NCBI GenBank assembly: GCA_024639005.1
Contig: JAHEJD010000007.1
Span: 1-64,000 of the forward strand
Direction: 5' to 3'
From: Chromatiaceae bacterium
Lineage (GTDB): Bacteria; Pseudomonadota; Gammaproteobacteria; Chromatiales; Chromatiaceae
DNA length: 64,000 bases
A program made the translations under genes and the position numbers. Shown here one piece after another: positions 1 to 64,000 of this stretch. The notes below the pieces were generated by a model. It ran no database searches and had not been told where the DNA came from. It saw nothing but the letters and a program-made list of their open reading frames with translations. Position 1 is the first letter of the stretch. The number at the start of each line of letters is the position of its first letter.

Positions 1-646
1 ATTGCCGAAAATCGACGGGCAGGCCAGTCTTCCAGGGTTGGGTCATGCGCTTGGTGTTGTGCAGCAGCCGGGTTTTTTCATCGAGCCGATCGAAGTCGTT
101 CCAGTAGTCCTCGAACAGGCCGATGGTCTCTCGGTCTTCGAGTTGAAGGCTTATCCACTCGTCGTAATCGCGCTTGAACGCGAACAACTCGGCGAACTGC
201 TCGGCGCATCGCCAGTGTTGCAGGCGGGCGCAGTCGAGCAGCATCACGCTGCTGGCCAGTGGCCCTGTGGGACCTTGCTTACGCGAACGCGGGCGGCACA
301 TCAATGCCTTGCCGTGGAGGTCACGGTTCAGCAGTTCATACACGTCACCCACCGCAAAGACGTCCGGATCGACGACCAGCGCGCGCCCCTCGTAGTCCAT
401 GAGCTCCGGCGGCATGAACCGCAAGGGCGTGAAGGATTGCAGGTCCCTGGTGCGCCAGATGCGCCGGAGGCCTTTACGCAAATAGGCCTGACCGTCGTGC
501 GCCTGCAGAAAGGGTTGATCGACGGTATTCATTATCCGCACCGAGAACTTGTCGGCATGGGCAGAGTTGCGCCGCATGGAGTAGGCCGACACCAGCGCGC
601 CGACCATCTGCTGCGGGTTGGTCTGAATAAAAACGCAAGGTTCCAC
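1..646 (-). CDS. glycosyltransferase, GT8-like (3' end outside window)
   Basis: About 215 codons of this gene are visible; its C-terminus lies beyond the left edge. Reading the minus strand, the protein begins VFIQTNPQQMVGALVSAYS, and later shows DPDVFAVGDVYELL. The DPDVF stretch resembles the metal-binding DxD of retaining nucleotide-sugar glycosyltransferases. Near the cut end LLHNTKRMTQPWKTGLP resembles the HxTxxxKPW region of GT8-type enzymes. It is therefore probably a cytoplasmic sugar transferase for surface glycan or LPS core. The start chosen is a GTG at 646; an in-frame GTG near 711 is an alternative and neither has a clear ribosome binding site. It lies about 95 bases downstream of an ELM1-like gene on the same strand, so the two are probably cotranscribed. 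The family assignment is tentative; coding status is clear. Confidence 0.7.
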   Translation of the reverse strand, partial: MEPCVFIQTNPQQMVGALVSAYSMRRNSAHADKFSVRIMNTVDQPFLQAHDGQAYLRKGLRRIWRTRDLQSFTPLRFMPPELMDYEGRALVVDPDVFAVGDVYELLNRDLHGKALMCRPRSRKQGPTGPLASSVMLLDCARLQHWRCAEQFAELFAFKRDYDEWISLQLEDRETIGLFEDYWNDFDRLDEKTRLLHNTKRMTQPWKTGLPVDFRQ

Positions 647-739
647 TGTTTGTCTCGCTGGCTTACAGGCTTCGCATTCTATAACAAAAGCCTGTCCGGC
701 TAGTCTGCCCACTGTTAGCGAGTAAGTGCGCTAAACGCA

Positions 740-1882
740 CTATCTCGGATACAAGCCGCGTTGGTCCTTGGCATCACCTATAGGGTCGAGCAACGCGTGA
801 ATGCGCGCGACGATGGTCGCGAGTTCGTCGTCCGCAGCGCGGCCGGCCGGCGGCAGAGGCTCGCCCAAACGCACCGCCCGGCCCCGCTGAATCAGGGTCT
901 CGTGAATGGCGCTCAGGTCACGTGGGTGGCTAAGTGCTCCCCGGCGATAGAGCAGAAATCCGAGCGGCTGCAGCATGCGCCGCCAACCGCGACTGCCGGC
1001 CGGTGGCAGCAGGAGGTCAGCGAATACAGACCGCAGGCGCGCCCTCAGCGATCGCGGCGGACAGGGCAAGGGGAAAATGGCCAGTGGTTTGCCGAGCTTG
1101 GCGACCTCCATCATCATCGAGACACTGTCGCCAGTAACGACGAAGGCATCGGCATTGCCCAGCAGACCGAGGTAGGGATTGTTATCGGCATCGCCAGGCT
1201 GCCATCGGTAAAACTGGCTGCCTGGGGGCAGGTGCGATTCCAGTGCGTCGGTCACGGCCACGGGCGTGCGCCGACTGGTCGTCACATAGACCGAGCCGCC
1301 GGTCTCATCGAGCATCTTGCGGACCTGTCGCATGAGTTGCTCGGTAATACGCTCGTCGAAAAGGAACGGGTGCGTGGGACCGCCAACCAACAGCGCAATC
1401 AGCGGTCGACGCAGCGGCGCGAGGCGCTCTCGCCAGGCGTCGCCGGCGCGCTGGATCGCGGCGCCATCGACGCGGATCGGCGGCAGACCAACCGCCAACA
1501 CGTTGCTGCGGTCGGGCAGCCGGTTCTGTGCGCTCATCACGATCAGGTCAAAACGCTCCAGCAGGCCGGACGGTTTGCCGATCAGCGCCACCCTGCAACC
1601 CCCGCGCGCCTGTTCCCGCACCCAGAGTGCGGCCATGGACGGACGCCGGCCCGAGGTCAGGATCAGGTCCGGCCAGGGGGGCTCCAGCCTGTCCGAGCGA
1701 AGCAGATCGACATGATCGATCGATACCGCAAAGGGCGGCTTTTCCTGATCGTAAGGCGGGCAAAATTGCAGGGTCTTGCGGACCAGGGGCCAGGGCAGCA
1801 CATCCGCGATCACATCGACCTGATTGTTATCACCGGTCTTCTCGCCGAGCAAAAGCCAGATTAGTGGCGGCTTGGAGGTCAT
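740..1882 (-). CDS. ELM1-family (DUF1022) glycosyltransferase-like protein
   Basis: This 380-residue protein has the signature of the mitochondrial-fission ELM1 family, which is widespread in proteobacteria next to LPS genes and is thought to have a GT-B glycosyltransferase fold. Visible family blocks are WLLLGEKTGDNNQ near the N-terminus, LTSGRRPSMAALWVREQ, ALLVGGPTHPF, VYVTTSRRTP, and VVTGDSVSMMMEVAKLGKPL near the C-terminus. The last block resembles the nucleotide-sugar binding segment of GT-B enzymes. I chose the ATG at 1882 because it puts the conserved block close to the N-terminus; ATGs at 1933 and 1939 are in frame and no start has a strong Shine-Dalgarno. The GT8-like gene follows on the same strand. 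The substrate is unknown. The name reflects homology to a plant fission factor and does not imply organelle function here. Confidence 0.75.
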   Translation of the reverse strand: MTSKPPLIWLLLGEKTGDNNQVDVIADVLPWPLVRKTLQFCPPYDQEKPPFAVSIDHVDLLRSDRLEPPWPDLILTSGRRPSMAALWVREQARGGCRVALIGKPSGLLERFDLIVMSAQNRLPDRSNVLAVGLPPIRVDGAAIQRAGDAWRERLAPLRRPLIALLVGGPTHPFLFDERITEQLMRQVRKMLDETGGSVYVTTSRRTPVAVTDALESHLPPGSQFYRWQPGDADNNPYLGLLGNADAFVVTGDSVSMMMEVAKLGKPLAIFPLPCPPRSLRARLRSVFADLLLPPAGSRGWRRMLQPLGFLLYRRGALSHPRDLSAIHETLIQRGRAVRLGEPLPPAGRAADDELATIVARIHALLDPIGDAKDQRGLYPR

Positions 1883-2205
1883 TGCGTCGAGTGGCACATC
1901 ACCTGCTGTCGGCACAGAGCCCGCAACACTCATCGGCACCCGAACGGCGGTGCACCGCGCTCGATCGGCGCCATCCCGATCTTTATCCGGCCGTGATGCG
2001 CAATCCTCAAGCTCACCGATTTCCGTCTCCCAATCGAACCAGTGAATCGATCAAGTACAGCCTGGACAATAACCTGCCCAGAGGAACGGGAAAAGACCAG
2101 AGTCAAACTGCTTGGCCCTTCAGAACAGCCAGGCATAACGGGCAACAAGACCTGCCGAGCCTCAACGCACGCGGATTATTATTGAGGTTGGACAAAACAT
2201 CATGT

Positions 2206-3051
2206 CTAGCCGCCTCCGCCCACTAACCGCGCGAGCAAATGCCTCGTAGCCGCGTAAAGCGAGAACAGCGGGGACATCGCAACGACGATCATCTCGTTCG
2301 GCCGCAACAGGTTTGCCAGTAGCGGGTCGCGAAATCTAGTATTCAGCACGTAGTCGCGCAGCTTGCGCCGTCTTGGGTTTGGGGCCTTGTGATCGCCCGG
2401 GCTGCCGCTTTGTAAGGCAATCATCGGGAAAAGCGCATACATCTCCGACAGCGCCGCAAACGCGGCATCAATGCCTTTCCCGCCAATGACAACCCGCGGG
2501 ATTTTCTTGGAGTAAGGATGTTCGCAGAGCCAGTCGATGAGGCGGTCGCTGGCGATATAAGCGTGGGCGCAATAAGAGATGGTGCGGAAGGTCTTCCAAT
2601 TCAAAAATTGCGCCGAAAGTGGCCAGTGCCCTAGATAAAAACCCTTCCACTCTGGCGGCAACTGTTGCAGCGCTTTTCGGATAGCGAGCACCGTTCGAGG
2701 GTTTAGCAAGCGCGAGAAGACCACGTCATCTTCGAAGATTAGGACTCTTGATTGCCCCTGAGCACGGGCCTGCTGAGCCACTGCCCGGTGTGATTCCCAA
2801 ATCCCTTTTTTGGGTGATGTCGGATGTTTGGCAGGTCTATAGAATTCCACGTGTTTGCACAGTCCGACCCTGTGAAACTCGCCCGCCGCGCTTGCCATCC
2901 GATCGTCGCGGCTCTGCAGCGAAATGCAATAGACGCCATCGAGAAATGACCAGTCGAACGCACTGCTGTCGGCCGCCGTCGAGAGCGCCGAGCAATTAGG
3001 ACAGTTGGTCTCAGGAGGACAGGGATGAAATAGAGAGTTAGCGAAATTCAT
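2206..3051 (-). CDS. GT25-family LPS glycosyltransferase-like protein
   Basis: A 281-residue protein resembling glycosyltransferase family 25, the LgtB/LsgF-type enzymes that add galactose or similar sugars to lipooligosaccharide. The N-terminal half has VYCISLQSRDDRM, matching the family's opening block. ESHRAVAQQA and VLIFEDDVVF follow, the latter matching the ExDxx donor/metal motif. Later GKGIDAAFAAL and a basic C-terminus suit a membrane-associated transferase. The ATG at 3051 is chosen over the more upstream ATG at 3144 because the conserved part begins about 20 residues after it; no strong ribosome binding site is visible. Local GC is lower than in the rest of the window, as is common in LPS loci. 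Neighbours are the ELM1-like gene downstream and a decayed asparagine synthetase gene upstream. The acceptor and sugar cannot be told from sequence. Confidence 0.72.
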   Translation of the reverse strand: MNFANSLFHPCPPETNCPNCSALSTAADSSAFDWSFLDGVYCISLQSRDDRMASAAGEFHRVGLCKHVEFYRPAKHPTSPKKGIWESHRAVAQQARAQGQSRVLIFEDDVVFSRLLNPRTVLAIRKALQQLPPEWKGFYLGHWPLSAQFLNWKTFRTISYCAHAYIASDRLIDWLCEHPYSKKIPRVVIGGKGIDAAFAALSEMYALFPMIALQSGSPGDHKAPNPRRRKLRDYVLNTRFRDPLLANLLRPNEMIVVAMSPLFSLYAATRHLLARLVGGGG

Positions 3052-3144
3052 CAAGCGCGATTCAGAGGCGTTGCGGTCTTGGCACACAGGAAGGATAGAG
3101 CACCTTTTCGTCCGGCAGCAATCTTTCCTTGCGTCCGCCAGCAC

Positions 3145-3762
3145 CCCAGGTCGGGAGTATAAGGCGGCATAGACAAGCTTTCGTCCAGCAATACCCCTCC
3201 CCGGCGGCCATCGGCGCTAACGGTCGATCGTCGTGCTGACCCGCAAACGCCCACAGAATGGCTTTTCGGCACCCGATCCCACGCCAACGACGGGTTCACG
3301 GGCACGATGATCTGCCCGCTGCATCAGTCCCTCTGGCCAGTGACCGGATCTTCTCATTTCACGAGAGCTCGACGTATCGGCTCCCGTCGATCTCTTGTTC
3401 GAAAAGGGTGGTCAGCAAGTAAAGCTTTGACCCGGCAGCTTCCTGTAAGGGACGGATTTTTTCCCCAGTTCTGCCATGCGTCGAATCTCCCGTCGCGGCA
3501 TATGCATGTGACTTTGAAGAGAGAGCGACTTTCTGGCAAGTTCGCTGGGACCAGGGGAGTTGAAGAGAGGAGAAAAATAAGCCGCAGTATCGCTGGCACC
3601 CCACTACTGGGCAAGATCGCATTTCAATCTTCACAAACGGCAATTCAATAGTTCCGATTGTCAATCGCAGGTTGCTGAGTTTTCAAACCAGCGCTGCAAC
3701 ATCAACAATGACCAGAGGCGGCGACTATGGTCCGCCTTGGCGGCGCGATGCTCGGCCAACAA
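3145..3762. other. non-coding or degraded stretch in the LPS region
   Basis: About 620 bases with no recognisable gene. Several open frames of 80 to 115 codons exist on both strands, but none shows a recognisable motif or a good ribosome binding site, and the base composition is lower in GC than the flanks. It follows the 3' end of the broken asparagine synthetase gene, so it may be further decayed coding sequence. Confidence 0.4.
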
Positions 3763-4734
3763 CTAAGTGACCGGTTCGGGACGTATCAGCTGCTGCTGTT
3801 GTAAACGCTGGGGTGCCAACAGCACATCGACTTCGTCCTTCAATTCATTATTAATCCAGTCGGCGATAGGCACCCGCAGTCCGTGTTTACGCCGATGGAC
3901 CAGCGCACGCGGCAACCGGGCCAGCGCCGCGCGTTTCAGAGCGACCTTGGTGGCTAACTTCCCTACGCTGGCTGTGAGCGGCTGGCATAGAGCCTTCCAT
4001 CAAGCGCCGACCTAGGAACGGCGCACGTGCCTCGATTGAAGCCAACATGGTCGCGCGATCCACCTTGGTCAGCAGATTCTCACCCAGATAAGTCAGCAAA
4101 TCGAATACCATAGCGCGCTTTACCGGATGCTTTATAGCTGCCAGTGCTGACCAGGTGGCGTTGATTTCGGTAGGCTGATAATCCCTGGCGATGTTCATAG
4201 CGTCGGTGCCAAATGTACCGAACCAAGCGATATGCCGCTCATACGGATCGCGTTCGGCCTCATCCACAAAACCGCCGAGCTAAAAAACGCAGCGAAACCC
4301 GGTTGGTTGTGACCGGCAACCGCCTGAGCCCAGCGCGAATCACGTGCCGCAGGGCATGGGGCAAGCTGGAGTACCATTCAGCCCAGCGGTGCCCCAAGTA
4401 GGTGGGATAACCCCCCGAACAATTCGTCGGCCCCTTCACCGGTAAGGATGACCTTCACCTCGCGAGATGCCGCTTCCGCAAGTAGATATGTGGGCAGAAT
4501 AGCAGGATCACTCAGCGGCTCTGCCAGATGCTCCGTCACCCTATTCAAGGCCCGGTGCAGCGCCTGCGAATCAGCGCGAACGGTATGGTGCCGGGTACCC
4601 AAGGTACGCGCTAGCCCGGCAGCATCGCCACAATCGGGCCCCCGATAGGGAATCAGCTGGCCCATGTTCACTACCGCCCCAGGGCGGCGCAGCTGCGCTC
4701 CGGTCAGATTCAGCGCACCGAAAATTCCACACAT
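3763..4734 (-). pseudogene. asnB: asparagine synthetase (glutamine-hydrolysing) pseudogene
   Basis: The frame opens as MCGIFGALNLTG with the N-terminal catalytic Cys2 of class II amidotransferases, followed by PYRGPDCGDA. Most of the glutaminase domain is then missing and the frame jumps to the synthetase domain (LARTLGTRHHTVRAD, then VILTGEGADELFGG with the SGGxDS-type loop lost). After that the frame shifts: GYPTYLGHRWAEWYSSLPHAL, LLTKVDRATMLASIEARAPFL and RKHGLRVPIADWINNEL lie in different frames. The full-length family is about 550 to 650 residues, so at least 300 residues are gone. Such AsnB paralogs in LPS loci usually amidate sugars or act in surface polymer synthesis. Its ATG lies 3 bases past the stop of the next pseudogene, which fits an old operon. 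No product with activity is expected. Confidence 0.85.
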
Positions 4735-4737
4735 GAG

Positions 4738-6407
4738 CTAATGTGCAACCTGTTTGCAGGGGCTGTACGCCGCATGGTTGGGACCTTCCAGGATCAACGG
4801 CAGTGCAGCGGCCAGGGATGCACATTTGTCCAACGCTTCAGCCTTCACCAAAAATACCGCTGGCACAGTGCACTGTGCCAGCGCTTGTTGCCACCAATGC
4901 TCTGAGCGCAGGGTGGAATCCGGTAACTTGCGCAGCGCTTCCCCATATTCTTGGATGTAGTTGCTACGTATCTGACGGACTTGGTTCCCGGTGGCCAGCA
5001 GTATGGGCATTTCGAGGTAGTAGGCCAGAGAGGGTGAGTAAGCCTCCACACCGATTACTTGAATGGCTTCAGGGGCCGAAATCTCGATGACTCGGGCCAA
5101 CGCGCGCGCAGAGCGATATTCACCCAATTCAGCAAGAACGCCTTGGATACCGAGTAACAATGCGACGGGGATCATGATCAGGCCGGCGATGGCGCGGTTG
5201 GGCGATACTGCCCCGAGCAACGCCATCCCGGCCGCGGCAATAAGGGCGATACCAAGCACTGGTCCCTGGGCATCGAGCACCTGCGCGATGCGGGAGACAT
5301 AAATGTGGGGAGCGAGCGCGTCACTGCCAAAAAGCAGAATCGACCCCAGCATGAAGCCAATTCCGGCAGCAGTCCATGCAGCATAGCGGAGCAGATGAGG
5401 CGCGACCTGCAGCAACCGCGCACATAGCAGGGCGACCGCCGGCAGGACCGGCAGGATGTACCCGGGCCGCTTGGACTGCGAGAGGGTGAAAAACAGCAGC
5501 GGCATGAGTATCCACAACAGCTGAAAAACTTCCGTGCGGGCCGTATCCAGGCGTTGCCGCCAGAATCCGATCAGATGCCGGCCGCCCAGGAATAGCAGAC
5601 TAATCCAAGGCAGGGCGCCGACAATCAGGAACGCGGCTACGTAATAGATGGGCCCCGTGCGATTCATTTTATCGGTGGCGACCCGTTCAAAAGTCTCTCG
5701 CACAAAAGCATAGTGCAGGAACTCGGGGTGACTTTGGGTCACCGCCAAGAACCAAGGGCCAACAATCAGAACGAATGCGGCGATGCCTAGAGGATGAAAC
5801 AGCCGGCGTATTTGCTCTTGTCTGGCCAAGGCCTCGGCAATGCCGATCAACAGTGGCACTACTAAACCAACCGGCCCTTTGGTAAGGACTGCGAAACCGG
5901 CCGCCGTCCATCCTAACAACAGCCATCCAACCCGGTTGCTTTCCCGACTGAAGTGCACGGCGATGCAGGCGAGGCTGACCCAAAACATCATCGTTGCGTC
6001 AAAGATGACGACTCGAGAGAAAAGCTGGACCAACGGACAAGTAATCAGGATTAGGCCGGCGACCAGCCCAGTAGCGCGATTAAAGCGCACAGTGCCGAAG
6101 GCAACCACCAGCAATGCAGTGGCCAGAGTAGATATAAAAGACGTTTGATGGCAGTTGCCGCCGCGGCGAAGAAGAACACCGGCTTATCCAAGTAAGGCAA
6201 ATCGTTAAGGTGGGGTACCACATAGTTGCCGGACACCATCATTTCTCTTGCAACTTCAGCATTGCGGCCCTCGTCAGGGTCGATTAACGCAACCGATGCG
6301 CTACCTTGATAGAGGGCGAACAACGCCACAGCCCAGAGTGCAGCCCAGAAAACCACCGTCTGGACAGGGCGGCTTCGGTCATCGAAGGGTGAATGCGCGT
6401 TTTGCAT
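4738..6407 (-). pseudogene. ArnT/PMT-like membrane glycosyltransferase, frameshifted
   Basis: The N-terminal part (ATG at 6407) has a first membrane helix, then LIDPDEGRNAEVAREM and LPYLDKPVFFF. These are the DE-containing periplasmic loop and the DKPP-like block typical of ArnT/GT83 and PMT-type transferases that use polyprenyl-phosphate sugars. Around 6150 the frame is lost just after ATAIK, and the rest continues in another frame as a polytopic protein (for example LTKGPVGLVVPLLIG and SQSKRPGYILPVLPA, family-typical blocks) to a stop at 4738. Roughly 15 to 20 residues expected at the junction are missing, so a small deletion accompanies the frameshift. An intact homolog would have about 550 residues. 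It would have transferred a sugar to lipid A, core or protein from the periplasmic side. A translation start inside the long second part is possible but would lack the catalytic loop. Confidence 0.8.
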
Positions 6408-6922
6408 TGTCGAGGAAATCGGCGAGGACGGCGATAAATCACTGCTCTCCAGCTATGCGGCCGAGGGAGCAATCATCGTGGCAGATGGCGATTTGGTTGG
6501 GATCCAGCGGAGGACGATACACGGCGTTGCGGAGCATTTCAGAATTCATAGCAGGCGGAACAATACGGTCTAATGGAGTACAGGCTAGGCGTAAGGAGAA
6601 TGTGGTCCTACCTGAAATCAGGGTGGCCGATAAGTTAAGGTCCCGACATTCTCTTCATCGCTCAGCGGCCGCTCGATGCAGATGCACGGGACCTTGCCAG
6701 AGAAACCCTCGCGCTATCGAGCAACCAGTTGATCTGCTCGCCGGTTAGCGGCGTGAACCCATCGTCCGGGAATAGCCGGCGATGCCCGAAACGCGCGCGT
6801 CATGACCAGCGGCAGAGCAGTTGCCCGACGACGACCAGGTTATCGGCAGTCCGGCCAAGGAGCGCCACGCCGTTGGGCACCACGACCGCGAGCCCTTCAC
6901 CAGTCTTTGCGCCGACGATAGC
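6408..6922. other. gene-free stretch with a possible IS66-type remnant
   Basis: No intact gene is visible in about 515 bases. On the minus strand around 6700-6790 the translation RRLFPDDGFTPLTGEQINW, continuing LLDSA, resembles the C-terminus of IS66 TnpB proteins (xFPxx...LTxxQLxWLLDG). The match is short and no terminal repeats or other transposase parts are visible, so this is only a hint that an insertion element once sat between the decayed glycan genes and the HupE-like gene. Confidence 0.25.
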
Positions 6923-8080
6923 TCAGGCTAGCAGGGTCCGCTCGACCAGCCAGTACGAGCCTACGAGCGCGATTACCAGCGAGGCCGGGATGGCGATCAC
7001 CTCCCGATACCAGGAGCGATTCCGAAACCACAGGCCGACGAGCAGAAAGCACAGGGCGAGTACCGTCAGCTGCCCGAGTTCCACCCCAAGATTGAACGCA
7101 ATGAGCCCGGTCACGAGGTGACCTGGCGAAAGCCCGACGTCGGTCAGCACACTGGCAAAGCCCAGGCCATGCAGAAGACCGAAGGCAAACACCACCAGCG
7201 TCCGCGATCGGGTAAGGCGCTGATGGAAAAGATTCTCGATGCAGACATAAACGATCGAGGCGGCGATCAGCGGTTCGACGATCGTCGCCGGTATTTGCAC
7301 CCAGCCAAGCATCGACATTGCCAGGGTTAGGGTATGCGCGAGCGTGAAGGCCGTGACTTGCCAGAGCAGTACGCGCCAGCTGGGACTGAGTAGATAGAGG
7401 CCGACCACGAACAGGATGTGGTCTGCGCCTTTCGGAATGATGTGCTCGAAGCCGATGACAAGATAGTTGCCGAAGATGGACCCCGTCGATTGAGCCACCA
7501 CAGTGTGCAGATCGATGTCATCACTGACTGCCCCGGACTGCAGATAGGCCGAGTAGAGTTCACGGCCGTCGCCGGCATCGACGCGCACAACGCTGGCGCC
7601 AAAGCGTCTATCCCATTCCCAGACCAGGGCCCGCGCCGCTGCCGGAAGGGCCCCGGTCAGCGTGATGACTGAATCACGCGCCATTTGTTGGTCACCGATC
7701 GCGGGTACGGACACGCGCTGGACCGCCAGCCGGAGTCTGATGCCGTCCGCCCTCAGCACGATACCCTGCAGAAATTCTGACTGGAACAGCGCGAACTCCC
7801 GCTGAATCTCTGTGGGGGTAAGGCTGCGCAAACGATTGTAGACGGGCGCGTCTTCCGAGTCGTCGCTGTCCTGGTGCGACCCCCCTATCCCGGCAAGCAC
7901 AGCCTCGAGGTTGAGCCGGATATCTGCCTCGAGGCTACCATCCGCCCGCAGCTGTATATCGACTACCGCGGGCCTAATCTCATGGGCATGAGCCGAGGCT
8001 GCGGCAAACCCGACAAGGAAACAGGTGATCACCCGACGGAGCAGACCGTAGCGCTGTGATACCGCCGCGCAGACGATCAT
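6923..8080 (-). CDS. HupE/UreJ-family membrane protein
   Basis: A 385-residue protein with a signal-like N-terminal helix ending SAHAHEIRP, a periplasmic domain of about 180 residues, and a C-terminal membrane domain of six or more helices. The membrane part carries family blocks with histidines: GFEHIIPKGADHILFVVGLY, TAFTLAHTLTLAM and FGLLHGLGFASVL. HupE/UreJ proteins are associated with nickel or cobalt transport in hydrogenase and urease loci. This longer form with a large exported N-terminal domain is found away from those loci, and its metal is unknown. The ATG at 8080 places the signal helix naturally; ATG 8101 is possible. It is divergently arranged with a DUF4198 gene that starts at 8119, leaving only 38 bases, so a shared promoter region must overlap the 5' ends. 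The pairing suggests a joint role in metal handling. Confidence 0.8.
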   Translation of the reverse strand: MIVCAAVSQRYGLLRRVITCFLVGFAAASAHAHEIRPAVVDIQLRADGSLEADIRLNLEAVLAGIGGSHQDSDDSEDAPVYNRLRSLTPTEIQREFALFQSEFLQGIVLRADGIRLRLAVQRVSVPAIGDQQMARDSVITLTGALPAAARALVWEWDRRFGASVVRVDAGDGRELYSAYLQSGAVSDDIDLHTVVAQSTGSIFGNYLVIGFEHIIPKGADHILFVVGLYLLSPSWRVLLWQVTAFTLAHTLTLAMSMLGWVQIPATIVEPLIAASIVYVCIENLFHQRLTRSRTLVVFAFGLLHGLGFASVLTDVGLSPGHLVTGLIAFNLGVELGQLTVLALCFLLVGLWFRNRSWYREVIAIPASLVIALVGSYWLVERTLLA

Positions 8081-8118
8081 AATGCCGGAGCCCCATCTCA
8101 TTCTGATAACCCGACAGC

Positions 8119-8940
8119 ATGCTGATATCCCGCCACCGACCGCAATGGCCCCTGACCGCACTCTGGCTGCTGTCTTCTACGGCCGGCCTGGATGTTGAGG
8201 CGCATGAGTTCTGGATCGAGCCGGTGAAATTCGAGGTGGCACCCGGCGACTTGCTGGAGGCCCACGTACGGATCGGTCAGAACATGAAAGGCGACACGCT
8301 TCACTATATCCCTCGGCTGATCGAGGCGTTCAGGCTCAGCGCCGGCGGCGCAACCCGCGATGTCAAATCGCGCATCGGCGACGATCCCGCGCTGAGTGAG
8401 CGCGTATCGGCAAGCGGCCTGCATCTGCTTTCCTATGTCTCGACGGACTCGCAGCTTACCTATTCTGAACCGGAAAAGTTCCGGCGTTTCGTAGAGACTG
8501 AAGGCATCCATTGGGTAAGCGCCGCTCACGAAAGGCGCGGACTACCCGCGCAGGGTTTCAACGAGGACTATCAGCGGTTCGCCAAGTCGTTGGTCAAGGT
8601 GGGCGACGGCAAGGGGCAGGATCGCCCGCTTGGCCTGGAATTCGAGCTGGTTCTAGAGACGAACCCCTACACCGACCTCGATGCTGTCATCGTCGCCCGG
8701 CTGCAATGGCTGGGGAAACCCTTAGCGGACACACAGATCAGCGTCTTTAGACGTCACCGCGGCATGGTCAGCCGAACAAACCTCAGGACAGACGCCGGGG
8801 GTCGCATCACCGTCGCTCGCCGCGATGCGCCGGGCGTCTACCTTCTGAACGCAGTGCACATGATCGAGCCGCCGCCGAACGATCAGGGTGTCGTCTGGAA
8901 AAGCCTCTGGGCCTCCACTACCTTCGAGATCGTCGACTAG
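8119..8940 (+). CDS. DUF4198-family exported protein
   Basis: A 273-residue protein with an N-terminal hydrophobic segment followed by VEAHEFWIEPVKFEVAPGD, the hallmark opening of DUF4198 proteins: mature chain starting with HxFWxxP after signal cleavage. The C-terminal half has LPxG-like and beta-rich segments (VIVARLQWLGKPLADTQISV, LRTDAGGRITV) like the carboxypeptidase-regulatory or NikM-like beta-sandwich. Family members are periplasmic and often found beside metal transport genes; the adjacent divergent HupE/UreJ-like gene fits this. The start at 8119 is the first ATG; no strong ribosome binding site is visible. The metal or ligand cannot be determined here. Confidence 0.78.
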   Translation: MLISRHRPQWPLTALWLLSSTAGLDVEAHEFWIEPVKFEVAPGDLLEAHVRIGQNMKGDTLHYIPRLIEAFRLSAGGATRDVKSRIGDDPALSERVSASGLHLLSYVSTDSQLTYSEPEKFRRFVETEGIHWVSAAHERRGLPAQGFNEDYQRFAKSLVKVGDGKGQDRPLGLEFELVLETNPYTDLDAVIVARLQWLGKPLADTQISVFRRHRGMVSRTNLRTDAGGRITVARRDAPGVYLLNAVHMIEPPPNDQGVVWKSLWASTTFEIVD

Positions 8941-9026
8941 CGCATTTTCTGAAGCAGGCGATTCGAGAGGCCCCTGGGGGCTGACGCATCTGGCTCTGTC
9001 GCATCTTTTTCGGGGCTGCGCTTGCA

Positions 9027-9995
9027 TTAGACTATCGAATCCGGCGTCGCCATGTCGGCGTTGCCTACGCGCTTCGATTCCTTCGGCCACCGACGCTTGG
9101 TGCACATCCAGTCGGCCGGGTGGGCGCGGATCCAGGATTCCACGAGGGCATTGATATCGCGAGTTACCCGAAGTACGGCCTGCTCCCGCGTTTCGCCCTC
9201 GCCCCGCGCCACTTTCAGAACCGGGTGAAAGGTGACACGAAAGCGTGCATTACGAATGCGCTCGACATGGATGGGCACAATCGGGAAGCCGGTCTTGAGT
9301 GCCAACCAGGCCGGCGCTGTGGTTACATGCGTCTTGACGCCGAAAAACGGCAACAGCGGCCCTTCGTCGATGCGGGTATCCACAGCCAAACCAACGGAGC
9401 GACCGTTCTTGAGCGCCCGGAGCAGGCCCCGCACCCCGTTGTCCTTGCTGATAAAACCACACCCCAACGCTTGCCGTTTCTCCTGGAGCAGGCGGTCCAG
9501 ATGAGGGTTGGCCTGCGGCGAGTAGAGCACGTCCCCTGGACCGGCATATTGCTGCGCAATGTACGCGACAAGCTCCCAGTTCGCGCAGTGCGCAGTGACG
9601 AAGATGCAGGGCCCATTGCCCGCCGGAAAGGCCGGGTCGCGCAAATCGGGCACAATTTCGAAACGACCGCGGTTACGCGCCGGATCGGTCAGCTTCGGCA
9701 ATTGCGCGAATTCAATCGCTACGGCGCCGAAATTCCCCCACACCTCGACCGCAAGGCGCTCGATTTCATCGCGACGCTTTTCCGGGAAGGCCGTCGTCAG
9801 ATTTGCCAGCACACGCCGATTCTTGCGCGAGCGGGGACCCAGGAAGCGGAAGACACGCCGTCCCATCGCCGAGGCCCAATCAATCGGCAGCGGCGTCAAC
9901 AGCCACCACAGGACGCGAAGCGCAAGCGCATCCGCCCGCTCGCCGATCAGCTGCCCGGACTTCTTTTTACCTCTTTTCCGAAGGATCATTGCCAT
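9027..9995 (-). CDS. lipid A acyltransferase, LpxL/HtrB family
   Basis: A 322-residue protein of the LPLAT superfamily. The catalytic HxxxxE motif is visible as HCANWE in IFVTAHCANWELVAYIAQ, followed by SPQANPHLDRLLQEKR (family block 2) and IDEGPLLPFFGVKTHVTTAP (the block containing the expected phosphate-binding and acyl-pocket residues). The N-terminal part has LTPLPIDWASAMGRRVFRFL, as in LpxL/LpxM. The enzyme would transfer a secondary acyl chain from acyl-ACP to lipid A precursor at the inner face of the inner membrane. The N-terminus is basic with no typical single anchoring helix, which is slightly unusual. The first ATG at 9995 is used; a second ATG lies two codons later. It converges with the DUF4198 gene and diverges from a methyltransferase gene. 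The exact acylation position cannot be told. Confidence 0.85.
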   Translation of the reverse strand: MAMILRKRGKKKSGQLIGERADALALRVLWWLLTPLPIDWASAMGRRVFRFLGPRSRKNRRVLANLTTAFPEKRRDEIERLAVEVWGNFGAVAIEFAQLPKLTDPARNRGRFEIVPDLRDPAFPAGNGPCIFVTAHCANWELVAYIAQQYAGPGDVLYSPQANPHLDRLLQEKRQALGCGFISKDNGVRGLLRALKNGRSVGLAVDTRIDEGPLLPFFGVKTHVTTAPAWLALKTGFPIVPIHVERIRNARFRVTFHPVLKVARGEGETREQAVLRVTRDINALVESWIRAHPADWMCTKRRWPKESKRVGNADMATPDSIV

Positions 9996-10217
9996 AGTAA
10001 TACAAGAAATTGCCGGGCCCTACCTCTGCCGCTTGTGTTTGCGTGATAATACTCAGACGGCCGCCAAAGACCATAGTGGCAAACAGCGATTCTGCGATAC
10101 GGCGCTGTCTGCCCAGGCGCTTGATTGCGACGCCGTTGCTGCGCCGGGGTGCAACGATTAGCATACTCTAATACTTAGACGCGACCTCCTTGCCGGGGAG
10201 CCCTGGAGCAATACGCC

Positions 10218-11009
10218 GTGAGTCAAGACCGGAACCGACATGTCCGAGAAAAACCCTACCGAACCGAAAGGGCGACGCTTGGCGAGGTACCGCGAGGCAA
10301 CACGGCCGCAGGCGTCAACAAGACTATCTTGGAGTACTTACACAAGAACACAACAAAGAATCAGTGGACGTCTCTATTGGACCTACCGTGCGGCAATGGG
10401 ATGTTCCTATCCTCAGTAAAAAAGCACTTCGGCATGAACGTCAAGGGCGGAGATATCAGGGAACAGCCGACCCTCTTGTCACCTGACGAATACATTGTGA
10501 TAGATGCAGCCAACCCTTTTCCGGCATTGCCTGATGAAAAGTTCGACGTCATCACCTGCATCAGCGGAATCGGAGAATTTGGAAATACTTCGCAGTTCTT
10601 CGATTATTGCCACACACGCCTGAATGACGATGGCGCGCTGTTTGTTTCGAACGATAACGTTTCGACTATTCAGGATCGGCTTCTGTATTTGCTGCTCGGT
10701 CGAACCAGACGAATGAAGCTGTTCAGGATCTACCGGCAGAATCTGTGGAACCTTGTTCCAATGGCGATCCTCGTCAGATTCTTGCACGACGCAGGTTTCA
10801 CGATAGAAGATATCCGCTATCTGGTGAACAAAAAGAAAGACTATTGGATGCTTCCGCTCGCGTTGCTGGTGTTCCCCATCCAGTACCTTTACGTCTATTT
10901 CGCCTTCTTCTTCGAGAAAGTGCGCGCGCCCTATGACTTGCGGCGAAAGATGTATCCGTTTCGGTCGCTGTACTCGGCACACTACGTGGTGATCGCAAGA
11001 AAAGCCTAG
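10218..11009 (+). CDS. class I SAM-dependent methyltransferase
   Basis: A 263-residue protein with the SAM-binding glycine motif in SLLDLPCGNGMFLSSVKKHF and the post-motif acidic strand in GGDIREQP. The next block, FDVITCISGIGEFGNTSQFF, is equivalent to motif II/III of class I methyltransferases. The C-terminal third has a hydrophobic stretch, PLALLVFPIQYLYVYFAFFF, suggesting membrane association, and the tail ends YSAHYVVIARKA like glycan- or quinone-type methyltransferases. The start is a GTG at 10218 with GGAG about 10 bases upstream. Base composition is less GC-rich than most of the window, in line with the LPS-type genes to its left. The substrate is unknown; a role in modifying a surface glycan or lipid is an inference from position. 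Confidence 0.78.
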   Translation: MSQDRNRHVREKPYRTERATLGEVPRGNTAAGVNKTILEYLHKNTTKNQWTSLLDLPCGNGMFLSSVKKHFGMNVKGGDIREQPTLLSPDEYIVIDAANPFPALPDEKFDVITCISGIGEFGNTSQFFDYCHTRLNDDGALFVSNDNVSTIQDRLLYLLLGRTRRMKLFRIYRQNLWNLVPMAILVRFLHDAGFTIEDIRYLVNKKKDYWMLPLALLVFPIQYLYVYFAFFFEKVRAPYDLRRKMYPFRSLYSAHYVVIARKA

Positions 11010-11190
11010 CCTCGCAATCAACCCCCGTACTGGGGCTTTCGCCTGAACCTGCGAAGATCTTCTTGGAGCCTATACCCCACTGAGAAATTCAATCGACTAC
11101 TTCGTTGGCACCGGCCTGCAGGCGAGTAATGCACTCCCGCTCGACCAGGAAGATGTTACCCACGGGCAGCGCCGGCACCGATCTGCCTCA

Positions 11191-12714
11191 TCAGGCGGTT
11201 GCCTTGTGCGGGGACAGGCTCGATTCTCGGTCTGGATACAGCTCGTTCAAAGGAATCGTCAGCCCGCTGGGTTGCACAACCTGGGCGTGAAAGCGCTTCA
11301 GCTCTCTGGGGTTGCGAACGCCGCAGGCATGGGCAATGACGCCCACCTCACGCACCATATTCTTCACATATGCGGCGACGCGTACCGCCTTGGTCGGTGG
11401 GTGCAGGCCCCTCTGTAGCTTGGGGTCATGCGTCGTAATGCCTGTCGGGCAGGTGTTCTTATTGCATTGCAGGGCCTGAATGCAACCCAGCGCGAACATG
11501 AAGCCGCGTGCAGAGGTGATGAAGTCGGCCCCGATGCACAGTGCCCATGCCACATCTGCCGGCGTCACCAGCTTGCCGGAGGCGACCACCTTGACCCGAT
11601 CGCGCAGGCCGTGCTCACAGAGCTTGTCGATCACCATGGGCAGACTGACCCGCAGCGGCAGGCCCATGTCGTCGATCAACGGCAGGGGGGCGGCGCCCGT
11701 ACCGCCGTCCGCGCTATCGACCGTGATGAAATCAGGCGCCGACTCGATGCCGCGCTCATTGATCAGGGTAAACAACTCGTCCAGCCAGCCGTAGGCACCG
11801 ATCACGGCCTTGAAGCCCACCGGCTTGCCCGTCACCTCGCGGATGCGTGCGATCAGCGCCACGAGGTCTTGACTGTTGCCAACGTCCAGGTGACGGTTCG
11901 GGCTGATGGCGTCCTCCCCGGGTTGAATCCCCCGGATCTCGGCGATCTCGGCGGTGACCTTGGCGCCCGGCAGGATGCCGCCCTTACCCGGCTTGGCGCC
12001 CTGGCTCATCTTGATCTCGAACATCTTGCTCTGGGGATGGGCGGCTACCTCACGCAGCTTCTCATCGCTGAGATTGCCGTCGATATCCCGTACACCGTTC
12101 TTCGCGGTCCCGATCTGGACCACCAGGTCCGCGCCACTGCGCAAATGGTGAGGCGACACCCCGCCCTCTCCGGTGTTCATCCAGCAGCCGGCCTTCACCG
12201 CGCCTTCCCCCAGGGCCTCGATAGCGGGTCTGGACAGGGCCCCGTAGCTCATACCGGAGATATTGAATAAAGATGCCGTGGTGTAGGGCTGACGGGCATA
12301 GGGCCCGATGGTCACCGGTTCCGCCTCTGCGGCATCGGCGCCGAGGGTCGGAAACGGACAGTTCACAAACAGCACCTGACCGGGGACATTCAGGTTTCTG
12401 GTCGAGCCGAAGGCCACCGTGTTGTCGATATCCTTGGCCGCCCGATAGACCCACGAGCGCTGCGCACGATTGAACGGAAGCTCCTCGCGATCCATGGCGA
12501 AGAAATACTGGCGAAAGAATTCGCCGAGGTGCTCGAACAGATACCGGAACCTGCCAATCACCGGATAATTGCGCCGGACGGCCTGCGACGTCTGCGTCAC
12601 ATCGACGACGTAGGCAAAGATTGCCCACAGCGCCAACAGTCCAACGGCAAAGACGAACAGCGCAGCCATGACTTCGAGCGCGCTCAACAGGAAACCGGTG
12701 GTTTGCTCACTCAT
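11191..12714 (-). CDS. FMN-binding glutamate-synthase-family protein
   Basis: A 507-residue protein with an N-terminal transmembrane helix (residues about 8-32), then the FMN-binding (beta/alpha)8 domain of glutamate synthase large subunits. Recognisable are ISGMSYGALSRPAIEAL, MNTGEGGVSPHH, MSQGAKPGKGGILPG, ITVDSADGGTGAAPLPL and the cysteine cluster CNKNTCPTGITTHDP (3Fe-4S ligand region). It lacks the glutaminase domain, so it belongs to the stand-alone glutamate-synthase-like oxidoreductases whose physiological reaction is mostly unknown. The start at 12714 is supported by GAGGAAAT six bases upstream; an upstream in-frame ATG at 12903 would overlap the aldehyde dehydrogenase remnant and is rejected. 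It follows acetolactate-synthase-like and aldehyde-dehydrogenase genes on the same strand. A paralog with a Rieske domain lies at 40602. Confidence 0.85.
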   Translation of the reverse strand: MSEQTTGFLLSALEVMAALFVFAVGLLALWAIFAYVVDVTQTSQAVRRNYPVIGRFRYLFEHLGEFFRQYFFAMDREELPFNRAQRSWVYRAAKDIDNTVAFGSTRNLNVPGQVLFVNCPFPTLGADAAEAEPVTIGPYARQPYTTASLFNISGMSYGALSRPAIEALGEGAVKAGCWMNTGEGGVSPHHLRSGADLVVQIGTAKNGVRDIDGNLSDEKLREVAAHPQSKMFEIKMSQGAKPGKGGILPGAKVTAEIAEIRGIQPGEDAISPNRHLDVGNSQDLVALIARIREVTGKPVGFKAVIGAYGWLDELFTLINERGIESAPDFITVDSADGGTGAAPLPLIDDMGLPLRVSLPMVIDKLCEHGLRDRVKVVASGKLVTPADVAWALCIGADFITSARGFMFALGCIQALQCNKNTCPTGITTHDPKLQRGLHPPTKAVRVAAYVKNMVREVGVIAHACGVRNPRELKRFHAQVVQPSGLTIPLNELYPDRESSLSPHKATA

Positions 12715-12769
12715 AGGGATTTCCTCGAGCCAAAAGGGTTTTCCACGTCCGGCATATCCAGAAATAGCG

Positions 12770-13516
12770 TCAGGCCGAATGTATAACGACGAGCTTCTCG
12801 ACGCGCATGTCGTGAAAGGTGTAAGGGATTCCGCCGACGCCGAGACCGGATTCACGCAGCCCGGCGAACGGCATCCAATCGACGCGAAACGCGGTGTGAT
12901 CATTGACCATGACCGCCGAGGCCGCCAATCGACCCGCTGTGTTCAACGCAAAATCGATGTCGCGGGTGAAGACCGCCGACTGAAACGCGAACGGCAGTGC
13001 ATTGGCCTGCTGGATGGCCCAGTCTAGGTCCCGGTAGGGGTAGACGCAGATCACCGGGCAACCGGCAGCGACCGCGGGACCCACTTGACGCACGACGAGA
13101 TTGAGCGGGTGCTTGAACGCGCTCACCGCAACGACGACGCCCATGGGCTCGTGGTGAGTGAACGCCAGTCTCCCGGCGGAGGCAGGTGTGACGCCCATGG
13201 GGATCTCTCGCCCGGATTCTGAGCGCAGCAACTCGGCGCAGTTGCGCAGGCCGTCGACCGCACGCGCGACCTCGACGCGCGAGTCCACGAGCGGCTTGCC
13301 GCCCTCGTGCGCCGCCGCCATCGCGAACGCCTCTGCCCGCTCACTGAGCAGATCCGCCGCGCGATTGAGAATCGCCATCCGTTGATCGATTGCCAGCCAA
13401 CCCGAGCGATCGATAAACAGCGCCTGTGCCCTGTTCAGGGCTTGGTCCACCGCGTCGGTATCTACGGTATCGACCCTGGCGATGGTCTCGCCGTCGTAGG
13501 GCGCAATCACGTCCAT
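12770..13516 (-). pseudogene. aldehyde dehydrogenase with internal in-frame deletion
   Basis: The open frame of 248 codons contains the N-terminal part of an NAD-dependent aldehyde dehydrogenase (VIAPYDGETIARV, HEPMGVVVAVSAFKHPLN, VRQVGPAVAAGCPVI) and then the C-terminal part (CVYPYRDLDWAIQQANALPF, NDHTAFRVDWMPFAGLRESG). Intact enzymes have about 470 to 480 residues. The missing middle would contain the catalytic glutamate and cysteine and most of the NAD site. The deletion joins AAGCPVI to what is normally GPVVCVYPY, so short homology at PV(I/V) may have guided it. Reading backwards from the ATG at 13516, the frame continues with family-like residues (LPTQLAIQAAPSGT) to the end of the upstream gene without a start, hinting at a second lesion. 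It probably encodes no active enzyme. It lies between an acetolactate-synthase-like and a glutamate-synthase-like gene. Confidence 0.8.
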
Positions 13517-13598
13517 CGTGCCCGACGGCGCGGCCTGGATCGCCAGCTGTGTTGGTAATGCGCGAGGTCTCGTTCGGCTATCGTCATTGCATCGCCCC

Positions 13599-15233
13599 CT
13601 ATATCGGACAGACCAGGCCGCCCAGTTCCTCGGTGAGCTTCATGTTCTCGGCATAGTCGACCGGGCAGTCCACCACGGCTACGGTCCCGCAGGAAAGCGC
13701 CTCGCGCAGCACCGGGGTCAGCTGTTGTGTCGAATCGACCCGGAAACCGCGGGCGCCGAAGCTCTCGGCGTATTGCACGAAATCAGGGTTCTTGAAATCA
13801 ATATGACTGTCGCGACCGAAGCGTTTGTCTTGATGCCACTTGATCAGGCCATACTTGCTGTCGGTCCAGACCAGAATCACGAACGACAGACCCAGCCGTA
13901 ATCCGGTCTCTATCTCCTGTGAATTCATCAAAAAGCCGGCATCGCCGGTGATGGTGACCACCTGTCGATCGGGATGTGCGAGCTTGGCCGCGAGGGCGCC
14001 CGGCACGCCGATACCCATCGCCGCAAATCCGTTCGAAATGATGCAGGTGTTCGGTGCCCGACCCTGCCAGAGTCGAGCGATCCACATCTTGTGCGCACCG
14101 ACGTCAGAGATCAGGATGTCTTCTGCCTTCAGAACGTCGCGCAGATCCCAGAGAATCTTCTGCGGCTTGACCGGAAATGCCTGGTCTTCCGCGTAGCGCG
14201 ACGTCTCCCGGTCGATCTCCCTGCGCAGCGGCTCGGCCCAATTTTCGCTGCGGGGCGGAATGCGCGCAGCCATCTCGCGCAGCGACGCTGCAATATCTCC
14301 GACGACCCCGACTTCGAGGATGTAGTGTTCGTCGACTTCCGCCGGCAAGGCATCGACGTGCACGATCTTCTGTTCGGGATTCTGGTGCCACAGATGTGGG
14401 TGATACTCAACGATGTCATAGCCGACACAGATCACGACATCGGCACGGTCGAACCCGCAGCCGACATAGTCATGCGCGGAGAGACCGGTCGCTCCGAGCG
14501 ACATCGAATGCGTGCGGGGTATCGCCCCCTTGGCCATGAAAGTCATGGTCACCGGGATGCCGGTCGCCGAGGCGAGTTGCTCCAGCGCGGCACTGGCGCC
14601 TGCCCGGATCACCCCGTTGCCGGCCATGATCAGCGGAAATCGGGCGCTGGCGATGACGTCGGCCGCCTGCTCGATCTTGGCGAGAGGCGCCACTGGAGGC
14701 AGCGGATCCTGCACCTTGAGCGGCAATTTTCCCTCGACCTGCTGTTCGGCGATGTTCTCCGGGAAATCGATGAAACAGCAGCCGGGCTTCTCCGCCTTGG
14801 CGACCTTGAAGGCCTTGCGAATCACCTCGGGAACGATCTCGGGCTCGCGTAGTTGGGTCGCGTACTTGGAAATCGGCTCGAACAGATTCACCAAATCCAG
14901 TATCTGATGGCTCTCCTTGTGCAGGCGGTGGGTCGAGCCCTGGCCCGCAATCGCCACCACCGGCGCCCGATCCATATTGGCATCCGCCACGCCGGTAATG
15001 AGGTTGGTCGCACCCGGACCCAGGGTTGCCAGACAGACCCCGGGGCGCCCGGTCAGACGGCCGTAGACGTCTGCCATAAAGGCCGCACCTTGTTCATGCC
15101 GCACCGTAATGAAACGGATGCTGCTGTCGAGCAGCGCGTCCATGACATCGAGATTCTCTTCCCCTGGGATACCGAAGATGTACTCCACGCCTTCATTCTC
15201 GAGGCAGCGTACGAACAGTTCTGCACAGCGCAT
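13599..15233 (-). CDS. acetolactate synthase-like ThDP enzyme
   Basis: A 544-residue thiamine-diphosphate enzyme with the three usual domains. The N-terminal part has FGIPGEENLDVMDAL and VRHEQGAAFMADVYGRLTGR, with the catalytic glutamate in the HEQ block, and CLATLGPGATNLITGVADAN. The middle domain has IMAGNGVIRAGAS and DYVGCGFDRADVVICVGYD. The C-terminal cofactor-binding block is TITGDAGFLMNSQEIETGLR (GDx...N motif). It matches catabolic AlsS-type acetolactate synthases more than biosynthetic IlvB, since no FAD-type regulatory partner (IlvN) is adjacent. The reaction would be pyruvate to acetolactate plus CO2, but ThDP families are broad. The ATG at 15233 begins MRCAELFVRCLENEGVEYIF at the normal family start. 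The genes downstream on the same strand are the broken aldehyde dehydrogenase and the glutamate-synthase-like gene. Confidence 0.85.
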   Translation of the reverse strand: MRCAELFVRCLENEGVEYIFGIPGEENLDVMDALLDSSIRFITVRHEQGAAFMADVYGRLTGRPGVCLATLGPGATNLITGVADANMDRAPVVAIAGQGSTHRLHKESHQILDLVNLFEPISKYATQLREPEIVPEVIRKAFKVAKAEKPGCCFIDFPENIAEQQVEGKLPLKVQDPLPPVAPLAKIEQAADVIASARFPLIMAGNGVIRAGASAALEQLASATGIPVTMTFMAKGAIPRTHSMSLGATGLSAHDYVGCGFDRADVVICVGYDIVEYHPHLWHQNPEQKIVHVDALPAEVDEHYILEVGVVGDIAASLREMAARIPPRSENWAEPLRREIDRETSRYAEDQAFPVKPQKILWDLRDVLKAEDILISDVGAHKMWIARLWQGRAPNTCIISNGFAAMGIGVPGALAAKLAHPDRQVVTITGDAGFLMNSQEIETGLRLGLSFVILVWTDSKYGLIKWHQDKRFGRDSHIDFKNPDFVQYAESFGARGFRVDSTQQLTPVLREALSCGTVAVVDCPVDYAENMKLTEELGGLVCPI

Positions 15234-15470
15234 TGCTTAGCTCCTGTATTCCTGGAAGTGAGTCAGCGCCGCAGCTCGGCGACAATCGAGGCCCGCGGTA
15301 GTGCCCGGAATGGCGTGTTGTCCAATCGAGAGTCTAGACCGGGATCGAGCGTGCTTTCTTTCCCCCTACAGAACTGATGGTTATCCGCTGCGGAGGGGTC
15401 GCAGATCTTTGTGGTCTTAAGGTGCTTTGGCTGGTGCGCGAGGACCGGCGTTGTTGGACCAGCGCGCTAG

Positions 15471-17135
15471 CTAGGCACTCTTCAAGCGGGTGGCCTTGAT
15501 CAGGAGCACCGCGGCAATCGGCACGGCAAACCCGAGCAGCATCGCGGTCGTCATCAACCAGCCGAGTTCGCTGTAGTCCGCAGGGACCGTAATCGCACCG
15601 GTGGCGCGATCCTTGACCTCGCGCGTCACCGTGAAGACCTGATTGAGATACTTGGTGCCAAGCTGGCTCGCCGACAGTGCCAGATTGGTGAAAGAGGCCA
15701 TCACCGCGAAGAAGGTCGCCTTGAGGTTGCTGGGTGCGGAGTTGGCGATCCAGGCGAGCATCGGGATCATGGCGATCTGACCCAGCGGCGACTCCAACGC
15801 CGTGTCCACCAATGCGATGAAGTGCGCGTCGACGACGCCACCCGTCAATGAGGCGGTCCATTGATGCAGTCCGTAGTACATGCCGACGATGGGCATGTAC
15901 AGCACGGTGCTGGCAATCGTCAGGAACACGATGACGTAGGCGATGGAGCGCTCCGCCATGAAGCGGCGGAATATGAACATGCCAAACAGCGTCAATACAC
16001 TGCTGATCAACGACAGCACGGCCAGGAACTGCTGATCGAAAACGAGTTCGTCGATCATCCACCAGGTCTGGCCGGCGCCCGGTGTCGGCATGGCGCGATA
16101 GATAAAGATGATCACCGCGGTGCCGACCAGGATCAGCCGGTCGTCCGGCTCCAACACCTTGATAAGACGGCTCATCAGAAAGATGACGATCGCCATGGAA
16201 CCGGCGAAGATGATCTCCTTGTTCAGGCTGATATCACTGAGACCCATGCTGATGGTGAAGGCGACGAAGACCAGACCACCGCCGAGAATCCACCAGTTCG
16301 GCTGCGTTTTCTCGATTCGGCCGAAGGCGAGCTCCGCGGCCTGGTCCGCAGGCATTCCACTTTCACGCAGCCGCCACAGCTGGCGACGCTTCATCACCCC
16401 GCCCAATATCACGCCAAGCACCGAAACGATCGGGATCGCGAGCGCATACTCGTAGATCCGGATGTAGGTCGCGACCTTCTGCGCTTCGGGCATCGACTCG
16501 GCGCCCTGGAACAGGAGCACGTTGAGGAGCGAGACGAAGACGCCGCCGCCGATGATCGCCACCCTGCCGAGGGTCTGCATGGTCGTGTGCATGAGGCGCC
16601 GGGTCGCAGCGTCGAACGCCTCACCCTGCGCATCCACACGAGGTACCGCCTCGACGGTCATCGCATCGGCCACAACATCCTGAACGACATAGCCCACTGG
16701 CGCCAGTAGCGCGCTGACGACAAACCAGGCCTCGACCGGCATCACCCGGGCCATCCCGTCCGGGTCGGCGAGCAGACCGAGCATTATGAATAGGCTGGCG
16801 CTGATCATGCCGGCACCAAGAAATACCAACCCCGCCTTGTGCCGCCAGATCAGGTCTACCAGGTGGCCTAACGGCATCTTCAGGGCCCACGGGATGCCCG
16901 CCCAGAACGCGAGCGCGGCTAGGAACTCGGCTGAGAGGTTCAGATAGTCCTTGACGAAAAAGGTACCGACGATGCCGGTCAGGCCCGAGATACCCGCGGC
17001 GGCGTAGACCATCAGCGGGGGGAGATAAGACCACCGCATTTCGCGGCCCAGTTCGAGGATGTTGCGGTCGAACCAGTGCCAAAGACGATTGGACGACGCG
17101 GTGCTGTCGCGCTTGCGGGCAGAGGGAGTGGCCAT
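15471..17135 (-). CDS. BT1/folate-biopterin transporter-like MFS protein
   Basis: A 554-residue polytopic membrane protein with about 12 or more helices. The opening membrane segment LPPLMVYAAAGISGLTGIVG and the block FWAGIPWALKMPLGHLVDLI resemble the BT1 (folate-biopterin transporter) branch of the major facilitator superfamily. A further family-like block is PVGYVVQDVVADAMTVEAVP, with the QDxxADA motif. A long cytoplasmic loop between helices 6 and 7 includes RRQLWRLRESGMPADQAAEL. The transported compound is unknown; in bacteria this family is poorly characterised. The start at 17135 (MATPSARKRD) follows a weak purine-rich stretch. It is separated by 237 bases from the acetolactate-synthase-like gene upstream of it in the window, and by about 360 bases from the SulP gene, so it may have its own promoter. 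Confidence 0.72.
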   Translation of the reverse strand: MATPSARKRDSTASSNRLWHWFDRNILELGREMRWSYLPPLMVYAAAGISGLTGIVGTFFVKDYLNLSAEFLAALAFWAGIPWALKMPLGHLVDLIWRHKAGLVFLGAGMISASLFIMLGLLADPDGMARVMPVEAWFVVSALLAPVGYVVQDVVADAMTVEAVPRVDAQGEAFDAATRRLMHTTMQTLGRVAIIGGGVFVSLLNVLLFQGAESMPEAQKVATYIRIYEYALAIPIVSVLGVILGGVMKRRQLWRLRESGMPADQAAELAFGRIEKTQPNWWILGGGLVFVAFTISMGLSDISLNKEIIFAGSMAIVIFLMSRLIKVLEPDDRLILVGTAVIIFIYRAMPTPGAGQTWWMIDELVFDQQFLAVLSLISSVLTLFGMFIFRRFMAERSIAYVIVFLTIASTVLYMPIVGMYYGLHQWTASLTGGVVDAHFIALVDTALESPLGQIAMIPMLAWIANSAPSNLKATFFAVMASFTNLALSASQLGTKYLNQVFTVTREVKDRATGAITVPADYSELGWLMTTAMLLGFAVPIAAVLLIKATRLKSA

Positions 17136-17494
17136 CTCAGGGTCGGTTCATGTTTGGTTTGCCAGGGTCGAGCGGCGCTTCAGCCCGCTCGAAAACGTCG
17201 AAGGTTAAGACATTATCACGACACCCGTGCCGCACGATGGGTAGGGAAAACGGGATCTCCCGGCGTTGCGAACCCAAGTCAGCCGCATGTCGGTAATGCG
17301 CCGCATACGCCCGCATATTGCAGGAAGGCAGATCGACGCATCTAAGTTTGCCGCACTATTTTCGGTGGTCTTGTTCGCACCAGACGCTTTCACTTCGGTT
17401 GCGGTTTGTCCTTCTCGGGCTCAGGCCGCGCTGGGCTTGCCGTAGCCGGCGATTGGTCACGTTATTCAGGTTGGTTAGGATTTGCGCTCAGCGC
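17136..17494. other. intergenic stretch with a REP-like hairpin
   Basis: About 360 bases between two minus-strand transporter genes. No gene is visible. At 17169-17191 an imperfect hairpin pairs CGAGCGG with CCGCTCG around a GCTTCAGC-like centre, resembling REP-type palindromes of gammaproteobacteria. The stretch should also hold the promoter of the BT1-like gene, but I cannot place it. Confidence 0.4.
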
Positions 17495-19615
17495 TCATCC
17501 AGGCATGGCCGTGCGAGAGTCATCGGGCTCGCGGTGTTCGTCGGCGGCACGCAGCAGGCTGCGCAACGCGGTCTCTTTGTCGGGAAAGAATGACGTTCTA
17601 CCCAGTTCTTCCACCAGCCCGCTGGCCTCCAATGCGCGTCTGACCTGATGCTTAAGCCCACTGAAGACCAGTGTTACGCCGGCCTTATTCAGACGCACCG
17701 CCACTTCGCGAATCTTTTCCTCGCCAGACGCATCGATCTCGTTGATCCCGCTGCCGACGACCAGGATCTTTTTCGCCTTCGGGAAGTCGGCGTGGGCCTC
17801 CAGCAGAATATCCTCGAAGTACGCAACATTGATGAATGTCAGCGAGCCATCGAAGCGCACCGGGACAAATCTTTCACTCATCGGGCGCAGCTTGTTGGCG
17901 CGGATACCGCCCAGGGTGCCGTCCGGTTTGCGCGCGACAATCTCGGCGCGGGGCTTCATCGTCCGAATCAGGAAGTGCAGCACCGTAAGGACGATGCCGA
18001 GCAGTATGCCATCCGCAATCGCCGGGGCCATAGCCAACGTGGCCGCAAAGGTCAGAATACCGATCAGCGCCCCCAGGCGGTCGACTCGCCAGGCCTGTAT
18101 CAGCGGCTTCACGCGGATCAGGCTGAAGACCGCCATCATCACGATGACCGCCAGAACCGCCTGCGGCAAGTGGTACAGATAAGACGTAAAGAACAACAGA
18201 ACCAGGACTACGGCAAGCGCACTCACGATAGCGAACAGGCCCGTCTTCGCCCCGGTACGCGCCGCAACTGCCGAACGGGAAAATGACCCACTCACCGTGT
18301 AGGAACTGAAGAAGCTGCCGGCGATATTCGCCAGACCCTGGCCAATGAGTTCTTTGTTTGTGTCGACCCGCTCGCCTGTCCGCGTGGCGATGGCCTTGGA
18401 TATCGATGTCGCCTCCATGAAACCGATCAGGGCCATGACCAGTGCCGCGGGCAGCAGCGCCCACACCAAGTCCCATTCCACGGCTGGAACGCGCAGGCTA
18501 GGCAGTCCTCGAGGAATCACACCGACGACGTCGCCGCCGGCCGACAGGGTGACCTGACCATCTGTCAGGCCGGCAAAACGCCAGCGCCCTCCATCCCCCT
18601 CGAATCCATCCGGCAGGGCATCTTCCGCATAAAACACCGACGAACCGTCCGTCAGCGGCGCGCGCCGCAGCGACCAGTCATGCATCTCGACCGTGAGTCG
18701 GGTTACCTCGCGCCTCTTGGCCGCCTTTTCATACACCAGGGCCGGCGCATGAGAACGCACTTGCGCAGCGCTTGCGATCGCGCTGAGGCCACTTTCGCGT
18801 TCCAGGACATCGGCACGATGGGCAATATCAGCGAGTTCCGTAGTGATTCGGGCCATGCGCTCCTGTCCATTCGCAAGCGCGTCCAGGGTCGCAACGACGC
18901 GGTCGTCCTCTATCTGCGCAGGGTCGACGCTGAGCTTTTGCTCGAAGCCGATCAATGCGCTGAGCAGGGTCGCGATCACCACGGCCACCAGGACGCCCGG
19001 CAGTGTGGGTCGGTAACGTCTCAGCCCGGCGATCAGCAGCCAGGCGCCGACTGCAAATAGCAGTGTCATCACGTGGACTTCGGGAATCTGTTCGATGACG
19101 CGCCAGAGATCGGCCAGATAGGATTCTGTGCGCGGAAACGGCACCCCCAGGATCTTACTCAGCTGCGAAAGACCGATAATCAAGGCCGCGGCATTGGTAA
19201 AGCCGATGATGACGGGGCTGGACAACAGATTGACGACGGCCCCCAGGCTCAGCGCACCCAACGCCAGACGCAGCACGCCGACCATGAGTGCCAGCATGAC
19301 GGAGAGTTCGATAAACGTGGCCGACCCCGGTGTCGCAAACGGGATCAGGGCCGCGGCCGACATCAGCGAGAGCATCGCCACGGGGCCAGTGTGCAGCTGG
19401 CTTGACGACCCCCACAGCGAGGCGATGATGACCGGGACAAAAGACGCATACAGGCCATAGACCACCGGCAGACCGGCCAGCTGAGCGTATGCCATGCCCT
19501 GGGGAACCAAGACCAGCGCGACCGTGATCCCGGCGACCAGATCGGCGCGTAGGCCGACGCGCGACATCGGGAACCAGCGCAGAAATGGCAGCAGACGGTA
19601 GAGCCAGGAATCCAT
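17495..19615 (-). CDS. SulP-family anion transporter with STAS domain
   Basis: A 706-residue member of the SLC26/SulP family, which transports sulfate, bicarbonate or other anions. The N-terminal SulP signature is clear: LRADLVAGITVALVLVPQGM, then MAYAQLAGLPVVYGLYASFV. Membrane helices run to about residue 545, and a cytoplasmic STAS domain follows (FVPVRFDGSLTFINVAYFED, VVGSGINEIDASGEEKIREV). Between the helices ending at about residue 225 and VVGVIPRGLPSL near 365 there is a non-membrane insertion of roughly 130 residues, rich in charged residues and partly coiled-coil-like. This is much longer than the usual loop there. The ATG at 19615 has GGAG about 9 bases upstream; a TTG one codon earlier has better spacing and could be used. 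It follows DUF2189 and DUF2788 genes on the same strand. The substrate cannot be told from sequence. Confidence 0.88.
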   Translation of the reverse strand: MDSWLYRLLPFLRWFPMSRVGLRADLVAGITVALVLVPQGMAYAQLAGLPVVYGLYASFVPVIIASLWGSSSQLHTGPVAMLSLMSAAALIPFATPGSATFIELSVMLALMVGVLRLALGALSLGAVVNLLSSPVIIGFTNAAALIIGLSQLSKILGVPFPRTESYLADLWRVIEQIPEVHVMTLLFAVGAWLLIAGLRRYRPTLPGVLVAVVIATLLSALIGFEQKLSVDPAQIEDDRVVATLDALANGQERMARITTELADIAHRADVLERESGLSAIASAAQVRSHAPALVYEKAAKRREVTRLTVEMHDWSLRRAPLTDGSSVFYAEDALPDGFEGDGGRWRFAGLTDGQVTLSAGGDVVGVIPRGLPSLRVPAVEWDLVWALLPAALVMALIGFMEATSISKAIATRTGERVDTNKELIGQGLANIAGSFFSSYTVSGSFSRSAVAARTGAKTGLFAIVSALAVVLVLLFFTSYLYHLPQAVLAVIVMMAVFSLIRVKPLIQAWRVDRLGALIGILTFAATLAMAPAIADGILLGIVLTVLHFLIRTMKPRAEIVARKPDGTLGGIRANKLRPMSERFVPVRFDGSLTFINVAYFEDILLEAHADFPKAKKILVVGSGINEIDASGEEKIREVAVRLNKAGVTLVFSGLKHQVRRALEASGLVEELGRTSFFPDKETALRSLLRAADEHREPDDSRTAMPG

Positions 19616-19717
19616 CAATTGACGCTCCGAAAGGGCCGAACACCCTTATTTTCCCTGCAAACGCCTTGGGAATCCAATCGATAGCAATCCCGCGTCCTAT
19701 GCTCTTTAGTCTATGGC

Positions 19718-19927
19718 TTAGATATCCAGGATCCACTGGATGATGGTCTTGGCAATGAATCCCAACATGCCAAAGGCCAGAACGAAGAACAGGATGAAGG
19801 TGCCGAAGCGCCCTGCATTGGACTTACGAGCGAGCTCCCAGATGATGAACAGCATGAAGCCGATGAAAAACGACAGGCCCCATGTCATCCCGATCTCGCT
19901 GATCCTTTCCTCGCTCAGTCCGAACAT
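19718..19927 (-). CDS. DUF2788 small membrane protein
   Basis: A 69-residue protein with two membrane helices (about residues 16-35 and 44-66). The pattern LSEERISEIGMTWGLSFFIG and NAGRFGTFILFFVLAFGMLG matches DUF2788, a short conserved protein of gammaproteobacteria without known function. The ATG at 19927 lies only a few bases after the stop of the DUF2189 gene, so the two are probably cotranscribed, with the SulP gene about 100 bases further on. Confidence 0.8.
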   Translation of the reverse strand: MFGLSEERISEIGMTWGLSFFIGFMLFIIWELARKSNAGRFGTFILFFVLAFGMLGFIAKTIIQWILDI

Positions 19928-19931
19928 GGTG

Positions 19932-20732
19932 CTATACCGCCAGGTCTCTGGACTTTAGGTTCGCGGCATCGACCAGGTCTCGATAGACGTGCCAGGAGGC
20001 ATGCCCCATGACCGGGTACAGGACGATGAACCCGAACATCAAGGTGATTACCGAGAGCCCGGTGGCAACCAGAATGAACACCGCCCACCAGCCCATCGCG
20101 ACAGGGTTTTCGCTGACCGCGCGTATGCTGGTCATTAGCGCGGTAGGGGTATCGACATCGCGATCGAGTAATAACGGAACCGACACTACCGTTAAGGCGA
20201 ATACCAAGGCTGCACCGAGGCCGCCCAGGATCGCCCACAGGAAAAAGTGCAGCTCGTTCTGCACGAACACGTAGCGCAGAAACTCGACCGGCTGGGTGAT
20301 CTCGGCCTCGACGAACAGGCCAAAGAGCATTGCGGTGATCGCGACCCAGGCAGAACCGGCAAGTATCAACAGCAAACCGAGGCGGATCAGGCATCGGGAA
20401 CTCCGCCGCCACGCGGCGACGGCATCTTTGAACCGTGGTCTCTTACCCTGTTCCAGACGCTGACTGAGTGCATAAAGACCGGTCGCGAGAATCGGGCCCA
20501 CCAGGACGAAACCCGATACTGCTCCAGGCATCATCGGCCAGTAGAGATAGGTGATCTCGACGATGGCTAGGCTGGCAAAGAATACGATTAGGCCGTGCAG
20601 CAGACTGGGCCATCCGGCGCTGAGGAAATCTCTCCAACCCAGTTTCACCCAGCCCACGACGCGTCCCGGTGGCACCCGTCTGATCGGTGGAATCGCCACT
20701 AACTCGTGATTCGCGTCGGCGTCCAAGTTCAT
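19932..20732 (-). CDS. DUF2189 membrane protein
   Basis: A 266-residue inner-membrane protein. The N-terminal block PPIRRVPPGRVVGWVKLGWR, followed by DFLSAGWPSLLHGLIVFFAS, is the DUF2189 signature. Six or so hydrophobic segments follow (for example GAVSGFVLVGPILATGLYAL and VIFLMFGFIVLYPVMGHASW-like stretches). Family members often sit near cytochrome oxidase genes, but no such genes are present here. The ATG at 20732 is preferred to 20759 because GGAGAGGG lies just upstream of it. DUF2788 follows after 4 bases. Function is unknown. Confidence 0.82.
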   Translation of the reverse strand: MNLDADANHELVAIPPIRRVPPGRVVGWVKLGWRDFLSAGWPSLLHGLIVFFASLAIVEITYLYWPMMPGAVSGFVLVGPILATGLYALSQRLEQGKRPRFKDAVAAWRRSSRCLIRLGLLLILAGSAWVAITAMLFGLFVEAEITQPVEFLRYVFVQNELHFFLWAILGGLGAALVFALTVVSVPLLLDRDVDTPTALMTSIRAVSENPVAMGWWAVFILVATGLSVITLMFGFIVLYPVMGHASWHVYRDLVDAANLKSRDLAV

Positions 20733-21080
20733 ACGCCCTCTCCATCCCACCGGGAACACAGTGTTGGTAGCAACGTCATCTCCACGCCCTCCTCAAGATT
20801 CTGGACACCTGATTTCACCGGGCCTTCCCGTTCTATTTCACTGTTCCGCAAACCGGCTTCCTGATCTCGATATCTCATCAGCACCGGAGACTGTCTCCCG
20901 GTGTCTGCGATTACTGGCCATCGACCGACCGGCGCCTCGCGACTCATCGTGACCCCGACAAAAGATTCCGCAGAGGCGTAAGCGGCCTACTCACTATGGT
21001 AGCGGACTGGCGGGAGCGCAATCGACCGGCAGGGGACCCAGGTACCGCTGCCGAAATGGCCAGGCTGCTATGCTGGAACC
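20733..21080. promoter_or_regulatory. divergent intergenic region, promoters not placed
   Basis: About 350 bases between the divergent DUF2189 and AMP phosphorylase genes. No gene is visible. It must hold promoters for both directions, but I see no convincing -35/-10 pair or palindrome. Confidence 0.35.
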
Positions 21081-22598
21081 ATGGAGGGAAAGACAAGAGA
21101 CGCCTTACGGCTGCGACGTGTCGCTATCGATACCTATAAGGAGAATGTCGCCTACCTGCACCGCGACTGTCAGGTGTATCGAAGCGAGGGTTTTCAGGCG
21201 CTCTCCAAGGTGGAGATCAGTGGCGAGGCCGGCGGCCAGTCCGTACTGGCGGTGCTGAATGTCGTGGACGACGCCAGCATCACCGATCCGGGACAGCTTG
21301 GGCTCAGCCAGGAGGCGTTTCAGCAGTTGGGCCTGGCGGAGGGCGCGGCCGCGACCGTGGCGCATGCGAAGCCGCCCACCTCCCTGCACGCAGTGCATCG
21401 CAAGATCGCAGGGGAGCGGCTGAGTTACGCGGACTATGAGGCCATCACCCGCGACATCGTCCAGCACCGCTACGCCAAGATCGAGATGGCGGCCTTCCTC
21501 GTTGCCTGCAGCGAAACCGGGATAGAGCGCGATGAGGTACTGCACCTGACCCGCGCGATGGCCACCGGTGGTGAGCAGCTGGACTGGCGTGAGCCGCTGG
21601 TCGCCGACAAACACTGTATCGGCGGCATCCCAGGCAACCGCACCAGTATGCTCGTCGTCCCGATCGTCGCGGCCCATGGCATGTTTATCCCGAAGACATC
21701 GAGCCGCGCGATCACCTCGCCTGCCGGTACCGCCGATACCATGGAGGTGCTGGCCCGGGTGGAACTGCCGCCCGACCAGCTCCATGAAATCGTGCGCACT
21801 CAGCGCGGCTGCCTGGCCTGGGGCGGCACCGCACGGCTGGCGCCGGTCGACGATATCCTGATCTCGGTCGAACGCCCACTTTCCCTGGATTCCCCCGGCC
21901 AGTTGGTTGCTTCCATCCTCGCCAAGAAGCTGGCCGCCGGCGCCACTCACCTGCTGATCGACATCCCGATGGGCCCAACGGCCAAGGTGCGCAGCCAGGC
22001 CGATGCGCTGCGCCTGCGCAAGCTGTTCGAGTTCGTCGGCGACCGCGTCGGACTGCAGCTCGAGGTGGTCATCACCGACGGCCAGCAGCCCATCGGCCGC
22101 GGCATAGGCCCGGTGCTTGAAGCGCGCGACGTGATGCAGGTGCTGGAGAACGACCCTGAGCAGCCCCGCGATCTGCGCGAAAAGGCCCTGCAACTGGCCG
22201 GCCGCATTCTCGAGTTCGATCCCGACGTACGCGGCGGCCGGGGTTACACGCTGGCACGTGACATCCTCGAGTCCGGCCGCGCGCTGGAGAAGATGCGCGC
22301 GATCATCGATGCACAGGGCGCCGGCGACATCGCGCGCAAAGTCGGCGGCCTGTGCAACACCATCCATGCCGAGCGGGACGGCAGCATCGCCGCGATCGAC
22401 AACCAGCAGATGGCGCGCATTGCCCGATTGGCCGGTGCCCCGATGGACAAGGGCGCCGGCGTCGACCTCTACAAAAAGATCGGCGACAAAGTGCGTCGCA
22501 GTGAACCGCTTTATGCCATCCACGCGGAGTTCGCCGCCGATTTCGCCTTCGCCTGCGAACTGGCGGCGCACAACAGCGGCTTTGCATTGACACCATGA
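21081..22598 (+). CDS. AMP phosphorylase / thymidine phosphorylase family protein
   Basis: A 505-residue protein of the long, archaeal-type branch of the thymidine phosphorylase family. It has an extra N-terminal domain of about 85 residues before the conserved helical domain ([20 protein letters not shown]). The phosphate-binding block reads [20 protein letters not shown], followed by [20 protein letters not shown], as in archaeal AMP phosphorylases. Those enzymes convert AMP and phosphate to adenine and ribose-1,5-bisphosphate, so AMP is a likelier substrate than thymidine. The block [20 protein letters not shown] also fits that branch. The PRPP synthetase-like gene begins 5 bases after the stop, implying translational coupling. 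No gene for ribose-1,5-bisphosphate isomerase or Rubisco is in the window. The start ATG at 21081 has only a weak upstream GGAA. Confidence 0.85.
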
Positions 22599-22602
22599 AC
22601 CC

Positions 22603-23520
22603 ATGGGCCTGACCACTGAACGCAGTCGAGAGGAGGCCGCGATTGTGTTGGGTTTCCCGACATATCGTGAGCCGGCCCAGCGGCTGGCGCAGCGTGCCGG
22701 ACTCGACTACGACGATATCGTCATACACAGCTTCCCGGATAACGAGAGCCTGGTGCGTCTGCCCAAGCACCTGCCGCCGCGGGTGATCCTGTGCGGCAGT
22801 CTAGACGATGCGAACCGCAGGCTGATCGAGCTGGAACTGGCTGCGGCGACCGCGGTGCAGTTGGGCGCAGAGCACTTGACCCTGGTCGCCCCCTACCTGT
22901 GCTACATGCGTCAGGACATCGCATTTAATCCGGGCGAGTCGGTCAGCCAGCGAATTATCGGCGATCTCCTGGCGCGCCACTTCGATACCCTGATCACCGT
23001 CGACCCGCATCTGCACCGCACAAGTGACCTGAGCGACGCAGTCCCGGTACGCCGCGCGCTGGCGACCAGCGCGGCGCCGGCCATGGCGGCCTGGCTGGCA
23101 TCCCACGCGCAGCGCCCACTGTTGCTCGGGCCGGATGAGGAATCGGCTCAATGGGTGAGCGCGATCGCCGCGCCCGACGGTCTTGAGTTCGGTGTGGCCT
23201 GCAAACAGCGCCTCGGCGATCGTGAAGTCCGCATCGAACTGCCCGCGATGACCTTTGCAGACCGGCAGATCGTGCTGGTGGACGATATCGTGAGCACCGG
23301 ACACACCCTGACCGAAACGGCGCGGCAACTGAGCGCCCATGGCCCCGCATCGATCTCGGTACTGGTGACACATGCATTGTTCGTCGACGGCGCGCTGGCC
23401 CGTCTGCGGGCGGCTGGGGTCGACGTTATCTGCAGTACAGATAGCGTCCTGCACCCCAGCAACCAGATCCATCTCGATGCCATCCTGGCGGCCGGACTGC
23501 GCGAGGAATGGCCTCGCTAA
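22603..23520 (+). CDS. ribose-phosphate pyrophosphokinase-like protein
   Basis: A 305-residue member of the PRPP synthetase family. Visible features are HSFPDNESLVRLPKHLPPRV (replacing the usual FxDGExxV block), APYLCYMRQDIAFNPGESVS (the R-Q/D nucleotide and flexible-loop region), VDPHLHRTSDLSDAVPV (the DxHxxQ-like site, here H-x-R), and the PRPP-binding loop IVLVDDIVSTGHTL. Canonical enzymes make PRPP and AMP from ribose-5-phosphate and ATP. Divergence in the N-terminal blocks suggests a specialised paralog rather than the housekeeping Prs. It directly follows the AMP phosphorylase gene with a 4-base gap, and the start at 22603 rests on that spacing. Together they could recycle the AMP that PRPP synthesis produces, or channel ribose-1,5-bisphosphate. 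That pairing is an inference. Confidence 0.8.
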   Translation: MGLTTERSREEAAIVLGFPTYREPAQRLAQRAGLDYDDIVIHSFPDNESLVRLPKHLPPRVILCGSLDDANRRLIELELAAATAVQLGAEHLTLVAPYLCYMRQDIAFNPGESVSQRIIGDLLARHFDTLITVDPHLHRTSDLSDAVPVRRALATSAAPAMAAWLASHAQRPLLLGPDEESAQWVSAIAAPDGLEFGVACKQRLGDREVRIELPAMTFADRQIVLVDDIVSTGHTLTETARQLSAHGPASISVLVTHALFVDGALARLRAAGVDVICSTDSVLHPSNQIHLDAILAAGLREEWPR

Positions 23521-23548
23521 GCCGCAAACGGTCAAGTCCGACAGGTGG

Positions 23549-24289
23549 CTAACCTTCCATCAGGTTGGCCTCCACGACATCGGTCGCAAACCCCTGATAG
23601 ACGCCGGCAATCTGCTTCGCCATCGTATCGGGAAACACGTGGAACTCGCCTGATTTGAGCGCGGCGAGTATGGCCTGAGGGACCAGCTGCGGTGGCTCGG
23701 CAAGATCCCCAAGTCCCGCGTCTTGGGCCATGTCGGTGGCAATCGGACCTGGGTGTACGCTGATCACCTGGGTGCCCTGCCCCTGAAGCTCATCGCGCAG
23801 CGCCTGGGTGATGGAATAGGCGGCCGCCTTGGAGGCAGAATACGTGGCGAAGCTGGAAAAGCTCTTCATGGACGCCACCGAATTCAGCTGGACCAGCGCA
23901 CCGCCACCGTTGGCCGCGAGTATCGGCGCGAAGGCCTGCGCGATGCGCATCAGCCCATAGACGTTGACCTCCATCTCGGTCTGCAATGCAGCGACAGCAT
24001 TGCTGGAGACCGGGCCTTCGGTATTCAACATGCCGGCGTTATTGACGACGATCTCCACATCGTTCGCCACTGCGGCTGCCGCGGTGATCGTCTGTGGTCG
24101 ATTGAGGTCGATTTCCAGCGGTACGATGCGGTCTCCGTGCGCCTCGATCAGTGGCCGCAGCGCATCGGTGCGCCTGGCGGCCGCATAGACCTTGCTGGCA
24201 CCGGCGGCCAGAAACCCCTCGACGATTGCTTTGCCGATACCGCGGTTCGCACCTGTAACGAGGGCTGAACGGCCTTCCACTGAATTCAT
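23549..24289 (-). CDS. SDR-family oxidoreductase
   Basis: A 246-residue short-chain dehydrogenase/reductase. The nucleotide-binding motif TGANRGIGKA is near the N-terminus (ALVTGANRGIGKAIVEGFLA), the NNAG motif appears as IVVNNAGMLN, and the catalytic YxxxK is in FATYSASKAAAYS, with a serine in QLNSVASMKS. After it, HPGPIATDM is the usual cofactor-loop block. An arginine-rich segment after beta-2 (AAARRTDALR) suggests NADPH preference. The start at 24289 follows GGGAGAA at good spacing. It is transcribed divergently from a TetR-type regulator, with palindromic operators between them, so it is likely repressed by that protein until an inducer binds. The substrate is unknown. Its 3' end nearly meets the PRPP synthetase-like gene. 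Confidence 0.88.
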   Translation of the reverse strand: MNSVEGRSALVTGANRGIGKAIVEGFLAAGASKVYAAARRTDALRPLIEAHGDRIVPLEIDLNRPQTITAAAAVANDVEIVVNNAGMLNTEGPVSSNAVAALQTEMEVNVYGLMRIAQAFAPILAANGGGALVQLNSVASMKSFSSFATYSASKAAAYSITQALRDELQGQGTQVISVHPGPIATDMAQDAGLGDLAEPPQLVPQAILAALKSGEFHVFPDTMAKQIAGVYQGFATDVVEANLMEG

Positions 24290-24314
24290 GATTGGGTTCT
24301 CCCGGTTGATTTTT

Positions 24315-24366
24315 GTACCGCGTGGTACACAATTGACATTAGATACCGGTCGGTACACTATGTCAA
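24315..24366. promoter_or_regulatory. overlapping divergent promoters with two TetR-type operators
   Basis: Two palindromes are visible: GTACCGCGTGGTAC at 24315-24328 and TACCGGTCGGTA at 24344-24355. A plus-strand promoter toward the TetR gene has TTGACA at 24333-24338 and CACTAT at 24356-24361, spaced 17 bases. A minus-strand promoter toward the SDR gene has TTGACA at 24361-24366 and TCTAAT (reverse of 24338-24343), also spaced 17. The second palindrome lies within both spacers, so one bound repressor dimer would shut both promoters. The first palindrome lies downstream of the SDR promoter. Confidence 0.75.
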
Positions 24367-24393
24367 TACGAATATCGAGTAAAAACACAGGGC

Positions 24394-25002
24394 ATGAACG
24401 CGGGTAGAAAAAGGGGCTTCGACAAACAGGAGGCACTCGACAAGGCCATGCGCGTCTTTTGGGAGAGTGGCTATGCGGGGACCTCTGTCAGTGACCTGAC
24501 CGCGGCTCTCGGGATCAATAAGCCCAGCCTGTATGCGGCCTTCGGTAACAAAGAGCAGCTGTTCAGGAGTGCGTTAGACCGCTATAGGGCAGACTATGGC
24601 GCACCACTCTGGCAGAGGCTGCTCGAGCCCGTCGATGTTCCACTCGCCGAGCGCATCAGGGCCTACCTCTACGGCATCGCGGATCTGGTGTCGGCCAAGG
24701 ATTCACCGCCAGGCTGCCTGTTCGTCAAGAGCAGCTGCGAATCCGGCAGCCATGCAATGCCTGAAGACATCACCAACGCCTTGCTTGTACAGGCGAAGGC
24801 GACCGAAAAGCATCTGGTGGGTTTTCTGAAGGACGAGCGATCGCGAGGCAACCTGGCAGCAGGGGCGGATACGCTACAGCTCGCAAGGTACCTGCTGTCG
24901 ATTATGTATGGCCTCGGGGTACTGGCGAAGAACGGGGCCACACGACGATCGCTGAGATCGGTCGCGGACCTGGCCGTCGCCGCCGTTCCCGTCGTCGATT
25001 GA
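24394..25002 (+). CDS. TetR/AcrR-family transcriptional regulator
   Basis: A 202-residue regulator. The N-terminal helix-turn-helix is typical: KAMRVFWESGYAGTSVSDLT, then AALGINKPSLYAAFGNKEQL, with the family F/Y-GNKE ending. The C-terminal ligand-binding domain is helical; SPPGCLFVKSSCESG resembles the C-terminal domain of TetR proteins related to YjdC/AcrR-like regulators of oxidoreductases. It probably binds the two palindromes in the intergenic region and controls both itself and the divergent SDR gene. The start at 24394 is the first ATG; the upstream ribosome binding site is weak (a purine run ends about 9 bases before). The inducer is unknown, but may be the SDR substrate such as an aldehyde or quinone. 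Confidence 0.9.
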   Translation: MNAGRKRGFDKQEALDKAMRVFWESGYAGTSVSDLTAALGINKPSLYAAFGNKEQLFRSALDRYRADYGAPLWQRLLEPVDVPLAERIRAYLYGIADLVSAKDSPPGCLFVKSSCESGSHAMPEDITNALLVQAKATEKHLVGFLKDERSRGNLAAGADTLQLARYLLSIMYGLGVLAKNGATRRSLRSVADLAVAAVPVVD

Positions 25003-25052
25003 GCGATCGTGGCAACCAAGCTACCGATCGGCGCGTACCTCGGAGCCCACTG

Positions 25053-26306
25053 ATGACCTTCGACGCCTTCCATGCCGATGCGGCCGGGCTACGGTTCGCC
25101 CTGGAGCGTTTGCTGAAGCCGGCGCTCGGATCCGACCCGACGCCTTCGCTGCCGGCGATGTTGCCGGCCGAGGGGATCGGCGCCGAGCGCGCGCTGCGCG
25201 AACTGGCGCCGGCACTGCTGGCGCAGGCCGCAGATCTCGGCGCGCCCGATGCCTTTGCCCACATGGACCCTCCGACCCCATGGATCAGTTGGGCCGTAAC
25301 GCTGTGGACCGCGTCCAGAAACCAGAACCTGCTGCACCCGACCACGGCGCCGGCGGCACGCGGCCTGGAGCGAAGCGTGGTCGATTGGCTGGCGCCGCTA
25401 TTCGGGATGGACGGCGGCCACATGACGCCGGGATCGACGGTGGCAAACCTGACGGCACTGTGGGCCGCGCGCGAGTGCCGGGGCATTCGCCGCGCCGTCG
25501 CCAGCGAAGACGCCCATCTCTCCATACGCAAGGCAGCCGACATCCTGGGTCTCGATTACCAGAGCGTCCCCACCGGTGCAGATGGCGGCCTGCGCAACGC
25601 CGATATGCCCAGCGACCTGTCCGATGCCTGCCTGGTCCTGACCGCCGGCACGACGAGCCGTGGCGCGGTCGATGACCTGGGTCTTGGCGACGATGCCGCC
25701 TGGGTGCATGTGGATGCCGCCTGGGCCGGTCCGCTCCGGCTGTCGGCGCGCTATGCCGCGACGCTGGACGGCATCGGGCGCGCAGATTCGGTCGCCGTAT
25801 CGGCCCACAAATGGCTGTTCCAACCCAAAGAGTCTGCGCTCGTCTTGTTCAAGGATACCGCCGCGTCTCACGCCGCCATCAGCTATGGCGACAACTATCT
25901 CGCGGTGCCCAATGTCGGCCTGCTGGGCTCCCACGGCGCAACGGCGGCACCGCTGCTGGCGACACTGCTCGCCTATGGCCGATCCGGACTCGCGCAGTGG
26001 ATCGACCAGTCAATGAATTATGCTGAACGGCTGGCTGACGCAGTCAGTACCAATCGCTCGCTCGAACTGCTCGCACCCCCACAGACCGGCGTCATCGTCT
26101 GGCGACCGAGAGACACGGCGACCCTGGGGCCCGCCTTCGACGCCCTGCCCCAGGGCTCGACCTCGCGCATCATGATCCTTGGCGAGACCTGGTTCCGCAA
26201 TGTCGCCGCCAACCCAAACGTCGATATCGACCAGTTGATCGCGGGCATCAAGGACGCATTCGAACCGGCGGGCCGGCGCGGCATCAATCCTCCGGCAGAG
26301 GAATGA
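25053..26306 (+). CDS. PLP-dependent decarboxylase-like protein
   Basis: A 417-residue fold-type I PLP enzyme of the group II decarboxylase family. The cofactor lysine is in SVAVSAHKWLFQPKESALVL, preceded by the aspartate block AAWVHVDAAWAGPLRLSARY that contacts the pyridine nitrogen. GGHMTPGSTVANLTALWAAR carries the phosphate-binding segment near the N-terminus. The usual larger C-terminal domain is shortened, since family decarboxylases are about 470 to 500 residues. The ATG at 25053, with GGAG 8 bases upstream, is preferred; an earlier TTG at 24999 would overlap the TetR stop. It follows the regulator by 50 bases and may be in its operon. The 3' end overlaps the convergent pirin gene by about 23 bases. 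The amino acid used is unknown. Confidence 0.8.
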   Translation: MTFDAFHADAAGLRFALERLLKPALGSDPTPSLPAMLPAEGIGAERALRELAPALLAQAADLGAPDAFAHMDPPTPWISWAVTLWTASRNQNLLHPTTAPAARGLERSVVDWLAPLFGMDGGHMTPGSTVANLTALWAARECRGIRRAVASEDAHLSIRKAADILGLDYQSVPTGADGGLRNADMPSDLSDACLVLTAGTTSRGAVDDLGLGDDAAWVHVDAAWAGPLRLSARYAATLDGIGRADSVAVSAHKWLFQPKESALVLFKDTAASHAAISYGDNYLAVPNVGLLGSHGATAAPLLATLLAYGRSGLAQWIDQSMNYAERLADAVSTNRSLELLAPPQTGVIVWRPRDTATLGPAFDALPQGSTSRIMILGETWFRNVAANPNVDIDQLIAGIKDAFEPAGRRGINPPAEE

Positions 26307-27204
26307 ACTCGTCTTCGTCATGCGGTACCTTGGGGAAGGCCCCTGAGCGCCAATCCTGTTTGGCCTGTTCAATGCGGGCCTTGCGGCTGGAGACAAAGTT
26401 CCACCAGATGTGACGTCGTGACAGGCGCTCGCCACCGATGACTACGAAATGCGTGTCTGCGACGGCCTTCACGACAACGCCGCCGACGGCGCGGACGACC
26501 GCCATGGTTCCTGCGTCGATCACACTCTCCTCGGCCTCGAGCCGTCCGCTAACGACATAGACTGCCCTTTCCTCGACCGACTCCGGCAGACGTACGCTCT
26601 GCGCCGGCGGCAGCCGTGCCTCGACATACAGCGTTTCCGCCAGGGTCTTGACCGGTGAGCGCATACCGTAGGCCTCGCCGATCAGGATCTGTACGGACAC
26701 GCCGCCGACATCGGCCGTCGGGATCGATACGGCGTCATAATGATGAAACTCGGGCGCCATCTCTTCATCCGCCTCGGGCAGGGCAAGCCAGAGCTGCAGT
26801 CCCTCGAGCCGGTTGCCGCTCGCCTTGATTTGATCACGCTGGCGTTCCGAATGCACGATGCCGCTCCCGGCGATCATCAGATTCACATCACCGGGCCGTA
26901 TGGCCAGTTCGTTGCCGAGTGAGTCGCGATGCAGCATCTCGCCTTTAAACAGGTAGGTAACGGTAGCCAGGTTGATGTGCGGGTGCGGGCGCACGTCGAT
27001 GCCCTTGCCAGGGGGGAAGTTCGCCGGCCCCATGTGGTCAAAGAATATCCATGGTCCGACCGTACGCCGCTGCCCACACGGCAATGCACGCCGCACCGAG
27101 AAACCACCGAGATCATGCGGCTTCGGTGTGACGATGCGCTCGATGGCCGAGCTACTCGCATCGCGTTGCTCCGGCCCCAGGTCTTCAACGGTCTCCAAGC
27201 TCAT
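26284..27204 (-). CDS. pirin-family protein
   Basis: A 306-residue bicupin of the pirin family. The N-terminal cupin has GPWIFFDHMGPANFPPGKGI followed by DVRPHPHINLATVTYLFKGE, which contains the metal-binding His residues, and GDVNLMIAGSGIVHSERQ with the fourth ligand region. The C-terminal cupin is degenerate as usual. Bacterial pirins include quercetinase-like dioxygenases and redox-sensitive regulators; which applies here is unknown. The ATG at 27204 has GGAG 8 bases upstream. A GTG at 27231 would overlap the stop of the KefC-like gene by GTGA and is possible. It is the last gene of a minus-strand group with KefC and KefF-like genes. Confidence 0.85.
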   Translation of the reverse strand: MSLETVEDLGPEQRDASSSAIERIVTPKPHDLGGFSVRRALPCGQRRTVGPWIFFDHMGPANFPPGKGIDVRPHPHINLATVTYLFKGEMLHRDSLGNELAIRPGDVNLMIAGSGIVHSERQRDQIKASGNRLEGLQLWLALPEADEEMAPEFHHYDAVSIPTADVGGVSVQILIGEAYGMRSPVKTLAETLYVEARLPPAQSVRLPESVEERAVYVVSGRLEAEESVIDAGTMAVVRAVGGVVVKAVADTHFVVIGGERLSRRHIWWNFVSSRKARIEQAKQDWRSGAFPKVPHDEDEFIPLPED

Positions 27205-27227
27205 GGTGCTGCTCCGACGGTCTGCGG

Positions 27228-29075
27228 TCACTCCTGCGGGGCCGCAGGTCTTTCAGGCGCCGCCTGTTGCCAATCCCCATCCGAGCGATCGGCCAGGCGG
27301 TCTTCGTCGGCCTGCATGATCTCTCGCATGCGCTCCCGGGCATCGGCCGCCATTCGCGCCCTTACATCCAGCTCCTCGTGATAGTGCTGGTAGAGCTCCT
27401 GCAGGGTCTGTTCGTCATAGGCGCGGAAGCGGTGGGCCGCCTGCTTGGCACGCCAGGCGGTGAACCCCAGTTGCTTGAGCACCCGCTCACCCAGGCGCAG
27501 CGCGCCCTCGAAGGTCTCTCGCTCGTAGACGTCGGCGCCCTTTTCGAGCAGCTCGAAGACATGCGGCACGTCCCAGGCGCGTGTGACGACCTTCAGGTTC
27601 GGGAAGTTCTCGCGCGCGAGTTCCACCAGTCGAAGCATACCCTCGCGGTCATCGATCGCAACCACGAGCATGCGCGCCTTTTCCGCACCCGCCGCCCGCA
27701 GCAGGTCGAGTCGGCCGGCGTCACCGTAGAACACCTTGAAGTGAAAGCGTCGCAGCGTCTCGATGTGATTGGGGTCATGCTCCAACACGGTCGCGTCGAT
27801 GCCGTTGGCATGCAGCAGGCGGCCGACAATCTGTCCGAAGCGGCCAAACCCGGCGATGATCACTGCATGACCCTGGTCTTCCATCGCATCCATCGGCGGC
27901 GCAGTGCCGCGATCGAGTCGCGGCGTGATGAACCTGTCGTTCAGAACCATCAGCAGGGGCGTAGTCAGCATGGAAAGCGCGACGGTCACGATCAGGGTAT
28001 CGGTCATCTCGCCGGCAAAGACGCCGGTCATCTGAGCCACTCCGAACAGCACAAAGGCGAACTCGCCGCCCTGGGAGAGTACCAGGGCGAACATCGGAAG
28101 CTGCTGTGAAGGAAGCCCGTAGATTCGACCCAGCACGAACAGGATCACGCCCTTGACCGCCACCAGGCCAAGCGCGAGAGCCGCGGTAATGATCGGATCT
28201 CTGAGGAGAATGCCGAAGTCGATGGACATGCCCACTGCGATGAAAAACAGGCCGAGCAGTAGCCCCTTGAAGGGCTCGATGTCGGACTCCAAGGCATGCC
28301 GATATTCGGATTCGGCCAGCAGTACGCCGGCGAGAAAAGCACCGAGCGCCATGGACATACCGACTGCCGCCATCAGCAACGCGGTACCGATCACCAGCAA
28401 CAGGGAAAACGCGGTGAATACCTCGCGCAATCCAGTCGCGGCGATCAGGCGCAGCACGGGCCGCAACAACAGACGCCCGAGTATAACGATAAGCGCGATG
28501 ACGCCGATCGCCTTGAGCAGTGCGACCCAGTCGAAGCCATTGGCCGTCGCGCCATTATCAATCGCTAGCAGCGGTATCACCGCGAGCATAGGGATCACCG
28601 CGATGTCTTGGAATAACAGTACGGAAAAGCCGCTTTGACCCGCCGGGGTCGGCAGGAGGTTCTTTTCATTGAGCAGCTGCAGCGCCATGGCGGTGGATGA
28701 TAGGGAGAGGCCCATTGCGGCAACCAGCGCAATGGCCGGCGCAAGCCCCAGCAGGACACCGACACCGGCCAATACACCAGTGGTTAATACTACCTGTCCG
28801 CCACCAAGACCGAGAATCGGCCTGCGCATCGCCCACAGCCGCTTTGGATCGAGCTCCAGGCCGATAGCAAACAACAGCAACACCACGCCGAACTCCGCAA
28901 AGTGCAGGATGTCCTCCGCCTCGGCGATCAGCCCGAACCCCCAGGGCCCTATGACGACGCCGGCAAGCAGATAGCCCAGCACTGCGCCAAAGCCAAGTCG
29001 TTTGGAGATCGGCACTGCAATGACTGCCGCCAGCAGATAGATAAAGGCGTTGAACAGCAGGCTGTGATCGTCCAC
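27228..29075 (-). CDS. CPA2-family cation/proton antiporter, KefB/KefC type
   Basis: A 615-residue protein with a CPA2 membrane domain of about 12 helices (residues about 5-380) and a cytoplasmic RCK/TrkA-N domain. In the membrane part LGYLLAGVVIGPWGFGLI and FGVVLLLFAIGLELDPKRLW are family-typical. The RCK domain has HAVIIAGFGRFGQIVGRLL with the GxGxxG nucleotide motif, and KVFYGDAGRLDLLRAAGAEK. KefC-type proteins release K+ in exchange for H+ and are held closed by glutathione and opened by its electrophile adducts. The start is a GTG at 29075 with GGAG 8 bases upstream. A KefF-like quinone-reductase gene ends 8 bases before it, as in enteric kefFC. A pirin gene follows. Confidence 0.9.
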   Translation of the reverse strand: MDDHSLLFNAFIYLLAAVIAVPISKRLGFGAVLGYLLAGVVIGPWGFGLIAEAEDILHFAEFGVVLLLFAIGLELDPKRLWAMRRPILGLGGGQVVLTTGVLAGVGVLLGLAPAIALVAAMGLSLSSTAMALQLLNEKNLLPTPAGQSGFSVLLFQDIAVIPMLAVIPLLAIDNGATANGFDWVALLKAIGVIALIVILGRLLLRPVLRLIAATGLREVFTAFSLLLVIGTALLMAAVGMSMALGAFLAGVLLAESEYRHALESDIEPFKGLLLGLFFIAVGMSIDFGILLRDPIITAALALGLVAVKGVILFVLGRIYGLPSQQLPMFALVLSQGGEFAFVLFGVAQMTGVFAGEMTDTLIVTVALSMLTTPLLMVLNDRFITPRLDRGTAPPMDAMEDQGHAVIIAGFGRFGQIVGRLLHANGIDATVLEHDPNHIETLRRFHFKVFYGDAGRLDLLRAAGAEKARMLVVAIDDREGMLRLVELARENFPNLKVVTRAWDVPHVFELLEKGADVYERETFEGALRLGERVLKQLGFTAWRAKQAAHRFRAYDEQTLQELYQHYHEELDVRARMAADARERMREIMQADEDRLADRSDGDWQQAAPERPAAPQE

Positions 29076-29083
29076 GACGACTC

Positions 29084-29635
29084 CTATCGAAAACCGGCGG
29101 GCCGGTAGGCCTCGAGCCTGCGTCGATACTCGAGGGCATGCGACTCGATGACGTCGGCTGGCAGGGTGTGGCCGCCATGCAGCACTAGGGGTGCCAAAAA
29201 ATTCATCCCGCAGAAACGCGCCGTCTGTTCGATCGGCCGAATCAGATCCTCGAACGCATAGCGATGGACGCCGTCGGGGCCATATTCCTCGACCGGGGCA
29301 CCGGTGCTTGCGACCAGCAGAAAGTCCTTACCGTGCAGCGCCGTCCCGCCCGGCCCATAGGCAAAACCGCGCAGCAGCACCGTATCCTGAAAGTGTTTGA
29401 AGATCGCGGGTGCGCCGTACCAGTAGATAGGATGTTGAAAGACGATCAGGTCGGCGCGGCGCAAGGCGCTCTGCTCAGCCGCGGTGTCGATATAAAAATC
29501 GGGATACCGTTCGTACAGGTCCCGAAAATCGACATTCGGGAGGTCGCAGACGACATCGCGAAGTCGGCGATTGATGACCGACTGCTCGATCGCGAGGTGC
29601 GCAAAATAGACCACGATGTTCGGGTTGCTTTGCAT
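29084..29635 (-). CDS. KefF/KefG-like NAD(P)H oxidoreductase
   Basis: A 183-residue flavodoxin-fold quinone reductase. VVYFAHLAIEQSVINRRLRD is the N-terminal flavin-binding strand and loop, and LIVFQHPIYWYGAPAIFKHF is the signature FQxPxYWYxxPA block of KefF/KefG/MdaB-type proteins. GKDFLLVASTGAP follows. In enterics KefF and KefG are ancillary subunits that activate the KefC or KefB antiporters during electrophile stress and reduce quinones. Its position just upstream of the KefC-like gene with an 8-base gap supports that role. The start at 29635 is chosen because the family motif begins immediately after it; an upstream ATG at 29743 adds a low-complexity arginine-rich tail. No strong ribosome binding site is visible. 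Confidence 0.85.
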   Translation of the reverse strand: MQSNPNIVVYFAHLAIEQSVINRRLRDVVCDLPNVDFRDLYERYPDFYIDTAAEQSALRRADLIVFQHPIYWYGAPAIFKHFQDTVLLRGFAYGPGGTALHGKDFLLVASTGAPVEEYGPDGVHRYAFEDLIRPIEQTARFCGMNFLAPLVLHGGHTLPADVIESHALEYRRRLEAYRPAGFR

Positions 29636-29711
29636 TCGCTGAATTCTACAGTGCCAGAGGGAGCCATGGCGGCGTCGAATGCCGGGTCGGCCCGGCCGCG
29701 TTCGACTTCCG

Positions 29712-30947
29712 CTACCTCTCCGGCGACTGCTCCCGCCTGGCAAGATCTCTTTCGATCTCGTCGATGTAGTTGCGATTGCGCGGCCCGTCCGAGTTGCGCC
29801 GCATCAGCTGGATCTGGAAGTTTGTCAGTTTCCCGTAGCGGAAGCTGACCTCAGAGCCCGCGAGGTAGAAGTCCCACATACGGAAGAACGACTCGTCATA
29901 GAACGCAACGGCCCCGGCCCTGCTAGCACGGAACCGCCGGCGCCAGTCGCGCAGGGTATCGGCGTAGTGCATGGTCAGGATCTCGACATCCTTGACCAAA
30001 AGGCCTGCCCGCTCGATGGCGGGCATGGTCTCGCTTAGCGCCGGAATGTGGCCGTTCGGAAAGATGTATTTCTCTACGAAAGGCGGATCGGCACGATTCG
30101 GCTTGGCGCGGGTGATCGAGTGGACCACCGCAACCCCGTCATCTGTCAGCAGGCTGCGGATGGTGCGGAAGTATTCGTCATAATGCTGCGGACCCACGTG
30201 CTCGAACATGCCAACCGAGACGATACGGTCGAACCTGCCTTCCACTTTACGGTAGTCCTTGAGCATGAACTTCGCGCGATCCGCGATTCCCGCCTCCTTG
30301 GCGCGTTGGCTGGCGACGCGCAGCTGCTCCTCGGACAGGGTGACACCGATGACGTCCGCGCCCGTAACCTCCGCCAGATACAGTCCCATGCCACCCCAGC
30401 CGCAGCCGATGTCAAGCACCCGCTGGCCGGGCGCCAGTCGCATCTTGGCGGCGATATGGCGCCTTTTCTTGCGCTGCGCCTCCTCGAGCGTCTCGTCGCC
30501 GTTTTCGTAATAGGCGCAGGAGTATTGCATGTCAGGGTCGAGGAAAAGGCGGAACAGTCGCTCGTCCAGATCGTAGTGATGGGCGACATTGCGTCTCGCC
30601 GTCTCGGGCAGGATATGGCGGCGAAGCATGCGGTGCAACATCCGGCCGGCCTCGTGCGCCAGGGCGGGGATCGAGGCGAAGTTCTTTGCCCCGTTGCGCT
30701 TGACGAGCGCGAGAAAGTCGAAGATATCGCCTTCCTCCACGACGAGTCGCCCGTGCATGTAGAGCTCCGCGAACTGCAGCGACGGGTCCAGCCACAGGGC
30801 CGTCACCGCACCGGAGTCCGTCAGGCGGAGCCGGGCGACGGGCGACGAGCCGTCACCGAACGCCCGCTTGTCTCCGGAGGGAAACGCCACCTCCACCGCG
30901 CCCGCCTTGACGCCGCGCTCGAACATGCTGATCAGGTACCGTTCCAT
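29712..30947 (-). CDS. cfa: cyclopropane-fatty-acyl-phospholipid synthase
   Basis: A 411-residue methyltransferase. The N-terminal domain ends in ARRNVAHHYDLDERLFRLFL and the catalytic domain has DMQYSCAYYENGDETLEEAQ, both CFA synthase signatures. The SAM site is VLDIGCGWGGMGLYLAEVTG, and FEHVGPQHYDEYF with YIFPNGHIPALSE completes the family pattern. The enzyme would convert unsaturated phospholipid acyl chains to cyclopropane rings at the membrane, an adaptation to acid or other stress. The ATG at 30947 has AAAGGAA six bases upstream. A kefF-like gene follows 77 bases later on the same strand, so lipid stress and electrophile defence genes may share a transcript. It is divergent from the AEC transporter gene. 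Confidence 0.92.
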   Translation of the reverse strand: MERYLISMFERGVKAGAVEVAFPSGDKRAFGDGSSPVARLRLTDSGAVTALWLDPSLQFAELYMHGRLVVEEGDIFDFLALVKRNGAKNFASIPALAHEAGRMLHRMLRRHILPETARRNVAHHYDLDERLFRLFLDPDMQYSCAYYENGDETLEEAQRKKRRHIAAKMRLAPGQRVLDIGCGWGGMGLYLAEVTGADVIGVTLSEEQLRVASQRAKEAGIADRAKFMLKDYRKVEGRFDRIVSVGMFEHVGPQHYDEYFRTIRSLLTDDGVAVVHSITRAKPNRADPPFVEKYIFPNGHIPALSETMPAIERAGLLVKDVEILTMHYADTLRDWRRRFRASRAGAVAFYDESFFRMWDFYLAGSEVSFRYGKLTNFQIQLMRRNSDGPRNRNYIDEIERDLARREQSPER

Positions 30948-31113
30948 GCATTCCTTTCCCCGCCCAACGCAGGTTAAGCGCAATGGGCCGGTCAGGGAAA
31001 GCGGCGCAAGCCCCGCGCAGCACCAAAGTGCGCAGCTTGCGTTCGGCATCCGAACAGATACTCTGCGCAACCAGAGGCGACCACGCCCGAACACTGCCTG
31101 ATACCCTTCCACG

Positions 31114-32058
31114 ATGCTTTCCATCATTTTCGATATCGTCGCACCCGTTTTTCTCGTCATTGGTGCGGGCTACCTGGCGGTACGCCGCGGATTGTTCAGC
31201 GACAACATGGTCGATGGACTGATGAAGTTCGCCATCCAGTTTGCGGTGCCGTGTCTGTTGTTCGCTGCCACCTCAACCATGGACCTTGGTACTGCCTATG
31301 ACTGGCGGCTGATGAGCGCGTTCTACATTGGCTCTACGGCCAGCTTCACCGCCGCGACGCTACTCGCCTGGAAGGTATTTGGTCGGACGCCCGGCGAAGC
31401 AGTCGCCGTGGGGTTCGGGGCGCTTTTCTCGAACTTGGTGCTGCTGGGCCTCCCGATCTCGGAGCGCGCATGGGGTAGCGATACGGCTGCAATGGCACCG
31501 GCTTATGCGATCGTCTCGGTACATGCGCCGTTTTGTTATCTGCTCGGCATCACCAGCATGGAGTTATTGCGGGCCGACGGGCGATCACTGCCCGAAACGG
31601 CGACAGTGGTCGCGCGTGCGATGTTTCGCAACAGCCTGATGATCGGCATCGCTCTGGGTTTTATCGTCAACGTCACCCAACTTTCGCTGCCGGAGGCCCT
31701 GGTTTCATCGGTGGACATCGTCGCCCGCGCGGCATTGCCTGCGGCGCTGTTCGGCCTCGGGGGCACTCTCACACGCTATTCGGCGAAGGCGTCGGTCGGT
31801 GAGGCGAGCACCATCTCGGCGATATCGCTGGTAGTCCACCCGGGCATCAGCTTCGCCATCTGTCATTTGCTGAATGTACCGGACGGACCCACCAGCGCAG
31901 TGGTCCTGATGGCAGCCATGGCTCCGGGCGTAAACGCCTATCTATTTGCCAGCATGTACCAACGAGGGCAGAGTACAGCTGCCAGTGCGGTCTTGCTGGG
32001 AACGGCGGCATCGATACTGAGCGTCAGCACCTGGTTGTGGATATTGGAATCTACCTAG
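31114..32058 (+). CDS. AEC-family transporter
   Basis: A 314-residue membrane protein with about 10 helices in the two-lobed arrangement of the auxin efflux carrier family. IVAPVFLVIGAGYLAVRRGL opens the first lobe with the family's characteristic G-Y block, and VDGLMKFAIQFAVPCLLFAA follows. The second lobe has ARAALPAALFGLGGTLTRYS and LMAAMAPGVNAYLFASMYQR, matching the conserved APGxNA-type crossover. Bacterial members export or import organic acids and amino-acid derivatives such as malate; the substrate here is unknown. The stop TAG lies inside the left arm of the 269-bp palindromic element, so the last codons or the stop itself may have been created by its insertion. It diverges from the cfa gene. 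Confidence 0.85.
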   Translation: MLSIIFDIVAPVFLVIGAGYLAVRRGLFSDNMVDGLMKFAIQFAVPCLLFAATSTMDLGTAYDWRLMSAFYIGSTASFTAATLLAWKVFGRTPGEAVAVGFGALFSNLVLLGLPISERAWGSDTAAMAPAYAIVSVHAPFCYLLGITSMELLRADGRSLPETATVVARAMFRNSLMIGIALGFIVNVTQLSLPEALVSSVDIVARAALPAALFGLGGTLTRYSAKASVGEASTISAISLVVHPGISFAICHLLNVPDGPTSAVVLMAAMAPGVNAYLFASMYQRGQSTAASAVLLGTAASILSVSTWLWILEST

Positions 32059-32323
32059 TGGGCCATGCGGGAAGTTCGGTTACTCACAGAGCGCCGCTGA
32101 TGAGCCAAGGTAAGGCGCACGCCGCAGGGAATGGCAGGCCCTTTTCAAGGCGTGCAACGCCACATTGGCTCATCAGCGACGCTCCCTCCGGGCCAGCCCA
32201 CAAGCCACGTTGACCGCGTTACGCTCGCTGGAATTGGCGACGGCCAGTCCTGCGCTCGCGTGCCTTGCCAACCCGGCTTGTGGACTGGCTGTGGGTTACC
32301 GAACTTCCCGCATGGCCCACTAG
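32055..32323. repeat. 269-bp palindromic element (MITE-like)
   Basis: The ends form an inverted repeat of 29 bases (32055-32083 with 32295-32323), starting CTAGTGGGCCATGCGG, with one mismatch. Inside, CGCTGATGAGCCAA at 32095-32108 pairs perfectly with 32165-32178, and GCACGCC at 32117-32123 pairs with 32149-32155 inside that arm. A second hairpin pairs 32192-32206 with 32275-32289 (15 bases, one mismatch). The whole could fold as a cruciform with two side arms. It has no coding capacity. It supplies the stop codon of the AEC gene. This is the layout of a small non-autonomous element or a large structured terminator; only its presence elsewhere in the genome would decide. Confidence 0.75.
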
Positions 32324-32458
32324 CACGCATTCGACGCGGATCTACCTCCCAGGCATGCGCCATCAGCCACCGACAGCTGTGGCGTCACTGAGGCGCCGGT
32401 CGTACGCGAACGCCGACGGTTTGTGAGCAACGTCTCTTCTCGTCGGGATCCGAAACTC

Positions 32459-33136
32459 TCACTCCAATAAAGGTTGCAAAGGTTGTGATGGCCCGGCTGT
32501 GATCGGAATAATGATTTCGTTGCGGCGCAGGAAACCCGGTGTGAACGGATCGTTGTAATAGGCGTAGACCGCCGCACCGGCGGGCTCGAGCTGGCGCCCG
32601 AGCATCCAGTTGCGCAGGCGTCGTTCCTGCTCGGCGATTAACGGGTCGTCGGTGCGGCCGCTGAAGCGCACCGCGGCGACTCGCCGTGCCGGCAACTCGC
32701 GCAACCGGACGCCATCACCAGCGGGCGCGGGCAGGTCCTCGATGCGATAGGCAGACGGCATGATGAACTGCACCGCCCATGCGCCGTCGCCAGCCGTTGT
32801 CTGGGTTACCGGCGCGGTCATCGCGATCTTCTCATCGGGGGCCACGGCCTGCTGCTGCACTGGGGCCGTCATCGCAATACGCTCGCCAGCGCGCTCCTTG
32901 GCGAAGATGTATCGTGCCAGCGGTCCGAACCCATCGCTCAGGCCCCGTTGGCGGTTACCTTCTCGGATCACCTCTGCGACCACCAGCGGCGGGTAGTCGC
33001 GGATCTCGAAATCGCCGTCCTGGGTGATCAGCACATAGTCGGGCAGTTCCACATTCTGGACGACGTAGACGAAAACCAGCATGGCGGCCACGGCCAGCCC
33101 AAGGACGGAGACAGTCACGATCAGCGCTATTTTCAT
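32459..33136 (-). CDS. SOUL-family haem-binding protein
   Basis: A 225-residue protein with one N-terminal membrane helix (about residues 3-25), then a SOUL domain. Family features are YVLITQDGDFEIRDYPPLVV, with the DxxFEIRxY opening. GERIAMTAPVQQQAV and DEKIAMTAPVTQTTAG give the repeated IAMTxPV pair, and YNDPFTPGFLRRNEIIIPI is the C-terminal block. SOUL proteins bind haem or other tetrapyrroles; bacterial members are mostly uncharacterised. Two ATGs at 33139 and 33136 are possible. I take 33136 because GGAG is six bases upstream. The gene lies 195 bases from the divergent coiled-coil protein gene and 135 bases from the palindromic element. Confidence 0.88.
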   Translation of the reverse strand: MKIALIVTVSVLGLAVAAMLVFVYVVQNVELPDYVLITQDGDFEIRDYPPLVVAEVIREGNRQRGLSDGFGPLARYIFAKERAGERIAMTAPVQQQAVAPDEKIAMTAPVTQTTAGDGAWAVQFIMPSAYRIEDLPAPAGDGVRLRELPARRVAAVRFSGRTDDPLIAEQERRLRNWMLGRQLEPAGAAVYAYYNDPFTPGFLRRNEIIIPITAGPSQPLQPLLE

Positions 33137-33330
33137 CATCGGCTCCACGGTAATTTTTCCAGGCAGGTCACCCGGTCTACTCGCATTGTCATTTCGCGAT
33201 AAGCTCCCGAGCTGCCCTTTCGGCCACCTTGAGAGGAAGCGTGCTGCCATTTACACGTCTGAAGGCTACCGGCGCTTGCGGCGACAGTAATGGCATAGAA
33301 TGCGCGGTTAACCAGTAATCGAGACTTACG

Positions 33331-34539
33331 ATGATCCGATGCGCGAAGATATTGTCCGGTTTGGTCCTTTACACCGCAGGCGCCTCGGCCGACGTGGTTG
33401 GGGAGTCTCTGCAGCAGGCCGACATACTCTGGGACAAGACCGTCGAGTACGCCGGCGCAACGCTGGACCGGGCGCGTCGACTCTGGCGCGAGGAGCATCC
33501 CGAGGATGCGCAGCTATGGGAGGATCTGATCCCGCGGCTGGACGAGGTCATCGTATTGCAGGATCGTCAGCGGCAGCTGCCCGAGTCCGCCTGGTTCGGT
33601 GACGACCAGGCATCCAATACCGACGACATCAACGCCCTGCTCGACGAAGTCGCAGACATCCTGATCGGCGATAACACCCTGCGCGAGCGAATGCGGGAAC
33701 TGACCGCGGCGATGGCCGACAACCGCCAGGCGGTCGTCCAATTGAAGCGCCGCAAGATGAGCGCCCCGTCGGACTCAATGTGGCGCAAGACCGTCGCGGA
33801 TATCGAGGACGAGATCGCCAAACGCGAGAGGCTGCTGGCCGAGCAGCGGCAGGCGATGGCAGACCTTCACACCGAGGCGGCCGCCGAACTGCGCGCCATG
33901 GGCCTGGATATCGACGCCGAGGGGCTGGAATTTCTGCTATCGACCGTCGTCGGCGATAACGTCATGGATATGACCCTGGCCTTCGAACAGGTGCGCGCGC
34001 TGACCGAGCAGCTCGAGACACTGACCGTAGAGAGCCGGGAAGACCTGCCGACAGCGCGACGTTATTACGGTATGTATGTGGTGTTGCTCAAGACCCTGGA
34101 TCACATGCATGCCGCGTTGCTTGACGGTATCGCGACGGACTACCTCCCGCGCATCGATGCCATCGCCAGGCGCGCGCGGGAACTCCAGCAGGAGACGCAG
34201 ACGCTGATTGCACAGCGCCCCAGCAAGGTCCTCGAATCCAACCTCGCGGCACAGCGACTCACCATCGAGGCCGCCGGACGCTATGCCGAGTATCTGAAGG
34301 GGCAGCAGCGTCAGGTCGAGGCCTCCCGCCAACGCCTGACGCAAGATATCGCAGTGGCGCAGAACACCTATGACACGGTCAAGATGTCGGGTGATCTAGT
34401 GGCCATGATGCAAGACAGCCGCCAGCTCCTGGACAGCCTGTTCCGCCTGCAGGTACCGCCGCTGCGGGCGTTCGAGAACCTGGAGATGAAGCGGGAGTTT
34501 CAGCGTCTGACCTCGGCGCTGCGTCAAGAGAGCGTCTGA
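33331..34539 (+). CDS. exported coiled-coil protein of unknown function
   Basis: I do not recognise the family of this 402-residue protein. A short hydrophobic N-terminus (MIRCAKILSGLVLYTAGASA) looks like a signal peptide with cleavage after ASA. Nearly all the rest is predicted helical, with many heptad-like stretches such as ADIEDEIAKRERLLAEQRQA and ARELQQETQTLIAQRPSKVL, so it is probably a periplasmic coiled-coil rod. There are no cysteines in the mature part. The nucleoside transporter gene begins 33 bases after its stop, so the two are likely cotranscribed, and the protein might act with that transporter. The start ATG at 33331 follows GAGACTTACG with modest resemblance to a ribosome binding site. 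Confidence 0.75.
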   Translation: MIRCAKILSGLVLYTAGASADVVGESLQQADILWDKTVEYAGATLDRARRLWREEHPEDAQLWEDLIPRLDEVIVLQDRQRQLPESAWFGDDQASNTDDINALLDEVADILIGDNTLRERMRELTAAMADNRQAVVQLKRRKMSAPSDSMWRKTVADIEDEIAKRERLLAEQRQAMADLHTEAAAELRAMGLDIDAEGLEFLLSTVVGDNVMDMTLAFEQVRALTEQLETLTVESREDLPTARRYYGMYVVLLKTLDHMHAALLDGIATDYLPRIDAIARRARELQQETQTLIAQRPSKVLESNLAAQRLTIEAAGRYAEYLKGQQRQVEASRQRLTQDIAVAQNTYDTVKMSGDLVAMMQDSRQLLDSLFRLQVPPLRAFENLEMKREFQRLTSALRQESV

Positions 34540-34572
34540 CAGGACCCTCGGCGACCGGGCGATCACAGATTC

Positions 34573-35835
34573 ATGGCCGAGCCCCTGTACAACGTGATCC
34601 ATGGCCTCCTCGGTCTCGCCACGTTCGTGACGCTGGCCTGGCTACTAAGCGAAGACCGTCGCGCAGTGCGACCCCGATTGATCCTGGCGGGATTGACACT
34701 GCAGATCGTATTGGCGCTGGCACTGTTGGGCCTGCCGCCGGTCAAGACGCTGTTCGTCGCGCTCAATGACGCCGTCCTGGCCCTGCAGCAGGCCACCGAG
34801 TCCGGGACCGGCTTTGTCTTCGGCTACCTCGGCGGTGGCGATCCACCCTTCGAGACCCGCTATCCCCAGAACGGTTTCATTCTCGCCTTCCGCGCCCTAC
34901 CGTTGCTGCTGGTCATCGGCGCGCTGTCCGCACTGCTGTTCCATTGGCGGGTCCTCCCGCTGCTGGTCAGGGGATTTGCCTGGGTTTTGCGCAAGACCTT
35001 GGGCCTGGGTGGGCCCCTGGGGCTGGGTGCGGCGGCCAACGTCTTCGTCGGCATGACCGAAGCACCGCTTTTGATAAGGCCCTATCTCAATGCCATGTCG
35101 CGCAGCGCCCTATTCGCGCTGATGACCTGCGGCATGGCCACGATCGCCGGTACCGTCATGGTACTGTATGCCAGCGTGCTGGCCGGCGTCATCGACGACG
35201 CCATAGGCCACATACTGACGGCGTCGATTATCTCGGTGCCGGCCGCACTGATGATCGCGAACATCCTGATACCGTCGCGCGAGGAGACCGAAGCCGACGA
35301 TGCCGTCGAGTTACACGGTCAATATCGGAGCTCAGTCGAGGCGGTCACGCGGGGCACCGTCGACGCCATTCCGCTGTTCATGAACATTGTCGCTATGCTG
35401 GTCGTCTTCGTTGCGCTCGTCACGATCGCCAACCAGCTGCTCGGACTGCTGCCTGACATCGACGACGCCCCACTGACACTGCAGCGCCTGTTGGGCTGGC
35501 TGATGGCGCCGGTAGTCTGGCTCATTGGCATCCCATGGAGCGAGGCGCAGGTTGCGGGCTCCCTGATGGGCATCAAGACCATTCTCAACGAGCTGCTCGC
35601 CTATCTGGAACTCGCCGCCGTGCCGGAGACCGCACTCAGCGATCGCAGCCGGCTCATTATGACCTACGCCCTGTGCGGATTCGCCAACCTCGGAAGCCTC
35701 GGCATCATGCTCGGCGGACTCGGCGCCATGGCCCCGGAGCGCCGCGCCGAGATCGCAGCGCTCGGGATGCGATCCATCCTCGCCGGCACGCTGGCCACGC
35801 TGATGACGGGCGCCGTCGTCGGCATGTTTGTCTAG
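34573..35835 (+). CDS. concentrative nucleoside transporter (CNT/NupC family)
   Basis: A 420-residue membrane protein. Conserved CNT blocks are visible: GAAANVFVGMTEAPLLIRPY (the nucleoside and Na+/H+ site hairpin), LFALMTCGMATIAGTVMVLY (gate domain), and near the end YALCGFANLGSLGIMLGGLG and RSILAGTLATLMTGAVVGMF. It would import nucleosides with H+ or Na+. Its location just after the gene for an exported coiled-coil protein is unusual. The salvaged nucleosides could feed the AMP phosphorylase or PRPP synthetase pair at 21-23.5 kb, but the two sets are far apart. The start at 34573 is used; it ends 8 bases from the convergent frdB stop. Confidence 0.9.
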   Translation: MAEPLYNVIHGLLGLATFVTLAWLLSEDRRAVRPRLILAGLTLQIVLALALLGLPPVKTLFVALNDAVLALQQATESGTGFVFGYLGGGDPPFETRYPQNGFILAFRALPLLLVIGALSALLFHWRVLPLLVRGFAWVLRKTLGLGGPLGLGAAANVFVGMTEAPLLIRPYLNAMSRSALFALMTCGMATIAGTVMVLYASVLAGVIDDAIGHILTASIISVPAALMIANILIPSREETEADDAVELHGQYRSSVEAVTRGTVDAIPLFMNIVAMLVVFVALVTIANQLLGLLPDIDDAPLTLQRLLGWLMAPVVWLIGIPWSEAQVAGSLMGIKTILNELLAYLELAAVPETALSDRSRLIMTYALCGFANLGSLGIMLGGLGAMAPERRAEIAALGMRSILAGTLATLMTGAVVGMFV

Positions 35836-35842
35836 CAGCAGG

Positions 35843-36592
35843 CTACCGCTCGAGCGCGCTGCGCAGCATCTTGCGGCGCAGAAAAGCAATCTGCGTCTGC
35901 AGAGAGAGCGACTTCGGGCAGACATCATGGCAGCCCAGCAGCGACAGGCAACCGAACACGCCGTCGTCGTCGCCCACCAGTTGATAGAGGTCCTGGTCGC
36001 TGCGTTCATCTCGGGGATCGAGCCTGAACCGGGCGATCTGGTTCATACCCACCGCACCGATAAAGTCCTCACGCATGCGTACGGTGCCGCAGCCGGCGAT
36101 GCAGCAGCCGCACTCGATACAGCGCTCGAGCTCGTAGATCTGCTCCGCCAGTTCCGGCTCCATGACCTCCTCCATAGCCTCGAGATCCTCGGCCGCCTGG
36201 CTGTGCACCCACGCCTCCAGTCGTTCGCTCATCGCCCGCATCCACCTGCCGGTATTGACCGACAGGTCACCGATCAGCTCGAACACCGGCAACGGCGCCA
36301 GGCTGATATCCGCCGGGAGATCCCGCGTCAGAGTGCGACAGGCCAGCCCCGGCCGACCGTTGATCAGCATGCCACAGCTACCGCAGATACCGGCGCGGCA
36401 GACGAAATCGAACTGCAGCGACGGCGCCTGGGTCTCGCGGATCTCGGTGAGCGCCAGATACAGGGTCATACCGTCGGCCTCTTCCAGCACGAAGCGCTGT
36501 ACCGCTGGCCGGCTCGCGGGATCCTGCGGGTTATAGCGCAGTATGTTGAAGCTGAGACGTCGCGCACTGCGTTGCTCGGCTGTCGTATCCAT
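35843..36592 (-). CDS. frdB: succinate dehydrogenase/fumarate reductase iron-sulfur subunit
   Basis: A 249-residue iron-sulfur subunit. The 2Fe-2S cluster motif is CRAGICGSCGMLING in the N-terminal ferredoxin domain. The 4Fe-4S motif is CIECGCCIAGC, and the 3Fe-4S region includes CLSLLGCHDVCPKSL. The length and motif order match FrdB/SdhB. The start ATG at 36592 overlaps the stop of frdA in TGATG, so translation is coupled. The subunit carries electrons between the FAD of FrdA and the haems or quinone of the membrane subunit. It is last in a frdCAB operon. Confidence 0.92.
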   Translation of the reverse strand: MDTTAEQRSARRLSFNILRYNPQDPASRPAVQRFVLEEADGMTLYLALTEIRETQAPSLQFDFVCRAGICGSCGMLINGRPGLACRTLTRDLPADISLAPLPVFELIGDLSVNTGRWMRAMSERLEAWVHSQAAEDLEAMEEVMEPELAEQIYELERCIECGCCIAGCGTVRMREDFIGAVGMNQIARFRLDPRDERSDQDLYQLVGDDDGVFGCLSLLGCHDVCPKSLSLQTQIAFLRRKMLRSALER

Positions 36593-38571
36593 CAGTCCGT
36601 CTCCCCAAGCCGAGCGTTATGGCCGCGCAACTGCGCCGGCAGCAGGTGCCGAAAGGACATGATCGCCGCCTCGCGCTCTTCGCGCCCGGTGGACGCCAGT
36701 CGCTGGCGAATGTCCTCGATTTCCTGTGACCGAATCGCGGTCTGCGGGTGCTCGATGTGATCTTCTGGACCGTAGCCGCGCCAGCCCGGCGGCATCTCCA
36801 TCTTCATCACATCGAGTGCCTCGTAGTCGAGGCTCGGCAGACCGTCATCCGGGTCTACCCAGGTAGCCAGCGTGCGCCGCAACCAATTTTTGTCGTCGCG
36901 CCGCGGATGGTCCTGTCGATAGTGGGCACCGCGGCTCTCGGTGCGCTGCAGGGCGCCGTAGGCAACGCACAAGGCCAGCTTCAGCATGCGCCCAGCACGG
37001 TACGCCGCCACCAGTTCCGGGTTGGCGGCACGCGTCTTCTCTTCTATCCCGATGTCTCGGCTCCTGACCAGCAGGGTCTGCAGTTCATCCACCGCCCGCT
37101 GCAGATCCTCGCCGTTGCGGAAGATGCCAACCCTGTCGGTCATGATGTCCTTCATCCGGTTGCTCAGATCAATCGCCCGTTCCTTGCCCTGCGATTTGAC
37201 CAGCGCATCGAGCGCGGCATCTTCGCGCTGCCAGAATTCGCCGATCAATCCGCTCGAGATGTCGATACCGTTAGCGGGATCGTCGCAATAGTCCGCCACA
37301 TATTCGCCGACGATCATGCCCGCCACCACGGTCTCGGCCACCGAGTTGCCGCCCAGCCGGTTGAATCCATGCATATCCCAGCAAGCGGCTTCACCGCAGG
37401 CGAACAGGCCACGCAGGGTCGGACTCTCGCCACGGTGGTCGGTACGCACGCCGCCCATGGAATAGTGCTGTGCAGGGCGTACCGGGATGAGTTCCCTGGT
37501 CGGGTCTATGCCGAGGAAATATTGGCAGATCTCCTTGACCTCGCGCAGATTCTTATTGATGTGCGCTTCGCCCAACAGCGTGATGTCCAGCCAGACATGT
37601 TCGCCATAGTGGGACTCGACGCCATGACCCTTGGCGATGTGTTCCTCCATGCGTCGCGATACCACATCGCGCGAGGCGAGTTCCTTCTTTTCCGGTTCAT
37701 AATCCGGCATGAAGCGGTGACGCTGTGCATCGAGCAACACCCCCCCGTCGCCTCTACAGCCTTCGGTCACCAGGATCGCTGCCGGAAAGATGCCGGTCGG
37801 GTGGAACTGTATCGCCTCCATATTGCCCAGACTGGCGATACCGGTCTCGAGCGCGATCGCCGCACCCATGCCTTCGTTGATCACCGCATTGGTAGACACA
37901 CGATAGAGGCGCCCAAAGCCGCCCGTGGCGATCACGGTGGCCTTCGCGACATAGGCGACGAGTTCACCGGTGATGAGATTGCGTGCGATGGCTCCGAAGC
38001 ATTTTCCGCCGTCGTGCATCAGCGACATGGCCTCCATGCGCTCATGCACCGGTATCTGATGCGCGATGGCCTGGTTGCTGACCGCGTACAGCATCGAGTG
38101 CCCGGTGCCATCGGAGACGTAGGATGTGCGCCACTTCTTCGTACCACCGAAGTTGCGCGCCGTGATCAAGCCGTGCGCCTCGTCGCGTTCACAGATGGTC
38201 TTTTTCTGACCACTGATCACCACGTGGCGCTCGCCGCGCTGGACGCGATTCCAGGGTACGCCCCAGTTAGCCAGTTCACGCACGGCCTTGGGGGCGGTCT
38301 CGACAAACATCCTTACCACCTCCTGATCTGCGCCCCAGTCGCTGCCCTTGATGGTATCGGCGAAGTGCACGTCCTCATTGTCGCCTTCGCCCAGGATGGT
38401 GTTCGCCAGACTGGCCTGCATACCGCCCTGCGCCGCGGCGGAGTGCGAGCGCTTGGCCGGGACCAGACTCAACACCACCACCTCATGACCGCGCCGCCGC
38501 GCACCGATGGCCGCGCGCTGTCCGGCCAGACCGCCGCCGATAACGAGGACGTCCGTGTATACGACCTTTAT
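36592..38571 (-). CDS. frdA: succinate dehydrogenase/fumarate reductase flavoprotein, ATA start inferred
   Basis: A 659-residue flavoprotein if translation starts at an ATA at 38571. From there it reads [20 protein letters not shown] with the FAD-binding GxGxxG, and [12 protein letters not shown] with the FAD-linking histidine at residue 43, the number known for the Wolinella succinogenes enzyme. Later the substrate and catalytic blocks are [18 protein letters not shown] and [16 protein letters not shown]. No ATG, GTG or TTG lies in frame between the membrane-subunit stop and the conserved glycine motif; the first GTG would remove about 30 residues including the GxGxxG. GAGGG lies seven bases before the ATA. 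The codon overlaps the upstream stop as ATAA. The product interconverts succinate and fumarate in complex with FrdB and FrdC. Confidence 0.88.
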
Positions 38572-39395
38572 GACGGCACCCTCGCGAGAGCACCGATCGC
38601 GGCCGATCCCGGCACGTTCGGACGCAGCGGCGCTGGCGACTGCAGCAGGCTGGGCTGGTAGCGCTCACCCGCGCGATCCCGGTGCTCGAAGCCTATCTTC
38701 ATGTAGGCCGCCAACGAGAGCAGCCCCAACAGAAGAAACACGCCGGTGATGATCCACTTGGCACGCAGCAGGTTGCGCCTGCCGGTGGCCGCGTCACTTC
38801 CCTGCAGCCATCCCCATTTGACGGCGAGCCGATAGAGGCCGATTCCCCCGTGCAGCTCCACCGCCAACAGCAACAACAGATACACCGGCCACATGCCGCC
38901 CCAGACGCGGTCGGCAGAGGCATAGGGACCGATCTCGCCGGGGTTGACCAGCATCGAGAACAGGTGTGCCGAAGCCAGAAAGAACATCGCGAATCCGGTA
39001 TATACCTGGATGAACCAGAGGCTGGTGTCGCTGTGCTGCATGCGCGATTTATGCACCAGCAACTTCCTGTACTGGCGATAACTGGCGGGGAACTTTCGCA
39101 TCGCCAACGCCGCATGCAGTACAAATAGGCAGATCACCAGAAAAATCACCACAGCGACAATCCAGGGCTGGGATGTACCAAACAGGTAGTAACCCTCGAA
39201 CATCTTGGTGACGCTGTACATCGCATCCTTGCTGATGAGAATCGATGACACAAACAGCATGTGGCCCCACATGAACAGGGCCAACAGCAATCCGCTGACG
39301 CTCTGCGTGACGTCGAGCAGGGCGGGAAGTCGGCTCTTGGCTGCGATTTCGTCGAGCCCGGAATGGGCGATCAGTGCATCTTCGGGTTTCATCAT
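38568..39395 (-). CDS. frdC: dihaem cytochrome b membrane subunit of succinate dehydrogenase/fumarate reductase
   Basis: A 275-residue membrane subunit with five helices. The four haem-ligand histidines of the Wolinella-type (type B) quinol:fumarate reductase appear in the expected places: H45 in FMWGHMLF, H94 in [10 protein letters not shown]144 in ASAHLFSM and H182 in VELHGGIGL. Glutamate 180, part of the transmembrane proton pathway in that enzyme, is also present in AVELHG. The gene order C-A-B is that of Wolinella-type operons. Two ATGs at 39395 and 39392 are possible. A charged tail of about 50 residues follows the last helix. Its TAA stop overlaps the presumed ATA start of frdA. The direction in vivo, succinate oxidation or fumarate reduction, cannot be told. 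Confidence 0.9.
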
Positions 39396-39608
39396 CCACC
39401 AGTTTAGCTGCTAGCGGCCAGATGGCGAAGCCAGATGCCCGTTTGGATTATCTCGGCGATGGCGTCGCCGCCGCCCTGCCACCCATGTCCTGCGTATGCG
39501 GCGAGGATGTCCATGGGGAGCTTATCGACGCCCTGCGGTCCAACCTCCGCGCTGAAAAACGATGAGGCCCCGAGGCCGAACCCGGCACCGGTCGGCGCAG
39601 CCGCGTCC

Positions 39609-40319
39609 CTAAGGTGCTCGGTTCAATCCGGCCAGCAATGCCTTCAGCGTTCGCGAACGAAACTCGCGTCGGTACAGTACGGCGACCACCCAGGTGGTCA
39701 TGAGTATGAACAACACCGGGTGCACGAACCAGGTCAGTAGCGCGATACTGAAATAATAAGCACGCAGGCCCAGATTGAAATTGTAGATCGCCAGCCAGAC
39801 GACCCGCGACAGGGCCTCGCCGTGGCGCTGTAGCGCCTCTTCGTCACGAGAGGCCTGGTCAGCGAGCGGCGCGCTGCCGACCAGGATCGAGGCAAAGCCC
39901 CATTGCCGCATGCACCAGGTGAAGGTGAAGAATGCATAGGCGAAGATCAACAACATCAGCAGAATCCCCAGCTCCCAGACCTGCCGGCTGATGTGTTGCA
40001 CAAACGGGAGATCAGAGAGGAAGGTGATGGCCTTGTCGGTGGACCCTGTCGCAGTCACCAGGCCGGCAATGACCAGCAGGCTGCTGGAGGCGAAAAAGGT
40101 CGCGTTGCGCTCGATATTGGCGATGACCGACGTGTCGACTATGCGCAGGTCGCGTTGGTAAAGCACTTCGATCCATTGCTCGATATTCGAGTGCAGGGCA
40201 TCCTGTAGCCGATGGTGCTTTGCGGAGCGGAAGCCTGAGAAAAACGTATAGCCGATCCAGCAGGCCGCGAACCAGGCGAGCGATATCCAGTCCAGCAATG
40301 TGAAATCAATTTTGAGCAT
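39609..40319 (-). CDS. DUF599 membrane protein
   Basis: A 236-residue inner-membrane protein with four helices, at about residues 9-30, 70-92, 116-138 and 196-220. The N-terminal part LDWISLAWFAACWIGYTFF and the block VDTSVIANIERNATFFASSS are typical of DUF599, as is GLRAYYFSIALLTWFVHPVL near the C-terminus. The function of the family is unknown. The ATG at 40319 is preferred to an upstream ATG at 40391 because the conserved part starts there. It lies on the minus strand between the frd operon and the divergent Rieske-glutamate-synthase-like gene. Confidence 0.8.
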   Translation of the reverse strand: MLKIDFTLLDWISLAWFAACWIGYTFFSGFRSAKHHRLQDALHSNIEQWIEVLYQRDLRIVDTSVIANIERNATFFASSSLLVIAGLVTATGSTDKAITFLSDLPFVQHISRQVWELGILLMLLIFAYAFFTFTWCMRQWGFASILVGSAPLADQASRDEEALQRHGEALSRVVWLAIYNFNLGLRAYYFSIALLTWFVHPVLFILMTTWVVAVLYRREFRSRTLKALLAGLNRAP

Positions 40320-40601
40320 CCAGCTTACTGGTTGAGGTAAGAGATAGACAGCATGGTGTTTGGTCTGTTTTTCCGGCGGATATGCTGGCACAAAGTGCGG
40401 CCGTCGTCGCGTCGTTGATCGGCAGCGGATGCTCCGACAGTATCATAGAGTCCGATAGCACAGCGTATCGCACCGTCTCCGCCAGGATCAGATCGAGCCG
40501 CTGCACAGACTGCCACTATCGACTACCTTTGGCAGGAGTAATAACCTGTCGCTGCGCGTCTGCGGTGAGCGCCTACCCTTAGACACGGCTAAGAGTTTTT
40601 T

Positions 40602-42215
40602 ATGCAAAAAATCGCCATTGCAGCGTGGACCGACCTGGAGCCGCTGAAACCCGCCTACGCCCTGGTTGCCGATGTCGACCTGGTCATTGTCCGCTGGGCG
40701 CAGGGCGAAAATGTATCGGTCCTCTATGGTCGTTGTGCCCACCGCGGCGCGCTGATGGCGGACGGCCACGTCGAGGGCGGCAATATCATCTGTGGCGTGC
40801 ACGACTGGGACTATTGTTTCAAGTCCGGCATCAGCTCCTACAATCCGGCGGAGCGCCTGCATCGTTTCAAGGCCTGGGTCGAAGACGCTCAGGTGTGGGT
40901 CGATGAGGAAGAAATCCGTGCCTGGGCAGTGGAGAATCCGCAGCCCTATGAACGGGAGGCCTATCAGGGCCGCTATAAGGATCTACACGGCGGACCCGAA
41001 GAACCGCACTACCAGTACATCCAACATCTCGCCGAGCATGGCCTGTCGAAGGTCGGTCACCATGGTCGCGTCAGCGCCATGGGTGTGCCCCGTGACGTCC
41101 TGCCGAAGTGGGACGACATCCAGATTCTTACCGCACAGTTGCACAAGGTGCCGCTGCTGGATGATCACCCCGTCGGTACCGAGGTTGTGATTGGACCGAA
41201 TGCAGCGAAACCGCTGGTGCTCGAGATGCCGCTGTTCGTTTCCGACATGAGCTTTGGCGCGCTGTCGGAAGAGGCCAAGACCGCATTGGCGATGGGCGCC
41301 GAGATGGCGGGTACCGGGATCTGCTCCGGCGAGGGCGGCATGCTGCCGGAAGAACAGGCGGCCAACTCGCGTTACTTCTACGAGTTGGCGTCCGGGCGCT
41401 TTGGTTATTCGATGAGCAAGGTACAGCAGTCACAGGCCTTCCATTTCAAATGCGGCCAGGGTGCGAAGACCGGCACGGGTGGCCACCTGCCCGGCATCAA
41501 GGTGAAGGGCAAGATTGCACAGGTACGCGGGCTGTCTGAAGGTGAGCCGGCCGTCTCACCGTCCCGCTTCCCGGACTGGGAACATATCGAAGACTATCGC
41601 CGCTTTGCGGCCGAGGTGCGCGAGGCCACCGGGGGTATACCGATCGGTGTGAAGCTGTCTGCCCAACATATCGAGCGGGATATCGTCGCGGCGCTGCAGA
41701 TCGGCGTCGACTACATCATTCTCGACGGCCGTGGCGGCGGTACTGGCGCGGCACCGCTGATCTTCCGCGACAATATCTCGGTGCCGACGATCCCGGCGCT
41801 GGGACGTGCGCGTCGATTCCTCGGTAAACAGGGACGCAGCGATGTGACCCTGGTGATAACCGGCGGCCTGCGCCTGCCGGCCGACTTCATCAAGGCGATG
41901 GCGCTGGGCGCCGACGCCGTCGCGGTATCCAATGCGGCATTGCAGGCGATCGGCTGTCTCGGTATGCGCGCCTGTCATACCAACAACTGCCCGGTCGGCA
42001 TTGCTACTCAGCAGCCGCACCTGCGGCAGCGCTTAGAGATTCAGAAAGGCGCCGAGCAGTTGAATAATTTCTTCCGCGCGTCCACCGATCTGATGAAGGT
42101 AATGGCGCGCGCCTGCGGTCACGAACACCTCAACCAGTTCTGTATCGATGACCTGGCCACCTGGGATCGTGATATGGCGCACCTCTCGGGTGTCACCTAC
42201 GGCGGTGTATCTTAA
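40602..42215 (+). CDS. Rieske domain fused to glutamate-synthase-family FMN protein
   Basis: A 537-residue protein. Residues 1 to about 110 form a Rieske [2Fe-2S] domain with ligands C45-x-H47 (CAHRGAL) and C64-xx-H67 (CGVHDWDY). The rest is the FMN-binding glutamate-synthase barrel, with FVSDMSFGALSEEAKTALAM, GICSGEGGMLPEEQ, FKCGQGAKTGTGGHLPG, ILDGRGGGTGAAPLIF and the cluster CHTNNCPVGIATQQP (3Fe-4S ligand region). There is no glutaminase domain. Electron flow between Rieske, 3Fe-4S and FMN centres is likely, but the reaction is unknown. The membrane-anchored paralog at 11191 lacks the Rieske part. The start ATG at 40602 has AAGAG seven bases upstream. It is divergent from DUF599. Confidence 0.88.
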   Translation: MQKIAIAAWTDLEPLKPAYALVADVDLVIVRWAQGENVSVLYGRCAHRGALMADGHVEGGNIICGVHDWDYCFKSGISSYNPAERLHRFKAWVEDAQVWVDEEEIRAWAVENPQPYEREAYQGRYKDLHGGPEEPHYQYIQHLAEHGLSKVGHHGRVSAMGVPRDVLPKWDDIQILTAQLHKVPLLDDHPVGTEVVIGPNAAKPLVLEMPLFVSDMSFGALSEEAKTALAMGAEMAGTGICSGEGGMLPEEQAANSRYFYELASGRFGYSMSKVQQSQAFHFKCGQGAKTGTGGHLPGIKVKGKIAQVRGLSEGEPAVSPSRFPDWEHIEDYRRFAAEVREATGGIPIGVKLSAQHIERDIVAALQIGVDYIILDGRGGGTGAAPLIFRDNISVPTIPALGRARRFLGKQGRSDVTLVITGGLRLPADFIKAMALGADAVAVSNAALQAIGCLGMRACHTNNCPVGIATQQPHLRQRLEIQKGAEQLNNFFRASTDLMKVMARACGHEHLNQFCIDDLATWDRDMAHLSGVTYGGVS

Positions 42216-42316
42216 AGATCGGCCGCAGCGATGGCCCGCGCACCCTTATCCTGGTCAGGGTTTGCGCCCAGGAGGCAGATGCGACAGCGTGGCGCCGAGA
42301 AAAGAAAGGTCGCCCG

Positions 42317-42418
42317 GTGTACGAGAGTCTTGCCCTGATCGCTGGTTTCGCGCTGCTCCATAGCATTTTCTCCGGCGGCATCGACCGGACATTGAGTCTG
42401 ACCCCATGGGTTCCGTGA
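42317..42418 (+). pseudogene. N-terminal remnant of a CPA1-like cation/proton antiporter
   Basis: A GTG at 42317 preceded by AAAGG opens a 33-codon frame starting YESLALIAGFALLHSIFSGG and IDRT. This closely resembles the first helix of CPA1 sodium/proton antiporters (xYESLxLIAxFxxLYSxxSGxLERT). After about 26 residues the similarity ends inside a tandem 17-base repeat and the frame stops at once. The remaining several hundred residues are absent. Most likely an antiporter gene was truncated by a deletion. The match is short, so the family call is moderate. Confidence 0.45.
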
Positions 42419-42432
42419 CCCCATGGTTTCCG
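42399..42432. repeat. 17-bp tandem repeat, two copies
   Basis: TGACCCCATGGGTTCCG at 42399-42415 is followed directly by TGACCCCATGGTTTCCG at 42416-42432, differing by one base. The copies lie exactly where the antiporter-like reading frame is cut off. AGTCT before and AGACT after the pair form a short flanking inverted repeat. It may mark a recombination or insertion scar. Confidence 0.7.
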
Positions 42433-42536
42433 AGACTGACTGAAGCGGCCTATAATCCGCCCGGATGTTACTTGACTGATCAGTGGCATATCGACGCCGT
42501 TCACGTCTACCTCAACCCTACCCACGGAAACCAATC

Positions 42537-43940
42537 ATGCGATTCGCGACAAATCTTGCCGCCGTTTTAGTGGCCCTGTTCTTCATGGCGAGCTTCGGCT
42601 GGGCAACGGACACAGCCAATGCAAACGAGCCAATCGTTCCTCAAGCGATAGTGGCCCCGGACATTGTGGTTGACGAACTCGCCCTGCGCCTGACGCCGCT
42701 CACCGTCGCCGAGCTGGCCGCTGCAGCGGAGGCCTGGCGCGATATCGTGAAGGCCAAGACCGAAGAACTGGTCTCCGCGCAGATCGCGGCGAACGAGGCA
42801 AAAGACGATAAAAACGACGCCGTCGAGCAGCAGGCACGGCAGCAGCTCACCGAGCTGGCCGAGGCGCGCGGCGCGCTGTTTGACCGCTATTCGACAGTGG
42901 TGAGCAGCTGGGAGAAAAAGGGCGGCAACGAAGAGGCGATCGCGGAGTTCCGCGCCTACCGTAACTCCATCATCGTCGAAGAGACGCGCACCGCCGATTT
43001 TGAGACCCTGATGGCCCGCGCGCTTGCCTGGTCCACCGACGAGGACGGAGGGGTCGCACTGGCCATCAACATCGCTGTAATCCTCGCCTCGCTGTTCGGC
43101 CTGCTCTTCGTCGCGCGGATCATCCGGCGCGTGACGCGCAAATATATCGTCCGTGTGCCGAACCTGTCGAAACTGCTGCAGGTCTTCCTCGTCGGCTTGA
43201 CCTACTGGATCGTGCTGGCCTTCGGACTGATGATCGTGCTGTCGGGGCTCGGTGTCGATATCTCACCGGTATTCGCACTGGTTGGCGGCGCCTCGTTCAT
43301 CCTGGCCTTCGCGTTCCAGGACACGCTGGGCAACCTCGCCAGTGGGCTGATGATCATGATCAACCGGCCGTTCGACGAGGGCCACTACGTAGACATCGGC
43401 GGTGTCGCGGGAACCGTGAAGTCGGTGAGCATCGTCGCCACCACCGTCACCACACCCGACAACCAGGTGATCGTCATCCCTAACAAGAACGTCTGGGGCA
43501 ACGTCATCACCAATGTCACGACGAGCGAGACACGGCGAGTGGACCTCACCTTTGGCATTGGCTACGACGATGACATCGAGACCGCGCAGCGTGTGCTCGA
43601 GGAGGTCGTATCGGCGCATCCGCTGGTGCTGAAGGATCCAGCGCCGGTCATCCGCGTCGGGACACTCGGTGCGAGCTCCGTCGACTTCATCGTCCGGCCG
43701 TGGGCCAAGACAGTCGACTACTGGTCGGTATATTGGGACCTGACACGCCAGGTAAAGGAGGCGTTTGACGCCGCCGGCGTGTCTATCCCGTACCCGCAAC
43801 AGGATCTGCATATCAAGGGCTTGGCCGCGAGCGCGACCCACGTCGAGTCGCAGCAAGCCACGCCGAACGCACCATCCTCGACGCCCAAACCCGAGACGCC
43901 ACGTGATGCGGCATCGGCGATGGCGCAGGGCGATGGCTGA
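42537..43940 (+). CDS. MscS-family mechanosensitive channel
   Basis: A 467-residue protein with a signal peptide (cleavage near SFGWA-TDTANA), a periplasmic helical region of about 120 residues, and then the MscS core. The last membrane helix and beta domain read LVGGASFILAFAFQDTLGNL, then ASGLMIMINRPFDEGHYVDI and VTTPDNQVIVIPNKNVWGNV. It is longer than E. coli MscS because of the added periplasmic part. It would open under membrane tension to release solutes during hypo-osmotic shock. The ATG at 42537 has GGAA eight bases upstream. The C-terminal tail of about 35 residues is proline- and serine-rich. Confidence 0.92.
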   Translation: MRFATNLAAVLVALFFMASFGWATDTANANEPIVPQAIVAPDIVVDELALRLTPLTVAELAAAAEAWRDIVKAKTEELVSAQIAANEAKDDKNDAVEQQARQQLTELAEARGALFDRYSTVVSSWEKKGGNEEAIAEFRAYRNSIIVEETRTADFETLMARALAWSTDEDGGVALAINIAVILASLFGLLFVARIIRRVTRKYIVRVPNLSKLLQVFLVGLTYWIVLAFGLMIVLSGLGVDISPVFALVGGASFILAFAFQDTLGNLASGLMIMINRPFDEGHYVDIGGVAGTVKSVSIVATTVTTPDNQVIVIPNKNVWGNVITNVTTSETRRVDLTFGIGYDDDIETAQRVLEEVVSAHPLVLKDPAPVIRVGTLGASSVDFIVRPWAKTVDYWSVYWDLTRQVKEAFDAAGVSIPYPQQDLHIKGLAASATHVESQQATPNAPSSTPKPETPRDAASAMAQGDG

Positions 43941-43999
43941 GGCGCTGCCGGCCGCGAGACCGATGAGTATGGAACGACACCGCAGCGGAAGTGATCCCA

Positions 44000-44857
44000 A
44001 TGACGCCGATCAATGAAGAGTATCAGCAGATCGGCACGCAGCTCGCGGCGCGCCTCGGGCATCCTGCCGTTAGCGGTCTTTATCTGCCTGCGCCGGTGGC
44101 CGACGAGACCTTCCGCGATGAGTTCGGTTTTATCCTACTGGCGGATGGCAGCGTCGGTCCCTTCTATGTCAGCATGGGCGACCTGCTGCGCAAGCTGTGG
44201 CAGCGCCATCCCCAACCGGCGCAGCTGCGCAGCGACGCAACGACACTGCTGCGAGGCTTCGCCGACGGTGACATCGCCAGACGTGCGCTCGCACTGGGCA
44301 CCTACAATGCGCTGAGTGCCGCGTTATTTCACAAGGTTGGCTTCTTCCCCCCCGAGCGTAAGGGGAATGCCGGGTTGAACGACGTCCCGGCAGGGAGCTC
44401 AGTAGGCATGGTCGGCTATTTCCGTCCGCTGATCGAAAGACTCACCGCACAGGGCTGCAGCGTGCGTGTGCTGGAACTCTCCCCCGAACGCGTGGAAGAA
44501 AGGAAGAATGTGTCACGCTGCGGCGATCCGAGCGAGCTGATCGGCTGTGACCTGGTATTGTGCACCGCGTCGGCGCTGATCAATGACAGCCTCGAGAGGC
44601 TTCTGGCCCTGCTCGCTCGTCGGGTGAGGATCGAGATGATCGGGCCGAGTGGCAGCGGCCTCCCCGACCCCTTGTTCGCGCGCGGCATCAGCGCGGTCGG
44701 CGGCAGCCTGTTCAGCAGTCAGGCAAAGCTGATCGAACATCTAGGTCGCGGCGAACCCTGGGGCAGCGTCGCGCACAAGTATCAGCTGGATGCCGTGGCC
44801 TATCCGGGGCTCACCAGGCTGCTCGAACCACTAAGCGATGGTCAGGCGGAAGCCTGA
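44000..44857 (+). CDS. DUF364 protein (putative heavy-metal chelation)
   Basis: A 285-residue protein with the DUF364 organisation. The N-terminal half has VADETFRDEFGFILLADGSV and ALGTYNALSAALFHKVGFFP. The C-terminal half has VGMVGYFRPLIERLTAQGCS and a Rossmann-like run that ends GCDLVLCTASALINDSLERL, then IEMIGPSGSGLPDPLFARGI. Members occur in anaerobes and metal-handling operons and may bind a metal cofactor, but the biochemistry is not settled. The ATG at 44000 has GGAAG eight bases upstream, better than the GTG at 43991. A perfect 7-bp hairpin (GTCAGGC-GGAA-GCCTGAC, 44841-44858) spans the stop codon. Confidence 0.72.
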   Translation: MTPINEEYQQIGTQLAARLGHPAVSGLYLPAPVADETFRDEFGFILLADGSVGPFYVSMGDLLRKLWQRHPQPAQLRSDATTLLRGFADGDIARRALALGTYNALSAALFHKVGFFPPERKGNAGLNDVPAGSSVGMVGYFRPLIERLTAQGCSVRVLELSPERVEERKNVSRCGDPSELIGCDLVLCTASALINDSLERLLALLARRVRIEMIGPSGSGLPDPLFARGISAVGGSLFSSQAKLIEHLGRGEPWGSVAHKYQLDAVAYPGLTRLLEPLSDGQAEA

Positions 44858-45057
44858 CGGGCGTAACGCCGCCAGGCCTGTGCGCCGCGTGGAAGAGACA
44901 CCGTGCATCCAAAACCCTGGCGGACAAAACCCTGTATACCCCATGGTTCTGATCGCGATTCAGCAACCGGTAAATCGCTACCGAAGTCCACCCCATATCC
45001 TCGCTGTCAGGCGCAAACCACTGTTTTTCACAGGGCATCTCGACCAAGCGTATCGAC

Positions 45058-45825
45058 GTGACGTTCAATGCCCAAGGCACTGATCCGGTAGAGGCCCTGC
45101 GGCCGGTCGACCTGGAGATCGAACCCGGCGAGTTCATCGCCCTCGTCGGGCCATCGGGATGCGGCAAGTCGACGCTGTTGAATGTCCTGGCGGGCTTCAT
45201 CACGCCAAGCGTCGGCAGCGCCTATGTCGGTGACGAACCCATCACCAAGCCGGATATCGATCACGGTATGGTGTTTCAGGACTATGCCCTGTTCCCCTGG
45301 CTCAACGTCATCGATAACGTCGCGTTCGGCCTCGAACGCCAGGGGGTCGGCAAGCAGGAACGCTACGAGCGGGCGCGCGAAAACCTGTCGCTCGTCGGCC
45401 TGAAGGATTTTGCCGAGAACAGGATCAACGAACTATCCGGTGGCATGAAACAGCGCGTCGCCATCGCCCGGGTCTTCGCCACCGACCCCTCCGTAATTTT
45501 GATGGATGAGCCGTTCGGCGCCCTCGACGCACTGACCCGGCGGTTCCTTCAGCATCAGCTCCTGGAGATCTGGCAGCGCAATCGCAAGACCGTGGTGTTC
45601 GTGACGCATTCTGTCCAGGAGGCGATATATCTCGCAACCCGGGTGGTCGTCATGACGGCCCGACCGGGTCGGATCAAGTTGGATCAAAAGATCAACCTGG
45701 TCTACCCGCGCGATTTCACGAGTGACGACTTCGTGCACCAAGAAAGGCTCGTGTACGACCAGCTCGACGAGGAGCTGGCCAAGACCTTCAAGCTCGAGGG
45801 CGGTGCAGGGACCTTCCGTGACTGA
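45058..45825 (+). CDS. ABC transporter ATPase (nitrate/taurine/sulfonate type), 5' end uncertain
   Basis: A complete ABC ATPase core. Walker A is GPSGCGKST, the Q-loop is [20 protein letters not shown], the signature is [19 protein letters not shown], Walker B is [15 protein letters not shown], and the H-loop is [11 protein letters not shown]. It matches the TauB/SsuB/NrtD family. The only good start is a GTG at 45058, but family-like residues (GISTKRID) continue in frame about 8 codons further upstream without an ATG, so the native start seems lost and expression may be poor. No permease or binding-protein gene lies nearby; an amidase gene starts inside its stop. The protein would have energised uptake of an amide or similar compound, an inference from the amidase neighbour. 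Confidence 0.75.
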
Positions 45826-47096
45826 AACACGGCGGCGACCGGTCGACGGCGTTGCGACCAGTGTCGACGTGGTCGAGTCCTTCCTCGAGGCGGTCGCGCA
45901 GCGCGACACGGACTTGGGCGCATTCGTGCAGATCGACAGCACACGGCTGCGCGCCGAGGCGGCGCTGCTTGACGCCGTGCCGCAGGACGCCCGTGGTCCG
46001 CTGCACGGGCGACTCGTGGCCGTCAAAGAGGTGTTCGATGTCGCCGGATACACCTGCGCCTGGGGGACGCCCATCCATCGTGACCGGATACCGACGACGG
46101 ACGCCGCCGCCGTGCGCCTGCTGCGCGATGCCGGCGCGATAATAGCCGGTATTTCCGTATCTACCGAGTATGCAATGTCGCGCGTCGGGCCCACGGTCAA
46201 TCCCTGGGACCCGGCCCGCACGCCGGGCGCGTCATCGCAGGGCTCGGCCGCCGCAGTCGGCGCCGGCTTGGTGCCCTTGGCACTCGGTTCGCAGACGATC
46301 GGCTCTGTGATCCGGCCGGCCGCCTATTGCGGCTGCGTCGGGGTCAAACCAACCTGGGGCATGATCGACGTCACCGGCTCCATGCCGCTGGCGGCGCCCA
46401 TCGACCATGTCGGATATCTGGCCTCCAGCACGGACCTGGCGCGCACCGCGCTCGCGCTTCTGGCGCCCAGGCTCGATTCTACCGTCAGACCGGACCGGGT
46501 CATCGCCATGCAGCCCTGGTACGACGCCGAGACGGACGCGGACGTCATCGCGGCCGTGGCATCGGCAGTAGAGGTCCTCGGCAAAGCTGGCCTCCCCGTC
46601 GAGCAGGCCGGATTGCCGGCGTGGATCACGCAGGCCGAGGCGCAGGTGCTGGATACCATTCTCGCCCATGGCATGGCGCGGAGTCATACGGCTGATTTCG
46701 ACCGGGCTGCCGATCGCATGACGGCGCGGATCCGAGATTACATTGCGCGCGGCCGGGCGCTTCCCCGAGTCGGCCTATGCGGCGGCCCTGCGGGACCGTG
46801 AACGAATCGCGGATGCGTTAGACGCGCTACTGGGCGATGGCGTCGCCCTGATACCGGCAACCACGGGGATCGCACCGCTGTTGCACGACGGCACCGGCTC
46901 GCGCGCGCCACAACGCCTTTGGACGCTGGCGGGCTGCCCGGCGATCACGGTGCCCTTCGGACGCGCAGCGGGAATGCCGCTGGGGGTTCAGCTTGTCGCG
47001 GCGCGCGGCCACGATCATGCCGTGCTTGCGACCGCCGCGCAGTTGGAGGCCGGTGCGCCCGGCCTTTCGACCGCGACACCGCACTCGCGTGGATAG
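45818..47096 (+). pseudogene. amidase, frameshifted in a C4 run
   Basis: An amidase-signature enzyme starting at the GTG at 45818 within the ABC gene stop (GTGACTGA). The catalytic lysine is in LVAVKEVFDVAGYT, the serine-rich loop is TPGASSQGSAAAVGAG, and the third block GSQTIGSVIRPAAYCG holds the nucleophile. At the CCCC run at 46763-46766 the frame shifts: ARGRALP continues as ESAYAAALRDRERIADALD in the +1 frame to a stop at 47096, where GCPAITVPFG and MPLGVQLVAARG complete the family. As read, the first frame stops at 46799-46801 after 327 residues. One extra C explains everything, so a sequencing error is possible. The intact enzyme would hydrolyse an amide. Confidence 0.8.
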
Positions 47097-47374
47097 CAGA
47101 GCAAATCGAGGGCTCCTAGACTGCATGTTGCGTCGGCATCCCGGTTAATCGCGCCGGACGGTTACAGCTTGAGGAGCTTTCGTCCCGTAGAACGGCGGGA
47201 ACAGTTTTTGCATCTCTGGTCGTTAAATCTCTTGATTGCGACGGACGCGCACCCGGGCTGTAAGTTGGGCGGCAATGCACTGCACAATTATCGGAATCGC
47301 TATCCTGTTTCATCCAGCAATCAGTGCGCGTGCGTTTTTTCGATCGGACGTGCCGTTCGGGGGGGTGAGAATTC

Positions 47375-49765
47375 GTGAACAGCGAAACAGCTAAGCGGGT
47401 CGGTATCCAATGGCTCCTGGTCTGGTTGGGGATCCTGTGCAGCCCTGTTCCAGGACTCGCCGAAACGGCTGGTCTTAGCGGCGAGCGTATCAGGATTGGC
47501 GTGCAGAGCGCAGATGCCATCGGCAGCCCGGCCAAGGCCCACGCCCTGACCTGGGAGCAGAGAACCGGGGGCAGGGCCGAGATCGTACAGTCGGACTTCG
47601 GCCGGCTTTTTCGCGACTACATGGCCGCGTTGCAGGCAAAACAGCCGGCCTACGATGTTCTGCTCTTTCCCGCTTCCTGGGCCGCGGATTTCTATCCCTA
47701 TCTGGCCGAGATGCCAGACGAGTATCGCGACAGCGATGCCTTCGATGACATCCATCCCGCCTATCGCGAAAGGCTGATGACCTGGGACGGGAAGTGGATC
47801 GCGGCGACGGTGGACGGCGACCTGTTCAGCGGGTACTACCGCAAAGACCTGTTCAGTGACCCAAACAACCAGGCGGCGTTTCGCACCCGCTACGGCTACG
47901 AGCTTTTCCCCCCCGACACCTGGAGCCAGTACCGCGACATCGCGGAATTCTTCAATGGCCGCAACTCGCCTGACGGGGGCCTGATATACGGAACGGCCGA
48001 GGCCTTTGCGCGCGACGGCAAACAGTTCTGGACCGTTTTCAGTCGTGCCTCGGCCTATACCAACCACCCAGATTTCCCGGGCGCACAGTTCTTCGACCCG
48101 GACACCATGCGTGCCCAGATCGACAACCCAGGCTGGCTACGGGCAGTGCGCGAACACAAAGAGATATTGGCGTTCAGCCCGCCAGGCGCACTGCAATTCG
48201 GGATCGTGGAGGCAAGAGATGCGTTCCTGGACGGCCACACCGCAATGGCGCTGGATTGGGGCGACACCGCACAGCTTACGGAGGATCCGGCACGCTCGAA
48301 GGTCGCCGGCAAGGTCGGCTACTTCGTACTGCCAGGGACCACGCGGGTCTGGGACAGCCGGCTGTGGCGGTGGGACGACAGAGACTCAGTCTACAAGGCG
48401 CCCTTTCTCGCGTTCGGCGGTTGGATGGCCGGGGTGCCAAAGCACAGTCGGCATCAACAGGCGGCATGGGACTACATTATGTGGCTCTCCAGCCCCGAAA
48501 ACAGCCTGCGTGACGTGGTCACCAGCGGAACCGGCATCAATCCCTACCGTTTCACCCACTTCACCAACATCGATGCCTGGACCAAGGCCCTGTCGATCTC
48601 CGCCGCCTCTGAATATCTCGGCATGGTGCGGGCCAGCCTCGATTCCCCACATGCGGCGATGGATCTGCGAATCCCCGGCTTCTACCGCTACACCGAGGTG
48701 CTCGAGGAGGAACTGACTCGGATACTGCGCGGCGACAGCGAGGTGGATGCAGCCATGCATCGCGCAGCCGCGGCCTGGAATTCGATTACCGATGAACTGG
48801 GGCACGCGCAGCAGCTGGCCGCCTATCGCACCGAAATGGCATTGCCGAAAGAGCCTGGCGGTCCCCGGCCGGGCACGCACGCACACAAGGTGCGCTACGT
48901 GATCGGATTCTCACAGGCGACCACCACCGAGCCATGGCGCCTGCTGTTCAACAAGGAGCTTCGGGCCGAAGCCGCCCGCCATCCGGAGGTGAAACTGGTC
49001 GTGCGCGATGCCATGGACTCTGTGCGGCGCCAAGTCGTCGACATGGAAGACCTGATCGCCCGGCGCGTGGACGCGATATTGGTCTCTCCAAAAGTGACCG
49101 ATGAGCTGACGGCACCGGTCAGCAAGGCATTTTCGCTCGGGATACCGGTATTCGTTCTCGATCGCGACGTAGCCAACGACCGTTACACGCAGTACATCGG
49201 CGGCGACAACCGGGAGATCGGCCGCGCGGCCGGACAGCGGGCGGTGCAGTTACTGGGCGGAGAAGGTCTGGCAGAGGGCAATGTGATCGAGATCTGGGGC
49301 GGCATGGCCTCGTCACCCGCCGCCGACCGCCACAGCGGATTCGTCGAGGTGGTCCAACGGGAACCCGGGGTGAAGATCATCAACGCGCCGCAGGATGGCG
49401 ACTGGAAGCAGGATCTCGCCTACGGAATCATGGCCGAGGCGCTGGATGCCCATCCGCATATCGATCTGGTATATGCACACAACGACCCCATGGCCTACGG
49501 CGCCTACCTGGCGGCGCGCGATGTCGGGCGCGAAGAGGATATTGCGTTTCTCGGCATCGACGGCATCCCGGCCGAGGGCGTGAAATGGGTACAGGAAGGT
49601 ATTCTGGACGCCACCTTCTTATACAAGACCCCCGGCGAGGAGGGCATCCGGCAGGCACTGCGTTTTCTTCGCGGGGAACACGTGCAGAAACGCCTGATGC
49701 TGCCGACATCGACCATCGATAAGACCAATGCGGCCAAGATACTCAGCCGGTATGCTGCAGAATGA
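47375..49765 (+). CDS. exported fusion of two ABC-type solute-binding domains
   Basis: A 796-residue exported protein (signal peptide ending about PVPGLAETA). Residues about 40 to 480 are like family-1 extracellular solute-binding proteins: QAKQPAYDVLLFPASWAADF, VDGDLFSGYYRKDLFSDPNN, GTAEAFARDGKQFW, FLAFGGWMAGVPKHSR. Residues about 505 to 796 are a ribose-type periplasmic-binding domain: VRYVIGFSQATTTEPWRLLF, RVDAILVSPKVTDELTAPVS, VFVLDRDVANDRYTQYIGGD, YAHNDPMAYGAYLAARDVGR and AFLGIDGIPAEGVKWVQEG. Two different binding folds in one chain are unusual. The start is a GTG at 47375 with GGTGAG upstream. No permease or ATPase follows. Instead a GGDEF-EAL membrane protein begins 34 bases later, so it is probably a sensor. 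Confidence 0.85.
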   Translation: MNSETAKRVGIQWLLVWLGILCSPVPGLAETAGLSGERIRIGVQSADAIGSPAKAHALTWEQRTGGRAEIVQSDFGRLFRDYMAALQAKQPAYDVLLFPASWAADFYPYLAEMPDEYRDSDAFDDIHPAYRERLMTWDGKWIAATVDGDLFSGYYRKDLFSDPNNQAAFRTRYGYELFPPDTWSQYRDIAEFFNGRNSPDGGLIYGTAEAFARDGKQFWTVFSRASAYTNHPDFPGAQFFDPDTMRAQIDNPGWLRAVREHKEILAFSPPGALQFGIVEARDAFLDGHTAMALDWGDTAQLTEDPARSKVAGKVGYFVLPGTTRVWDSRLWRWDDRDSVYKAPFLAFGGWMAGVPKHSRHQQAAWDYIMWLSSPENSLRDVVTSGTGINPYRFTHFTNIDAWTKALSISAASEYLGMVRASLDSPHAAMDLRIPGFYRYTEVLEEELTRILRGDSEVDAAMHRAAAAWNSITDELGHAQQLAAYRTEMALPKEPGGPRPGTHAHKVRYVIGFSQATTTEPWRLLFNKELRAEAARHPEVKLVVRDAMDSVRRQVVDMEDLIARRVDAILVSPKVTDELTAPVSKAFSLGIPVFVLDRDVANDRYTQYIGGDNREIGRAAGQRAVQLLGGEGLAEGNVIEIWGGMASSPAADRHSGFVEVVQREPGVKIINAPQDGDWKQDLAYGIMAEALDAHPHIDLVYAHNDPMAYGAYLAARDVGREEDIAFLGIDGIPAEGVKWVQEGILDATFLYKTPGEEGIRQALRFLRGEHVQKRLMLPTSTIDKTNAAKILSRYAAE

Positions 49766-49799
49766 TGCATGCTGATCCCAATTTCACCGATCTCCCGAG

Positions 49800-52700
49800 A
49801 TGAGCCAGCGCAATCGCCGAAGCCGAAGCTTTAGGCGCAGCCTGTCGCTGACTTTTGCCGGCAGCGCGCTGATACTCCTGCTGGCGGGCGGCTTCGCGCT
49901 CTATTTAATGGACCAGCTGGGCAGCGCGGTGGAGCGGGCCACCAGCGATATCCTGCCGAAGGCGCTGGTCGCGCAGAGCCTGTCAGAGCACAGCGCCCTG
50001 CTCGCCGCATCGGCCCCGAGCCTGGCCAGCGCCCGCGACCTGCAGGAGACCCGCCAGGTGGTGGCGAGCCTGGATCAATTGAAGCGACGGATCGACGAAA
50101 ACCTCTCGGTCCTCGAGCAGACCGCGAGATCGCAGCAACTGGTGGAAGTGCGCAGCAACGTGGCGATGCTCACCGACATCCTGTCGGGCCTGAAGGGCGC
50201 CACCAATAAGCGCATTGCCCTGGATGAGCGTCACGACCGGATAATGGCGCACATCCGCGAGGTGCACAGCGAATTTTCCGACACCGTCAGCCCGGTGGTG
50301 TGGGGCGTCTCTTCGCTGACGCGACTGTTCGGCAAGCGCGTTGCGCGTGTCAACGCCGCGGCGCTCAGAAAGCTGCGTGACCATGATGTGATGCACCTGG
50401 TAGCGCTGATGGATCTACAGCTCGCCTACCGGGATCTGATCAATGGCGACAATGAGCATCGCGCTCGCGCCCTGCGGTGGCAGGATTTTCTGAGGGCCTG
50501 GGAGCATGTGCGCAACGTTGACAACGGTGACACGGATAGTGGCCTAACGCGACGCCTGCGGGTGGCCGGTGACAGCTTCCGGGCCGACCTGTCACGTCTG
50601 CCCGAGGGCGTTGCCGGCCCGCCCAACAGCGAGTTCGAGGGGGCGCTGGCAGAGGCCGTCGACCGCAAAAAGGCGGAACTGTCGCAAAACCTCGGGGTTA
50701 CCGTACAGAACACCGAGTCGACGATCGCCGCGTTCGTCGCGCAGACCGTCAAGGATATGGGATATGCGCTGGATATCAAGGCCGAAGGTAACCTGCTGTT
50801 CGCGCTGCTGACCGCGGTAGCAGATGTAGACAGCAGGGAGAGCGTCTCCGTGCTGCAGGATCGCTTCAAGCGTTCACTCGCGACTTTCCTCGTATCGGCG
50901 GAAGATTTTCTGAACAGTCAGTTGTCGCGGCGCAATCCGATTCTGGCGGACAACGTGGCAGAGATCGAAGGACAGCTTCAACTCCTGGGGCATGGGCCGG
51001 AAAATCTGTTCGATATCCGCCGTGGACAGCTCACAGCGCAGGCGCGGATAGAAGGGCTGTTGGCCGGTAATCGCGACGTGGCTGCGCAGCTCAAGCAGCA
51101 TGTCGAGGAACTGGTGGCCGATGTCCAGGCCCAGGCCTCTGCGCTCAGTTCGCAGTTGCAGCAGAGCCGCGGTGCAGACCGTGCCCTGCTGGTGCTGGTG
51201 TTTATGATCGGCCTGTTCCTGCTGGTGCTCATCGCGTTCTTCTCGATTCGCACCCTGAGCAGACAGGACCGCGAGATCCGGCAGGCGGCAACGGTTTTCG
51301 AGAGTACCGGCGAGGGCGTCATTATCATCGATCCGCGCGGCCGAATCGTTGCGGTCAACCAAGCTTTCAGCGACTCGTCGGACTACGAACGCACTGAGCT
51401 CGCCGGCCGGCATATCCGGGTCTTGCGATCGAGACGGCATCGCAAGGCCTTCTACCAGCAAATGTTCGAGGCCATCGCGGCGAACGGACGCTGGCAGGGT
51501 GAGGTCTATACGCGCAAAAAATCCGGCGACTCTATACTGGAATGGCTCACCGTCAATGCCGTGAAGGACAACGAGGGTCGGGTTAACCAGTACGTGGCGG
51601 TTTTTTCCGATGTCGCGATCGTAAAGCGGTCGCTGCAGCAGCTCGACCATCTCGCGCACCACGACACGCTCACGGACCTGCCGAATCGACTGCTGCTGCA
51701 GGACAGGCTGGACCATGCCATTCACCGCGCCCATCGCCTGGGCCACCGTCTGGCCGTGCTTTTTCTTGACCTGGATCGGTTCAAAAACATCAACGACACC
51801 CTTGGGCATGCGGCCGGGGATCAACTGTTGCGAATTTTTGCCGGCCGACTGTCACGGCTGGTTCGCGAGGGTGACACCGTAGCCCGTCTTGGTGGCGACG
51901 AATTCATGGTGCTCCTCGAAGACTATGCGTCCGACGAGGATCCGCGCGTCGTTGCGCAGAAACTGCTGGATTCCCTCGACGAGGCATTCGATATCCAGGG
52001 TCATCAATTGTTCATCACGGCCAGCATCGGTATCAGTCTGTACCCGGATGACGGCATGACCGTGGATGAACTGGTGCGTAATTCCGACGCCGCAATGTAT
52101 CGCGCCAAGCAGAAGGGCAAAAACAGCTACCATTTCTACACCAGGGATCTCACTACCGCAGCCCACGAGAGCCTCCGCCTCGAGTCGAGCCTGCGGCTGG
52201 CCCTGGACAGGGGCGAGTTCGTGCTGCACTACCAGCCAAAGTGGAACACGCAGACTGGTGCTATCACGGGTGTCGAGGCACTGCTCAGATGGCAGCATCC
52301 GGAGCGCGGCCTCATCGGGCCGGGCGCCTTCCTGAATACGCTCGAAGATTGTGGCCTCATCCTGCCGGTCGGCAGATGGATATTGCACACCGCCTGTCGG
52401 CAGGCGCAGGCGTGGCAGGCACGGGGCCTGCCGGCGATACAGGTGTCCATCAATCTCTCGGGGCGGCAGATCGTCGAGAGCAGCCTGCTGCAGACCGTCG
52501 CCGATGCATTGGCGGAAAGCGGTCTCGACCCGCGATGTCTGGAGCTCGAATTGACCGAGGGCTTTATCATGCACCAGCCCGATGAGGCTATCGTGCTGCT
52601 GAATTCACTGCGCGAGATGGGTGTCGGCATCGCAATCGATGATTTCGGCACCGGTCACTCCTCGCTCAGCTATCTCAAGCAGTTGCCCATCCAGAAACTG

Positions 52701-52973
52701 AAAATTGACCGCTCTTTCGTGCGCGATATCCCCACGGATCCGGACGACATGGCAATCACCAGTGCGATCGTGGCGCTCGGCCACCGACTGCAGATGACAA
52801 TCGTCGCCGAGGGCGTCGAGACCGAGGAGCAGCTTAGCTTTCTGATCAATGAGGGCTGTGAAGAGGCGCAGGGCTACCTGTTCAGTATGCCGCTCCCTGC
52901 GGAGGAACTCAGCACTCTTCTGCACGACGGTTTCTACGCACCTACGCTACCCACCCGGACGGCGAATGCGTAG
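49800..52973 (+). CDS. membrane PAS-GGDEF-EAL signalling protein
   Basis: A 1057-residue protein. An N-terminal helix (about 16-40) and a second near 460-482 bracket a long periplasmic helical sensor region of about 420 residues. Then come a PAS domain (AATVFESTGEGVIIIDPRGR), a GGDEF domain with an intact RLGGDEFMVLL active site, and an EAL domain with GVEALLRW, NLSGRQIVESSLL, LELTEGFIMHQ and IDDFGTGHSSLSYL. All key metal residues of the EAL barrel look intact, so both c-di-GMP synthesis and breakdown are possible. The start ATG at 49800 lies 34 bases after the fused binding protein, which probably docks on the periplasmic region. This would couple a ligand to c-di-GMP levels. Confidence 0.92.
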   Translation: MSQRNRRSRSFRRSLSLTFAGSALILLLAGGFALYLMDQLGSAVERATSDILPKALVAQSLSEHSALLAASAPSLASARDLQETRQVVASLDQLKRRIDENLSVLEQTARSQQLVEVRSNVAMLTDILSGLKGATNKRIALDERHDRIMAHIREVHSEFSDTVSPVVWGVSSLTRLFGKRVARVNAAALRKLRDHDVMHLVALMDLQLAYRDLINGDNEHRARALRWQDFLRAWEHVRNVDNGDTDSGLTRRLRVAGDSFRADLSRLPEGVAGPPNSEFEGALAEAVDRKKAELSQNLGVTVQNTESTIAAFVAQTVKDMGYALDIKAEGNLLFALLTAVADVDSRESVSVLQDRFKRSLATFLVSAEDFLNSQLSRRNPILADNVAEIEGQLQLLGHGPENLFDIRRGQLTAQARIEGLLAGNRDVAAQLKQHVEELVADVQAQASALSSQLQQSRGADRALLVLVFMIGLFLLVLIAFFSIRTLSRQDREIRQAATVFESTGEGVIIIDPRGRIVAVNQAFSDSSDYERTELAGRHIRVLRSRRHRKAFYQQMFEAIAANGRWQGEVYTRKKSGDSILEWLTVNAVKDNEGRVNQYVAVFSDVAIVKRSLQQLDHLAHHDTLTDLPNRLLLQDRLDHAIHRAHRLGHRLAVLFLDLDRFKNINDTLGHAAGDQLLRIFAGRLSRLVREGDTVARLGGDEFMVLLEDYASDEDPRVVAQKLLDSLDEAFDIQGHQLFITASIGISLYPDDGMTVDELVRNSDAAMYRAKQKGKNSYHFYTRDLTTAAHESLRLESSLRLALDRGEFVLHYQPKWNTQTGAITGVEALLRWQHPERGLIGPGAFLNTLEDCGLILPVGRWILHTACRQAQAWQARGLPAIQVSINLSGRQIVESSLLQTVADALAESGLDPRCLELELTEGFIMHQPDEAIVLLNSLREMGVGIAIDDFGTGHSSLSYLKQLPIQKLKIDRSFVRDIPTDPDDMAITSAIVALGHRLQMTIVAEGVETEEQLSFLINEGCEEAQGYLFSMPLPAEELSTLLHDGFYAPTLPTRTANA

Positions 52974-53097
52974 CGTCCGTAATCGCCTTGTTGCCCTGCG
53001 TAATGCGCTCATCGTTCCCACGGCGCCACGTCACAACTGGCGGGAATCCGCCCTTCGGATTCAATGAGGCACATCCAAGATACGGTGATTCTCCGAT

Positions 53098-54060
53098 TCA
53101 GGCGGGCTTTTCGGCCAGTGGCTTTCCGCAATGCGGGCATACATCGACGGAGGTCAGGCCGCGGGCAGTCTTCTCGCGCAGGATATCGGCGACCTCGTCC
53201 TCGGACAGGTGCAGCGCGGCAGCATGCGCGGCAATCCGCGTACGGTCATCGGCATCGAGTACGCCGTCTTCCAGCGCCGAGGCCATCTCCCGGCGCAGGC
53301 TGTTGCGACGCCGGTGCAAGGCACTGCTAAAGCCCGATGCCATGATGCCGGCCGGCAGAGCCACCATACCGACGCCGATGAAGCCGACTATCGAACCCAT
53401 CACCTTGCCTACGGGCGTCACCGGTACGACGTCGCCGTAACCCACTGTGGTCACCGTGATGATCGACCACCACAATGCCTGCGGGATATTGGCAAAGGCA
53501 TCCGGCTGGGCCTCGTGTTCCGCGAGGTAAGTCACACTGGCGGCCACGATCAGCATCAGAAACACGGTGAACATAGCTGCGCCGATCACGCGGGCCTCTT
53601 TACGCAACACCTCGAACAGCAGATTCATCGCCGCTGAGTATCGGGTCAGCTTCAACACGCGCAACAGACGTACCACGCGCAGGAAACGCAGATCCATCGG
53701 GAAGATCATGCTCAACCATAATGGCGCCACTGCGAGGAGGTCGATAACCGCCAGCGGGCTGCGCATGAACCTCAACCGTCCCCATAACGGATCACGGTAT
53801 TCCTCGCGCCACTTGTTATCGACGATCGACCACACCCTCGCCAGATACTCCAGCGAAAAGATCACCAGCGACGCGGTCTCGATCAGTGAAAACACTCCAC
53901 CCCACCGAACCCGGAGCTCGCCGACAGACTCCAGGATGACCGCGCTGACATTCACCACGATCAATGCGATCAGAACCAGATCGAAGTATCTCGATACGCG
54001 ATCGCCTGGTTCAGGGATGTCCAGGATGACAGCGGTTCGGGCACGCCACCGGTACCACAT
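53098..54060 (-). CDS. voltage-gated-type potassium channel
   Basis: A 320-residue ion-channel protein with six membrane helices. The S4-like segment is DLRFLRVVRLLRVLKLTRYS, with regularly spaced arginines, and the pore has ALWWSIITVTTVGYGDVVPV with the K+ selectivity filter TVGYGD. After S6 there is a short cytoplasmic coiled region and a C-terminal zinc-ribbon-like CPHCGKPL. The ATG at 54060 with GAGGAG just upstream is used rather than an earlier ATG at 54111. The upstream region is shared with the haloperoxidase gene, divergently transcribed. The protein converges with the GGDEF-EAL gene. Confidence 0.9.
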   Translation of the reverse strand: MWYRWRARTAVILDIPEPGDRVSRYFDLVLIALIVVNVSAVILESVGELRVRWGGVFSLIETASLVIFSLEYLARVWSIVDNKWREEYRDPLWGRLRFMRSPLAVIDLLAVAPLWLSMIFPMDLRFLRVVRLLRVLKLTRYSAAMNLLFEVLRKEARVIGAAMFTVFLMLIVAASVTYLAEHEAQPDAFANIPQALWWSIITVTTVGYGDVVPVTPVGKVMGSIVGFIGVGMVALPAGIMASGFSSALHRRRNSLRREMASALEDGVLDADDRTRIAAHAAALHLSEDEVADILREKTARGLTSVDVCPHCGKPLAEKPA

Positions 54061-54645
54061 CAGGGCTCCTCTCCATTGCACCGGGCAGATCCAGTGTGAG
54101 CCCGGGTTCAACTGGGGTTAGCGGCCAATCAGGTAGGATTTTAAGTAGCAAAGACCGGGACAAATAAATTTGCGCCCCCGCATAGCCCGAGAAGCCGCGG
54201 AAGGGTTCCGCGTTGAACCCGGCGTCATGAAAATGGGAGCCTCAGCGCTTTCGGCACCAGGATGGCGGTGGCCGTGCCGACGTATTGCTGATTTTTTGGG
54301 ACACCAGAAACAACTTGAATGGTACTCAAAGCGGCGACGAACGCCCCGCCCGCCTTGCGGCCCGCTCAATTTACCTTTTCATTTATAGGCATATTCGACG
54401 ATGTTGTTTGTGCGCGCCTGATGGTGTGCAGATGTGGATGGACAACTCGCAGCGGAATAGACCACCGAGACCGGATTAAAGTTTACAGCCGCAACCAAGC
54501 CATCGATTTTTCTGTCGGTCTTGCTTTCACCGTGCGTCATTGGGTGAATTTTCACCAGATTGATCGTGAATCATTCACCGCCGGGTACGGCTCCAGCTCG
54601 TTAGTTTTCAGTCTCCACCGCACACCAATATGCAAGGAGACGACA
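54061..54645. promoter_or_regulatory. divergent intergenic region of channel and haloperoxidase
   Basis: About 585 bases without a supported gene. The 3' part, within 110 bases of the haloperoxidase start, carries the two Crp-like palindromes described separately. The left part holds some open frames without ribosome binding sites or recognisable motifs. Confidence 0.4.
54543..54579. promoter_or_regulatory. two Crp-like palindromes upstream of the haloperoxidase gene
   Basis: GGTGAA-TT-TTCACC at 54543-54556 has six-base perfect arms. GTGAA-TCA-TTCAC at 54566-54578 has five-base arms and is flanked by matching C and C on either side. Their centres are about 22 bases apart and lie 75-100 bases upstream of the start codon. 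Crp-family sites have GTGA-N6-TCAC; here the gap is four or five bases, so an altered recognition geometry would be needed. A third similar palindrome lies at 63792. Confidence 0.55.
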
Positions 54646-56757
54646 ATGGGGATCCCCTATTCCGAACCGGATCCGGCTGGCTCGGAGCGCGCACGGATCA
54701 GCAAAAACCTTCGTGATCTCGCAACCGATATTGCCCGGCTTCGCCCGCAGGCACTGACCCAGGCGAACCGGGAAGAGACAGACCACGGGCCGCAATACCC
54801 CGCCAACTTCACCAAGGGCCTCAAGCATGACGAGAGCGGCCTCCTCGAACACTCAACCGATTACCACTGTTTCGTCGAGGCGATCAACTCGCCCGACCGC
54901 ACGTTGTTCGAAAAACAGGTCGAGACTGCGGAAAGCCGCGGTGTGGTCTATCACTGCACTGCGAAAGACACCTGTCACGGCAAGGAGGCGATCAAGTGGC
55001 GCGGCTGGGAAAGCCCGCGCGCCGGCCACGTCTATGAGCTGCAGGGCGCAGACGCCGGCGCCTGCGGTATGGCGCCTGCCCCGCGCGTCGGGTCGAGCGA
55101 GCTGACGGCTGAAATGGCCGAGGTCTATGCGCTGGCCATACTGCGCGACGTGCCTTTCACGACGATCTGCAAGGGCGGTGGCGAGCGCCTGTGCGCATCG
55201 TCGGATGAGGTGACCGACGCAAAACTTAGCGCGGTGGAGATCGTCAAGTTGCTGAACGGTATGCCTTTCTATTCGGGCGCCAACCCGCTCTCCTCGACCG
55301 CGCACAATGTTGACGAGCGTGGCCTCAATCGTTTCGAGCGAAATCGCCGCTTCGCCCGGACACAATCAGCCGATGGCCAGCTGACCCCCGCAACAGCGTT
55401 TCGTGGTTCCACCAAGGGCGCTTTGGTCGGTCCATACCTGTCGCAGTTCATGCTCATCGGCGCGAAGTCGCTTGCCTGCGCTGGCGGTGGAACGGCCAAT
55501 TACCCAGGCCGGGACGCGCCATTCGACCTACAGGACGGCTACATACCCTACGGCTCATTGATCATCGATCAGCGTGCACTGACGCACAAAAACTGCCTCG
55601 ACTACATGACAGACTGGTGCGCCTGGCTGGACGTGCAGAATGGCGCCAATTTTAAGGGCGCGGACAAATTCGAGGAAAACCGCCGGTTCATTACCACGCC
55701 GCGCGACCTGGCCACCTATGTGCACTTCGATGCACTCTACGAGGCCTATCTCAACGCGGCACTGATCCTGCTCGCCATGGGCGTTCCGGCCTCCAAAGGA
55801 TTTCCTGAACCCAGCCCCTCCGGCGGGCGGGATGCGTTTGCGACCTTCGGCGGACCGCACGTGCTGTCGCTAGTCACCGAGGTTGCGACCCGCTGCCTCA
55901 AGGCAGTACGGCGACAGAAGTTCAACTACCATCGCCGTGCCCGACCGGAGGCGATAAGTGGACGTCTGACCCTGGCCTGTCTCGGCCTCCAAGACGACGC
56001 GTTCAAGAGTAAGCTGGGCTGCGCCGCTGCCGCTTTTGAACGCGCCCTCAGCGAGATTCCTGCCGATCTGCGATCAGCGATCGTCGCGCACAATGCCGAA
56101 CAGAATGCCAACATGGCCAGCATGCGCGGCCTCGATTGCGGCAACGACGTCTGTCTGCCGGGGCAAGTCGACGAAGGCATATTTACCGCCTGCAACCTGC
56201 TCCTCCCCATGGCCTTTCCGGAGGGATCGCCGATGCATCCGGCCTATGGCGCGGGGCATGCGACCGTGGCTGGTGGCTGCGTCACCATGCTCAAGGCATT
56301 TTTCGAGATCTTCGAGGACTGCGACAGCCACGAGGAGCGCGCCCTGTGCGACAAGGACGGGAAACCGATTGTCTATGTCCCGAATGCAGGCGGTTCGCGG
56401 CTGGTCAAAGATCCGAAATTCAAGGGCAAGCTGACCATCCAGGGCGAGCTCGACAAATTGGCCGCGAACATCTCGATCGGCCGCAACATGGCCGGGGTGC
56501 ATTACTACTCCGACTACTACGACTCCCTGCGCATGGGCGAGCGTGTCGCGGTTGGAATCCTGATAGAACAGTCATCGACCTATGGCGACGGTATGGAGAC
56601 CACGTTCAAATCATTCGACGGGGATTACATCAGTATCTATGGCGAGGGGGGCAGCTGCGGAAGACTGTCCATCCTGGATCGCGACGGCAATCCGGTGGCG
56701 CCTCGCGACTGGTGGCTTCGCCACGTCATGGGCGGGGAGATCTCCGAGGATCTCTAG
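54646..56757 (+). CDS. vanadium-dependent haloperoxidase (bromoperoxidase type)
   Basis: A 703-residue protein with the vanadate-binding residues of the family in order. K425 lies in RRQKFNYH and R433 in RRARPE. The block SPMHPAYGAGHATVAGG carries the acid-base H538 and the phosphate-like anion site, and NISIGRNMAGVHYYSDYYDS has R613 and the vanadate-ligating H619. The spacings (8 between K and R, 6 between R and H) are those of algal and cyanobacterial bromoperoxidases. The enzyme would oxidise halides with H2O2 to hypohalous acid. No signal peptide is visible. The ATG at 54646 has AAGGAG eight bases upstream. A GC-rich gene with cysteines, it stands alone on its strand, after the channel gene. 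Bromide, chloride or iodide preference cannot be read from the sequence. Confidence 0.92.
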   Translation: MGIPYSEPDPAGSERARISKNLRDLATDIARLRPQALTQANREETDHGPQYPANFTKGLKHDESGLLEHSTDYHCFVEAINSPDRTLFEKQVETAESRGVVYHCTAKDTCHGKEAIKWRGWESPRAGHVYELQGADAGACGMAPAPRVGSSELTAEMAEVYALAILRDVPFTTICKGGGERLCASSDEVTDAKLSAVEIVKLLNGMPFYSGANPLSSTAHNVDERGLNRFERNRRFARTQSADGQLTPATAFRGSTKGALVGPYLSQFMLIGAKSLACAGGGTANYPGRDAPFDLQDGYIPYGSLIIDQRALTHKNCLDYMTDWCAWLDVQNGANFKGADKFEENRRFITTPRDLATYVHFDALYEAYLNAALILLAMGVPASKGFPEPSPSGGRDAFATFGGPHVLSLVTEVATRCLKAVRRQKFNYHRRARPEAISGRLTLACLGLQDDAFKSKLGCAAAAFERALSEIPADLRSAIVAHNAEQNANMASMRGLDCGNDVCLPGQVDEGIFTACNLLLPMAFPEGSPMHPAYGAGHATVAGGCVTMLKAFFEIFEDCDSHEERALCDKDGKPIVYVPNAGGSRLVKDPKFKGKLTIQGELDKLAANISIGRNMAGVHYYSDYYDSLRMGERVAVGILIEQSSTYGDGMETTFKSFDGDYISIYGEGGSCGRLSILDRDGNPVAPRDWWLRHVMGGEISEDL

Positions 56758-57050
56758 AAACCCTTTAGCTGCTTGTAGCTCGGCAACAGGGCTCGCTCGA
56801 CAAGGTTGGCCAGCAGCTGAACGGCGCTAGCGGTCCGATCGGTTACTGACCGTTCCGATTGGCCGGAGGGTCGGCGGGTAGCCGACTCTCCCAGGCTGCG
56901 AGAGGCGATATCGGGTCATCTCGTAACCAATCAGCGAAAAGTCCTCGGCGCAGAGAGCGGGATTGAAGCGCGCGGACACCTCCCTCAACAGCGGACGCAG
57001 TGGCCAAACGCACCGCACGCCAATAGAACGAACACGAGGAGATCCTAGCC
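56758..57050. other. intergenic stretch between haloperoxidase and FecR genes
   Basis: About 290 bases with no supported gene. Near 56832-56866 it holds an imperfect repeat of CCGATCGG/CCGATTGG with a CGGT-TACTG-ACCG hairpin, which could terminate the haloperoxidase transcript, although no T run follows. Confidence 0.35.
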
Positions 57051-57176
57051 ATGGGACCTAACGGAGAGACAAATGTGGTGCAGATTCACCCGAAGAGACG
57101 GTACACTCGACGTTGCCAAAACTGCTATTCCTCGTCTTCGCCGCGCGCGGCCGAGGCACTCGAGGCCGAGTTGTAA
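57051..57176 (+). CDS. possible 41-residue small protein
   Basis: An ATG at 57051 with GAGGAG eight to ten bases upstream opens a 41-codon frame ending TAA at 57176. The product is basic (VVQIHPKRRYTRRCQNCYSS) with a C-x2-C pair. It ends 44 bases before the FecR-type gene and may be a leader or small partner. I do not recognise it. The good ribosome binding site supports it, its shortness does not. Confidence 0.4.
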   Translation: MGPNGETNVVQIHPKRRYTRRCQNCYSSSSPRAAEALEAEL

Positions 57177-57220
57177 CAGCGGGCGGCGACCGGGTCGGAC
57201 CGCAATGCGGGAGGAAGCGG

Positions 57221-60200
57221 ATGCCAAGACTTGAAAGGATTTTCGCTGGCGCCGTTTTGTTTTTTTTCGCGGTAGCTGCAACACAGAGCGCACCCCACCA
57301 ACGTTGCGACACCTGGACCGCACGTCTCGTGTCTACCCAGGGCGTGGTCGAGGTGCAGTACCCCAACCGCACAGAATGGCGAGCCACCGAACTCGGCCAA
57401 ACATTCTGTCTCGGGGATCGGCTGCGAGTGCAAGGCAATAGCCGCGCCGCGCTTGAGCTGGCAAACGACACCATCCTCAGATTGGATCAGAAAACGATGC
57501 TGCTGCTACCCGAAGCGGCGACTGAGGACGATTTCTGGGTAGATCTTTTTGAAGGCGCCTTGTATCTGCTCAGCCGGGTCAAGCGCAGCCTCGAGATCCG
57601 CACACCGTTCGTCAACGCGGGCCTAGAGGGCACCGAATTCGTCGTGCGTGTACTCGACGACCAGACGATCGTCTCCGTGTTGGAGGGAAAGGTCGCGGTC
57701 AGCAACGCGCTCGGGCGCCTCAGCCTGATCCCTGGCCAGACTGCGGCCGCGACCAAAAACAGTGCACCGATCCTGCGCCTGGAACTCCGCACCGAGGACG
57801 CGGTCCGCTGGGCACTTTACTATCCACTCATCCTCGATCCTACTCAGCCCGGCATCGATCGCGCGGTGCTGGAGGCCCAGCGCGCGCTGATCGTCGGCCG
57901 CGCCAGCCAGGCCCGCGCGCAGCTCGATGCGATCTTGGCGAAGGACCCGTCGAACACCCACGCGCTTGCCCTCGCCTCGATAGTCGCCTTGGTCCAAAAC
58001 GCCACGGACCAGGCCAAGGATCTCGCCGAACGCGCGGTTGCGGTCACCCCCGGGGATACTAGCGCGCAGTTGGCCCTATCCTACGCAAATCAGGCGCTTT
58101 TCGATCTATCCGGGGCCAGAGCAGCCGCCAATGCGGCAGTGGAAAGCGATCCCGACGACGCGATTGCCTGGGCAAGGCTGGCCGAGATCTTGGCCTCGCT
58201 CGATGTCGTCGGCGCGGCCCTGAGTGCTGCCCGAAGGGCGGTCGAACTCGCGCCCGGACTGTCGCGCACCCAAACCGTATTGGGTTTCGTCGCGTTGATG
58301 CGCCTGGAGCTCGACCAGGCCGCTGCCTCCTTCGAAACGGCAATCGTTCTGGATCCGACCGATCCGCTACCCCGGGCCGGGCAGGCCCTGGTGAAGATTC
58401 GCCGTGGCGCCGTTGCCGATGGCACACGGGACCTGGAGATCGCCGTCAGTCTGGATCCAGCCAATTCGCTGGCGAGGACTTATTTGGGTAAGGCTTATTT
58501 CGAACAAAAGAGAGATCGCGAGGCCGGCGTCGAGTTCGAGCGGGCCAAACAACTAGATCCGCTGGATCCTACCCCCTGGCTGTACGACGCTCTGCGAAAA
58601 CAAGCCGACAACGATCCCATTGGCGCCTTGCGCAATCTCGAACAGTCCATCGCTCTAAACGACCACCGTGCAGTCACACGCTCCAGACTGCTGCTGGACG
58701 GTGACCGCAGCGCACGGACCGCAGACCAAGGACAAGTATTCCGCGAACTCGGCTTCGAGCGCTTGATCCCCGGCATCACCGCGCGTTCCTCGATTTTGGA
58801 TCCAGGTTCACCTGGAGTTCACCGGTTGCAGGCCGATGCCACCAGGCCGCGCGAACAATCGGCGCGTGTCAGCGACCTGCTGCAGTGGCAGCTCAACGCA
58901 CCGCTGACCACGAATTTGCTGCAGCTCCAGCAGACCGAGGCGAATCTGGTCATCACCTCCGCCGCCGACCTGGTGGCACTCTCAGAATCTGAATGGTCGC
59001 AGATGTTCTCAACCGATGGGCCCTTTCTGCGCTTCAACGCAGTCGCCGGCTCCCATGATCTGTTGAGCAACGATCTCACGTTGGGCTACCAGGCAGAGAC
59101 TGTGGTGTTCGGCGTGACACAATATCACTACGAGTTCGACGGCTTCGCAGACAACAATGACCAGACACGAGACATCTATGGCGCTTCGATGCAGTGGCAG
59201 CCGTCGCCGACGACCGTCCTGTTTGGCGAATACCGGGACGATGACCAGGACTTCGGCGACCTGAGCCTCGGTTATGGCGGGGCGGATGTCGCACCCGACC
59301 TTCACACCTCCATCGACGCCGATCGATGGCGTGTTGGCATCCGCCACCAGGTGCGCCCCGACACCCAGGTCATTGCTACAGTCGCTGGATTCAACAGCAC
59401 CGAGAAGCAGCGTGACCGCGTGTTTTTCCCAGAGATTCCGATGATCGCGCCGGCGCTGACGACTCAGATAGACGCCAAGACCGACGATGACGGCTGGCTG
59501 GGAGAACTCCAGGTGATCCGCCGTTGGGCGCCAGGCGCGCTGGTTGCTGGAGCCGGGTACTACGACTCGGACTCCGACCTCAAGTCCCTCGCCGTGACCG
59601 ACGCCGAGGTCCCCTCCGTCGGCAACATCACCATCGATCGCCAGACCATCCGGGACGACACCAATACGCAACACACGAACGCCTACGCCTATTGGTCCGC
59701 AAGCTTACTCTCAGACCTGGACTACACCGCTGGCCTTGCCTACGACGACTACGACGGGCCGGAGCTGAATCGTAACCAGCTCAGCCCGAAACTGGGTGCA
59801 ATATGGCGCCCGGCGGAAGGCCTGCAGTTTCGCGCCGTCGCCGCGCGCGGCCTCAAGCGCACCCTGGTAGCGGAACAGACCGTTGAGCCTACGCAGGTCG
59901 CCGGATTTACGCAGATGTTCGACGATCTTAACGGGACCGAAGCGCGACTTTACGGTATCGCACTGGACGCGCGCCCGAGGCCTGATCTCTACCTTGGCGG
60001 GGAACTCAGGGCCCGCGATCTCAAAGTGCCATTTACGGATGTCAATGGCGCCGACGAACGAACCGACTGGGACGAACTTACCGGTGCGCTCTACGCCTAC
60101 TGGACGCCCACCGACCGGCTGGCGCTGCGCGCCGAGCTGTCTTACGAGGACCTGGACTACGACAACCGGCTGCCTCGCCCCGACAAGCCCTGGAGCACGT

Positions 60201-60526
60201 TATCGCTGGACACCATCCAGCTGCCCATTTCCATGTCATATTCCGTGCTTCGCGGGTTGACGACCAGGGCTACCGCGCGCTGGGTCGACCAGGATGCCCA
60301 CCTGGTTCAGGTCGCCATCCCGGGACAACCGCGCCGCCGCGAGTCCGACAGCTTCTGGACCGCCGATCTGGAATTCGACTATCGGCTGCCGAAGTATTAC
60401 GGCCGAATCACCATTGGTGCGAAAAACCTGTTCGACCAGAGCTTCGGATATCAGGAGCCCGATCTCAACCAACCGACGCTGGCGCGCGAAAGAACTTTCT
60501 ACGTACGTCTAAATCTGGCATTGTGA
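57221..60526 (+). CDS. FecR domain-TPR-beta-barrel outer-membrane protein
   Basis: An 1101-residue exported protein. A signal peptide (PRLERIFAGAVLFFFAVAAT) is followed by a FecR-like domain (ARLVSTQGVVEVQYPNRTEW, FEGALYLLSRVKRSLEIRTP, TPFVNAGLEGTEFVVRV). A run of TPR repeats follows, with helix-rich segments such as ALELAPGLSRTQTVLG-like and LGKAYFEQKRDREAGVEFER. The last 520 or so residues have alternating strands, with Asp-rich turns and a C-terminal NLFDQSFGYQEPD...RTFYVRLNLAL block, as in TonB-dependent or porin-like barrels. There is no plug domain. The ATG at 57221 has GGGAGGAA just upstream. The FecR part normally sits in the inner membrane; here it is fused to an outer-membrane protein. 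A small lipoprotein and a CHASE2 cyclase follow. Confidence 0.8.
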   Translation: MPRLERIFAGAVLFFFAVAATQSAPHQRCDTWTARLVSTQGVVEVQYPNRTEWRATELGQTFCLGDRLRVQGNSRAALELANDTILRLDQKTMLLLPEAATEDDFWVDLFEGALYLLSRVKRSLEIRTPFVNAGLEGTEFVVRVLDDQTIVSVLEGKVAVSNALGRLSLIPGQTAAATKNSAPILRLELRTEDAVRWALYYPLILDPTQPGIDRAVLEAQRALIVGRASQARAQLDAILAKDPSNTHALALASIVALVQNATDQAKDLAERAVAVTPGDTSAQLALSYANQALFDLSGARAAANAAVESDPDDAIAWARLAEILASLDVVGAALSAARRAVELAPGLSRTQTVLGFVALMRLELDQAAASFETAIVLDPTDPLPRAGQALVKIRRGAVADGTRDLEIAVSLDPANSLARTYLGKAYFEQKRDREAGVEFERAKQLDPLDPTPWLYDALRKQADNDPIGALRNLEQSIALNDHRAVTRSRLLLDGDRSARTADQGQVFRELGFERLIPGITARSSILDPGSPGVHRLQADATRPREQSARVSDLLQWQLNAPLTTNLLQLQQTEANLVITSAADLVALSESEWSQMFSTDGPFLRFNAVAGSHDLLSNDLTLGYQAETVVFGVTQYHYEFDGFADNNDQTRDIYGASMQWQPSPTTVLFGEYRDDDQDFGDLSLGYGGADVAPDLHTSIDADRWRVGIRHQVRPDTQVIATVAGFNSTEKQRDRVFFPEIPMIAPALTTQIDAKTDDDGWLGELQVIRRWAPGALVAGAGYYDSDSDLKSLAVTDAEVPSVGNITIDRQTIRDDTNTQHTNAYAYWSASLLSDLDYTAGLAYDDYDGPELNRNQLSPKLGAIWRPAEGLQFRAVAARGLKRTLVAEQTVEPTQVAGFTQMFDDLNGTEARLYGIALDARPRPDLYLGGELRARDLKVPFTDVNGADERTDWDELTGALYAYWTPTDRLALRAELSYEDLDYDNRLPRPDKPWSTLSLDTIQLPISMSYSVLRGLTTRATARWVDQDAHLVQVAIPGQPRRRESDSFWTADLEFDYRLPKYYGRITIGAKNLFDQSFGYQEPDLNQPTLARERTFYVRLNLAL

Positions 60527-60585
60527 CGACGCATAGAACTTAGTCGGGAGTACCCGGCGGGTGACAACATAGCGGAGGAAATGAC

Positions 60586-60918
60586 ATGCACATCGGTCAC
60601 TTCGGCAAAACCTTCTTGCTGGCCACGCTAGCGGTCACGATCACCGGCTGCGCCGGGTCATTTAGATCCGAAACCCCAAAGTACGAAACCCCTAAGCTTG
60701 ATGCACCTTTCTATATCACCTTCAGCCCCGAGGGTGAGCCCGTGGTGTTGAACAGCAAAGGCGAGGAACTAGTGGTCGAGGGCGCCGTGGTGGAAATCCC
60801 CAATAAGTCCACCATCAAGCGCGCCACCAACTTCGCGACGCTTGAAATTCAGGGCTCACACTATTATCTGCTTTACATCAACGGTCGGGCGATCAAGATA
60901 CCGTTGCCTCACCCCTGA
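60586..60918 (+). CDS. small lipoprotein
   Basis: A 110-residue protein with a type II signal peptide: basic start, hydrophobic run and lipobox TITGC, so the cysteine near residue 22 would be acylated. The mature chain has a short beta-rich domain (PFYITFSPEGEPVVLNSKGE, EIQGSHYYLLYINGRAIKIP) without recognised family. GGAGGAA lies seven bases before the ATG. It is probably in the same transcript as the FecR-barrel gene, 59 bases downstream of its stop. No +2 aspartate is visible, so sorting to the outer membrane is likely. Confidence 0.75.
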   Translation: MHIGHFGKTFLLATLAVTITGCAGSFRSETPKYETPKLDAPFYITFSPEGEPVVLNSKGEELVVEGAVVEIPNKSTIKRATNFATLEIQGSHYYLLYINGRAIKIPLPHP

Positions 60919-60940
60919 CAGGCACGCGTACGCCGGGGCG

Positions 60941-60968
60941 GCGACCACCCTATGATCCTGGTGGTCGC
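60941..60968. terminator. hairpin between convergent genes
   Basis: GCGACCACC at 60941-60949 pairs perfectly with GGTGGTCGC at 60960-60968 around a 10-base loop. It lies between the lipoprotein stop and the convergent cyclase stop, so it could terminate both transcripts. A T run is lacking. Confidence 0.4.
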
Positions 60969-60993
60969 GGCGTTCCGTCTCCCTACGAAGTTC

Positions 60994-63060
60994 CTAGTGA
61001 CGCGCAATTGTGCTCGCATCCGCGTTCCATGCGCACAGCTCGTGCACGTCGAGCGGCGTATGCTTGCCGGCCAGGACAAAAGAACCGAGCGGCCTCGACA
61101 CCGCCGCATCCACACCCATCAGTGTCTCGGCCGACACTAGTAGAGTGGTCCCAAGCTCTTTATTGAGTGCCTCCAGGCGCGACGCCGTGTTGACGATATC
61201 GCCCACCGCGCGGTATTCGAAATGGTCTCCGGCACCTACATGGGCCATGGTCACCGCGCCACAGTGCAGTCCGATGCGGGTTGGTAACACCGGGCCATCA
61301 CTCGACGCACTCCGACGTTCTACCGCGTCGAGGATCTCGAGCGCGGCCCGGCAGGCGGCAGTTCGGGTCGCCAGCTCGTCCCGCCGAGCGGCCCAGATCG
61401 CCATCATGGCATCGCCGACCACGTCCGAGATGATCCCTCCGTGCCTGCGCACGGGTTCGAATATCAACTCGTAGTACTCGTTCATGAAGGCCGCCAGCGC
61501 ATCGGGCGTCATGCCTTCGGATAGGGTCGTGTAATGTGCAGCGTCAGAGTAAAGGCAGACGCCATACACGCTCTCGACGTCCTGTCCGGGATGGAAACCT
61601 TCACGCACCAGCCGCTCGACAACGTGATCAGGCAGATAGTAGCCGAAGATCTCCCGGATACGGATTCGATCGCGTTTGGCCTCACGATAATGCAGGGTGG
61701 TCGCGACGAACAAGGCGAGCGGAGCCTGTACCAGCAGAGGCGTCACCAGGGGTAGCCAGAGATAAGCCTCGGTGAACAGGCGGACCGCAGCGTAAGTATA
61801 TGCGCCGCATAAGCACAGCAGCGCGACAGCCGCCCAAAAAGGCGTTGTGAGGCGTGCGAAAAATCCGAGCAGCAGGCCCCAGCTCAATACCAGCAACAAG
61901 GTATGGCCCGGCGACAGCGGTTGAATCGTTGTCCGGTCGCGCAAATTTGCCAACGCAGTCGCCAGAATCTCGATACCGCTCAGATCATGGCCCGTTTCTG
62001 GGTCCGAGTAGGGCGTCGTGAATTCGTCCTGCTGTTCCCACTGGACCGGACTGGAAAGACCGACAAACACGGCACGCCCAGAATAGGCATTGGCGTTCGA
62101 CCCCTCACCGGGCTCTCCGGACAGTTCCCGCAGGGCCTGATCGTAGGGGATTGTCTGAATAGTCCAGGGCGGCCCATAGAAATTGAGGTACCGGCTGGGT
62201 GGATCGGCGAGCGCGGCGAGCACACTCTCGAGCAGCTCGCTATTCGTGTCACCCTCGTCCGCAGCCCCAATCTTGATGGCCTGACGAAGAATTTGCTCCC
62301 GCAGTCCAGGCCTTTGGCGCAGCGCAGCCGTCAGCGGTTCTGCCGCCTCGGCATATGTTCGCGCCTCGGACACAATTTCCCCTGAAGAAGGAAGTTTCGC
62401 CGCCAATTCTGGGGCCGTGCTTTCAACACTCCGCCATAGCGTGCCGTACGTCGAGCGCGCCTGCACCAGCAAGGCAAGCAGCGGCAAAGAGGCCGCATCG
62501 CCGGCATTTCGGTCGAAGTTCCAGAACTGTGCTACCTGCAGCGGCACCTTCGGCAGCGTGAAAGGCGCCGTTGCCACGGCGGCGGCTGCGATTGGTGCGA
62601 CTGGGAGGACGCGTCGATGCAATGCGGCATTCAGACCCTCGGTGCCTGATCCAACGAGACCCATCACACTCTTGTCGAGAAACTCCAACAGCAACACGTT
62701 TCCTGCCGCTTCAATGGCCGCAGCCAACACCTGATCCTCGGCACCCCGCGCGTGTCGAAACAGCAGATCAAATACGATTGTGCGGGCACCAGCGTCGCGC
62801 AACCCCTCGACCAGTTCCGCGTGTAGCGTTCGCGGCCATTGCTTCGCTTCGTAGGGAACATGGAGCGCATCGGACGCGGCCTTGGTGATGGCAACTACTG
62901 TGATGCCGGCGGGCGCGGCTTGGGGACCTCGGGCTTGAAAGAACCAGTGCAAACCCATGGACTCCTCCTTCGCCCAGCCCCAGGGCAGGGTCACGAACAG
63001 CCCCCCAGCCACGGCGCAGGCAAGCCCCAGGAATACAGCTGACGTCAGTCTTTTCGGCAT
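60994..63060 (-). CDS. CHASE2-domain adenylate/guanylate cyclase
   Basis: A 688-residue protein. After one N-terminal helix, residues about 35 to 380 form a CHASE2 sensor domain (GITVVAITKAASDAL, ARTIVFDLLFRHARGAEDQV, SGRAVFVGLSSPVQWEQQDE with DLSGIEILATALANL). Three membrane helices follow, and then a class III cyclase domain of about 190 residues (VCLYSDAAHYTTLSEGMTPD, GIISDVVGDAMMAIW, VAVGDIVNTASRLEALNKEL-type end). The two metal-binding aspartates are present. CHASE2 senses an extracytoplasmic signal; the cyclase would make cAMP. The ATG at 63060 has GGAG four to five bases upstream. It converges with the FecR-barrel and lipoprotein genes, a pairing known for CHASE2 and FecR proteins. Confidence 0.9.
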   Translation of the reverse strand: MPKRLTSAVFLGLACAVAGGLFVTLPWGWAKEESMGLHWFFQARGPQAAPAGITVVAITKAASDALHVPYEAKQWPRTLHAELVEGLRDAGARTIVFDLLFRHARGAEDQVLAAAIEAAGNVLLLEFLDKSVMGLVGSGTEGLNAALHRRVLPVAPIAAAAVATAPFTLPKVPLQVAQFWNFDRNAGDAASLPLLALLVQARSTYGTLWRSVESTAPELAAKLPSSGEIVSEARTYAEAAEPLTAALRQRPGLREQILRQAIKIGAADEGDTNSELLESVLAALADPPSRYLNFYGPPWTIQTIPYDQALRELSGEPGEGSNANAYSGRAVFVGLSSPVQWEQQDEFTTPYSDPETGHDLSGIEILATALANLRDRTTIQPLSPGHTLLLVLSWGLLLGFFARLTTPFWAAVALLCLCGAYTYAAVRLFTEAYLWLPLVTPLLVQAPLALFVATTLHYREAKRDRIRIREIFGYYLPDHVVERLVREGFHPGQDVESVYGVCLYSDAAHYTTLSEGMTPDALAAFMNEYYELIFEPVRRHGGIISDVVGDAMMAIWAARRDELATRTAACRAALEILDAVERRSASSDGPVLPTRIGLHCGAVTMAHVGAGDHFEYRAVGDIVNTASRLEALNKELGTTLLVSAETLMGVDAAVSRPLGSFVLAGKHTPLDVHELCAWNADASTIARH

Positions 63061-63498
63061 CGGGCTCCGCCCGGCCCGGCGTCCACGACCCCGCGCCGCC
63101 GCTTTTTGAACATACCAGCAGCCGTGCCCGCCGCACCCCGATTGGTCTGGTGTCGCCTCGCCACTCGTCCTCGGTCGGCCGGGGCTTTCACACGAAAGCA
63201 GACCGCTACCCACCTCGATCCTGTCAAACAGGCCCTATTGAATGCACATGAACATCACGACGTCTATACCTTCGATCTCCTGCTCCGGCGGCCGATCCAC
63301 CGCTCCAACACGGAACGCGTTACAGAGGGTGAGCTAAGAGCCTGCGCGGCAGAGCGTGATGTAGCTGCGGCTTCGGCACTTCGGCACGCCTCGGCGCCCC
63401 TTCTTGTCGCGCAGTGCCCACAAGGCTCCTCGAACGACCACCGAACCGCACTCGAACTGGGAAACCGTCGGCTACCCGTAGCTCTACCGCGCAGGCTC
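63061..63498. repeat. gene-free stretch with an inverted repeat (63338-63498)
   Basis: No gene is visible in this 438-base stretch, which should contain the cyclase promoter at its left end. GAGCCTGCGCGGCAGAGC at 63338-63355 pairs with 63481-63498 in 17 of 18 positions, and the pairing continues imperfectly inward (GTAGC and CGG blocks). The right arm ends exactly at the stop of the 55-residue gene, so it may act as its terminator, or the 161 bases may be a small palindromic element. Confidence 0.6.
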
Positions 63499-63666
63499 CT
63501 AGCCGTGCGGTTGCCCCGCCATCAGCGCAGGTGACAAATCGTCTAACCGGTTCGTTTCCCAATCGTGGCCGTTACGCTCTGCGATCGCGTCCTGCAACTC
63601 CAGGTTGAGCCAGATACCCAAGGCGATGATTGACAAAGCGAGGATATGCTTGATGTTCATGGCCAT
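63499..63666 (-). CDS. 55-residue membrane-anchored small protein
   Basis: An ATG at 63666 preceded by AAGGAG four bases upstream opens a 55-codon frame that begins MAMNIKHILALSIIALGIWL, a single hydrophobic helix with a short basic start, then NLELQDAIAERNGHDWETNR and a short tail. It looks like a small inner-membrane or exported protein. It stands alone, downstream of a Crp-like palindrome at 63792, with the Crp/Fnr gene beyond. I do not recognise a family. Coding likelihood rests on the strong ribosome binding site and the clean helix pattern. Confidence 0.65.
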   Translation of the reverse strand: MAMNIKHILALSIIALGIWLNLELQDAIAERNGHDWETNRLDDLSPALMAGQPHG

Positions 63667-63791
63667 CGCGCTCCTTATCCGAGATGTCTCAACGGCTGGC
63701 CAGAACTCCTCTCTCTAGAGATTGTTCTGCCACTGTTTTCAGTCTAGGGAGTCGCCACTGCGGGAGCCGGTCAGTTTCTCACCACTCGAAT

Positions 63792-63804
63792 GTGAACTAT
63801 TCAC
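63792..63804. promoter_or_regulatory. Crp-like palindrome upstream of the 55-residue gene
   Basis: TGTGAA-CTA-TTCACC, symmetrical as GTGAA-N3-TTCAC at 63792-63804, has the same half-sites and spacing as the second site at 54566. It lies about 130 bases upstream of the 55-residue gene and just after the 3' end of the Crp/Fnr-type gene. An AGTCTA (TAGACT on the minus strand) at 63741-63746 could be a -10 box about 55 bases away. Confidence 0.5.
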
Positions 63805-63820
63805 CTTCGCAGCACCGTAG

Positions 63821-64000
63821 CTACCACTTAGCCGGTAGCTTCCTCTGCACGATGAACCGCTTGCCGGTGTTGGTCAGATAGCCGCCCGTCTTCAGATCTT
63901 TGAGAATCTTGCTGACCATCTCTCGCGACGAGCCAACGCGGTCGGCAATCTGCTGATGGGTCAAAGAGTGGGTAATCAGCTCGCCTTTCTCCTCCTTTGC
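63821..64000 (-). CDS. Crp/Fnr-family regulator, C-terminal HTH (5' end outside window)
   Basis: The last 59 codons of a minus-strand gene that continues beyond the right edge. The visible part is a winged helix-turn-helix of the Crp/Fnr family: LTHQQIADRVGSSREMVSKI is the recognition helix region with the typical S/T-R-E-x-V-S. LKDLKTGGYLTNTGKRFIVQ is the wing. It ends RKLPAKW. SSREMVSKILKDLKTGGYL resembles Crp and Vfr. The N-terminal cyclic-nucleotide-binding part is not visible, so whether it binds cAMP is inferred. The nearby adenylate cyclase makes this attractive. Confidence 0.85.
   Translation of the reverse strand, partial: AKEEKGELITHSLTHQQIADRVGSSREMVSKILKDLKTGGYLTNTGKRFIVQRKLPAKW

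Follow-up and report, generated by a model that had tools for sequence, protein, structure and literature searches.

A fused double solute-binding protein encoded beside a TorS-type GGDEF-EAL receptor as a probable dedicated periplasmic sugar sensor

A gene in which two solute-binding proteins (SBPs) of different families are joined in a single chain lies 34 bp upstream of a gene for a membrane receptor with PAS, GGDEF and EAL domains in the window, the whole stretch of 64,000 nucleotides analysed here (Table 1). The pair probably encodes a dedicated sensor for sugars in the periplasm, on the plan of TorT/TorS, in which the C-terminal half of the fusion (C half) docks on the receptor and the N-terminal half (N half) supplies a second sugar site. 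A dedicated three-part sensor is indicated since the co-encoding of the N half, the C half and the receptor (hereafter the module) is conserved, no sugar permease occurs at the module loci checked and the N halves form a clade of their own.

Table 1. Features of the gene pair and their positions in the window
Feature	Coordinates	Strand	Details and basis
Fused double SBP gene	47375..49765	+	GTG start, 796 aa; fusion also in 8 other loci
Parts of the fusion protein			Signal peptide ~1-30; CUT1-type SBP ~36-488; linker; RbsB-type SBP ~507-793
N half, complete CUT1-type (SBP_bac_1/8) binding protein	47480..48838	+	Pfam, fold and sequence matches
C half, complete Peripla_BP_4 (RbsB-type) binding protein	48887..49762	+	Pfam, sequence match to 2x7x
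Membrane receptor gene	49800..52973	+	ATG start, 1057 aa
Order of the receptor			TM1 (~19-37), periplasmic sensor, TM2 (~463-481), PAS, GGDEF, EAL
TorS-type all-helical periplasmic sensor, receptor residues 38-462 (~425)	49911..51185	+	Pfam, profile, fold; longer than TorS
PAS domain, receptor residues ~498-607	51291..51620	+	Pfam
GGDEF domain, intact GGDEF and I-site (REGDTVARLGGDEF)	51654..52124	+	Pfam E 5e-52, motif check
EAL domain, motifs EALLRW, NLSG, ELTE, DDFG, KID	52188..52892	+	Pfam E 3e-76, motif check

Pfam searches with the fusion protein placed SBP_bac_1/SBP_bac_8 at residues 51-390 (E-values 3e-13/4e-15) and Peripla_BP_4 at residues 510-768 (E-value 8e-45). AlphaFold2, applied to the fusion and to the receptor sensor as single chains only, returned two complete two-lobe SBP folds for the fusion with a junction near residues 488-507 (mean pLDDT 90.3, pTM 0.79), which bears out an earlier sequence-only reading of the first gene as two periplasmic binding folds of different families. 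A chimeric ORF or an assembly artefact is ruled out because the fusion recurs in eight other loci at 60-66% identity. No polyamine-SBP model is among the NCBIfam hits of the fusion. In a plasmid collection, 1502 records match the fusion, the best of them importer SBPs resembling the N half; none of these records covers 80% of the fusion, and the sensor domain of the receptor finds no match in the same collection.

The closest solved structure to the N half in fold comparison is the CUT1 SBP 5iai (Z 40.5, 391 residues aligned, rmsd 2.2), and 4rya, the molecule of which is named sorbitol-binding, is the closest by sequence. Assignment of this half to the PotD-like polyamine SBPs (the NspS kind) is not supported, the matches being sugar and polyol SBPs. 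Its relatives in importer operons (~45% identity) are CUT1 importer SBPs encoded with permeases and UgpC. Among the N-only relatives at loci longer than 12 kb (n=59), CUT1 permeases are found at 51-52 loci, ribokinase-like genes at 37 and RbsD/FucU-like genes at 33. In the phylogenetic tree, the N halves of the module constitute one clade (99/97) set apart from the importer SBPs, and the 99 positions conserved in the module clade and the transporter clade alike suggest a working pocket. As part of the best explanation, the N half would be derived from a CUT1 importer SBP; it may also have a structural role instead of ligand binding.

Other associations of N-type proteins were observed. The nearest N-half relatives in Thiocapsa and Aliiruegeria (L106-L110) adjoin a HAMP-containing hybrid histidine kinase, with neither a TorS-type sensor nor a C half, a possible separate recruitment of an N-type SBP to signalling. 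In relatives from the Competibacteraceae (L098, L099, L101, L102), an N-half-like CUT1-type SBP adjoins a CUT2 (RbsA/RbsC-type) ATPase and permease, the genes for which are followed in L102 (about 7900-12900) by a Peripla_BP_4 gene, and this importer may use SBPs of both families.

The closest solved structure to the C half by sequence is 2x7x (E-value 3e-54), named a sensor protein and presumably the periplasmic domain of the Bacteroides hybrid two-component fructose sensor BT1754; ribose-binding-type proteins come next. Sequence alignments show that the C half keeps Asp-Arg 596/597, Arg 652, Asn 703 and Asp 729, which we take to align with the pocket residues of RbsB-type proteins. TorT proper is not matched, the C half scoring 20.4 bits against the TorT model (TIGR02955), below its cut-off of 310. 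The C halves of the module group together in the tree, and their nearest neighbours are Peripla_BP_4 proteins encoded beside a sensor kinase or a GGDEF-EAL gene; single Peripla_BP_4 proteins are also encoded beside receptors of other sensor types (L039-L041).

The second gene had been read as a long periplasmic region followed by PAS, GGDEF and EAL, and its coordinates, strand and domains were confirmed; the Pfam scan found no HAMP domain between TM2 and PAS. With its GGDEF, I-site and EAL motifs intact, the receptor is predicted to be a bifunctional GGDEF-EAL protein. Pfam, profile comparison with the PDB and fold all identify its periplasmic domain as a TorS-type sensor. The Pfam TorS_sensor_domain (PF21689) matches the receptor with an E-value of 1e-7 over only part of the model, and several homologous receptors also match the domain; a sensor profile of 14 sequences retrieves TorS first from the PDB (E-value 1e-4); and the five closest folds to the AlphaFold2 model of the sensor (pLDDT 87.8) are all TorS (Z 19.2-19.8, 228-272 residues aligned), with McpZ (Z 16.5) and PilJ (Z 15.1) next below. 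TorS is bound by TorT, the periplasmic binding protein that reads it (PMC3795677). Thus, the anatomy of the receptor predicts an SBP partner, and an SBP is encoded immediately upstream. Sensor identity across the module is only 25-38%, as against 60-66% for the full-length fusions. The sensor of the fused systems is about 100 residues longer than that of the split Desulfobacterales systems (L051, L053, L105), and the long form also occurs in two other split systems (L055, L177).

Homologous loci were collected by a genome-wide scan and then annotated, and the module was found in three layouts. The fusion followed by the receptor is present in the window and in eight other gammaproteobacterial loci (L045-L050, L052, L093), the hosts of the fused layout being Competibacteraceae, a gammaproteobacterial symbiont, Sedimenticola, Thiocystis, Methylococcaceae and Halochromatium. 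In the second layout, an N gene, a C gene and the receptor stand in a row, as seen in two Desulfamplus (L051, L105), Desulfatirhabdium (L053) and another Pseudomonadota genome (L177), and the N and C proteins each have their own signal-peptide-like start. The third, in which the N gene is divergent from the C gene and receptor, is found in Pararhodospirillum (L055) and Roseospira (L054) of the Rhodospirillaceae. The separate N and C proteins of the module are 50-59% and 54-63% identical to the window, respectively, and in most loci the receptor gene closely follows or overlaps the C gene or the fusion (-38 to 124 bp). The module loci are not all independent events because some of the genomes are close relatives (L045-L047). 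This pattern of fusion and fission is a classic sign that N, C and receptor work together. Roseospira marina has a truncated C-half gene (L054:7162-7578, minus strand), with the N gene and the receptor apparently intact, while the gammaproteobacterial genome G068 (L035, about 4400-10400, minus strand) contains the whole pair with several frameshifts and stops and looks like a decaying copy.

The outputs attached to the sensor differ between the loci surveyed for them, namely the window, L045-L055, L093 and L105. They are PAS-GGDEF-EAL in the window, L048 and L049, GAF-PAS-GGDEF-EAL in L050 and L093, histidine kinases, mostly hybrid, in L045-L047, L052, L054, L055 and L105, and a SpoIIE phosphatase in L053; the L051 receptor sequence ends with its contig after HisKA. 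The input of the module receptors thus seems conserved and their output interchangeable. The sequence-only reading had proposed a two-ligand sensor controlling c-di-GMP and a search for the same fusion beside GGDEF genes. The search did recover GGDEF-EAL receptors beside the fusion (L048, L049, L050, L093), and the idea of an SBP module dedicated to a receptor and not to transport stands, given the conserved pair and the split halves beside the receptor without permeases; c-di-GMP as the essence of the system is not established, as homologous receptors carry histidine kinase or SpoIIE outputs. The sensor is rare in the sampled genomes of the class (4 of 369). Sampling of the Desulfobacterota was uneven. 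Genome G151 (94% complete) has a full-sensor receptor (L199:8548-11274) but yielded neither an N nor a C half, and G505 (82% complete) has C and receptor without N (L178); the N half is therefore not strictly required for the receptor family, and C and receptor appear to make up the core, N being an addition later widely kept. TorS-like sensors that are more distantly related are paired with a Peripla_BP_6 or a Peripla_BP_4 protein.

According to the preferred explanation, the RbsB/TorT-like C half would dock on the TorS-like helical sensor in the manner of TorT to report ligand occupancy. The N half would be a second sugar-binding site in that complex, held there by fusion in the window and present as a separate protein encoded alongside in Desulfobacterales. 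A ligand-dependent change in the sensor bundle would be passed through TM2 to the PAS domain, the signal from which would set c-di-GMP synthesis by GGDEF against breakdown by EAL, as NspS does for MbaA. We infer a physical complex, the half that docks in it, sugars as ligands, two of them, and the sign of any c-di-GMP response. The ligands are probably monosaccharides or sugar alcohols (pentose, hexose or polyol), and one sugar could serve both halves, because the kin of the N half lie beside ribokinase and RbsD/FucU genes and those of the C half bind ribose and fructose.

In a sharper form of this explanation, the two halves would bind different sugars and the receptor would answer to their combination, a possibility against which the balance presently leans. 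Such a coincidence gate would fit the presence of two complete folds that come from different SBP families and are conserved throughout the module. It would also fit the positions shared by the N half with the transporter clade, which are consistent with a working pocket, and the residues of the C half that align with the RbsB-type pocket. Against it, the genes around the N-half relatives and the RbsB-type relationship of the C half suggest that the chemistry of the two halves overlaps. Stated more generally, and tentatively, two SBPs of different superfamilies, each reading a sugar, might act jointly on one TorS-like receptor with an interchangeable output (c-di-GMP turnover, phosphorelay or SpoIIE phosphatase). 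If so, the cell would respond to a combination or ratio of sugars, or to two forms of one sugar.

It is rather unlikely that only the C half senses, the N half being a scaffold, a capture domain or a docking aid with its ligand lost or unused. Such a role would agree with the locus that has C and receptor without N (L178), with the TorT-like fold of the TorS partner, which is that of the C half, and with the single Peripla_BP_4 proteins beside receptors of other sensor types; however, every other intact module retains the N half, with an identity of 50-66% as against 25-38% for the sensor, across both fusion and fission.

An ABC-importer role as the main function of the fusion is ruled out by the gene neighbourhoods, the survey of permeases in the window's own genome and the N-half tree. 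A dual role, in which the fusion would signal while still serving an ABC importer encoded elsewhere, like MglB or MalE with chemoreceptors, is very unlikely. The occurrence of N-half relatives at ~45% identity in operons that also encode permeases and UgpC would be in line with this, but permeases are absent from the window and every module locus checked, as against 51-52 of the 59 loci of the N-only relatives, and the N halves form a separate clade. In the window's own genome (95.8% complete), the PF02653 matches are one pair in a single operon reading as urea/Liv type and hence there is no CUT2 permease, and no CUT1 operon is without an SBP, both CUT1-like operons carrying their own; these SBP and operon types were assigned by reading the ORFs. 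The earlier remark that no ABC permease lies nearby agrees with the neighbouring ORFs scanned around the fusion gene, and separate halves with transporter partners, named in advance as evidence against a sensor, were not seen, the split halves adjoining the receptor and not permeases. A nitrate/taurine-type ABC ATPase gene (45058-45825, plus strand) between a DUF364 gene and an amidase ends 1.5 kb upstream of the fusion and is unrelated to it; no permease or SBP was found among the neighbouring ORFs scanned. That the fusion and the receptor are functionally unrelated chance neighbours is scarcely credible, as the pair or its split form stands beside a sensor of one and the same type in gammaproteobacteria, Alphaproteobacteria (Rhodospirillaceae) and Desulfobacterales.

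Other genes of the window were also noted. Two overlapping frames (45722-46801 and 46743-47096, plus strand) share the amidase, and their matches fall in different parts of the Amidase model, which reads as a frameshift, real or from sequencing. An ORF of 812 aa (54319-56757, plus strand) has no Pfam or NCBIfam match and contains a PAYGAGHATVAGG stretch, presumably reminiscent of vanadium haloperoxidases. A FecR-TPR protein with a C-terminal beta-barrel match (57113-60526, plus strand) adjoins a CHASE2-adenylate/guanylate cyclase (60994-63213, minus strand), and the two form another sensor-type gene pair.

SBPs that talk to receptors are increasingly recognised, and the cases found use one SBP per receptor; SBP-controlled receptors, including those acting through c-di-GMP, are known (PMC9602780), and the same source cites the ScrA/ScrB/ScrC system. 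No double-fold version was known to the sequence-only reading, and a receptor served by two SBPs, whether fused or paired, was not found described in the literature searched, which covered few subscription journals and offered nothing closer than GlnPQ, NspS/MbaA, TorT/TorS and CuaD. An importer-derived and a TorT-like SBP joined for a receptor with a swappable output offer a natural test of two-input integration at one receptor, and the module genes are testable in the cultured species Thiocystis minor, Sedimenticola hydrogenitrophicus and Pararhodospirillum oryzae.

In the ScrA/ScrB/ScrC system of Vibrio parahaemolyticus, the periplasmic SBP ScrB acts on the GGDEF-EAL protein ScrC and ScrA makes a quorum signal; the window pair likewise has an SBP with a GGDEF-EAL protein, but ScrC is served by a single SBP and a ScrA-made signal. 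In the polyamine receptor NspS/MbaA of Vibrio cholerae, the bifunctional GGDEF-EAL protein in the membrane is under the control of a periplasmic SBP (PMC8967002). The window likewise has an SBP gene beside that of a membrane GGDEF-EAL receptor with catalytic motifs, although NspS is one polyamine-binding SBP and here two sugar-family SBPs meet a TorS-type sensor. For BT1754-type sensing in Bacteroides, the signal is monomeric fructose (PMC5061871). BT1754 (2x7x), to which the C half is closest in sequence among solved structures and which is also part of a sensor, has its binding fold within the kinase itself, whereas here the fold belongs to a periplasmic protein of its own and is joined to a second SBP. 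GlnPQ has tandem substrate-binding domains for amino acids fused to the importer (PMC8025302), thus resembling the fusion in having two binding domains in one chain, but here they belong to two different SBP families and there is no importer. TorT/TorS, which senses TMAO (complexes 3o1h, 3o1i and 3o1j), shares with the module the sensor fold (Z 19.8) and an adjacent type I SBP of the Peripla_BP_4 kind, and is resembled most by the hybrid-kinase members of the module. It has one SBP and a hybrid histidine kinase output, while the window has two SBPs in one chain, a longer sensor and a PAS-GGDEF-EAL output, and the module is best regarded as a variant of the TorT/TorS and NspS/MbaA plan that has two binding proteins.
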